A DNA stretch of 28,587 nucleotides from a virus. The notes beneath the pieces are model-generated. The model saw only the letters and a list, made by a program, of their open reading frames with translations. It did not search any database and was not told the origin of the DNA. Both the position numbers and the translations under genes were made by a program. How positions within the stretch are numbered: the stretch's first letter is position 1; each line of letters begins with the position of its first letter. Below, piece after piece: positions 1-28,587 of this stretch. The stretch lies in IMG/VR virus record IMGVR_UViG_3300048694_001276, positions 1-28,587 of that record; one strand, 5' to 3'.

Positions 1-1
1 T

Positions 2-403
2 AGGTTTTATCGCAGAGTATTCGATGACAACAATTTGCCCGATATATACAATGCCATAACCTATTGGCGACGCAGCGCCACGGCACAGGAATTTTTCAGC
101 ATCGTGCGTGACATATTCCAGTCCTGGCCCGATTACCAACGTTTATTGAAATTCCCTGAAGCACAGCCCAGCACCGATGTGGTCTATGCCATGGCAGCCC
201 AGATCATGGGAGTAGAACGAGTGACCTTGCCCCCGGGACTTGGTCCCACCATAGTGCACATGAAACAACACATGATAGGCACACGAACACCAGATTGGAC
301 ACGTGAGTTGATCTGGGAGTTTACACGACCCGGTCTGCGTATCAATACTGTGGCACAGTGGGGTTTGGTACATTATCACATCAAGGATTGGTTAGAACCG
401 TGA
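2..403 (+). CDS. C-terminal part of a probable glycosyltransferase-like phage protein (5' truncated)
   Basis: The reading frame is open from the left edge, so the gene starts outside the window; about 133 codons are visible. The segment near residues 10-35 (LPDIYNAITYWRRSATAQEFF) resembles the C-terminal region of nucleotide-sugar-transferase-like proteins of large marine phages, where a yF/W+rs motif precedes a helix ending in W. No catalytic DxD is visible in the part present. It is the first of a plus-strand operon with two further glycosyltransferase-like genes, and its TGA overlaps the next GTG start by 4 bases (GTGA). The family assignment rests on remembered pattern and context and is tentative; the coding status is firm. 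Confidence 0.55.
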   Translation, partial: RFYRRVFDDNNLPDIYNAITYWRRSATAQEFFSIVRDIFQSWPDYQRLLKFPEAQPSTDVVYAMAAQIMGVERVTLPPGLGPTIVHMKQHMIGTRTPDWTRELIWEFTRPGLRINTVAQWGLVHYHIKDWLEP

Positions 404-711
404 CACCCGATGAATTTTGGTCGGCACTGGCTCAGATGCCACAGCCGCACCCTGTGTTTTATAGACTGTACCATGATCAAAATGGTGACCCCATATGTTA
501 TACCATGGAGGATCTGCCTGGTAATTATATTGATATTGATGTTGATGTGTATAGATCTCAACCCCGGGAGGTCAAGGTCATCCGTGGTCGTTTGGTATAT
601 CTCACTCGCGGGTTGAAACTACGTCCCCGAGATTGGGGTACCAGTTGTGACCCCCGAGACGTTTGCGTGATCGTAGATCCCTCGCATCGACACATCACCT
701 GGAGTTATTGA
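400..711 (+). CDS. Conserved phage protein of unknown function, 103 aa
   Basis: The start is GTG at 400, overlapping the previous TGA by 4 bases. A longer upstream reading from 358 would overlap the previous gene by 46 bases and is less likely. The protein reads as a compact beta-rich domain: FYRLYHDQNGDPICYTMED near residues 18-36, then GNYIDID and a C-terminal CDPRDVCVIVD. Small proteins with the pattern 'YRLYyde.G.p..Yt.edl.GnYI.vd...dvcivvd' occur in T4-like marine phages, without known function. Its place between two glycosyltransferase-like genes suggests a part in the same pathway, but nothing in the sequence shows a reaction. Confidence 0.7.
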   Translation: MTPDEFWSALAQMPQPHPVFYRLYHDQNGDPICYTMEDLPGNYIDIDVDVYRSQPREVKVIRGRLVYLTRGLKLRPRDWGTSCDPRDVCVIVDPSHRHITWSY

Positions 712-712
712 C

Positions 713-1645
713 ATGAACGCAGTAGACATAGCTGATTTGGATGTGATTTATTTGACCTGGGATGAACCCCAGCGCGAAGAATCCTGGATACGCATACGCA
801 ACATGGTGCCCTGGGCTCGGCGCGTGGATGGTGTCAAAGGGTCTGATGCTGCGCACAAAGCCGCTGCCGAAGCCAGTACCACCGAACGCTTTATCCTGAT
901 CGATGGCGACAACGTGCCTGATCCCGAGTTTTTCAAACTCACGCTGGAATTCCGTGATACCACCTGGCAACAGGCAGTGTATCGTTGGCGGGCACGTAAT
1001 CATGTGAATGGTTTGATCTATGGCAATGGTGGTATCAGTTCTTGGACTCGCGAATTTGCACAGCGTATGCGCACTCACGAAAACAGCGATGGCCGAGCCG
1101 AGACTCAAGTAGAGTTCTGTTTTGATCCGCTCTATTGGCCCATGCATGACTGTTATTCGACAACCTATCCCAATGGTGATGCCTTTCATGCCTGGCGTGC
1201 TGGTTTCCGCGAAGGGGTCAAGATGTGTCTCGATCGTGGGCAACGTCTCTCTCCCAGCGACTTTCAAGCCCGGGTACATCAGCGAAACCTAGATCATCTC
1301 ACCATATGGCACAACATTGGATCGGATGTGGAACACGGTCGTTGGTGCATGGCCGGTGCTAGACAGGGCACCTACATGACCATGCTCACGAACTGGAACT
1401 ACCATGAGGTACAGGATTTTGATGCTCTGGCTCAATTGTGGACCACGGTAGAACAGTCAGATCCGCGTATCCTGGCCGGACAGGTGGGTATTGAATTACA
1501 TGCTCAATTGGATCTACCAGTGGCTCAGTTTGAATCGGAACAGAGCGCATTTTTCAAGCGACATTATCGGAGCAATTGGCGCAATCGTGGCCTCATGACA
1601 CGTGAACAAGATATCGCAACCAGGGAGCCTCATGCTGGAATTTGA
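713..1645 (+). CDS. Glycosyltransferase-like protein (GT-A type), 310 aa
   Basis: ATG at 713 lies one base after the previous TGA, with GGAG about 8 bases upstream. The N-terminal half fits a GT-A nucleotide-sugar transferase: strand VIYLTWDEP (residues 11-19), RVDGVKGSDAAHKAAAEAS (37-55), then ILIDGDNVPD with the DGD metal/nucleotide-binding motif at residues 64-66. Downstream, NGLIYGNGGISSW and AWRAGFREGVKM are shared in pattern with the gene at 11698-13023, so the two are paralogues. The likely role is transfer of a sugar from an NDP-sugar onto a phage or host polymer. Donor and acceptor are unknown. No signal peptide or membrane segment is seen, so it should act in the cytoplasm. Confidence 0.75.
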   Translation: MNAVDIADLDVIYLTWDEPQREESWIRIRNMVPWARRVDGVKGSDAAHKAAAEASTTERFILIDGDNVPDPEFFKLTLEFRDTTWQQAVYRWRARNHVNGLIYGNGGISSWTREFAQRMRTHENSDGRAETQVEFCFDPLYWPMHDCYSTTYPNGDAFHAWRAGFREGVKMCLDRGQRLSPSDFQARVHQRNLDHLTIWHNIGSDVEHGRWCMAGARQGTYMTMLTNWNYHEVQDFDALAQLWTTVEQSDPRILAGQVGIELHAQLDLPVAQFESEQSAFFKRHYRSNWRNRGLMTREQDIATREPHAGI

Positions 1646-2252
1646 CATAGGCGATCGAGACGTCGTGGTGTTGAGTAACTATCGCAGTGGTTCCTCGGCA
1701 TTTGGAAATGTGGTGTCACGTCGATATGGATTGACAGATCTTGGCGAAGCCCTACACCGATTCAAGCACCAACAATGGTACAACCAAAATAAAAAAGCCA
1801 AAAATCTCGTCAAGATCATGCCGGATCATTATGATCATCCCGAGTTTGAGAATATCATGACCAAGTCGTTTGTGATAGGTCTTTCCAGACGAGATGCGGC
1901 AGCACAGATCAGTAGTCTATATATCAGTGACATCACTGGGATATGGCATCGAGATTCTAAATCGCACGATGATTATGAAATCGACATCAATCGCGATCGT
2001 TTGGAAGCTGTAGCCAGGTATGTGCTACATCTGCGAGAGAAATACGAACTCATGCGCGGTCGTTGTGATGTACAATTGGAATATGAAGACATCCTGGATG
2101 GGTTGAAACAATCTCTTTATTTTGTCTATCAGAAACCACAGAACCATCAGGAACTGTTAGCACACGTACAGGACATACTTGAACATCATAACTACACACG
2201 ATTATTAGAACTCACTCACCGGGATTTTGAAACCATATGTCCAACATCTTGA
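1632..2252 (+). CDS. Sulfotransferase-like P-loop protein, 206 aa
   Basis: ATG at 1632 is preceded by GGGAG and overlaps the previous stop by 14 bases. The upstream in-frame start at 1602 has no better ribosome site. Residues 11-22 (VVVLSNYRSGSS) match the 5'-phosphosulfate-binding loop of sulfotransferases (strand followed by (P/Y)RSGS(S/T)). SRRDAAAQISSLY (residues 85-97) resembles the 3'-phosphate-binding R-D-...-S motif. Such enzymes move sulfate from PAPS to a hydroxyl or amine. The next gene is an APS-kinase-like protein, and APS kinase makes PAPS, which supports the assignment. At 206 residues it is shorter than typical sulfotransferases (250-300). It could instead be a kinase-like fold with another donor. 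Confidence 0.65.
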   Translation: MLEFDIGDRDVVVLSNYRSGSSAFGNVVSRRYGLTDLGEALHRFKHQQWYNQNKKAKNLVKIMPDHYDHPEFENIMTKSFVIGLSRRDAAAQISSLYISDITGIWHRDSKSHDDYEIDINRDRLEAVARYVLHLREKYELMRGRCDVQLEYEDILDGLKQSLYFVYQKPQNHQELLAHVQDILEHHNYTRLLELTHRDFETICPTS

Positions 2253-3088
2253 TCATGGGACTGCCTGGGTCGGGCAAGACCTATATGGCACAGGCCCTAA
2301 AACAGTATCTAGAACAACATTGGACCATCGCACACTTGCCCACAGAAGAATTTGCCGGTTTGGGTGAAAATTTTGCCAGTCCCCAGTGTCGGGTCAAGTG
2401 GTTCAACGCCGATGAAGTTCGCAGAGAATACAACGATTGGGATTTCAGCCGCGAAGGTCGCATACGCCAGAGTCTGCGCATGTTGAAGTTTGCACTCAAA
2501 AGTCAGGCCCACTATGCCATTTGCGACTTTGTAGCTCCTTTGCCTGAAATGCGACATAACTTCAAGGCCGATTGGACCATATGGATGGACACCATAGATC
2601 GTGGTCGTTATGAAGATACCAATCAGATGTTCGTGCCACCCGAAATCTATGACTTCCGCATCACCGAAAAAAATGCCGAGCAGTGGTCAGCATACATAGG
2701 TGATCGCATCCTGAATCAAAAGCGTAGACCACAGTTTGACTGGAAGCGACCCACGGTTCAAATGCTGGGACGCTGGCAACCTTGGCATGCCGGACATAGA
2801 GCTCTGTTTGAACGCCTACTGGCACGTACCGGACAAGTCATGATACAGATACGCGATGTGCAAGGTTGGCAGGGCAGTAATCCCTTTGCCATCGAGCAGG
2901 TGAAAAATTTCATCCGGCGTGACCTCGATCCACTCTATCAAGGGCAATATGACATCCAGACCGTACCCAACATCGTACACATAGGTTGGGGTCGTGGCGT
3001 GGGTTACACATCGGGTGAAGAAACATTTGACGACAGCATCACGGCGATCTCGGCCACCCAAATACGTCGGGAGATGGGACTAGAGTGA
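2237..3088 (+). CDS. APS-kinase-like / nucleotidylyltransferase fusion, 283 aa
   Basis: ATG at 2237 overlaps the previous gene by 16 bases. The N-terminal half is a P-loop kinase: Walker A GLPGSGKT at residues 8-15, then FNADEVRREYNDWDFS (56-71) and GRIRQSLRM (74-82), the adenylylsulfate-kinase type motif NaD.VR..ndWDFS..GR.rQ..RM. The C-terminal part from about residue 172 is a short HxGH nucleotidylyltransferase: GRWQPWHAGH (178-187) and ISATQIRREM (271-280), the two ends of an NMN-adenylyltransferase or cytidylyltransferase-like active site. The second domain is much shorter than ATP sulfurylase, so the fusion need not be a full PAPS synthase. Next to a sulfotransferase-like gene, PAPS supply is a fair inference. 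The substrate of the second domain is open. Confidence 0.75.
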   Translation: MSNILIMGLPGSGKTYMAQALKQYLEQHWTIAHLPTEEFAGLGENFASPQCRVKWFNADEVRREYNDWDFSREGRIRQSLRMLKFALKSQAHYAICDFVAPLPEMRHNFKADWTIWMDTIDRGRYEDTNQMFVPPEIYDFRITEKNAEQWSAYIGDRILNQKRRPQFDWKRPTVQMLGRWQPWHAGHRALFERLLARTGQVMIQIRDVQGWQGSNPFAIEQVKNFIRRDLDPLYQGQYDIQTVPNIVHIGWGRGVGYTSGEETFDDSITAISATQIRREMGLE

Positions 3089-4497
3089 ATCCCGGAGACG
3101 AGGTCAATGCGGAGTTCAAGAGCCAGTTTCTCTCCAGTGCCGAACAGATGCATCAGCAGCTGGGACCGGCTCTGTGCTTGGCCAAATGGCAGCAGGTGAG
3201 TCTGCACCTGCCCACTGGACTCAATAATAGTTGCTATCATCCGCCCCTGCATCGCATACCCGTGGAATCTATCGGACGCAATCCTGCAGCCTTGCACAAT
3301 ACCGACTATAAAAAACAGCAACGTCGACTCATGCTGGCCGGTGAACGACCTCGAGAATGCCAGTATTGTTGGAACATGGAAGATCAGGGCAAGCTGAGCG
3401 ATCGGCATTATCGCAGCGGTGAGCCATGGGCGGCTCGAGCATTTGATCACATACGAGATTTCACAGGGGATGAAGATGTTGTTCCCAGCTATGTCGAAGT
3501 CAATTTCAATCATGTTTGCAATCTTAGATGTAGCTATTGCAGCCCTCAGTTCAGTAGCTCATGGGCAGATGAAGTCGCTAGATTGGGAGCATACCCTACA
3601 CTAGTACCTCATAATGCTCCCGAGCATTTTGTTGGGGATCGTCGTCCTATACCTGCCCGTGAACACAATCCCTACGTAGAGGCCTTTTGGTCTTGGTGGC
3701 CCAAACTCTACCCTCAGCTGTCACATTTCCGTATGACTGGCGGAGAACCACTCCTGGATCGTAACACCTATCGCGTGTTTGATTATGTGCTAGAGCATCC
3801 GCGTCCGGATCTACATCTTTGTGTGACCAGTAACTTTTCTGTAGATGAACACAGTTGGCAACGCTACAAAAGTTATCTCCAGAAGCTGTGCCAAGATGGC
3901 CAGCTGGAACATTTCATGCAGTTCGTGAGTCTGGACAGCTGGGGCGATCAAGCTGAATACATACGGCATGGGCTGGACTTTGATCTGCTCTGGGATCGAG
4001 TGAATCAGTTTCTCACTGACATTCCCTCGCGCAATAGCATCACGTTCATAGTCACGATGAACAATCTATCAGTGCCAGGGCTAGAGAAATTGTTTGCAGG
4101 TATCCTGGGCTTGAGGAAAGCCTATAGTCACACCTATCAAAGAATATGGTTTGATACGCCGGTGTTGCGTCAACCGGCCTGGCAGAGTCTACAGATCCTG
4201 CCCGAAAGCTATGTGGATCGGCTGGAGCTGCTCTGGGCCTGGATGTTGCGCCAGATCGAAACGGCCGAGGACCGCTTCCATGGATTCAAGGATTATGAGA
4301 TCGCCCGCCTGGATCGAGACATAGCTTGGATGCGTGATGGGCAGCGGCAGCCCAGTCAAGAACGTCATCGCCACATGGCCGACTTCTATCGTTTCTTCAG
4401 CGAACATGACCGTCGTCGTGGGACAGATTTTTTGTCCACGTTTCCTGAGATGCAAGCCTGGTGGCAAGAATGTGAATATCATGCTCGGAAAGCATAG
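3085..4497 (+). CDS. Radical SAM protein with N-terminal twitch-like Cys segment, module 1 (470 aa)
   Basis: GTG at 3085 overlaps the previous TGA by 4 bases. The radical SAM cluster motif CX3CX2C is CNLRCSYC at residues 145-152, and GGEP, the SAM amino-group motif, is at 219-222. Ahead of the core lie C31 (LCLAKW), C50 (SCYHPP) and C92/C95 (CQYCWNMED), which look like ligands of an auxiliary iron-sulfur cluster. The order is the reverse of usual SPASM/twitch proteins, where the extra cysteines follow the core. The C-terminus ends with a D-RRG-TDF-STFP motif shared with the other modules. A cytoplasmic, oxygen-sensitive modifying enzyme is expected. Substrate unknown; no peptide precursor gene is adjacent. 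Confidence 0.88.
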   Translation: MNPGDEVNAEFKSQFLSSAEQMHQQLGPALCLAKWQQVSLHLPTGLNNSCYHPPLHRIPVESIGRNPAALHNTDYKKQQRRLMLAGERPRECQYCWNMEDQGKLSDRHYRSGEPWAARAFDHIRDFTGDEDVVPSYVEVNFNHVCNLRCSYCSPQFSSSWADEVARLGAYPTLVPHNAPEHFVGDRRPIPAREHNPYVEAFWSWWPKLYPQLSHFRMTGGEPLLDRNTYRVFDYVLEHPRPDLHLCVTSNFSVDEHSWQRYKSYLQKLCQDGQLEHFMQFVSLDSWGDQAEYIRHGLDFDLLWDRVNQFLTDIPSRNSITFIVTMNNLSVPGLEKLFAGILGLRKAYSHTYQRIWFDTPVLRQPAWQSLQILPESYVDRLELLWAWMLRQIETAEDRFHGFKDYEIARLDRDIAWMRDGQRQPSQERHRHMADFYRFFSEHDRRRGTDFLSTFPEMQAWWQECEYHARKA

Positions 4498-5572
4498 ATT
4501 AGCTCTAGATCGATTCACCGAAGCACATTGGATCCTGGAACACTATGCCGATGAGCAGTTTGCTCTATGGAGTGAAATTGTTCCAAGATCCGACACTGTG
4601 TATATCCTGGGACGCGAGGTCCTGGCCCAATCGTTCGCCGATATTCTTACCAGTGATGCCGGTAATCTCGTGTTTTGTAATCTAGCCGAGGGCAGCGAAA
4701 CCATAGAATGGCAGATGTGGAGACTGGGAGTGAGCGATCTTGTGCAGCGTGGACGATTGGGAATCATGCATGGTGGTGATCCTCTAGCACAGCTAGACAG
4801 CGTGAGATCCGACATACATTTCACAAACATAGTGGATTTCGTATCGAATCAACAGGCACATGCGCAGGCATCACAGGTACGAAACCCAGGCCCCAAACCC
4901 TATTCGTTCCTGATGTTGAATGGTCGATTGAGACCGCATCGCAAACACCTGATCGATCTGTTGCGATCTCGGGGGCTACTGGAACAGGCTTTGTGGACCA
5001 ATCTCCAGAGCACCGTAGATCCTCCCACGGGCTCAACTGCACATACCACTGAACCCATAAGATTATTGCCACCCCAGTATGAAATAGAGAGAACCAATCA
5101 GGCACTGCTTGACCAAGGTTGGATCAAGCCCCTATTGTTTGCGGGACTCAGTTGGGGTGATGCTGTGATCAATCCCCGGGCCTATATTGATAGCTATTTT
5201 AGCGTGGTAACCGAAACGGTATTCAGTCATACCTGTTCGTTCTTGACCGAAAAGACCTGGAAGCCCATGATTATGTGTCATCCCTTTGTGATAGCAGCCA
5301 ATCCCGGCTTCTACCGAGATTTGCGACGCAAAGGGTTCCAGACTTTTTCGCATGTGATTGATGAAAGTTTTGATCAGATAGAAAACGAGCAGGATAGAGC
5401 ACTAAGAATAGTTGAAGTTGTTCGAGATATATGCTACAATGGTGCCAGTGACTTCTTGATGTCAACCCAGGAACAGTGTGAGCATAACTATCAACAGCTA
5501 CAGATCTATACCAAACAGCAACGCCAACAACTCGTGATAGACCTTGAAAGATATCTTGACAAACGATCGTGA
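4481..5572 (+). CDS. Glycosyltransferase-like conserved phage protein, 363 aa
   Basis: ATG at 4481 gives MLGKHRLALDRF and a 17-base overlap with the previous gene; the longer reading from 4334 would overlap it by 164 bases. The most telling block is near residues 240-295: YFSVVTETVFS..., FLTEKTWKPMIMCHPFVI, then GFQTFSHVIDESFD. The pattern 'sVvtEt...fiTEKt.Kpi...hPFi...p..l..lr..GF.TF...idEsyD' recurs in phage and bacterial proteins beside glycosyltransferases and resembles the C-terminal Rossmann half of fucosyltransferase-type GT-B enzymes. The first half has no motif I recognise. Its position between two radical SAM genes ties it to their pathway. The glycosyltransferase role is inference. 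Confidence 0.65.
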   Translation: MLGKHRLALDRFTEAHWILEHYADEQFALWSEIVPRSDTVYILGREVLAQSFADILTSDAGNLVFCNLAEGSETIEWQMWRLGVSDLVQRGRLGIMHGGDPLAQLDSVRSDIHFTNIVDFVSNQQAHAQASQVRNPGPKPYSFLMLNGRLRPHRKHLIDLLRSRGLLEQALWTNLQSTVDPPTGSTAHTTEPIRLLPPQYEIERTNQALLDQGWIKPLLFAGLSWGDAVINPRAYIDSYFSVVTETVFSHTCSFLTEKTWKPMIMCHPFVIAANPGFYRDLRRKGFQTFSHVIDESFDQIENEQDRALRIVEVVRDICYNGASDFLMSTQEQCEHNYQQLQIYTKQQRQQLVIDLERYLDKRS

Positions 5573-6896
5573 TTTCCTACATCAGGTACTGAATCCCATC
5601 AGTGCCAGTTTTTGTGCAGCCAAATGGTACAATGCTACCATTTGGTTGGGTAGCGGCATGACTACATCATGCCATCATCCCCCGGCTCATTTGGTAGACA
5701 AAGATAAGGTCCGCACCAACCCTAGGCTGCTGCACAATACCCCTGAGAAAAAACAGGATCGAGCACAGATGCAGGCGGGTCAGCGCCCCCGAGGTTGTGA
5801 ATACTGTTGGAAGATCGAAGATATCAATCGTGATGCCATCAGTGACCGCGTGTACAAAAGCCGCATCTATCCTATACAGGCTCTAGAACAGGCCCGGAAT
5901 ATGCCCACGGATCAGGATGTGAATCTCCGTACCTTGGAAATCAGTTTTGATCGTACCTGCCAGTTCGCTTGCAGTTATTGCAATCCTGCCTTTTCTAGCA
6001 CCTGGGTACGAGACATACAAAACAACGGCGCCTACCAAGCACTCACCAGCGATGGACGCAATCACTTCACCCACACCCACGACAGTGCCCAACTATATCG
6101 ATTTGGTGAAACCAATCCCTATGTAGAGGCCTTCTTTGAGTGGTGGGAAAGTGATCTACATCGTACCCTGCAGGAACTTAGGATCACCGGCGGCGAACCC
6201 TTGATGTCGGGCTACACCTGGAAACTGATTGATTGGTTCAAACACAATCAAGGACGCAGTCAGACTCAGCTGGCCATCAACAGCAATCTTGGCATGCCCC
6301 GGGATCGAGTGGAATATTTTCTGCACAGAGTAGAGGATATCGAGCACCTTGATATCTACACCAGCAATGAAGCCTGGGGTATCCAAGCCGAATATATTCG
6401 CGATGGTCTAGATTTTGGTCAGTGGACAGAAAATGTGCATTTGATCTTGGATCGATCTCACATACGCACTCTGCACAGTATGTGCACCATAAATGCTCTG
6501 TGCCTGGATAGCCTGCCCGAGTACCTGACCTGGCTCCTGGCTCTCAAACAGACCTATGGTCGAGATCGCGTGAGTTTTACCCTCAACATTTTGCGATTCC
6601 CCAGCTTCCAATCATGCCTGGTTCTGCCGCAGTGCTATCGAGACCATTATCGCGAACGTCTAGAAGACTGGCGTGATTACAACCATGACAATCCGCTTTT
6701 GCATGAACATGAACTCAATCATGTGCAACGTTTGATAGACTACCTAGATGTAGTCAAGACACCACACAGCGAATCTTTTGACCTGCCCCAGTTACAACAA
6801 GATTTTCGTATATTCTATCAGCAGTATGATCAACGTCGAGGCAAGGACTTCGTCAAGACATTCCCATATCTCAAGGACTGGTATGAGTCATTATAA
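5556..6896 (+). CDS. Radical SAM protein with N-terminal twitch-like Cys segment, module 2 (about 446 aa)
   Basis: No ATG or GTG is in a suitable place. TTG at 5556 follows GAAAG by six bases and overlaps the previous stop by 17 bases; TTG at 5544 is the alternative. The radical SAM motif is CQFACSYC at residues 135-142 and GGEP at 212-215. N-terminal cysteines are C20 (FCAAKW), C39 (SCHHPP) and C81/C84 (CEYCWKIED). With module 1 it forms a subtype in which the usual CC pair is replaced by C followed by HPP. C-terminal RRGKDFVKTFP repeats the motif of module 1, so the two are paralogues, although a different gene lies between them. Substrate unknown. Confidence 0.87.
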   Translation: MTNDRDFLHQVLNPISASFCAAKWYNATIWLGSGMTTSCHHPPAHLVDKDKVRTNPRLLHNTPEKKQDRAQMQAGQRPRGCEYCWKIEDINRDAISDRVYKSRIYPIQALEQARNMPTDQDVNLRTLEISFDRTCQFACSYCNPAFSSTWVRDIQNNGAYQALTSDGRNHFTHTHDSAQLYRFGETNPYVEAFFEWWESDLHRTLQELRITGGEPLMSGYTWKLIDWFKHNQGRSQTQLAINSNLGMPRDRVEYFLHRVEDIEHLDIYTSNEAWGIQAEYIRDGLDFGQWTENVHLILDRSHIRTLHSMCTINALCLDSLPEYLTWLLALKQTYGRDRVSFTLNILRFPSFQSCLVLPQCYRDHYRERLEDWRDYNHDNPLLHEHELNHVQRLIDYLDVVKTPHSESFDLPQLQQDFRIFYQQYDQRRGKDFVKTFPYLKDWYESL

Positions 6897-9366
6897 AAAT
6901 TTTGAAAATATCAAACCCATTGATCTCAATCCCAAACAGCAATTTTTACTCAAAGAATCCAAGGTTTTTTGTATGTTGCCCTGGGTTCATTTGTATATGA
7001 ATGCGGATGGATCATCTCATCCCTGTTGTCTCACTGATTTTTCGGTTGCCAAACCACTGGGTGATTGTAACACCACTAGCATGGAAGAAATTTGGAACAG
7101 TGAGGGTATGCGTCAATTGCGCAATGACATGTTGATTGGCCAGGCCAGCAAATCATGCAACAAATGTTATGAACAAGAGAAATTTGGCTTTATCAGTCAA
7201 CGACAATCGGCGAACCGCCGTCATGGTCATCATATCCCCATTATAGAAGAAACCAAGTTGGATGGATCGCTTGATAGATTTGAGATGAGGTATTGGGATT
7301 TACGATTTAGCAATCTCTGTAATTTACGCTGTCGCAGTTGTGGTCCACAATTTTCTAGCCAATGGTATCAAGATCAGATACGCATATACGGTCAAGGGTA
7401 TGCAGACAATCATCAGGCATTGCTACATTCCGGCAGATGGGATACTGATATCTTTGATCAGTTGATGTCGCATATAGATCATGTGGAACATATCTATTTT
7501 GCCGGCGGTGAACCCTTGATCATGGAAGAGCATTATCGTATTTTGGATGAATTGATCCGGCGCAAACGATTTGATGTTAGATTGGTTTATAACACCAACT
7601 TTACGCAAACTCGATTGCGGGGGCGTAGTGTGTTTGATTATTGGCGGCAGTTTCAAACTGTGGCAGTTGGCGCCAGTCTTGACGCCATGGGTACCCGGGC
7701 AGAATATATTCGCAAAGGTACGCATTGGCCGGATGTTGAAAACAATCGTAGACACATGATCGAGGTATGCCCCAATGTTGATTTCTACATTTCATCCACG
7801 ATCAGTATTCTCAATGCCTGGCACATACCCGATTTTCATCGTAACTGGACGGAGCAGGGTCTGATCAAAGCACGAGATTTCAATATAAATCTATTGCAAG
7901 GTCCCGACTGGCTGCGACTTGATATCGCACCACAGCATTACAAAGAACTGGTGAAAGAAAAAATACAACAGCACCTGGAATGGTTGAAACCACAAGATGA
8001 TCTCACAAGAGCCACCCTGGGATTTGAAAGCGTGATCAATTTCATGATGAACGATGACAAGAGTGATTATTTGTCTAAGTTCTGGGAATATAATGGTCGG
8101 ATAGACACTGTAAGGAATGAATCTCTGTTTGACGCCATACCCGAACTGAAAAATTTGCTAGAACCAACCAAGACTTTCTGTATGTTGCCCTGGATCAGTC
8201 TGGAAACGTCGGCCACGGGCTCGATACGTCCCTGTTGTCTTGCCAGAGACAATATAACCAATGATCAGGGCGAAAAATTTTCCCTAACCAATGCTGCATT
8301 GAGCGAGGTTCAAAACAGCAATTATATGCGTAACCTACGTAGAGAGTTACTCGAGGGTCGCAAGCCAGACACATGTGCCAGTTGCTGGAATGAGGAGCGA
8401 TCGGGTCGTGTGAGCAAACGCATGAATACCACGCACAAATTACGACATCTGGCGCATCAAATACCGTTCACCACCGATCCTGGTCCTTTGTTGTTTTTGG
8501 ATTTGAAATTGGGCAATTTGTGCAACCTCAAATGTCGTATATGCGGGTCTTGGGCTTCTAGCTCGGCTGCCGTGGAAGAACTACAGCAGTTGAGTCTTGA
8601 TAAACAACGTCAGAGCCATCACTATGATATGTTACGGCGCGGTAATTGGCCTCAAGATAATCCAGGATTTTGGCAACAGATACAGGAACTGTTGGGGCAA
8701 ATACGTTATATAGAGTTTTCAGGTGGTGAACCGTTCATGATCATGCAGCACTTTGATCTACTGGAAAAAATAATACAATATGGTCAAGCCGATAAAGTGG
8801 AAATTCACTACAATACCAACGGCACTCAATGGCCTGCTAGAGGTCCAGATATCTGGAAGCATTTCCAAAAAGTTGAGATAGCATTCAGTATCGATGACAT
8901 CGACCACAGATTTGAATACCAAAGAACCAATGCCAAATGGCAACAGGTGTGTGACACCCTTGATCGATTCAAAGCTCTGCGCGGAATGAATACAAATATA
9001 AAGTTACAAAGTTGTAGCACGGTGAATGTGTTCAATGTCATGTATCTGCCGCAATTGGCCAACTGGCTTGATCGACAGGGTTTTGACTATATCTACTGGA
9101 ATATGTTACATGAACCACTGGATCTTTCATGTGCCAGCCTGAGTGATGACGCAAAACAAATAGCCTGTGGTCGGTTGAAAGAATCTGGTGTGAGAGCCTG
9201 GCATCGGACTGAGTTTGCTCGCATCATAAATTTTATGCAGCAAGCATCTGGTCAGGACAATAAAAAGCTGTTGCGAAAGATCCAAGAACTGGATCGTCGT
9301 CGGCACACTGATTTGAGAAACCATCACCCTGAATTGGCCGCTGCGATTGGTTATGAAGGCAATTGA
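6883..9366 (+). CDS. Tandem double radical SAM protein, two complete N-twitch modules in one chain (827 aa)
   Basis: ATG at 6883 gives MSHYKNFENIK and overlaps the previous gene by 14 bases; extension to 6778 would lie inside that gene. Module A has FCMLPW (C30), CC48-49, C92/C95, CNLRCRSC at 146-153 and GGEP at 208-211. Module B repeats everything about 400 residues later: FCMLPW (C433), CC451-452, C498/C501, CNLKCRIC at 547-554 and GGEP at 614-617. Both halves end with a D-x-R-x-x-(D/S)-L motif followed by a P-E-L element (near 405-422 and 803-818). All cysteines of both cores are intact, so both sites could be active. It may do two successive steps, or one half may act as carrier or partner. 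Confidence 0.9.
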   Translation: MSHYKNFENIKPIDLNPKQQFLLKESKVFCMLPWVHLYMNADGSSHPCCLTDFSVAKPLGDCNTTSMEEIWNSEGMRQLRNDMLIGQASKSCNKCYEQEKFGFISQRQSANRRHGHHIPIIEETKLDGSLDRFEMRYWDLRFSNLCNLRCRSCGPQFSSQWYQDQIRIYGQGYADNHQALLHSGRWDTDIFDQLMSHIDHVEHIYFAGGEPLIMEEHYRILDELIRRKRFDVRLVYNTNFTQTRLRGRSVFDYWRQFQTVAVGASLDAMGTRAEYIRKGTHWPDVENNRRHMIEVCPNVDFYISSTISILNAWHIPDFHRNWTEQGLIKARDFNINLLQGPDWLRLDIAPQHYKELVKEKIQQHLEWLKPQDDLTRATLGFESVINFMMNDDKSDYLSKFWEYNGRIDTVRNESLFDAIPELKNLLEPTKTFCMLPWISLETSATGSIRPCCLARDNITNDQGEKFSLTNAALSEVQNSNYMRNLRRELLEGRKPDTCASCWNEERSGRVSKRMNTTHKLRHLAHQIPFTTDPGPLLFLDLKLGNLCNLKCRICGSWASSSAAVEELQQLSLDKQRQSHHYDMLRRGNWPQDNPGFWQQIQELLGQIRYIEFSGGEPFMIMQHFDLLEKIIQYGQADKVEIHYNTNGTQWPARGPDIWKHFQKVEIAFSIDDIDHRFEYQRTNAKWQQVCDTLDRFKALRGMNTNIKLQSCSTVNVFNVMYLPQLANWLDRQGFDYIYWNMLHEPLDLSCASLSDDAKQIACGRLKESGVRAWHRTEFARIINFMQQASGQDNKKLLRKIQELDRRRHTDLRNHHPELAAAIGYEGN

Positions 9367-10657
9367 TAGACCGCCCAACTTGTGCATGGCCGCTTGGACG
9401 CACACATATCTCAGTCCGCAAACCGAGCGTAGGATGTGTTGTGCCAGTCGTGAACCTGCACAGAATTTCCAACAGTATATCGACACGGCCGCGGGTACCG
9501 GTCGATATATTCCCATCACTCTAGAGGAACACTGGAACTCCGATCACATGCGTGGGGTTCGACAGCGCATGATGGCTGGGGAAACCTTGCCCGAATGTGA
9601 AGTGTGTAATCACAAACTCTTGAACACTGATGTGTATCGTGACTATTTCAATCAGCTGTTTGGCGATCGATATCAAGAGGCCATGAGCAAGACCTCGCCT
9701 GATGGATCCACTGAGATGTTGCCCTTGAGTTGGGACTATCGCTTTTCCAACCTCTGCAATTTCAAGTGTCGCACCTGCGGAGATATGTTGAGCAGCGCCT
9801 GGGAAACCGAACAACGACAATCAGGAACGATTGACTATACAGATTCGCGCAATGCCTGGATGGTGCCCCACGTAAGACGCGAAATCACTCGGTTCCAGGA
9901 CAACGAAATTGAACAGGAATTCGCCGAAGCTGTAGAACAACATCGAGTAGAAGAGATCTACTGGGTAGGCGGTGAGCCTCTCATGTATGAGCAACACTGG
10001 AGATACATGCGCCGCATAATAGAACTAGGTGATGGCCCGCGTGTATATGCCAGATACAACACCAATCTCAGCCGAGTAGATCATGGGGAACTGAATCTAT
10101 GGCGTGATATCTTGGCACATGTACGGGATTGGCAGATCTGCGCCAGCCTAGATGGCACCGGTGCCACGGGCGAGTACATCAGGACTGGATTAGATTTCTC
10201 GCAATGGTGTCGTAACTTTGAACACGGTCTCCGATATCAACGACACAGCCGTCAGATGCGTATTGATTTTACCCTGACATTGCCGGGGCTCTTGGAAGTC
10301 GTCGCTATACAAGAACTGGCCAAAAGTTACAACGTAGATGTTTTGGCCAAAGTAATTTTTAGTTTCAGTCCAAACGTTGTCATGAGTCCCTTGGCATTGC
10401 CTAGACATCTGCTAGAGAAAAAACTAGATGAGTTGATACCCCAGACTCAATCGGCATTGAAAGATGTTTTGATGCAACTCAAGTCTCGTCCTACATTCCA
10501 GGAGCAATGGCCTCAGGAATGGCAACGAGGATTGGCACAGGGGAAACGTAGACTGATGCACCTAGAAAAAATACGCAACGACACCTATACCATGTCAGAT
10601 ATCTTAGCAAAGGATCCCGAACTCTATGAGTGGTGGCAAAATATTAGATCAGATTGA
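9353..10657 (+). CDS. Radical SAM protein with N-terminal twitch-like Cys segment, fifth module (434 aa)
   Basis: ATG at 9353 overlaps the preceding TGA by 14 bases. Core motif CNFKCRTC is at residues 135-142 and GGEP at 206-209. Auxiliary cysteines are C11 (LCMAAW), CC29-30, C82/C85 (CEVCNHK). The CC pair groups it with the two halves of the preceding gene rather than with modules 1 and 2. The segment after the second cysteine pair lacks the W-x-x-E of the others (CEVCNHKLL), a small divergence. The C-terminal TMSDILAKDPELYEWW matches the PEL-type ending of its paralogues. Fifth of five modules in 7.6 kb; substrate unknown. Confidence 0.88.
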   Translation: MKAIDRPPNLCMAAWTHTYLSPQTERRMCCASREPAQNFQQYIDTAAGTGRYIPITLEEHWNSDHMRGVRQRMMAGETLPECEVCNHKLLNTDVYRDYFNQLFGDRYQEAMSKTSPDGSTEMLPLSWDYRFSNLCNFKCRTCGDMLSSAWETEQRQSGTIDYTDSRNAWMVPHVRREITRFQDNEIEQEFAEAVEQHRVEEIYWVGGEPLMYEQHWRYMRRIIELGDGPRVYARYNTNLSRVDHGELNLWRDILAHVRDWQICASLDGTGATGEYIRTGLDFSQWCRNFEHGLRYQRHSRQMRIDFTLTLPGLLEVVAIQELAKSYNVDVLAKVIFSFSPNVVMSPLALPRHLLEKKLDELIPQTQSALKDVLMQLKSRPTFQEQWPQEWQRGLAQGKRRLMHLEKIRNDTYTMSDILAKDPELYEWWQNIRSD

Positions 10658-11705
10658 GATGGTGCTGCGAGGCGCTCATGACCAGATCACTGTCTTGATA
10701 GACGTCAGTGATAACAGTCTCAGTCGCAAGTGGCTATCGGCCCTGGATACGCTCCTGCGTGACGGTTATCATCTCGAAAAGAACTATTGCTTCGTGGGAT
10801 TCGCCGATAGTCCGCGCAATGGCCAGTACATACTGGATCAAGTGAACCGCAGCATCCAGGCCATCAATCAAGCCAACCTAGGCTATCAGATCAGTGATGA
10901 GTTTTCTATCGATTTATGCCTGGAGTCGGGTCCGATCGGTACTGGGCTACCGGGTCGAAAAATCGTGAAGGAACGTCTCAATCGCCTGCATCGTTACTTT
11001 GAAGATCTCCAGGGCGTGAGTGGCCGGATGAGTGTCTATGCACAACGCGCCGACGCTGCCACAAAATGGCATATCCGGCAGCTCAATTTACTGTGCCATG
11101 AGTTTGAATGCTGGGCCACCAGCTACCGCAAACAGATCCAGGCACCCGAATGGCAACGTCCCAGCCAGCTCATGTGTTGGTTGAATGCGCCTAGATTCAC
11201 TCTGGATGAACAGGATTATGAACTGTTTGGCATAGAGACTATCAATCGCTCCCTGGGTGGTGTGTTCGTGGGGGTAAACAAGGCCGTGGGCAAACATCAC
11301 TGGGAGGTGTTCCAAGACGAAGGTCGAGACAGCCGGGTGGGTGAGCTGATTACTAGCACTCTTCGCAGCCAGACCGAAGCTGCTGGGGATTTTGATATCG
11401 AGTGGGCCAATGATCCCGGGCAGTATGAATTCCAACAACGTTCTCTACAGCAATTCCGTGAATGGCTAGTGGCCAATAGATTTGATCCCGATGATCCGGC
11501 ACTGACCATAGGACACCCGCAAGTGGGGCAGGTCCGGATCGAGGAAAGTTTTGGTACCACAGACTTCTGGTCCATATGGCGCATACTGTGTCAGCATCTT
11601 GATGTCGCCAGCATACGTACCGGATCTGCATATCAAGAGTATGACTATCACTGGAGCGATCCGGACTTCCAACAACGACAGATTCGCTGTATCCAACATG
11701 TTTGA
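10626..11705 (+). CDS. Conserved phage protein of unknown function in the radical SAM operon, 359 aa
   Basis: ATG at 10626 overlaps the radical SAM stop by 32 bases. ATG at 10659, one base after that stop, is a plausible alternative and would remove 11 residues. Near the N-terminus LIDVSDNSLSRKWLSAL (residues 23-39) and LEKNYCFVGF (50-59) form a pattern I associate with uncharacterised proteins of T4-like marine phages. No cysteine motif, P-loop, signal peptide or membrane segment is visible. Aromatic and charged residues are spread evenly, as in a soluble enzyme or scaffold. Its strict place behind the radical SAM genes makes it a candidate partner or substrate-binding protein. No function is claimed. 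Confidence 0.75.
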   Translation: MSGGKILDQIEMVLRGAHDQITVLIDVSDNSLSRKWLSALDTLLRDGYHLEKNYCFVGFADSPRNGQYILDQVNRSIQAINQANLGYQISDEFSIDLCLESGPIGTGLPGRKIVKERLNRLHRYFEDLQGVSGRMSVYAQRADAATKWHIRQLNLLCHEFECWATSYRKQIQAPEWQRPSQLMCWLNAPRFTLDEQDYELFGIETINRSLGGVFVGVNKAVGKHHWEVFQDEGRDSRVGELITSTLRSQTEAAGDFDIEWANDPGQYEFQQRSLQQFREWLVANRFDPDDPALTIGHPQVGQVRIEESFGTTDFWSIWRILCQHLDVASIRTGSAYQEYDYHWSDPDFQQRQIRCIQHV

Positions 11706-13023
11706 CGTTTTCATCATGGATCTGGGTGGACATCCGGACAATGTCCAAAACCTCCAGCAACGATTACCCCATGCACAGGTACTGAGATGGACTGATCATC
11801 TGCATACCATCCGGCGCGCCATGTCTCAATGCCGTACTAGATCAGCATGGATCGTGAGCTCGTGTATAGATTACGCTGACTTTGATTGGCTTTGGGAACC
11901 CAGCCCCTGGCAATCGCATCAGATACATTGTTGGCCTAGCGGTCAGCAGAGATTCGGCGATACCTTCTTGATACCCCGGGCCGAATGGGACGCTCAAGTG
12001 GCCGGCCTTGAACGTCTGGAACAATTCCGCGATGTGAACTTTGAACATCAGTCTTTGCCGAGACTGCCCTGGCAGACCGTGCAATACCAACAGGATACCA
12101 TACCCCAGGCCCAGGCGCAGGTAGAGTTCAAGACTCCCTATGTCTGGTTTACTAACCAAAACTCTGTGTATGACACAGATGCTTGGCTATGGCGAGAATC
12201 TCCGGTGGTATCGGAGATCCAGGGCAACGGATCCAGCCTGGTACCTAGATCGGCCCATGCCATGATCAATACACAGGTCTACGACTATCCTTGGTTGGAA
12301 CACGTCCCGGGTGGGTCTCCGACCAACCCTTTAGATATAGTGTTTATCAGCAACGGCGAGCGTGGTGCTTGGGGTAACCTCCTGCACCTCGAATGGGCCG
12401 TACAGAGATGTGACGGTAATCGCATACATCGTGTGGAGGGAGTCCAGGGACGGGTGGCAGCATATCAGGCCGCGGCCCGAGCCAGCCAAACTGACTGGTT
12501 CTTTGCAGTGTTTGCCAAGCTAGAAGTCTCCAGCAATTTTGATTGGTCCTGGCAACCAGACCGATGGCAACAGCCCAAACATTATATCTTTCATGCAGCG
12601 AATCCCATCAATGGTTTGGTATACGGACACCAGGCCATGATTGCCTACAACAAGAATCTGGTGCTAGACAATCCCGGAACTGGGCTGGATTTCACCCTGG
12701 ATCAACCGCACGAAGTGGTACCCATCATATCAGGCACGGCCATGTATTTTGACACACCCTGGATGGCCTGGCGCACAGCATTCCGCGAAGCCATCAAGCT
12801 ACGCCATAGTCTGCCCAACGTGGAAAATCAATATAGATTGAGCCAATGGCTCCGGGAGTCCAACGCTCTCAAGAATGCCGAATGGAGCCACATGGGTGCC
12901 CAAGATGCCATGGAATACTATGACTCAGTTTCGGGTGACTTTGACCAGCTGCGCAAGAGCTACGAGTGGTCCTGGCTGGCTAGCTATGCACTGCTGCGCA
13001 GGAATCTCGCAGCTGATCTATGA
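11698..13023 (+). CDS. Tandem glycosyltransferase-like protein with lost DxD, 441 aa
   Basis: ATG at 11698 overlaps the previous stop by 8 bases. Two similar halves are visible. Residues 1-95 contain FDWLWEPSPWQ (62-72). Residues 212-320 contain DIVFISNGE, RVEGVQGRVAAYQAAARAS (245-263), FDWSWQPDRWQ (281-291) and NGLVYGHQAMIAYNK. The second half aligns by eye with the 310-aa protein at 713-1645, including AWRTAFREAIKL against AWRAGFREGVKM. Where that paralogue has LIDGDNV this one has AVFAKLEV, so the acidic metal motif is gone. It may be a binding or regulatory subunit rather than a transferase. It is the last plus-strand gene and converges with the aminotransferase, overlapping it by 44 bases. 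Confidence 0.7.
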   Translation: MFDVFIMDLGGHPDNVQNLQQRLPHAQVLRWTDHLHTIRRAMSQCRTRSAWIVSSCIDYADFDWLWEPSPWQSHQIHCWPSGQQRFGDTFLIPRAEWDAQVAGLERLEQFRDVNFEHQSLPRLPWQTVQYQQDTIPQAQAQVEFKTPYVWFTNQNSVYDTDAWLWRESPVVSEIQGNGSSLVPRSAHAMINTQVYDYPWLEHVPGGSPTNPLDIVFISNGERGAWGNLLHLEWAVQRCDGNRIHRVEGVQGRVAAYQAAARASQTDWFFAVFAKLEVSSNFDWSWQPDRWQQPKHYIFHAANPINGLVYGHQAMIAYNKNLVLDNPGTGLDFTLDQPHEVVPIISGTAMYFDTPWMAWRTAFREAIKLRHSLPNVENQYRLSQWLRESNALKNAEWSHMGAQDAMEYYDSVSGDFDQLRKSYEWSWLASYALLRRNLAADL

Positions 13024-14101
13024 TATACTCCACTTCGAGATCTGTGAGTTCGGGATAGATAGGCAGACTCAGCACACGCCGGCTCAGTGCTGTGGCCTTG
13101 CTCAACATATCAGGCCCCGGGCAATGCTGATAGGCCCCCATCTCGGTCAGTGGTTGCGAGTAGTGTATGCGGGTTTCTACCCGGCGTAGGGTCATTTGTT
13201 CCTGTATGCGATCGCGTTGATCAGTGTCGATCACAAATTTGTGGAAACAATGATCTTCGACGTTGGTGTCATCTATGAGACAACGCATGGGAGTATCCCG
13301 GAGGCGATCCATCCAATGCCGTGCTATGTCTGATCTGCGCTGTTGCCATTGATCCAAGTGTCGAGTCTTGACCATCATTTGGGCACAATCTACTTCGCTC
13401 ATGCGGCTGTTGGTCACCGCGTGGTTGTGATGAAAGTCGCCCTGGCGTCCGTTGTCCCGCCACTGTCGGGCGAACTCGGCCAACATGACATTGTTGGTGA
13501 GTACGGCACCACCATTGCCAAAATTACCAAGGTTTTTGGTGGGGTCAAAGCTGATGGCAGCGGCATAGCCTATGCGAACACAATTGGCGCTGAGCCAGTG
13601 TTGTGCGGCATCTTCTATCAGTAGGGCAGTGTTGATGTTGAGCATGCGCCAACGATCATAGTTGGGGATATGCACCAGGCTGGCACCATACAATCCCACG
13701 GAGCACACAGCTTCATACTCAACGAGCTCGGGAACACAGTTGAGGTCCAGGATACCGCGACGATCCACATCAACAAAATGTATATTCCACCCGGCTCGCC
13801 ACCAGGCATTGGCCGTGGCTGGATAGGTCAACGCCGGTAACAGCACCCGGGGCGTGGATACGTTGCCATGCTCTTGGGCATAGTATGTGGCTATGACCTC
13901 CAGGGCCTGGGTACCCGAGTGGCACGTTATGGCGTATTGGGTGCGATTGCGCTGGCTCAACCAATGTTCAAACTCCGCGCACCAGTTGCCATTCATGACC
14001 TGGCCACTGCGCAATACTTGATCAGTGACATCCAGGATCTCCTGACGGAGGTTATGATACTGCTTTTGGAGACCAATAAAGGGAATTTTTAAGCCAGTCA
14101 T
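12980..14101 (-). CDS. DegT/DnrJ/EryC1/StrS-type sugar aminotransferase, 373 aa
   Basis: ATG at 14101 gives MTGLKIPFIGLQKQY, the classic family N-terminus; the frame is open 44 codons further up but that would lie inside the epimerase. PLP-binding features are visible: CHSGTQAL at residues 60-67, VLLPALTYPATANA (86-99), LIEDAAQH (161-168) with the acidic residue that contacts the pyridine nitrogen, and FDPTKNLGNFGNGGA (185-199) with the Schiff-base lysine K189. These enzymes transfer an amino group from glutamate to a 3- or 4-keto NDP-sugar. It overlaps the upstream epimerase by 50 bases, and the pair probably makes an amino sugar for the glycosyltransferases on the opposite strand. Confidence 0.88.
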   Translation of the reverse strand: MTGLKIPFIGLQKQYHNLRQEILDVTDQVLRSGQVMNGNWCAEFEHWLSQRNRTQYAITCHSGTQALEVIATYYAQEHGNVSTPRVLLPALTYPATANAWWRAGWNIHFVDVDRRGILDLNCVPELVEYEAVCSVGLYGASLVHIPNYDRWRMLNINTALLIEDAAQHWLSANCVRIGYAAAISFDPTKNLGNFGNGGAVLTNNVMLAEFARQWRDNGRQGDFHHNHAVTNSRMSEVDCAQMMVKTRHLDQWQQRRSDIARHWMDRLRDTPMRCLIDDTNVEDHCFHKFVIDTDQRDRIQEQMTLRRVETRIHYSQPLTEMGAYQHCPGPDMLSKATALSRRVLSLPIYPELTDLEVEYIIDQLRDSCAAVHS

Positions 14102-15023
14102 GGTAAGCCACGAAACCTTGTTCAATGTTGATTTGGGGATCAAAACCCAGATAATCTCGGGCACAATTGATATTGAGAGCACCACGACGTGGATAATCTT
14201 GATTGCGATCCACCACTTCGATACGGCCAGCACCGGCTATGCTCACGGCCAATTCCGCCGCCTCCATCAGGGTGCGAGCATGACCGCGACTGATGTTATA
14301 GGTGTGTATGCGATCATTGTCGGTGATCGCGGCTGCCACTATGCCCGAGGCTGTGTCATCCACGTAGGTAAAATCCAGAGATTCGTTGGGACCATGCACA
14401 CGCAGAGTTTGATCACGCATGGCCGACAGCAAAAATCGGCTCACCACACGATCTTCCACGTCACCGGGTCCATACACCGCACTGGGGCGAACTATGGTGT
14501 AGTCAAAACATCCGCGTCGGTGATAATCACGTACCAACCACTCCCCGGCTAGTTTCATGATACCATACTGACCCTGGGGTTCGCACGAGGACCACTCGGG
14601 ACAATCACCCACGAAGTCACCATAGACCATGCTGCTACTGACATAGACGAACTTTTTGACCCCGTGTTGCTTCGAGTGCTCCAGGAGGTTCAGCAGGCCT
14701 TCGCTCATGGCCCGGCTACCCAATTGGGGATTGGCATTCACAGCTTTTTGTCTGGGAAAGCTGGCTAGGTGTATGACCATGGCGGGTTCGTGTACCCGCA
14801 TCAGATAGTCAATGCCCCCGGCATCGGTGATGTTGATGCTGTGTATGTGTGTGGTACGTATGTTCCGGACTCGTTCCTGCATCACGTAGTCCAGCTCGGC
14901 CTGGGGTATCAGGCCATACGTGGTGCGGGTGTCAGTGATGACGACATCGTGTCCTAGAGCTTCTAGCAGAGCAACCACGCGGTGCCCCACAAACCCTAGA
15001 CCACCAGTGACTAGTATTTTCAT
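14052..15023 (-). CDS. NAD-dependent epimerase/dehydratase (extended SDR), 323 aa
   Basis: ATG at 15023 has AGGTGG about 8 bases upstream; GTG at 15032 is a weaker option. The ATG overlaps the upstream TGA as ATGA. The NAD-binding glycine motif GGLGFVG is at residues 7-13, the acidic residue D31 follows strand 2, SSSMVYG lies near 129-135, and the YxxxK catalytic pair is Y153/K157. RPSAVYGPGD and FTYVDD are further family landmarks. Members epimerise, dehydrate or reduce NDP-sugars; the exact reaction cannot be read. Together with the aminotransferase directly downstream it suggests an NDP-amino-sugar branch. Confidence 0.88.
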   Translation of the reverse strand: MKILVTGGLGFVGHRVVALLEALGHDVVITDTRTTYGLIPQAELDYVMQERVRNIRTTHIHSINITDAGGIDYLMRVHEPAMVIHLASFPRQKAVNANPQLGSRAMSEGLLNLLEHSKQHGVKKFVYVSSSMVYGDFVGDCPEWSSCEPQGQYGIMKLAGEWLVRDYHRRGCFDYTIVRPSAVYGPGDVEDRVVSRFLLSAMRDQTLRVHGPNESLDFTYVDDTASGIVAAAITDNDRIHTYNISRGHARTLMEAAELAVSIAGAGRIEVVDRNQDYPRRGALNINCARDYLGFDPQINIEQGFVAYHDWLKNSLYWSPKAVS

Positions 15024-15259
15024 CGGGGCCACCTGAGATAATATTCAGTCAGGGCCGGACCATCTACTTCGCCCACTATGGATATGACCGTGACCCAATA
15101 GGTCATGTTTTGGCCATGAAGGGTCCGGATATTTTGGGAATGAGCACGAGCCCATTGACCCCGGGGTGTCTCCAGCCACTGTTCTATCGCCTGGCAGCAC
15201 CGATCATCGGGCTGTTCGGCCCAGTGGTTCATGGTCAAGGTATCAAACAGGATCTGCAT
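15020..15259 (-). CDS. Small protein of unknown function, 79 aa
   Basis: ATG at 15259 and TGA overlapping the epimerase ATG by 4 bases place it firmly in the operon. The sequence is acidic to neutral with many aromatics: NHWAEQPDDRCCQAIEQW in the first third and a C-terminal YYLRWPR. No domain is recognised. An extended -10 box (TGCTATAAT) ends six bases before the ATG, so it may be translated from a leaderless transcript as well as from the longer thyX message. Confidence 0.65.
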   Translation of the reverse strand: MQILFDTLTMNHWAEQPDDRCCQAIEQWLETPRGQWARAHSQNIRTLHGQNMTYWVTVISIVGEVDGPALTEYYLRWPR

Positions 15260-15265
15260 AGATCC

Positions 15266-15274
15266 ATTATAGCA
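15266..15274 (-). promoter_or_regulatory. Extended -10 promoter (TGCTATAAT) before the 79-aa gene
   Basis: The minus strand reads TGC-TATAAT, a perfect -10 with the extended TG. There is no good -35 at 16-18 bases. The box ends six bases before the ATG at 15259, the same spacing as two strong promoters elsewhere in the window. It would drive the 79-aa gene, the epimerase and the aminotransferase. Confidence 0.45.
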
Positions 15275-15280
15275 GATTCG

Positions 15281-15970
15281 CTAGCTCGATGCTACAAATT
15301 CGGCACTCATGGGAAACACCGCCGTGATCGCTTCGGCGCAGGCCAGGGCCACCTGCTGGTGTTCCAATTGGGTGCCATGGGCCGAACGCAGCTCAATGAA
15401 GTGGATCCAGCTGCGCAGGGTACCATTCATATACATGCGACTCTGGGTGAGTCCTTCAGGCAGCACAGCACGGGCCTGTTCTTTGGCTATGCCGACCCCA
15501 ATGGCCCAGCTATAGGTTTCCCGCACCTGGCGTATGAGGGCCGATTGACGTTCCTCCCACTGCCGGGCGATCTCCTGGTGCTCGGCATTGTTGACCGTGT
15601 CTAGTTTTATACTGTTTTGTCGATTACGAGTGTCCTGGAGTCGGGCATCGCGTAGAACGAACTCAAGGTCTTGGGTGGGGTCTGCATAACGTTGACTGAA
15701 CTCTTGGAAACTAAAACTTCGATGTCGTAGGATCTGTCGTGCGATATCACGTGTCGTTGTAATTTCCATGCAAGCTGAAACCATTTCCAACGGGCTCCAA
15801 TGCTGATGCTGGATGAGATACCGGATAAGTTTTTGGCTCGTGTCAGTGTTGAATTGATTTGCGGGGTTTGATACTCTGGCGCAGTATGCGATGAGTTCCT
15901 GGGCATCGGCGAGACCTTGATCACGGAAGTCCTGTGTGGGTTGGCTATATGAGACGAGACGTACATTCAT
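15281..15970 (-). CDS. thyX: Flavin-dependent thymidylate synthase ThyX, 229 aa
   Basis: ThyX makes dTMP from dUMP using methylene-tetrahydrofolate, FAD and NADPH. The signature RHR-X7-S is present at residues 82-92 (RHRSFSFQEFS) followed by QRY, the dUMP/FAD-binding loop. HQHWSPLEM (55-63) and the C-terminal RSWIHFIELRSAHGTQLEHQ are further family hallmarks, and the length is normal. ATG at 15970 overlaps the upstream TGA as ATGA. Large phages commonly carry thyX to raise dTTP for replication. Confidence 0.96.
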   Translation of the reverse strand: MNVRLVSYSQPTQDFRDQGLADAQELIAYCARVSNPANQFNTDTSQKLIRYLIQHQHWSPLEMVSACMEITTTRDIARQILRHRSFSFQEFSQRYADPTQDLEFVLRDARLQDTRNRQNSIKLDTVNNAEHQEIARQWEERQSALIRQVRETYSWAIGVGIAKEQARAVLPEGLTQSRMYMNGTLRSWIHFIELRSAHGTQLEHQQVALACAEAITAVFPMSAEFVASS

Positions 15971-16275
15971 TTGATGGCTTTCAAGATGCGATCAGTTTCG
16001 GGCTGGATCAGTTCGGCCACGGCCTTGACGTCGATCAACCAGTCAAGGTCGCGTATGCTTTCGCCCTGTTCCATGAGAGTGCGATTCAACAGAGACTCAA
16101 TGTCCTGCATTTGGAGTCCCTGTCGTTTCAGCAGCTGGATATTGATGGTTTTTCTTTTGCCATCGTGGAATTTCAGTGTGACCTTTTTGATGCACTCCAG
16201 GGGCACATCGGTGATCTCGGTTTCATTGATGATGTGTTCCCATTTGCTCAAAAATTCTTCACTGAACTGCTGCAT
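15967..16275 (-). CDS. Conserved phage protein of unknown function, 102 aa
   Basis: ATG at 16275 overlaps the upstream gene by 17 bases and its TGA overlaps the thyX ATG as ATGA. The block VTLKFHDGKRKTINIQLLKRQGL followed by LLNRTLMEQ, DLDWLIDVKAV and IQPETDRIL matches, from memory, a small protein family of T4-like marine phages (a beta hairpin then helices, ending 'iqPETDrlL'). Its function is not known to me. It lies in a cluster of three such proteins (16 to 17.2 kb) that appears to be a conserved myovirus set. Confidence 0.75.
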   Translation of the reverse strand: MQQFSEEFLSKWEHIINETEITDVPLECIKKVTLKFHDGKRKTINIQLLKRQGLQMQDIESLLNRTLMEQGESIRDLDWLIDVKAVAELIQPETDRILKAIK

Positions 16276-16999
16276 CTGCTACTGCCTTGGGTTTGGCGGG
16301 TCGTCCACGGCGTTTGGGTGTAGCAGGTGCTGCATCCGCAGCCGGGGTAGCTGGCACAGTCACGCCCGGGAACATCTGCTCGGCTTCCTTCTTCATGCGA
16401 GCAGCTTCGGCTATGAGTCCCTGGGCTTCGGATTCCATGCGTTTGGCCTGGGCCAACATGTTGCCGGCAAGAGCTCGATCATCCAGTCCACCTGTGGTGG
16501 TCTCGGGCATGGCTGGTACGCCGGCACGTTGCTGAGCAGCTTCCTGGGCCAGACGCTGGCGTTTGAACTCTTGCTCGGCCTGACGTTTCACAGCAGGATC
16601 CACTATGCCAGAATTTTTGTCCAGTTCGGCCATGCGTTTGGCTGCTTCGGTGCCCGACTCCATTTCCTTGACCAAGCGATTGAGTTCGTCTAGCTTGACC
16701 GAACTGGCCGGAGTTGGTGTCACTATGACTTGGTTGGTGGCTATTTTCTTCAGCATGCCTTCGCGATGCAGTGCTTCCAGGATCACGCGTCCATCCGGCA
16801 GGAGATTGCGATGCAGTGCATTGGCCAACACAGCTTCGGCTTGGCCTGCGGGGCTTTCAATCACCTTCATGATGGCACTTTCAAAACTGCTGGGCAGCGT
16901 TTCGGGATAGATCACCAGACACATGTGATCTTCTCCGGGAATTTCGCGGAATACAATCGCGACTTTGCGATCGCCATGACGGCCTACGTGTTTAAGCAT
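16259..16999 (-). CDS. Conserved phage protein with coiled-coil and AT-hook-like tail, 246 aa
   Basis: ATG at 16999 has GGAG seven bases upstream and overlaps the previous stop by 8 bases. Residues 1-100 form a folded domain (GRHGDRKVAIVFREIPGEDHM... and ILEALHREGMLKKI) that I recall from uncharacterised proteins of T4-like marine phages. Residues about 100-205 are rich in A, E, K and M and look helical or coiled-coil. The tail is proline/alanine-rich and contains PKRRGRPAKPK (about 228-238), an AT-hook-type GRP core in a basic context. A DNA-associated role is possible but not shown. It belongs to a three-gene conserved set with its neighbours. Confidence 0.75.
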   Translation of the reverse strand: MLKHVGRHGDRKVAIVFREIPGEDHMCLVIYPETLPSSFESAIMKVIESPAGQAEAVLANALHRNLLPDGRVILEALHREGMLKKIATNQVIVTPTPASSVKLDELNRLVKEMESGTEAAKRMAELDKNSGIVDPAVKRQAEQEFKRQRLAQEAAQQRAGVPAMPETTTGGLDDRALAGNMLAQAKRMESEAQGLIAEAARMKKEAEQMFPGVTVPATPAADAAPATPKRRGRPAKPKAVADAAVQ

Positions 17000-17189
17000 T
17001 TGAATCTCCTTGTGGGGTTGGGTTTGGGGGTGTTGCCGGTTGCGGTATCTGCTGGAGGAAAGCCTCTAGCTTGTCATACACAGAACCTACATGACTCATT
17101 TCATTGGCACGAAATGCTCCGCGAGCACACGCGGCTTCTAATAGTGATTTGATGTTGGCTATGTCAGCCACTGTGAGTTGATTGTCCAT
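16992..17189 (-). CDS. Small conserved phage protein, 65 aa
   Basis: The start is ATG at 17189 (MDNQLTVADIANIKSLLEAA); the frame is open upstream but that part would run through the terminator hairpin. Residues 1-45 are helical with AFRANEMSHVGSVYDKLEAFL, a pattern I recall from small proteins of marine T4-like phages. The C-terminal 20 residues are proline- and asparagine-rich and probably unstructured. CTAAATA lies five bases before the ATG. First gene after a strong terminator, so it probably starts a separate transcript. Confidence 0.7.
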   Translation of the reverse strand: MDNQLTVADIANIKSLLEAACARGAFRANEMSHVGSVYDKLEAFLQQIPQPATPPNPTPQGDSNA

Positions 17190-17194
17190 GCAGG

Positions 17195-17201
17195 TATTTA
17201 G
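17195..17201 (-). promoter_or_regulatory. Candidate T4-like late promoter element (CTAAATA)
   Basis: CTAAATA on the minus strand ends five bases before the ATG at 17189 and just follows the terminator of the upstream gene. T4-type late promoters are TATAAATA with transcription starting about six bases downstream. The same heptamer sits four bases before the HNH ATG at 21955. No TTGAC-type -35 box is present. Confidence 0.3.
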
Positions 17202-17204
17202 GCC

Positions 17205-17235
17205 AAAAAAAAGCCCCGAGAACAAATCTCGGGGC
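17205..17235 (-). terminator. Rho-independent terminator after the VWA gene
   Basis: Perfect 8-bp stem GCCCCGAG/CTCGGGGC (17213-17220 with 17228-17235), 7-base loop, followed on the minus strand by eight T (17205-17212). It lies 18 bases after the VWA stop. Confidence 0.92.
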
Positions 17236-17252
17236 GATTTTGGCAAAACTGA

Positions 17253-18581
17253 TCAGCGATGATCGTCGTAGAGCGCAAACACACCAAAGGGCGGGTTTGG
17301 ATTGGGATCACCATGGATGATCCACGTGGTATCGCAGTAGTTGGGGTCACCCCAGCTGCCACAGGGATAGCCATCCGTGAACACGATCAGTTTCTTGGGT
17401 TCAATCTCGGCGTCTTTGAGATACCGGAACATGCACTCAAAGTCGGTACCGCCACCACCGGCCAACTCGTATTCAGCGATGTCTTCGAGATTCTCGCTGT
17501 TGTATTGCTGCGGGTTGTAGACTTTGGTGTCAAAACACGCGATATGAACACGATAATTTTCAAACGTCTCCATGATGCCTTTGATCTCGCTGATGAAGTC
17601 ACGAGCTTGCTCTTCACCAATGCTACCGGACATGTCCAGGAAGCACACGATATCAATGGCATCGGTAGTCTTCATGCCTGGCATGATCGCATCCATGTGC
17701 CAACCTTTGCGGCTCGCTCGCATAAAGGTAAAGTCACTTTTGATGGTGCTCTGGATCTGCTGGCGGATCAGCTCGCGCCAGTTCATCTTGGGTTCAGTGA
17801 GGTCCCGGATCATGCGTTTGACACCCGCGGGCAGCTCGCCAGCACCGCAGGTCTGGGCAGCACTGATCACAGCTTCTTTGATCTCATCGCGGATCTGTTG
17901 TTTTTCTTCTTCGGTGAGTTGGGGGCGACCTTTGCCCTTTTGATCGCCACTGCCGCTGCCACCGCTGTCACCTTCACCCTCACCATCCAGGTGATCGTCC
18001 AGCAGCTGATTGATCAGCTGATCCAGAGTGACCTGTTGGACGTTCTTCATGAGATCGTCATAAACTTCTTCGGAACTCTTGCCATCGTATTTTGCATCAT
18101 ACAGGCACGGCACCGAAGTGATGAATTCGCCCACGCGATGTTTCTTGAGATCACCGTTGACACAATAGTCGTTCGCGATGTTCCAGATCTGGGGATCGCG
18201 CTCGCCACGACGACCAAAGTGATCATAAACGCAGTGGAGGACCTCGTGTCCAAACAGGAACTCGATCTCACGGGGCCGCAGCATCTTGATGAACCGGGTG
18301 TTGTAGTAGAAGTGACGGCCATCTGTGGCAGCGGTAGCGCACCATTCGTCGGCGTTGACGAGTTTGAGTCGGGTGGCCAAGTTACCAAAGAAGCTACTCT
18401 TGAGCAGCAAGCTCACGCGGGCAGTGACCAGCAGCTCGCGCACTTCACGGTCCAGTTTGGTGTCCATGGGGCCAATCAAGTTGGCGAAACGTTTGGCGTC
18501 GTCTTTGTTCTGGGTGCCTGTAGCCGTTCGAGCCTGGAGCGTATTGTGCAGCACAGTGGGACGATAAAATTGCAGTGACAT
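17253..18581 (-). CDS. VWA domain protein with N-terminal HExxH metallopeptidase-like domain, 442 aa
   Basis: ATG at 18581 with AAGGAG nine bases upstream; the frame upstream of it crosses the promoter. Residues about 30-150 form a metallopeptidase-like domain with FGHEVLHCVYDH (HEVLH at 112-116). A linker rich in G, S, D and E (198-217) separates it from a von Willebrand A domain with MIDAS residues CFLDMSGSIG (DMSGS 316-320), GGGGTDFE and FTDGYP. Proteins of this build (putative metallopeptidase plus VWA-like) are coded beside MoxR AAA+ ATPases in bacteria and large phages; here the ATPase is 0.7 kb upstream. They probably act as a metal-dependent remodelling pair on a protein complex. The target is unknown. 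Confidence 0.88.
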   Translation of the reverse strand: MSLQFYRPTVLHNTLQARTATGTQNKDDAKRFANLIGPMDTKLDREVRELLVTARVSLLLKSSFFGNLATRLKLVNADEWCATAATDGRHFYYNTRFIKMLRPREIEFLFGHEVLHCVYDHFGRRGERDPQIWNIANDYCVNGDLKKHRVGEFITSVPCLYDAKYDGKSSEEVYDDLMKNVQQVTLDQLINQLLDDHLDGEGEGDSGGSGSGDQKGKGRPQLTEEEKQQIRDEIKEAVISAAQTCGAGELPAGVKRMIRDLTEPKMNWRELIRQQIQSTIKSDFTFMRASRKGWHMDAIMPGMKTTDAIDIVCFLDMSGSIGEEQARDFISEIKGIMETFENYRVHIACFDTKVYNPQQYNSENLEDIAEYELAGGGGTDFECMFRYLKDAEIEPKKLIVFTDGYPCGSWGDPNYCDTTWIIHGDPNPNPPFGVFALYDDHR

Positions 18582-18606
18582 CGTGGACTCCTTGTAGTAT
18601 TTCAAT

Positions 18607-18635
18607 ATTATACTGTGACCGTCATTTCTGGTCAA
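18607..18635 (-). promoter_or_regulatory. Sigma70-type promoter for the VWA gene
   Basis: Minus strand: TTGACC (18630-18635), 17-base spacer, TATAAT (18607-18612). The predicted start near 18600 leaves a leader of about 19 bases with AAGGAG. It overlaps the end of the 126-aa gene. Confidence 0.88.
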
Positions 18636-19002
18636 CCTGGTGGGCCAGCTGGAAAAACGCCAATTCTGCCCCGCTTTTCAAGTAGATACGCAGGTCATCC
18701 ATGCCATTGCCCCAGGACCATTGGGGATTGCACTCTGCGGGCAAGGTGTGTTCTGCGGCTGCAATCTGCGCGGGGGTAGAGATAAAGCGTAGAGGATTCA
18801 TGATCATTTCGCTCCAGCGGATCATGTCATAGTATTGCCGGACTTCGGCGCTCCAACCCCAGGTCTGGACACACCATTGCATGGCGTGGTTGAAGTGCAA
18901 AGGCCCCTGCCCGCGACTCATCTCGCGCTGGAATATCAGGGCATGTTGGAACCGATCGTTATAGCTATAACGACGATCAAGTTTTTGGATGTGACATTTC
19001 AT
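18622..19002 (-). CDS. Hypothetical protein, 126 aa
   Basis: ATG at 19002 overlaps the upstream TGA (ATGA). The protein is rich in W, Q and M (for example WCVQTWGW and IRWSEMIM), with an N-terminal basic stretch and no membrane segment. I do not recognise a family. It sits between the MoxR and VWA genes, and its 3' end carries the VWA promoter. A role connected with that pair is possible but only by position. Confidence 0.65.
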   Translation of the reverse strand: MKCHIQKLDRRYSYNDRFQHALIFQREMSRGQGPLHFNHAMQWCVQTWGWSAEVRQYYDMIRWSEMIMNPLRFISTPAQIAAAEHTLPAECNPQWSWGNGMDDLRIYLKSGAELAFFQLAHQVDQK

Positions 19003-19232
19003 TCTAGATATTTCAGCGCAAAAATCGTGGCATCATAGGGGTCGGCAAACCAGAAATGCAGGCGATAACCGCCTGGAATATCTTCTCCCCGGAATAGCCA
19101 TCTTGAACCGTGTGTGCCAAACTCACGCTGGACCTTGCGCAAGGTGTCACGTACGCCCGGGTAATCATAGCAGGGCCATTGTTTGCTTACCCGGGTCGCA
19201 CGTTGACGGAAAGAAAGGGTCGGATCTGACAT
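18999..19232 (-). CDS. Hypothetical protein, 77 aa, start codon inside an RNA hairpin
   Basis: ATG at 19232 (MSDPTLSFRQR) is the best start; the frame is open upstream but runs through the MoxR end. The protein has a basic N-terminal half and ends GYRLHFWFADPYDATIFALKYLE, a likely beta-alpha element. The start codon lies in the CTATGTC arm of a 7-bp hairpin enclosed by an 11-bp stem (19217-19266), so translation or upstream transcription may be controlled there. Its TGA overlaps the next ATG by 4 bases. Confidence 0.65.
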   Translation of the reverse strand: MSDPTLSFRQRATRVSKQWPCYDYPGVRDTLRKVQREFGTHGSRWLFRGEDIPGGYRLHFWFADPYDATIFALKYLE

Positions 19233-19266
19233 AGCCCTATGTCCGCTTGCGCGTGAGATCCGACCC
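19217..19266 (-). terminator. Branched RNA structure after MoxR, possible leaky terminator or translational switch
   Basis: Perfect 11-bp outer stem GGGTCGGATCT (19217-19227) with AGATCCGACCC (19256-19266). Inside are GACATAG/CTATGTC (19228-19234 with 19237-19243) and a short CGC/GCG element. On the minus strand the structure is followed by TTTCTTT. It contains the ATG of the 77-aa gene. The stem strength suggests termination, but the downstream gene lacks another promoter, so read-through must occur. Confidence 0.6.
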
Positions 19267-19275
19267 TGTTGCCAA

Positions 19276-20349
19276 TTACGAGTTGGCCTGGAGGATGTAT
19301 TTGCCGAACTTGTTGTGGAACTCGTCAAAGTTCTTCAACTTCGTGGGCTGGAACGGCAGACCATACGTGGTAAGCGCAATACGAGCGCCCATGATCACCA
19401 GCTCGGTCTCAAAGTTCTTCATCATGTAAGCCAGGAAGTTATCGGCCATGTTGTGGAACTCTTTGCTCTCCACGGCGTTCTTGAGCTCATAGCACATGGA
19501 AATCACCAGCGAATACATCGCCGACACTTCCTTGACTTTGAGTTCTTTCTCCTTGCCAGCCAGGATGTCCTCGGGACGGGGCAGTTTACCTGCGATCTTG
19601 CGATGCGCCATGAACTTCACAGCCAGACCCTCGCCCACAGTGCCGGCGATAAGATCGGTAGCAGTGACATCGTCCATGTCCTCATCTTCCAGGAGATTGC
19701 TGACGAAACTCCATGAACGCGGGGTGGCAAATGCACGGCTCGAGCTCTTGGCATCGAAGTCATACAGGTCCTGTTTGGCAAAGGTCAGGTAGCCAACTAC
19801 GTCCTTGTGGATCTGGTTCTTCACAGCCCAATCTTGCCACGAGGGGAAGTCCACCTTCATCTCCACGTGCACAAAACGATTGGCCAGCGGAGTCGGCATG
19901 CGGAACGTCACACCCTTGTCCGACTCACGATTGCCGGCAGCGATCATGACCACGTTTTTGGGCAGAACATATTTGCCGATCCGGCGATTCAGCACCAGCT
20001 GATAGGCCGCGGCCTGCACGGCCGGAGCAGCCGAGTTCATCTCGTCCATGAACAGCACGACAATGGGATACTGCGATGCCAGTTCTTCGTCCGGCAGATC
20101 CACGGGCGGTGCCCAGTCCATCTTGCCGGTTTCTTTGTTGTAGAACGGGATACCACGGATGTCAGTGGGATCCATCTGACCCAGGCGCAGGTCGATCATG
20201 AAGCCACCAAGTTCTTGGGTGATGGCAGCGACCACCTCGGATTTGCCAATACCGGGCGGACCCCACAGGAACAGCGGGCGCTGTTTACGGAAACATTTCA
20301 TGATGGCTTTGTGGGCACCGATTGCGGTAACTGAGCGATTGTCGGACAT
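19276..20349 (-). CDS. MoxR-type AAA+ ATPase, 357 aa
   Basis: ATG at 20349 with AAGGA upstream and its own promoter 47 bases away. Walker A GPPGIGKS at residues 30-37, Walker B VVLFMDE at 97-103, sensor region VVMIAAGNRE and an arginine-finger segment LANRFVHVEM fit the MoxR clade. These ATPases form ring complexes that work with VWA proteins as chaperones or cofactor-insertion machines. The partner is the VWA/HExxH gene downstream on the same strand. DDEDMDD-type acidic stretch near residue 220 lies between the ATPase core and the lid. Length is normal. Confidence 0.9.
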   Translation of the reverse strand: MSDNRSVTAIGAHKAIMKCFRKQRPLFLWGPPGIGKSEVVAAITQELGGFMIDLRLGQMDPTDIRGIPFYNKETGKMDWAPPVDLPDEELASQYPIVVLFMDEMNSAAPAVQAAAYQLVLNRRIGKYVLPKNVVMIAAGNRESDKGVTFRMPTPLANRFVHVEMKVDFPSWQDWAVKNQIHKDVVGYLTFAKQDLYDFDAKSSSRAFATPRSWSFVSNLLEDEDMDDVTATDLIAGTVGEGLAVKFMAHRKIAGKLPRPEDILAGKEKELKVKEVSAMYSLVISMCYELKNAVESKEFHNMADNFLAYMMKNFETELVIMGARIALTTYGLPFQPTKLKNFDEFHNKFGKYILQANS

Positions 20350-20395
20350 AGGGCTTTCCTTTATGAGTTGATTGAAAAACTAACGTTACAGAGCA

Positions 20396-20424
20396 ATTAT
20401 ACAGCGGTGTGAATTACTGGTCAA
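20396..20424 (-). promoter_or_regulatory. Sigma70-type promoter for the MoxR gene
   Basis: Minus strand TTGACC (20419-20424), 17-base spacer, TATAAT (20396-20401). Leader of about 40 bases contains ATCAAC followed by AAGGA. Confidence 0.88.
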
Positions 20425-20611
20425 CCTGCTCAAGTTGACCCATGATATACTGCACCGGCAGGGTGGGGTCTTCCCAGTGTGCCGCGACCAGCTCGAGTTC
20501 AAAGCTGGCCGGGCTACCGTTGCTGAATTCCAGGCTCTGGGCCACCGCGCCGCGGTGCTCAGAATCCAGACCATTGATGACCTCACGAACCTGCTGTTCA
20601 AACGTATTCAT
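20414..20611 (-). CDS. Hypothetical acidic protein, 65 aa
   Basis: ATG at 20611 with AAGGAG eight bases upstream inside the repeated leader ATCAACTCAAGGAG. The competing frame 20386-20601 has no ribosome site and unlikely composition. The protein is acidic (MNTFEQQVREVINGLDSEHRG... ending MGQLEQVDQ) with two probable helices around a short beta segment; no family recognised. Last gene of the set started by the promoter at 21192. Confidence 0.7.
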   Translation of the reverse strand: MNTFEQQVREVINGLDSEHRGAVAQSLEFSNGSPASFELELVAAHWEDPTLPVQYIMGQLEQVDQ

Positions 20612-20629
20612 TGTGACTCCTTGAGTTGA

Positions 20630-20989
20630 TTAGGGGTTGGGGGTTGGGGTAGTCGAAACTGTGGCACCAGCTGTGAGCACATCGATGAACGCAGTGTCAC
20701 GCTCGGCGCGTTCCTTGGCTTCCTGGATCTTGTTCAAGTAGTCGCGCAGCATCCGGGCCCGGTTACGCTGTTCATCTTCTGAATACAGCTCACTGACCGG
20801 GAATGTAGCGATGCGTGGGCGGATAAATTCTTGGCTGCGATACTTCACTGCTTCTTGATAGGTCAATTTTTCATAGAGTTTTTGGCTGCGCTCATGCTCT
20901 TCGGCAGTGATGTCCGAGACCCAAAAGTCTGTGATCTCATTGGTTTCGCTGCTGCGAGTATGCCAAATACTGTAGGTCCTGGTGGACAT
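20630..20989 (-). CDS. Hypothetical protein, 119 aa
   Basis: ATG at 20989 shares a base with the upstream stop (TAATG), a sign of translational coupling. The sequence has a short beta start (TYSIWHT), then long charged helices (SQKLYEKLTYQEAVKYR; RARMLRDYLNKIQEAKERAERD) and a disordered STTPTPNP tail. No domain recognised. Confidence 0.7.
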   Translation of the reverse strand: MSTRTYSIWHTRSSETNEITDFWVSDITAEEHERSQKLYEKLTYQEAVKYRSQEFIRPRIATFPVSELYSEDEQRNRARMLRDYLNKIQEAKERAERDTAFIDVLTAGATVSTTPTPNP

Positions 20990-21165
20990 TACTGTATTCC
21001 TTCAAGAGCCGCGATAGCTTGGTCCACGTCGTGGTTGACCAAGAGTCGCACACGTTGAAATTCGCCCTGCACCAGTTCACAGATCTCATACTGGTATTCG
21101 CCAATCCTGAACAATTTCAAACTGCGTCCCTTGCAGTTGCGGCTTGCGATGAATTGGCATTGCAT
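20989..21165 (-). CDS. Small protein of unknown function, 58 aa
   Basis: ATG at 21165 is preceded by AAGGAG, and a strong promoter lies 27 bases upstream. The frame reads MQCQFIASRNCKGRSLKLF... and ends AIAALEGIQ, with stop TAA overlapping the next ATG as TAATG. Good ribosome site, promoter and coupling make a real gene likely. It contains two N-terminal cysteines and reads as a small beta-rich domain. Its leader is nearly identical to that of the 47-aa gene before rtcB. Confidence 0.75.
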   Translation of the reverse strand: MQCQFIASRNCKGRSLKLFRIGEYQYEICELVQGEFQRVRLLVNHDVDQAIAALEGIQ

Positions 21166-21191
21166 CCCGGGCTCCTTGTTGATTTTTCAAT

Positions 21192-21220
21192 ATTATAGCG
21201 GTGACCCAGTAATTGGTCAA
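21192..21220 (-). promoter_or_regulatory. Sigma70-type promoter for the 58/119/65-aa gene set
   Basis: Minus strand TTGACC (21215-21220), 17-base spacer, TATAAT (21192-21197); leader about 20 bases with ATCAACAAGGAG. Confidence 0.9.
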
Positions 21221-21276
21221 CCGTTATAAGGCGCTGTAAGTGCTTGATTTATTTACTGTTTTTGCTGCACAAATGG

Positions 21277-21300
21277 ACATGGGCTCCTGAGAGCCCATGT
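21277..21300 (-). terminator. Hairpin after the peroxiredoxin gene
   Basis: Perfect 10-bp stem ACATGGGCTC/GAGCCCATGT with a 4-base loop, 17 bases beyond the peroxiredoxin stop. No T-run follows directly, so termination may be weak or the hairpin may protect the 3' end. The stretch 21221-21276 holds nothing else I can identify. Confidence 0.55.
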
Positions 21301-21317
21301 TCCGGGGTTGCGGTGGT

Positions 21318-21857
21318 CTAGGACTGTACGCTGCGCAAATAGGCCAGCACAGTTTCCGGGCTGGATTCGCCATAGGGATCGCTGGCATAATTGTCCTCGC
21401 GACCTTCTTCCACGAACAATTTGTCCCGCACACAGTCAGTGAGTATGGCTGCATAGCGATGGCTGCGCATACCAAAGCCCAGCTGGCTCTTGCTGACCAG
21501 CATGCCCATGAGGCGCGTGAAGTCGCCATTGCCATCGGGCAGCATCTTGACCTTGGTGATGCCCAGGTGTCGTGCCCACTCGTTCATGACAAAGGCATCG
21601 TTGACGCTGACACAATAGATCTCGTCGATGCCCAGGGCTCGAAACTCATCATACCGTTCTTCAAAGCCCGGCAGCTGATAGGTCGAGCAAGTGGGGGTGA
21701 AAGCGCCAGGCAAGCTGAAAACAATAACCTTCTTGCCGGCAAAAAGATCCTGGCTGGTCTTGTAAACAAAACGTCCACCAATGGGGCAACCACCTTGTGA
21801 GGGTTCTTGATCTCCTTCGCGGAGAGCGAATGTTACATTGGGTGCAAAGTATGGCAT
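21318..21857 (-). CDS. Prx5-type peroxiredoxin, 179 aa
   Basis: ATG at 21857 with AGGAG eight bases upstream. The catalytic motif is PGAFTPTCS at residues 50-58, with peroxidatic cysteine C57; FSLPGAFTPTCS and the later YCVSVNDAFVMNEWA are characteristic of the Prx5/AhpE-like branch that reduces hydrogen peroxide and alkyl peroxides using glutathione or thioredoxin. C24 and C82 are further cysteines; C82 in YCVSVND is a common family position. Single-gene transcript between its own promoter and a hairpin. Uncommon in phages; it could protect iron-sulfur enzymes such as the radical SAM proteins, which is inference. Confidence 0.92.
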   Translation of the reverse strand: MPYFAPNVTFALREGDQEPSQGGCPIGGRFVYKTSQDLFAGKKVIVFSLPGAFTPTCSTYQLPGFEERYDEFRALGIDEIYCVSVNDAFVMNEWARHLGITKVKMLPDGNGDFTRLMGMLVSKSQLGFGMRSHRYAAILTDCVRDKLFVEEGREDNYASDPYGESSPETVLAYLRSVQS

Positions 21858-21875
21858 AGATTCTCCTAAAAGGCT

Positions 21876-21904
21876 ATTTTACTATCCCGGCGCTGCCGAG
21901 TCAA
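21876..21904 (-). promoter_or_regulatory. Sigma70-type promoter for the peroxiredoxin gene
   Basis: Minus strand TTGACT (21899-21904), 17-base spacer, TAAAAT (21876-21881), weaker -10 than its siblings. Leader about 12 bases with AGGAG. Confidence 0.75.
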
Positions 21905-21943
21905 ATCTGCTGTGGCCAAAATCATAACGAGTTTGGCCGATCG

Positions 21944-21950
21944 CTAAATA
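21944..21950 (+). promoter_or_regulatory. Candidate T4-like late promoter element (CTAAATA) before HNH
   Basis: CTAAATA ends four bases before the HNH ATG. No TTGAC-type -35 box accompanies it. The same heptamer occurs before the 65-aa gene at 17189 on the other strand. Confidence 0.3.
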
Positions 21951-21954
21951 TCGG

Positions 21955-22227
21955 ATGTCCAAGGCCCGCATCCCAGTGAATCTCCGCCGCATGGTGATCG
22001 AACGCGACGGTCCTCGTTGTGTGTATTGCGGTGAAGATTTGATAGGTCAAGAGATACACTTGGATCATGTCATTCCCGAAGCCCATGGTGGTGCCACCAG
22101 TCTGGCCAATCTCCAGGTCACTTGCCGCAAATGCAACCTGGCCAAGGGGGTGTTGAATGAATCTGAATTTGAAGACCAGCTGCGCCGGCGGGCAATCAAT
22201 ATACTCAATCGTCTGGGCTATAAGTAA
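21955..22227 (+). CDS. HNH endonuclease, 90 aa
   Basis: The HNH domain is complete: CVYC (C22/C25), HLDHVIP (H35, H38), asparagine in ANLQ (N52) and CRKCN (C57/C60), so a beta-beta-alpha metal site held by two zinc-binding CxxC knuckles. These enzymes nick or cut DNA; in phages they are either free-standing homing nucleases or helpers of packaging. It begins a two-gene plus-strand island inside a long minus-strand block. That orientation suggests separate acquisition or late expression. Confidence 0.9.
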   Translation: MSKARIPVNLRRMVIERDGPRCVYCGEDLIGQEIHLDHVIPEAHGGATSLANLQVTCRKCNLAKGVLNESEFEDQLRRRAINILNRLGYK

Positions 22228-22231
22228 GTCT

Positions 22232-22690
22232 ATGTCATACCCATATCGATACTATAGATATCTCAATCTCCCCTGTATCCCCGACGATATCATCGCCCAG
22301 ATCAATCGTGACTATGCCGCATACGAACGCAAAAATTCCGGTCAAGGCATCAACAAAGATGTATATGTTTGGTCTGATTCCTTCAATCAAGTTATCAATG
22401 ACTGGTGCCAAAAAAATATCTGTCCCGAGATGTATTGGGGTTTCCAAATCATACGTGGCGATATGAAACCGCATCTAGACAATGTCACCATCAGCAAAAT
22501 GAATTATGTGATCGATCCCGGTGGGTCAGATGTCATGACTGAATGGTATGACCCTGATGGAATCACTGTGATTGATTCTGTGGTATTGGAGTCGCATCGT
22601 TGGCACATACTCAAGGTAGACACGCTCCATGGCGTGAAAAATCTAGATCCCGGTGCGGTTAGGTTTGGCATTACTGGACGTATATTCTAG
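22232..22690 (+). CDS. Possible 2-oxoglutarate/Fe(II) oxygenase-like protein, 152 aa
   Basis: ATG at 22232 is four bases after the HNH stop; the longer frame from 22157 lies within HNH. In the C-terminal half KPHLDN supplies an HxD motif (near residue 81-83), HGV a distal histidine and RFGITGR a basic residue in the order expected for 2OG-Fe(II) oxygenases (HxD...H...R). W-HILKVDTLHGV fits the second strand. The protein is short for the family and the iron site is inferred from motif order only. It is probably co-transcribed with HNH and followed by a terminator. Confidence 0.5.
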   Translation: MSYPYRYYRYLNLPCIPDDIIAQINRDYAAYERKNSGQGINKDVYVWSDSFNQVINDWCQKNICPEMYWGFQIIRGDMKPHLDNVTISKMNYVIDPGGSDVMTEWYDPDGITVIDSVVLESHRWHILKVDTLHGVKNLDPGAVRFGITGRIF

Positions 22691-22710
22691 TACCAAACAG
22701 CTACAAATAG

Positions 22711-22734
22711 AAAAGCCCACCGAAGTGGGCTTTT
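22711..22734. terminator. Two-way Rho-independent terminator
   Basis: Symmetrical hairpin AAAAGCCCAC CGAA GTGGGCTTTT, with A-run and T-run on both sides. It can end the plus-strand oxygenase transcript and the minus-strand tmRNA transcript. Confidence 0.93.
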
Positions 22735-22776
22735 GGAAGATTCTGTTTCTTGGGCTCCCACCCTCAGCAGCCGGTT

Positions 22777-22809
22777 TTAAGCGGCCAATGCGTAGACGTT
22801 GTCGTTTGC
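22777..22809 (-). other. tmRNA tag reading frame (ANDNVYALAA, stop TAA)
   Basis: Resume codon GCA at 22809 is preceded by TAGAC, close to the E. coli TAGTC. Ten codons read ANDNVYALAA, then TAA. The end ALAA is the signal recognised by ClpXP-type proteases, and the start AND is usual in beta/gammaproteobacterial tags. Confidence 0.93.
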
Positions 22810-22811
22810 GT

Positions 22812-23009
22812 CTAGAGTTTTGCTTCATTAACGACGATCGCCTGTCGTGCTGTCTGTTCCGTTACTCCTTGCCCTGTCGAAACCTTGTCACCCCCATCAG
22901 AAAGAATCTCTTTCATAACCTCAACTCGTCCATCTATGTGTTCGTAAATACCATATTGTATGTTATCACAAACAAATAAGATTCTTCTAAGTTTTGGTTT
23001 AGCCTGCAT
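22812..23009 (-). CDS. Possible small protein overlapping the tmRNA spacer, 65 aa
   Basis: ATG at 23009 has GGGA eight bases upstream and begins in the spacer between the tmRNA acceptor and coding parts. The first 40 residues (MQAKPKLRRILFVCDNIQYG... EVMKEILSDGG) look like ordinary protein, but the remaining 25 codons run through the tmRNA coding part, ending at the TAG just before the resume codon. It may be a relic interrupted by the tmRNA, a genuine overlapping gene, or chance. Confidence 0.28.
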   Translation of the reverse strand: MQAKPKLRRILFVCDNIQYGIYEHIDGRVEVMKEILSDGGDKVSTGQGVTEQTARQAIVVNEAKL

Positions 23010-23130
23010 AAAAAATCCCTTTTGGTGGAGGTGAGGAGAATCGAACTCCTGTCCAGAACACCTTTCTCTTCACTTCATACAGCAATACTTCAAACATGTC
23101 GCAACCGACGGGGCGTGTGGATCCTGCGAC

Positions 23131-23340
23131 CAGACGTGCTGTCTCGCACAGCACCAACCTTGCAAGTAGATAGAATCTAGAGCTACTTGGGGTTTACCCC
23201 CGCCCGGCGTAAAACTATTTACCGGTTACCAAATCCGGTGCAATCGTTAGGTCATTGCGGCTCGGCATTGCTAGCAAGTCACCCCATCATGTTCGGCGTG
23301 CCTCCGGCAGAGACCCGGGTCGATAGCCACCCATTTGGGT
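23131..23340 (-). other. Highly structured RNA region continuous with the tmRNA acceptor part
   Basis: No convincing gene covers these 210 bases. Several inverted repeats follow one another: GTGCTGT/ACAGCAC (23136-23154), CAAGTAG/CTACTTG (23163-23189), GGGG/CCCC (23189-23200), ACCGG/CCGGT (23221-23239), GCAAT/ATTGC (23240-23258), TTGCTAGCAA (23268-23277), GACCCGGGTC (23312-23321), ACCCATTTGGGT (23329-23340). GTCGCA/TGCGAC (23098-23130) links them to the acceptor arm. They may be tmRNA pseudoknots kept on the acceptor side, or a separate RNA. Confidence 0.6.
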
Positions 23341-23341
23341 C

Positions 23342-23461
23342 CTAGTGGTTTCGGTCGCAATATTTGTCTTTGAAATACTGCAACACAGACACTAAAAACC
23401 AAAGCGCAACGATCGCCGACCAAAAACACACCAGCACATAAGCTACCAGCATCGTATTCAT
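23342..23461 (-). CDS. Small single-pass membrane protein, 39 aa
   Basis: ATG at 23461 is two bases after the upstream TAG, and the TAG at 23342 just precedes the tmRNA structured region. The frame has a hydrophobic span LVAYVLVCFWSAIVALWFLV (about residues 5-24) and a charged tail YFKDKYCDRNH, the shape of a one-helix inner-membrane peptide with the tail in the cytoplasm. The ribosome site is weak; translation may be coupled to the gene above. No family assigned; small phage membrane peptides often act on host membranes or other phages, which is only a possibility. Confidence 0.55.
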   Translation of the reverse strand: MNTMLVAYVLVCFWSAIVALWFLVSVLQYFKDKYCDRNH

Positions 23462-23463
23462 GA

Positions 23464-23691
23464 CTAGATCTTTACAATCAGTTTACGTTCGGATTCCCAC
23501 GCACCACACCGTATTTTGTATCCAAACTTGGTGGGCCGCATTTTGACCACATAGGTCTGCTTCTCGGTATAACGTTCCAACCAAACAGTGACCCAACGGT
23601 CATCAGTGGGGTCGTAGATCTCGGTGGGGAACCAAGCGAATCGCACTCGCCAGGGTCTGGTGTCACCTTCTTTTTCATGATACCATTTCAT
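23464..23691 (-). CDS. Hypothetical basic protein, 75 aa, probably leaderless
   Basis: ATG at 23691 (MKWYHEKEGD) is the only good start; the -10 box of a strong promoter ends six bases before it, so transcription should begin at the ATG. The protein is rich in W, R, K and Y (RPWRVRFAWFP, RWVTVWLERYTEKQTYVVKMRP) and looks like a small beta-sheet domain. No family recognised. Confidence 0.7.
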   Translation of the reverse strand: MKWYHEKEGDTRPWRVRFAWFPTEIYDPTDDRWVTVWLERYTEKQTYVVKMRPTKFGYKIRCGAWESERKLIVKI

Positions 23692-23697
23692 AGTGCT

Positions 23698-23726
23698 ATT
23701 ATATGCTATTCGGTGGCTACGGTCAA
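23698..23726 (-). promoter_or_regulatory. Sigma70-type promoter for the 75-aa, 39-aa and tmRNA transcript
   Basis: Minus strand TTGACC (23721-23726), 17-base spacer, TATAAT (23698-23703). TATAAT ends six bases before the ATG at 23691. No terminator intervenes before the tmRNA. Confidence 0.87.
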
Positions 23727-24062
23727 GCTGAATTTGTCTTTAATTGATTCCATGGGCACGATCTCCATGGCCACCCGTCTACCCTGTGTTTTATATCCCT
23801 GATTATAGCTTTCAAAGATACTTTGAGTATAGGCACTGGTGCGTTCAGCTTCTTTGTGGCAAACGTAGGTGCTGCCAGAATAGCCATCAACGTGATAATC
23901 GTGTTCGTCTTCGGTGATTTTGGTGATGCCACTGTTCAGCTTCCATGAGTCGCCCTGTGTGAAACCACCATACCATCCGGCTAGGATCTTATACATTTCA
24001 CCATCGGGCACATCCTCGCCCGAAAACTTTACCACTACCCAAACATCTGGATTGTATCTCAT
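23706..24062 (-). CDS. Hypothetical protein, 118 aa
   Basis: ATG at 24062 is one base after the upstream TAG; a longer frame upstream lies inside the phosphoesterase. The sequence reads WVVVKFSGEDVPDGEMYKILAGWYGGF near the start, then DDYHVDGYSGSTYVCHKEAERT, suggesting a small alpha/beta fold with strand-helix-strand order. No catalytic motif is recognisable. Probably translated from the phosphoesterase transcript. Confidence 0.7.
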   Translation of the reverse strand: MRYNPDVWVVVKFSGEDVPDGEMYKILAGWYGGFTQGDSWKLNSGITKITEDEHDYHVDGYSGSTYVCHKEAERTSAYTQSIFESYNQGYKTQGRRVAMEIVPMESIKDKFSLTVATE

Positions 24063-24063
24063 G

Positions 24064-24636
24064 CTAATCCACCTGTGGTCCATTGCCGTTGCGGAAGCCC
24101 ACCACACCACCTTGGGCGCGTATACGATCCTGCACTTCATCCAAGCTGATGGGCGTGTAATCAATCTGTTCCACGCATACCGAAAAATAGCGTGGATCGA
24201 TCTCGGCACTGCCGGGCAGAGTCACTCGTCGTTCATGCAAGTGACCATGGATGTTGGCCCCAAAGCGATACAGCGCCGAATCATGCACGGGAATATGGCT
24301 CAGTATGAGACCATTCAGCACGTGATAGGCCCGGATATCGCGGAAATGCTGGGCGTAATCGGCCAGCTTGAAAATATCGTGATTTCCCTTGATCAGGACC
24401 TTGTCACCGTTGAGCCTGCTGAGCAAGCTCAGAGCTCGCCTGTTGATGACCACGTCGCCCAGGTGATACACCTTGTCCGTGGGCTGTACCCGGCTGTTCC
24501 AGCGCGAGATCATGTCCTCATCCATTTCTTCCACTGCCGCCCAGGGACGCAGTTTAGTCACACCATCGGCCCGCATGAATTGGCAGATGTTGGCGTGATT
24601 GAAATGGGTATCACTGATCAGAAACGTAGTTTTCAT
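24064..24636 (-). CDS. Calcineurin-like metallophosphoesterase, 190 aa
   Basis: All five metal-binding blocks are present: SDTHF (D9, H11), LGDV (60-62), GNHD (84-87), a histidine in LSHIPVH (near 114) and GHLH (131-134), the YfcE/phage-type order. Such enzymes hydrolyse phosphodiesters or phosphomonoesters with Mn/Fe; substrates include nucleotides, RNA ends or phosphoproteins. ATG at 24636 lies six bases after a TATACT box, predicting a leaderless transcript. Phage members near rtcB-type repair genes can act on RNA ends; here the distance is about 1 kb. Confidence 0.9.
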   Translation of the reverse strand: MKTTFLISDTHFNHANICQFMRADGVTKLRPWAAVEEMDEDMISRWNSRVQPTDKVYHLGDVVINRRALSLLSRLNGDKVLIKGNHDIFKLADYAQHFRDIRAYHVLNGLILSHIPVHDSALYRFGANIHGHLHERRVTLPGSAEIDPRYFSVCVEQIDYTPISLDEVQDRIRAQGGVVGFRNGNGPQVD

Positions 24637-24642
24637 TGGTCT

Positions 24643-24671
24643 AGTATAGCAGATTGATCCGGTGAGGTCAA
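24643..24671 (-). promoter_or_regulatory. Sigma70-type promoter for the metallophosphoesterase
   Basis: Minus strand TTGACC (24666-24671), 17-base spacer, extended TGC-TATACT (-10 at 24643-24648). TATACT ends six bases before the ATG at 24636. Confidence 0.87.
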
Positions 24672-24673
24672 CC

Positions 24674-24898
24674 TCACATCCAGCGGTGGGCGGTGTAACG
24701 GTTTACAAAACGTGCCGTGGCGCGCCGGTATCGCAGACCACGTTCGGCAAAGTGATGTTCCTCAAACCTCGTCATGGCCCGGAGCCAGCGCCGGCGCACA
24801 TTGGGATAACGGTGATCGCTGTGGCTGACTCGGTTATGCAGGAATTGCCAGGTCCGGATCAGGAACCACTGCGGTGGCTGTTTAGGCTTCTTGGTCAT
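24674..24898 (-). CDS. Small very basic protein, 74 aa
   Basis: ATG at 24898 overlaps the phosphatase by 17 bases and its TGA precedes the next promoter. The chain is rich in R, H, W and F (RRRWLRAMTRFEEHH, RYRRATARFVNRY), with very few acidic residues, suggesting nucleic acid binding or membrane contact. Weak ribosome site; likely coupled to the gene above. No family assigned. Confidence 0.55.
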   Translation of the reverse strand: MTKKPKQPPQWFLIRTWQFLHNRVSHSDHRYPNVRRRWLRAMTRFEEHHFAERGLRYRRATARFVNRYTAHRWM

Positions 24899-25325
24899 AG
24901 GTCCATCCCAGTTCGCGCATCATCATCGTTTTGACCCGGACGTTGGGTATACGCATGCGACCCACGTCGCGGAATCCCATCATCACACCCACTTCGGCCA
25001 CAGCACCGGATCTGCAGACACCGGCCATGCAGTGTACCACCACGTTCATGTGTTGGTCCTGGGCATGACGCAGCAGATCTACCAGGGCCCGCGCCTGATC
25101 CTGCTGTATCTTGTCGGCTTCGGGAAAGCCATCCTCCCAGTCAGCATCCAGGAACTCAAATTGATGCACCTCCCGGAACGAATGTCGAGGCCGGGGCCAC
25201 CAGTTGGTATGGGGATCGCGGATCTGGATCAGCATGGCGTTGTCACCACAATCGTGATGCCAGCCCAGGGGCACATCGGCCGCGGCCACGTTTTCGATCC
25301 AGGGCTGGAGTTCAGTGTGGGACAT
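24882..25325 (-). CDS. Dual-specificity/tyrosine phosphatase-like protein, 147 aa
   Basis: The catalytic P-loop HCX5RS is at residues 98-106 (HCMAGVCRS, with C99 and R105), preceded by VVV as in cysteine phosphatases. A general-acid aspartate could lie in FLDADWEDGFPEAD (58-71). Enzymes of this small type dephosphorylate tyrosine, serine/threonine or RNA 5' ends. ATG at 25325 is nine bases after a TATACT box, so the mRNA has almost no leader. Near-complete family length. Confidence 0.85.
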   Translation of the reverse strand: MSHTELQPWIENVAAADVPLGWHHDCGDNAMLIQIRDPHTNWWPRPRHSFREVHQFEFLDADWEDGFPEADKIQQDQARALVDLLRHAQDQHMNVVVHCMAGVCRSGAVAEVGVMMGFRDVGRMRIPNVRVKTMMMRELGWTYDQEA

Positions 25326-25334
25326 AGTCTCAAC

Positions 25335-25363
25335 AGTATACAGAGATCATCATTCTAGGTCAA
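25335..25363 (-). promoter_or_regulatory. Sigma70-type promoter for the phosphatase and 74-aa gene
   Basis: Minus strand TTGACC (25358-25363), 17-base spacer, TATACT (25335-25340). It overlaps the end of the 98-aa gene. Confidence 0.85.
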
Positions 25364-25646
25364 CCGTTTTAGGTTCCCACAGTTGATAGCTGACGATTTG
25401 CCTACCATCCCCGCCGATGTAACAACCATGACTGTGCCAGTATTCTTCATGCTCAGCATCGCGGATCACAGCAAAAGGCGTGCTACCAATATGTCGTGCT
25501 TGGACCTCTGAACCCGCAGCAAAGACGCTGGTGCCATCATCCTGGGAAACGCCGGAGTGGTCGCTGTAGTCGGTGGCCACGGGCCTAAACACTGATCCGT
25601 CGGTTCTCACATAAAGCCCATGTGTGTCGGATTTTACTCGAGTCAT
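25350..25646 (-). CDS. Hypothetical protein, 98 aa
   Basis: ATG at 25646 overlaps the rtcB stop as ATGA; a longer frame upstream lies in rtcB. The protein reads TRVKSDTHGLYVRTDGSVFRP at its start, then HEEYWHSHGCYIGGDGRQIVSY, a beta-rich chain with several histidines that may form a small SH3-like or metal-binding fold. No family recognised. Coupled translation with rtcB suggests functional association. Confidence 0.68.
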   Translation of the reverse strand: MTRVKSDTHGLYVRTDGSVFRPVATDYSDHSGVSQDDGTSVFAAGSEVQARHIGSTPFAVIRDAEHEEYWHSHGCYIGGDGRQIVSYQLWEPKTVDLE

Positions 25647-26836
25647 CACGCACCCTTGACACAAAGTACTTGACGCAGAGTATGCACCACCTCCACCAAG
25701 TCGTTTTGGTTTTCCATCACGACATCGATATCTTTGTAAGCACCAGGAATCTCATCGATCACCGCCGAGGTCTTGTTGCATTCCACACCCTCAGTTTGCC
25801 GCTTGAGATCTTCCACCGTGAAACGTCGAGTCGCTTCGGTGCGCGACATCTTACGACCTGCTCCATGCGAACAAGAGCAGTAGCTCTCGGTGTTGCCAAG
25901 ACCACGCACGATGTAGCTTTTCGCACCCATGCTGCCCGGGATAATGCCCAGGTCACCCTGACGCGCACGGATCGCACCCTTGCGAGTGATGAACAAGTTC
26001 TGTCCAAAGTGATTCTCAATCTCGCAATAATTGTGGTGGCAATTGATGGCTTCGTGAGTGAGTTCAAACTCCACAGGGATATGCCGGCGCAGCGCCGCGA
26101 TCACCGCAGTCATCATCACCGCACGGTTTTCACGCGCATAGTCCTGTGCCCAAGTCAGTGCATCAACATAGTCGTCGAAGTCCTGGGTGCCATCCGGCAG
26201 GTAAGCGAGATCACGATCCGGCAGCGTGATAAAGTATTGCTCCATGAGTCGTTTCGCTCGTTCGATAAAATGACGACCAATGGTATTGCCAATACCACGC
26301 GAGCCCGAGTGCAGCATGATCCACACCGCACCGGCTTCGTCCAAGCACAGTTCGATAAAGTGATTGCCCGAACCCAGAGTGCCCAGTTGGCGATGCCATT
26401 GTTTGGTCTCCAGGCTGGGATGCTTGTTGAACAGCTGGCGCGCACGTTGACCCAGGGGTTGCGGAAACGGATCAAAGTCTGTTTTGTGAGCACCACCAGC
26501 GCCCAGGGGCACATCGCGCTCAATCTGCAGGCGAACATCACGCAGGCTGTCCGGCAAGTCCTCGGCCCGCAAGCTGGTGCGAACCGCATTCATACCACAG
26601 CCAATATCCACGCCCACGGCCGCAGGAATCACAGCACGTTCAGTGGCGATCACCGAGCCCACAGTAGAGCCAATGCCCGCATGCACATCCGGCATCAGCG
26701 CCACACCATTTTTGTGGATGAAGGGCAATTGAGCCAGCTTTCGCGCTTGTTCCAGCGCCTGCAGCTCGATGTCATTGGTCCAGATCTTTACCGGCACACG
26801 CAGTTCGTTGCCGCTCATTACTTGTTTGATTGTCAT
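25646..26836 (-). CDS. rtcB: RNA-splicing ligase RtcB, 396 aa
   Basis: RtcB joins RNA 2',3'-cyclic phosphate or 3'-phosphate ends to 5'-OH ends using GTP and Mn2+. Visible landmarks: MPDVHAGIGSTVGSV (48-62), VGVDIGCGM (74-82) with D77 and C80 as metal ligands, GSGNHFIEL (156-163) with a metal histidine, HHNY (267-270), and SHGAGRKMSR (323-332), whose H324 is the expected guanylylated histidine. ATG at 26836 has AAGGGA upstream and follows the 47-aa gene by ten bases. Length matches the bacterial short form. In phages RtcB is thought to repair cleaved RNA; no archease or rtcA is present. Confidence 0.95.
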   Translation of the reverse strand: MTIKQVMSGNELRVPVKIWTNDIELQALEQARKLAQLPFIHKNGVALMPDVHAGIGSTVGSVIATERAVIPAAVGVDIGCGMNAVRTSLRAEDLPDSLRDVRLQIERDVPLGAGGAHKTDFDPFPQPLGQRARQLFNKHPSLETKQWHRQLGTLGSGNHFIELCLDEAGAVWIMLHSGSRGIGNTIGRHFIERAKRLMEQYFITLPDRDLAYLPDGTQDFDDYVDALTWAQDYARENRAVMMTAVIAALRRHIPVEFELTHEAINCHHNYCEIENHFGQNLFITRKGAIRARQGDLGIIPGSMGAKSYIVRGLGNTESYCSCSHGAGRKMSRTEATRRFTVEDLKRQTEGVECNKTSAVIDEIPGAYKDIDVVMENQNDLVEVVHTLRQVLCVKGA

Positions 26837-26846
26837 AACCGTTCCC

Positions 26847-26990
26847 TTAGATTTTGATGGCCGTGACGCAGTCAGCGACACGGCGATGCTTGAACGCAAA
26901 ATACTCGCGGACTCGCTTTTCGTCTTTGCCCGTCATGAACTTGACTTTTTGCGTTCCATTTTTCAACGTATATGCAACTTTGAAAAGCAT
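26847..26990 (-). CDS. Small basic protein upstream of rtcB, 47 aa
   Basis: ATG at 26990 is preceded by AAGGAG seven bases upstream and a promoter ends 27 bases before it; rtcB follows after ten bases. The protein reads MLFKVAYTLKNGTQKVKFM... and ends CVTAIKI: a beta hairpin then a basic helix (KDEKRVREYFAFKHRR), a likely small nucleic-acid-associated or adaptor protein. Its leader nearly equals that of the 58-aa gene at 21165. No family assigned. Confidence 0.75.
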   Translation of the reverse strand: MLFKVAYTLKNGTQKVKFMTGKDEKRVREYFAFKHRRVADCVTAIKI

Positions 26991-27017
26991 CGCGGGCTCC
27001 TTATTGACTATACCGCT

Positions 27018-27046
27018 ATTATACAGACTTTGGGTATTTGAGTCAA
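27018..27046 (-). promoter_or_regulatory. Sigma70-type promoter for the 47-aa, rtcB and 98-aa genes
   Basis: Minus strand TTGACT (27041-27046), 17-base spacer, TATAAT (27018-27023). Leader about 21 bases with AAGGAG. Confidence 0.88.
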
Positions 27047-27084
27047 CCTAAAGATAGGCGTGCTAAGTTATTGATCTAAAATGT

Positions 27085-27354
27085 CTAATGCCATTTCAGT
27101 GCGATAAATGTGGCCGCGGCCTGATTCCCGACCAACACCCGGGCTTGGATATAACCAATTTCCTCCACACGCCAAACAGTTTGTTCATCAATGCCGGTGC
27201 TGTACATGACCAAACGTCCACCATCATTAGTGGTGGGATTCAATACGCATTGGGGATTGACCGGACTGAGATTGGTATGCAGGTAATCGCAAACCTCGCG
27301 CACCCGGTCAATGAAATTCATCCTAGTTTGGGCTTGGATTACTAATTCTGCCAT
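27085..27354 (-). CDS. Hypothetical protein, 89 aa
   Basis: ATG at 27354 is four bases after the upstream TAA. The chain starts MAELVIQAQTRMNFIDRVREVCDYL and has GGRLVMYSTGIDEQTVWRVEEIG in the middle; it ends NQAAATFIALKWH. A similar ending (F-L-KW) occurs in the 73-aa protein just upstream (HIMFLLKWG), so the two may be diverged duplicates. Function unknown. Confidence 0.68.
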   Translation of the reverse strand: MAELVIQAQTRMNFIDRVREVCDYLHTNLSPVNPQCVLNPTTNDGGRLVMYSTGIDEQTVWRVEEIGYIQARVLVGNQAAATFIALKWH

Positions 27355-27358
27355 AGCA

Positions 27359-27580
27359 TTAACCCCATTTCAACAGGAACATGATATGGGTCGATTCGTC
27401 GGGGAAAACAAATGTTGCACTGGTTGGATTCCAAATGATATGTATCGAGTGTTCAAGTTGGGTCGTGGGTATGGTCGTATCACGTGCGATATAATTAGTG
27501 TACCATTGTGGACGAAGTCGGTGAGGAGGACCAAATTCCACTGTGACCGCGACCGGGACTCCTATATGCACAGTTTCCAT
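27359..27580 (-). CDS. Hypothetical protein, 73 aa
   Basis: ATG at 27580 is two bases after the amidotransferase TGA; ATG at 27607 would add nine residues and a 25-base overlap. The sequence METVHIGVPVAVTVEFGPP then WYTNYIARDTTIPTTQLEHS and a C-terminal THIMFLLKWG suggests a small beta-sheet domain. No family recognised. C-terminal pattern resembles the next gene. Confidence 0.62.
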   Translation of the reverse strand: METVHIGVPVAVTVEFGPPHRLRPQWYTNYIARDTTIPTTQLEHSIHIIWNPTSATFVFPDESTHIMFLLKWG

Positions 27581-27582
27581 AT

Positions 27583-28302
27583 TCAATACCTGAGATTCTT
27601 GATCCATTGAGTATAAACACCTGTAGCCACGGCATGTAATGCCGCGATTCGCTCCGGTAGTTGATCCAGGATCGCCGGCTGCTGCTGGATGTTAGGTACC
27701 GGGCTTTCGCAGAGCAGATCCTGGGCACCGGATACACACCAATCCTGCACCATGTCGGGGGTCATTTCGATGTGACATTGCATGCCCAGATGCGGTCCCA
27801 GGGCAAAGGCCTGATTGCGGCAATACTGGCTGGACATCAGCACCGTGGCTGCTGCGGGAATATCAAAGGTCTCACGGTGCCAGTGGAACGACAGGAAATC
27901 AGAACCCACGTGACCAAACCAATGTCTCGCCAGCGCATTGTCGGCGATGGTGATGCGGTGCCAGCCGATTTCCTGTACCGGGTTGGTCTGGACCGCACCG
28001 CCCAGGGCACGGCTCAGCAGCTGACCCCCGAGACAGTGGCCCAGTACCGGGACATCGTCGGCGATGGCAGCGCGGATCAGTGTCAATATGGGTTCGATCC
28101 AAGGTAAGTCGTCATTGACGCTCATGGGTCCGCCCATGAACGCCAGCCCGGAAAAGTCCTGGCAGGACTGGGGTATGGCATCACCACGATCCACGCTGAT
28201 CAGCTGCCAACTGATATTCTGGGAATCCAGGAACGAGGCCAGATAGCCGGGTTCATCTCCGGGGCTATGACGGAATACAGCAACGGGTTTTTTGGTTTCC
28301 AT
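27583..28302 (-). CDS. Class I glutamine amidotransferase (GMP-synthase-like GATase), 239 aa
   Basis: The triad is visible: nucleophile C90 in VLGHCLGGQLLSRALGG, and H177/E179 in MQCHIEM. FMGGPMSVND (55-64) supplies the oxyanion-loop region and FHWHRETFDIP the substrate segment; this is the free-standing GATase1 branch related to GMP synthase N-domains and gamma-glutamyl hydrolases. It could release ammonia from glutamine or cleave gamma-glutamyl amides. ATG at 28302 is two bases after the upstream stop. No synthase partner is nearby, so the biological substrate is open. Confidence 0.9.
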   Translation of the reverse strand: METKKPVAVFRHSPGDEPGYLASFLDSQNISWQLISVDRGDAIPQSCQDFSGLAFMGGPMSVNDDLPWIEPILTLIRAAIADDVPVLGHCLGGQLLSRALGGAVQTNPVQEIGWHRITIADNALARHWFGHVGSDFLSFHWHRETFDIPAAATVLMSSQYCRNQAFALGPHLGMQCHIEMTPDMVQDWCVSGAQDLLCESPVPNIQQQPAILDQLPERIAALHAVATGVYTQWIKNLRY

Positions 28303-28304
28303 GA

Positions 28305-28586
28305 TTACTTTGATCCTGCCTCGTCACCGATATGATTAACGACCTTGAACAAGTTTTCTTTGCGTCGAGCAAATCGCTCGCTGGGTTCCCATGCCTCACC
28401 ACGGTTGCATTCGTTGCGATATTCTCGGGCAGATGCGCAACTACGACTACTTACTTTTATCTTCACACGGCCAGTGATGGGATTGAAATTACGTTCGGTG
28501 CCGCCACGGATGCAGCGATAGTATTCCTCACCATCACCAAAAATTACATCCAATAGGGCAAATGGGTTCCAGAATCGCCGGAAATG
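28305..28586 (-). CDS. Hypothetical protein, 5' end outside the window (at least 93 aa)
   Basis: The frame is open to the right edge, so the start is missing. The visible part reads HFRRFWNPFALLDVIFGDGEEYYRCIRGG, then a basic segment TGRVKIKVSSRSCASAREYRN and RGEAWEPSERFARRKENLFK. Two cysteines lie about 30 residues apart, without a zinc-finger spacing. A TTG at 28553 would allow a shorter form of 82 residues. No family recognised. Confidence 0.6.
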   Translation of the reverse strand, partial: HFRRFWNPFALLDVIFGDGEEYYRCIRGGTERNFNPITGRVKIKVSSRSCASAREYRNECNRGEAWEPSERFARRKENLFKVVNHIGDEAGSK

Positions 28587-28587
28587 C

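Follow-up and report, generated by a model that had tools for sequence, protein, structure and literature searches.

Five radical SAM enzymes with N-terminal twitch domains, encoded in fixed order in T4-like phages: a probable pathway for the editing of surface sugars

What would a phage do with five radical SAM enzymes encoded side by side, and on what would they act? The question arises from a 28.6 kb IMG/VR virus record, itself a fragment, which was analysed over its whole length and is referred to here as the window. Overlapping genes on its plus strand extend from the left window edge to position 13023 and are followed on the minus strand by genes for a DegT aminotransferase, an epimerase, ThyX, and others. 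Four of the plus-strand genes encode five radical SAM modules (A, B, the fused C and D, and E), and from gene A through the gene after E the neighbors overlap or nearly abut:

3085..4497, plus strand: class A N-twitch radical SAM enzyme, 470 aa; NF033640 312.8 bits; clade A, a single copy in each of 54 loci
5556..6896 (alternative start 5544), plus strand: class B N-twitch radical SAM enzyme, 446 aa; NF033640 290.8 bits; clade B, support 1.0
6883-9366, plus strand: double gene with two modules, at 6958-8157 and 8170-9342
6883..8157, plus strand: class C module, first half of the double gene; NF033640 410 bits; encoded on its own in nearly all relatives
8170..9366, plus strand: class D module, second half of the double gene; NF033640 343 bits; clade D
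9353..10657, plus strand: class E N-twitch radical SAM enzyme, 434 aa; NF033640 279.9 bits; clade E, support 1.0

The initial annotation had placed a CX3CX2C motif and a GGEP core in each of these modules, and all five indeed lie in open genes on the plus strand and match NF033640 (N_Twi_rSAM, twitch domain-containing radical SAM protein) over the whole model. Their scores of 279–410 bits exceed its curated cut-off of 170 and are far beyond chance. The Pfam models Radical_SAM and SPASM match strongly only the double protein and weakly the other modules; therefore, the full picture is visible only with the specific family model. NF033640 is a large family named in NCBIfam with no assigned function, and five-class ordered arrays fall outside its definition. 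Membership in a characterized family with an unrelated substrate had been proposed as a check on the pathway idea; the family that the modules match has no assigned substrate.

In the canonical layout of SPASM and twitch enzymes, the auxiliary domain is C-terminal of the core. All modules depart from this layout, with the auxiliary domain placed first. Invariant residues in the window alignment comprise C5, W9, C24, C67 and C70 of the auxiliary part and C121, C125, C128 and GGEP of the core, and each of these seven cysteines, four in the auxiliary part and three in the core, is kept in 97–100% of 289 related modules. The Pfam SPASM match covers residues 30-96 of the double protein. When a profile of 82 modules was searched against the PDB sequences, it matched BtrN of butirosin biosynthesis (PDB 4m7t) twice, with an E-value of 3.6e-7 for the whole chain. 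Profile positions 11-83, the N-terminal domain, aligned with BtrN residues 184-259, its C-terminal twitch, and positions 104-147, the start of the core, aligned weakly (9.8 bits) with BtrN residues 10-53, so that the domain order is reversed. The CxxC and the first cysteine align exactly, and the second cysteine is one residue out of register. The likeness to BtrN thus lies in the four-cysteine twitch, whereas the core match is weak, the domains are reversed, and BtrN is 270 aa long against about 400 aa for the modules. Judged by sequence, the auxiliary domain is of the twitch/SPASM type, and its four invariant cysteines could be the ligands of a putative auxiliary [4Fe-4S] cluster of the BtrN type. 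The N-terminal twitch architecture recognized at the outset is therefore borne out by both the alignment and the BtrN profile match. Of the cysteine pattern described ahead of the core, the order and the ligands stand, but the second cysteine of modules A and B occurs in SC(Y/H)HPP rather than in CC.

The AlphaFold2 model of module C (pLDDT 96.5, pTM 0.92) was compared with known folds by Foldseek. Among PDB structures, the core alone was matched, by CteB, BlsE, anSME, viperin and MoaA, at TM ≤0.41 of the query; Foldseek aligns sequentially, and these matches are silent on the spatial place of the reversed domain. The probability was 1.00 for anSME, BlsE, viperin and MoaA. Together, the invariant motifs and the core fold matches place the modules in the radical SAM superfamily. 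Full-length relatives of viral origin were found in BFVD (TM 0.95), including Q6WHP4 of phage KVP40.

The viral scan yielded 58 loci, nearly all with 3 to 7 N-twitch genes, always on one strand; some phages have 13–14 such genes. In the tree of 289 modules, clades A, B, C, D and E received support of 0.96, 1.0, 0.91, 0.72 and 1.0, respectively, with clades C and D being broad, as they include the copies of a second phage lineage. The order A-B-C-D-E was kept in 36 of the 37 viral loci that contain B or E, the exception being A-B-C-E-D, and the window's double gene corresponds to two neighboring genes in nearly all relatives. Among 28 non-redundant full sets, identity within a class falls to 38–52%, and the distance matrices of the classes are correlated (Mantel r 0.38–0.81, p 0.001). 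In the second lineage (22 loci), the arrangement is A-C-C-C(-D-D), and the position of cl3 is taken by a different radical SAM gene, cl11: the former occurs in 34 of 37 first-lineage and none of 22 second-lineage loci, the latter in none of 37 and 19 of 22. Unlinking of the radical SAM genes in relatives had been named as evidence against a common pathway, and in the neighborhood analysis the genes stay linked.

It is hardly credible that the array consists of recent, redundant tandem duplicates kept by chance. Local changes in copy number do occur, with additional copies of B, C or D, or divergent ones, in some loci, but the window paralogues are only 20–33% identical between classes, carry class-specific residues and keep their order in all but one of the loci mentioned above; moreover, bacterial B and E copies co-occur even when unlinked (see below). 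The recent-duplication reading was rejected on the identity and order data.

The genes around the array bear on its substrate:

2..403, plus strand: 3' end of a cl2 gene; resembles glycosyltransferase-A on visual inspection, unmatched in Pfam
358..711, plus strand: cl8, small protein conserved by alignment, present in 27 loci
713..1645, plus strand: cl1, candidate GT2/GT-A-like glycosyltransferase; Pfam Glyco_tranf_2_3 19.4 bits, below cut-off
1602..2252, plus strand: protein unmatched in Pfam, NCBIfam and the PDB; contains YRSGSS, a P-loop-like motif
2237..3088, plus strand: P-loop kinase (APS kinase/KTI12-like) with a nucleotidyltransferase-like C-terminal domain; PF01583 25.4 bits; TIGR01527 at residues 176-243; phrog_10255 145.8 bits
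4490..5572, plus strand: cl6, encoded between genes A and B; matches no family; possible glycosyltransferase; members in 32 loci
10626..11705, plus strand: cl3, orphan after E; model pLDDT 88
11695..13023, plus strand: second cl1-type (GT-A-like) protein, clustering with that at 713-1645
12980..14233, minus strand: DegT/DnrJ/EryC1/StrS sugar aminotransferase; PF01041 190.7 bits
14052..15032, minus strand: NAD-dependent nucleotide-sugar epimerase/dehydratase; PF01370 143.3 bits; phrog_540

The initial annotation had described glycosyltransferase-like, sulfotransferase-like and APS-kinase-like genes here. The first description is retained for cl1 as a candidate, though on a sub-threshold Pfam match; the gene lies directly upstream of the array in 37 loci, its usual position being before A. 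The kinase is indeed of the P-loop type, with the correction that its C-terminal part is a fused nucleotidyltransferase-like domain. For the protein at 1602-2252, searches of Pfam, NCBIfam and the PDB gave no match, and its description as a sulfotransferase was not confirmed. The model of cl3 had no match among PDB folds at E ≤0.001, and thus its fold reveals no function. In relatives, the usual upstream order is cl10 (tail-fiber-like), cl5, cl4, cl2, cl2, cl8, cl1, A-E, and cl3, where cl5, a protein of about 310 aa with a FASADQARYFFNAGG motif, lies inside the conserved run. Downstream in 37 loci, a NodU-type carbamoyltransferase was found in 22, DegT in 18 and the epimerase in 14.

No small gene or sizeable gap that could hold a RiPP precursor occurs in the window array, and the only small genes upstream are cl4 and cl8 (about 100–125 aa). 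In relatives, 156 of 197 intergenic gaps are ≤30 bp. The earlier impression that the cluster contains no RiPP-like precursor is upheld by these data, on which the RiPP reading was rejected. A nucleotide or nucleic acid substrate, such as a hypermodified base or a small nucleotide processed in the manner of MoaA or viperin, appears very improbable to us. The sequence and fold of the core do recall those of viperin and MoaA, and the kinase-nucleotidyltransferase adjoins A, but the setting is one of tail and glycan genes rather than replication, the cassette has no DNA-modification genes, and such a role would be an unusual one for five paralogues with a fixed order.

Bacterial counterparts extend the comparison. 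A genome scan with a single protein gave two bacterial loci, and class-wide searches, covering 129 genomes of the class of a Bdellovibrionales MAG, added more. Strong NF033640 matches were found in 63 of the 129 genomes, with up to 12 per genome. One chromosome of the Bdellovibrionota type (G122) carries B-E-D-C-D-A-B-A, that is, all five classes, beside obg and other housekeeping genes; its B copies are 53–56% identical to those of the phages, A 50% and E 47%. Orthologues of B (≥43% identity) occur in nine genomes, those of E in six and both in five, a co-occurrence with a Fisher p of 2.7e-6 if kinship is ignored; in three of these five, the copies lie on different contigs or are separated by tens of kb. 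Together with the conserved order in phages, this co-occurrence agrees with the multistep set originally proposed. The bacterial B copies adjoin ABC-2 exporters, GT1, DegT, a carbamoyltransferase, and a nucleotidyltransferase-like protein (by motif only), and one B neighbor is a radical SAM/SPASM-DegT fusion. The glycan-type setting suggested earlier is thus found on both sides: the carbamoyltransferase, DegT aminotransferase, epimerase and weak glycosyltransferases in phages, and polysaccharide exporters in bacteria. On another chromosome (G064), cl5-cl4-cl2-cl2-cl8-like-cl1 and then N-twitch genes lie about 4 kb beyond a putative pheT. This genome is the sole carrier of cl5, which is absent from the other 128 of the 129 genomes of the class. 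The enzymes therefore do not depend on cl5 as a partner, and its role as an obligatory substrate was dropped.

These data bear on the main rival to a sugar substrate, namely that a virion protein, either cl5 or a tail fiber, has its amino acids epimerized, crosslinked or oxidized by these enzymes, much as RiPPs or sulfatases are modified by SPASM enzymes. Domains of the SPASM type serve mostly peptide and protein substrates, and the virion-like cl5 travels with the cassette, which makes modification of a tail-tip protein a real rival; CteB and anSME are also the best matches of the core fold. However, the array has no gene or gap of precursor size, its neighbors are sugar enzymes, and the bacterial A-E arrays lack cl5 and adjoin polysaccharide genes. 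We consider this alternative unlikely.

The phage context suggests where a modified sugar would be placed. In a 182 kb relative (G002), which also encodes a T4-like gp20 portal and sheath, genes for the baseplate wedge, a 4915-aa virion structural protein and fibers lie directly upstream of the cassette. The cassette is thus downstream of the baseplate and tail-fiber genes of T4-like phages, as in T4-like host-recognition clusters, which adjoin such genes. This position fits the pelagimyophage host-recognition clusters, for which the relevant passages describe radical SAM cassettes and glycosyltransferases (PMC7029224), and the T4-like marine phage TARA_ERS488813_N000010, for which 12 radical SAM genes are mentioned (PMC5332604).

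The same sugar chemistry could instead be directed at the host envelope, with the O-antigen or capsule remodeled during infection, for example to block the adsorption of other phages. The glycosyltransferases near the radical SAM cassettes of the pelagimyophages were interpreted in this way in the passages concerned (PMC7029224), and the bacterial B copies are found in polysaccharide export loci. On the other hand, cl5 lies inside the conserved run, and the cassette follows the baseplate and tail-fiber genes directly and on the same strand, an arrangement suggestive of late expression along with the virion components. We therefore regard a host-envelope target as possible, but rather doubtful.

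Based on this evidence, the set probably forms a pathway for the chemical editing of sugars on a surface structure. More specifically, A-E may be an ordered set of N-twitch radical SAM oxidoreductases whose glycan is carried by the virion, a tentative reading to which we give somewhat less than an even chance. The five specialized enzymes would work through a single carbohydrate position by position. In each, the core cluster would cleave SAM, the resulting 5'-deoxyadenosyl radical would abstract a hydrogen from a carbon of the sugar, and the four-cysteine twitch cluster would accept the electron, as in BtrN, which dehydrogenates an aminocyclitol by two-electron oxidation and has an auxiliary cluster of low potential with four Cys ligands (PMC9012708). 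As a result, a hydroxyl would be oxidized to a ketone, or the carbon inverted. Among possible chemistries, radical oxidation or epimerization at sugar carbons has the best support, given the chemistry of BtrN and its four-Cys cluster, the four invariant auxiliary cysteines of the modules and the sugar-type neighbors. The DegT aminotransferase and the epimerase may elaborate the sugar, with further elaboration in relatives by the NodU-type carbamoyltransferase and amidinotransferase-like enzymes, and cl1/cl2 enzymes may attach it. The acceptor would be a virion appendage or a host glycan. Since the cassette is in the tail-tip/host-recognition region, the most likely product is a rare, highly modified glycan on a virion appendage such as cl5.

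Several observations weigh against this reading: twitch homology does not carry the substrate over, the modeled core resembles the peptide-modifying CteB and anSME beside the sugar-nucleotide enzyme BlsE at the low TM values given above, and the glycosyltransferase assignments of cl1 and cl2 are weak. The dispensability of cl5 in bacteria likewise counts against it. A wider scenario, which we put forward as a speculative one, is that phages and bacteria of the Bdellovibrio type share an ancient five-step reversed-twitch pathway for a radical-edited surface glycan, with which phages decorate the virion for host recognition.

Radical-SAM-rich T4-like phages have already been reported, whereas the ordered array, its classes and its counterpart in bacteria seem to be without precedent in open-access papers. 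The reports on TARA_ERS488813_N000010 (PMC5332604) and the pelagimyophages (PMC7029224) resemble our case in the many radical SAM genes or the tail/host-recognition cassettes with glycosyltransferases; their relevant passages record the presence of these genes, but not the five-enzyme order, the classes, the reversed domains or the bacterial counterparts. Vibrio phages K566 and K567 (INPHARED) have at least three clustered N-twitch radical SAM genes, but these are only about 22–27% identical and show no A-E order. A tblastn search of INPHARED with cl5, cl8, cl3, cl2 and cl4 gave no matches, and therefore the clade has no close cultured member in that collection.

Five ancient, non-redundant radical SAM paralogues in fixed order are unusual for a phage. 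If the sugar reading is true, they represent a phage-encoded radical pathway for surface-glycan editing, and NF033640 gains a testable substrate class. Since bacterial arrays exist, the pathway is open to study without the uncultured phage. The five classes on bacterial chromosomes and NCBI's prior naming of NF033640 are additions to the initial annotation, which mentioned neither.

Two genes adjoin the array of five N-twitch radical SAM modules, whose twitch domain precedes the core, and three further features lie downstream in the window:

2237-3088, kinase-nucleotidyltransferase fusion, relative of phrog_10255
10626-11705, cl3, conserved protein family
17253-18635, - strand, VWA-like putative metallopeptidase (DUF2201)
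19276-20349, - strand, MoxR-like AAA ATPase
22709-23135, - strand, permuted tmRNA gene (RF01850, 147 bits)

The fusion, whose relative phrog_10255 derives from Stenotrophomonas and Xanthomonas phages, could activate a phosphorylated small molecule. The fold of cl3 was predicted with confidence, and a PDB search with it returned no match; in the other phage lineage, a radical SAM gene is swapped into its place. The metallopeptidase-like protein and the ATPase form a pair in this phage. The tmRNA gene, which is unusual for a phage, encodes the tag ANDNVYALAA, and its top match is a betaproteobacterial tmRNA, which suggests a betaproteobacterial host.

N-twitch genes are greatly expanded in the bacterial class of a Bdellovibrionales MAG (G007), in about half of its 129 genomes, with up to 12 strong matches per genome. 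Two loci from this class and one phage gene are listed here:

G064:C21:131388-138400 (L115/L119), cl5-cl4-cl2-cl2-cl8-cl1 with radical SAM genes, phage-like cassette on a bacterial chromosome
L126 18036-19973 (G054), fusion protein of a radical SAM/SPASM domain and a DegT/StrS aminotransferase, adjoining an ABC-2 exporter
G003:C1:193107-194384, one N-twitch gene of a phage (record length 289 kb)

The cassette, in which cl5 is virion-like, lies close to the contig end, and no further phage genes were recognised in its vicinity. The phage gene of G003 is probably decayed or mis-assembled, because its reading frame contains two internal stops. By analogy, the L126 fusion would unite in a single protein the logic of BtrN, the butirosin aminocyclitol dehydrogenase, and that of an aminotransferase. 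A gene resembling this fusion occurs at L129 2133-4085.

Follow-up and report, generated by a model that had tools for sequence, protein, structure and literature searches.

Two radical SAM domains in one polypeptide are known from FbiC, a fusion of CofG and CofH that functions as FO synthase and whose domains are separate proteins in other organisms; according to the passages on this enzyme in PMC8498797, one chain runs both steps and the intermediate is reported to diffuse. Among phages, the passages of PMC7029224 on pelagimyophages place radical SAM cassettes inside a host recognition cluster together with tail fibres and glycosyltransferases, a corresponding passage of PMC5332604 gives 12 radical SAM genes for the T4-like marine genome TARA_ERS488813_N000010, and a Baikal study, in the part concerned, ties the radical SAM proteins of one phage group to PQQ synthesis (PMC7678222). 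The window analysed here, the complete 28,587-base record IMGVR_UViG_3300048694_001276 of a virus collection, carries five units of the N-twitch radical SAM family NF033640 in four genes, namely R1, R2, a fused A-B gene and R5. As in the pelagimyophages and TARA_ERS488813_N000010, so far as those passages describe them, several radical SAM genes occur in one large phage, and as in the pelagimyophages they lie in a host-recognition region, there one of tail fibres and glycosyltransferases and here one with sugar-modifying genes. Unlike the present description, the passages of PMC7029224 and PMC5332604 name neither the family nor a five-unit order nor a fusion. In the literature listings and passages covered here, we found no description of the A-B fusion or of the five-unit order, and no named substrate for this N-twitch family.

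The fused gene is a single open frame on the plus strand, which runs from an ATG at position 6883 to a stop at 9366 and encodes 827 residues; an alternative, longer frame starting with a TTG at 6778 merely overlaps the gene upstream. On the whole protein the NF033640 (N_Twi_rSAM) profile scores 741.6 bits in two matches, and each half covers the full profile above the curated cut-off of 170 bits: unit A (residues 1-425; 6883-8157) with 410.4 bits at 6958-8157, and unit B (residues 426-827; 8158-9363) with 343.2 bits at 8170-9342. Unit A consists of an N-terminal twitch with cysteines 30, 49, 92 and 95 (6970-7167; PF13186 at residues 30-96), the radical SAM motif CNLRCRSC at residue 146 (7318-7341) and a GGEP at residue 208 (7504-7515). 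Unit B has the same arrangement, with twitch cysteines 433, 452, 498 and 501 (8179-8385), CNLKCRIC at residue 547 (8521-8544) and GGEP at residue 614 (8722-8733). With three cysteines in CxxxCxxC, a GGE and a four-cysteine twitch before the core, each half belongs by sequence to NF033640; what sets this locus apart is the placing of two units in a single chain, in a block that comprises five. The preliminary description had read the frame as two complete N-twitch units with all expected cysteines and a GGEP in both halves, about 400 residues apart and ending alike, and sequence, conservation and structural models agree with it: the CxxxCxxC motifs are 401 residues apart, the C-terminal segments of A and B are similar (RNESLFDAIPEL versus RRHTDLRNHHPEL), and the self-alignment of the halves that it had proposed gives 31.5% identity over 375 aligned residues with z = 89 (50 shuffles), ruling out chance likeness. 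The resemblance to FbiC, as its source describes that enzyme, is in the two radical SAM domains per chain, and FbiC appears to belong to radical SAM families different from that of A-B. No CofG or CofH profile stands among the 25 listed of 27 NCBIfam matches; such entries are also absent from the structure matches listed, an absence that excludes nothing.

Modelled alone, both units are predicted with high confidence (A, pLDDT 90.9 and pTM 0.89; B, pLDDT 88.9 and pTM 0.87), and both adopt radical SAM folds, A by Foldseek and VIA-align and B by VIA-align. The A model aligns with BlsE (Z 12.8, rmsd 3.5, 218 residues) and SkfB (Z 12.7, rmsd 3.9, 227 residues), and the B model with SkfB (Z 11.6, rmsd 4.1, 227 residues), a viperin-like enzyme (Z 11.5, rmsd 3.5, 197 residues) and BlsE (Z 11.3, rmsd 3.7, 210 residues). 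BtrN, BlsE and SkfB share the radical SAM fold with A and B, yet identity in the BlsE and SkfB matches is only 15-18%, and the cysteine-rich domain of A and B lies N-terminal to the core, unlike in these three enzymes. In profile searches against the PDB, A matched BtrN only, with the twitch alone aligned (E 0.003), and the best match of B was SkfB (E 1e-4). BtrN is an aminocyclitol dehydrogenase. Since BlsE, SkfB, CteB, anSME and viperin are nearly tied, the fold neighbours pick no substrate.

On the plus strand of the window, R1 (3085-4497, 312.8 bits), R2 (5544-6896, 290.8 bits) and R5 (9347-10657, 279.8 bits) complete the cassette, the latter two overlapping the fused frame by a few bases. 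A conserved gene of family f7 (10626-11705, plus strand) adjoins R5; the family occurs in 33 loci, and its member in L030, with 63% identity over 355 residues, has no match in Pfam or PHROG. A glycosyltransferase-like gene of family f2 (713-1645, plus strand; PF13641, E=0.0012, below cut-off) is joined by a second, longer member whose start is probably later (11551-13023, plus strand), and this family is present in 48 loci. The window further holds, on the plus strand, a P-loop kinase plus nucleotidyltransferase-like gene (2237-3088; PF01583 and PF08433, with weak matches also to nicotinamide-nucleotide adenylyltransferase models) and a conserved gene of family f6, likewise with a probably later start, without a Pfam match and 38.6% identical to its counterpart in L062 (4334-5572); on the minus strand it holds a DegT/DnrJ sugar aminotransferase family gene (12980-14233; PF01041, E=5.7e-56) and an NAD-dependent epimerase/dehydratase (14052-15032; PF01370, E=1.1e-41). 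The aminotransferase (f13) and epimerase (f14) are found on the opposite strand in related loci too. There, virion-like genes (among them f11) come before the block, together with f2 and with f4, which at a guess from its sequence is a glycosyltransferase and has no Pfam match; the genes after the block are f7, those for a GDSL-like hydrolase and a Nol-like carbamoyltransferase, and f2. By PHROG, f11 is a virion structural protein, with relatives in the jumbo phages Phosso and Atu_ph07 and in PA5oct-like phages, one of them annotated as baseplate wedge subunit and tail pin. PA5oct, Atu_ph07 and Phosso are also the nearest isolates to the window record; two window genes that from their sequences we take to be MoxR- and VWA-like have their nearest relatives in jumbo phages (47-49% identity), and contigs of relatives reach 346,856 bases. 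The window virus is probably a jumbo phage itself. Vibrio phage K566, which has the radical SAM genes 0303, 0305 and 0306, may offer a distant model that can be grown in culture.

The f2 gene, carbamoyltransferase, GDSL-like hydrolase, aminotransferase and epimerase, together with the virion-like genes nearby, point to a sugar or glycan as substrate, a reading that we put forward tentatively and with slightly less than even confidence. The cassette might instead modify a peptide or virion protein, in a RiPP-like manner or on a tail fibre. Enzymes acting on peptides or proteins (SkfB, CteB, SuiB and anSME) are among the best fold matches, and the block adjoins the virion-like genes f11 and f8 in related loci; against this, f9, f17 and f20, small conserved genes nearby, show by eye no clear precursor-like core, and several of the surrounding enzymes appear sugar-directed, so that we regard a peptide or virion-protein substrate as somewhat unlikely.

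In most relatives, A and B are separate genes. Loci were fetched with short peptide patterns (for A including YFAGGEP and CR[ST]CG, for B including CNLKCRI), and an initial scan for relatives yielded 58 of them, none with a two-unit ORF; 28 of these show the exact order R1-R2-A-B-R5, and four more show the same order with one unit doubled. Among the A-fetched loci (the best 80 of at least about 600 rows), B is the next radical SAM gene in 59, the two are fused in three, the contig ended there in two, and in the remaining 16 a radical SAM gene other than B comes next, with neither a fusion nor a contig end to account for it. Conversely, A stands directly before B in 69 of the 80 best B-fetched loci (again of at least about 600 rows). 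Locus totals from these two orthologue scans are lower bounds, and some loci are overlapping stretches of the same contig. Over all viral loci, with identical pairs and proteins merged, there are at least 141 distinct adjacent A-B pairs, at least 125 of them overlapping; in most of the junctions listed for the first-found loci, the overlap is 4 to 56 bases. The fused A-B gene is thus a minority state of the five-unit cassette, a point that the preliminary description did not see. The seven cysteines and the GGE are kept in all 214 A and all 171 B sequences among the matches listed, including 10 of 10 fused copies for each unit, and the proline of the A GGEP in 200 of the 214. Because the fetch patterns cover conserved motifs, invariance at those positions is partly selected; the twitch cysteines of both units lie outside the A and B orthologue pattern sets, although two first-scan patterns and one pattern of the scan with a fused protein do include twitch cysteines.

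The preliminary description had also suggested a search for the same fusion in other genomes, and the fusion does recur. Relatives were added by scanning with profiles of the A and B orthologues and then with one fused protein. Across 224 records (the window and L006-L228, including five unrelated records, L064-L068) there are 1005 ORFs with radical SAM units, and the only four with two units are all A-B: those of the window, L189 (truncated where its contig ends), L190 and L220. The last scan found the fusion in 13 of 29 loci, two of which are the L190 and L220 contigs again. Outside the window it is thereby present in at least 14 IMG/VR contigs of one clade, with nine distinct proteins, or ten with that of the window. 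Among the matches listed, no other neighbours were fused, neither in the 63 adjacent pairs of R1-R2 nor in the 153 of R2-A or the 117 of B-R5. In trees of 34 sequences for each unit (drawn from 171 for A and 154 for B, and comprising the four fused forms then known, their nearest and the most different sequences), window A and B are placed away from the L190 clade, on long branches (0.77 for A, 0.66 for B). The AU test rejects trees that keep all fused forms in one group (p = 0.0105 for A and 1.2e-13 for B); the tested group was set by ORF structure, and quick trees had already been seen before the test. The rejection of a single origin suggests that the fusion arose separately in the window and in the L190 clade, and since the two genes already overlap, joining them needs little change and can arise easily.

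Within the L190 clade, a linker resembling LGINKTHDN is present throughout and kept through up to about 25% DNA divergence. When L190 is paired with L220, L233, L231 and L241, both halves show a dN/dS of about 0.03-0.06 (dN 0.03-0.07, dS about 1.0-1.2); in more distant pairs of the clade dS is saturated or undefined. The strong purifying selection on both halves and the retained linker indicate that the fusion is real in this clade. Moreover, L235 and L236 have no in-frame ATG, GTG or TTG in the last 24 codons before the first cysteine of B, so that B is probably made there solely as part of the fusion. The same data bear on whether one half has become a regulatory or structural pseudo-enzyme. 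Such halves are common among duplicated enzyme pairs, but the invariance of the seven cysteines and the GGE and the similarly strong purifying selection on A and B make this very improbable here.

Whether the join in the window itself is sound has to be considered separately, since recurrence in another clade makes a real fusion in the window more likely and does not check the window contig. A chimera of unrelated sequences was rejected as the main explanation, A-B being the native order of these genes. The join (8140-8180) lies at the site of the stop/start overlap of most relatives. In favour of a local error, of sequence or of assembly, in a virus that truly has overlapping A and B genes, the joined frame crosses a run of five A's, and a one-base length change nearby would part the two genes. 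In addition, the fusion is absent from all 58 first-found loci, and the sequences that stand nearest to the window in the A tree (L157, L149, L129, L144 and L130) are split. On the other hand, A and B are genuinely joined in the L190 clade, the remainder of the 827-codon frame is unbroken and can be aligned in A as well as in B, and the join differs from those of relatives, by eye, by more than one base. We consider an error unlikely, at roughly one chance in a few. The closest relative among the matches listed has about 58% identity, with none nearer, and a degenerate scan for a near relative from the A end returned five loci (L064-L068), none of them related by tblastn. The join contains a TTG in frame, at which internal initiation may yield a separate B.

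Joined units are not confined to these phages. A scan of genome contigs for bacterial relatives gave 79 loci, 60 of which have a single unit; at the other extreme, eight units occur in L260. In a 1106-residue protein of L261, two A-like units flank TPR repeats. A protein of 735 residues is encoded in L301 and L324, and in L301 a second radical SAM match comes after its N-twitch unit. The L261 and L301 proteins indicate that two-unit joining has occurred in other forms in the wider family. A sugar signal near the bacterial relatives is not strong (GDSL-2 in five and GT2 in three of the 86 neighbours scanned, out of 246 candidate neighbours).

That A and B are adjacent in most genomes, and that this same pair was fused twice while the other neighbours were not, argues for a functional link; being hit twice and kept under strong selection in one clade further supports a shared task. 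We lean towards A and B being a functional pair, both active and carrying out linked radical steps, and towards the fused protein being a real bifunctional enzyme. Beyond the domain make-up, conservation, recurrence of the fusion and gene context, which are observed, we infer for A-B cluster occupancy, activity, a shared substrate and a glycan product, along the following lines. Through its CxxxCxxC, each half would carry a [4Fe-4S] cluster that cleaves SAM, and its N-terminal twitch would bind a second, auxiliary [4Fe-4S] cluster. In twitch/SPASM enzymes the twitch cluster serves electron transfer or substrate binding, and by likeness that of A and B might do either. The two halves would work on one substrate or on successive intermediates, R1, R2 and R5 would contribute further steps, and the product would be a modified sugar or glycan of the host-recognition region.

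A fusion need not mean that anything is passed between the halves. As in FbiC, both centres could be active and independent, and joined for equal dosage and co-localisation, which we regard as a credible though less than probable account. The split genes mostly overlap, which already suggests coupled translation; yet the same pair was joined twice and the other overlapping neighbours were not, two events being a small number. The proposal of the preliminary description, which takes two active centres in one chain to imply either consecutive reactions or a handover of substrate, is plausible and stands insofar as A and B appear functionally linked. It does not stand as a necessity: the halves are separate in most relatives, and the intermediate of FbiC, as reported in the passages cited above, diffuses, so that fusion does not prove handover. 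Direct handover from A to B is accordingly given lower confidence still than the sugar or glycan substrate.

It is nevertheless tempting to speculate that the cassette, which is kept in hundreds of contigs, constitutes a five-step radical SAM assembly line of large phages for a new glycan or virion-protein modification made in the host-recognition region, with A-B as the core pair handing over an oxygen-sensitive intermediate. Such direct handover would explain why A-B alone was fused, and twice, although we consider this fuller scenario quite improbable. Fusion of a pair twice independently is a classical sign of two proteins working together. It marks A and B as the pair, out of the five enzymes, with which co-expression should begin, and the fusion offers a one-chain construct for them. 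If the product is a surface modification, the cassette would represent new phage chemistry for host recognition or competitor exclusion.

The gene family f7 is strongly conserved across the window, where its member occupies positions 10626-11705 on the plus strand, and 33 related loci, and it lies beside R5, the last N-twitch radical SAM gene of the window's cassette. The one member that we scanned, from related locus L030, gave no match in Pfam or PHROG, and f7 may be a partner dedicated to this cassette. In 30 ORFs of the type of A, the first unit of the fused protein, the N-terminus is extended by about 130 residues (L006, L007, L025, L111, and L140 are among the carriers); the extension piece of the L007 ORF is without a Pfam match.

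Double radical SAM proteins are also encoded in bacterial metagenome-assembled genomes, as an A-TPR-A arrangement (L261:3462-6782), as an N-twitch unit with a second radical SAM match (L301:6906-9113), and in a third such protein (L324:7038-9245). Clusters of separate genes occur as well: a Bacteriovoracaceae contig carries eight N-twitch radical SAM genes in 12 kb (L260:6040-18036), and Vibrio phage K566 has three closely spaced radical SAM genes (L337:12010-16412). In the 255-kb record of this phage, one gene of unknown function lies among the three.

The window encodes a permuted tmRNA of betaproteobacterial type (22709-23135, minus strand), which scores 147 bits (E 2e-45) against Rfam beta_tmRNA and 145.9 bits against tmRNA_permuted, with the tag peptide given by ARAGORN as ANDNVYALAA. 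About 2.5 kb from it lies an RtcB RNA ligase gene (25646-26899, minus strand; PF01139, E 1.9e-129). This virus-encoded tmRNA hints that the host is a betaproteobacterium.
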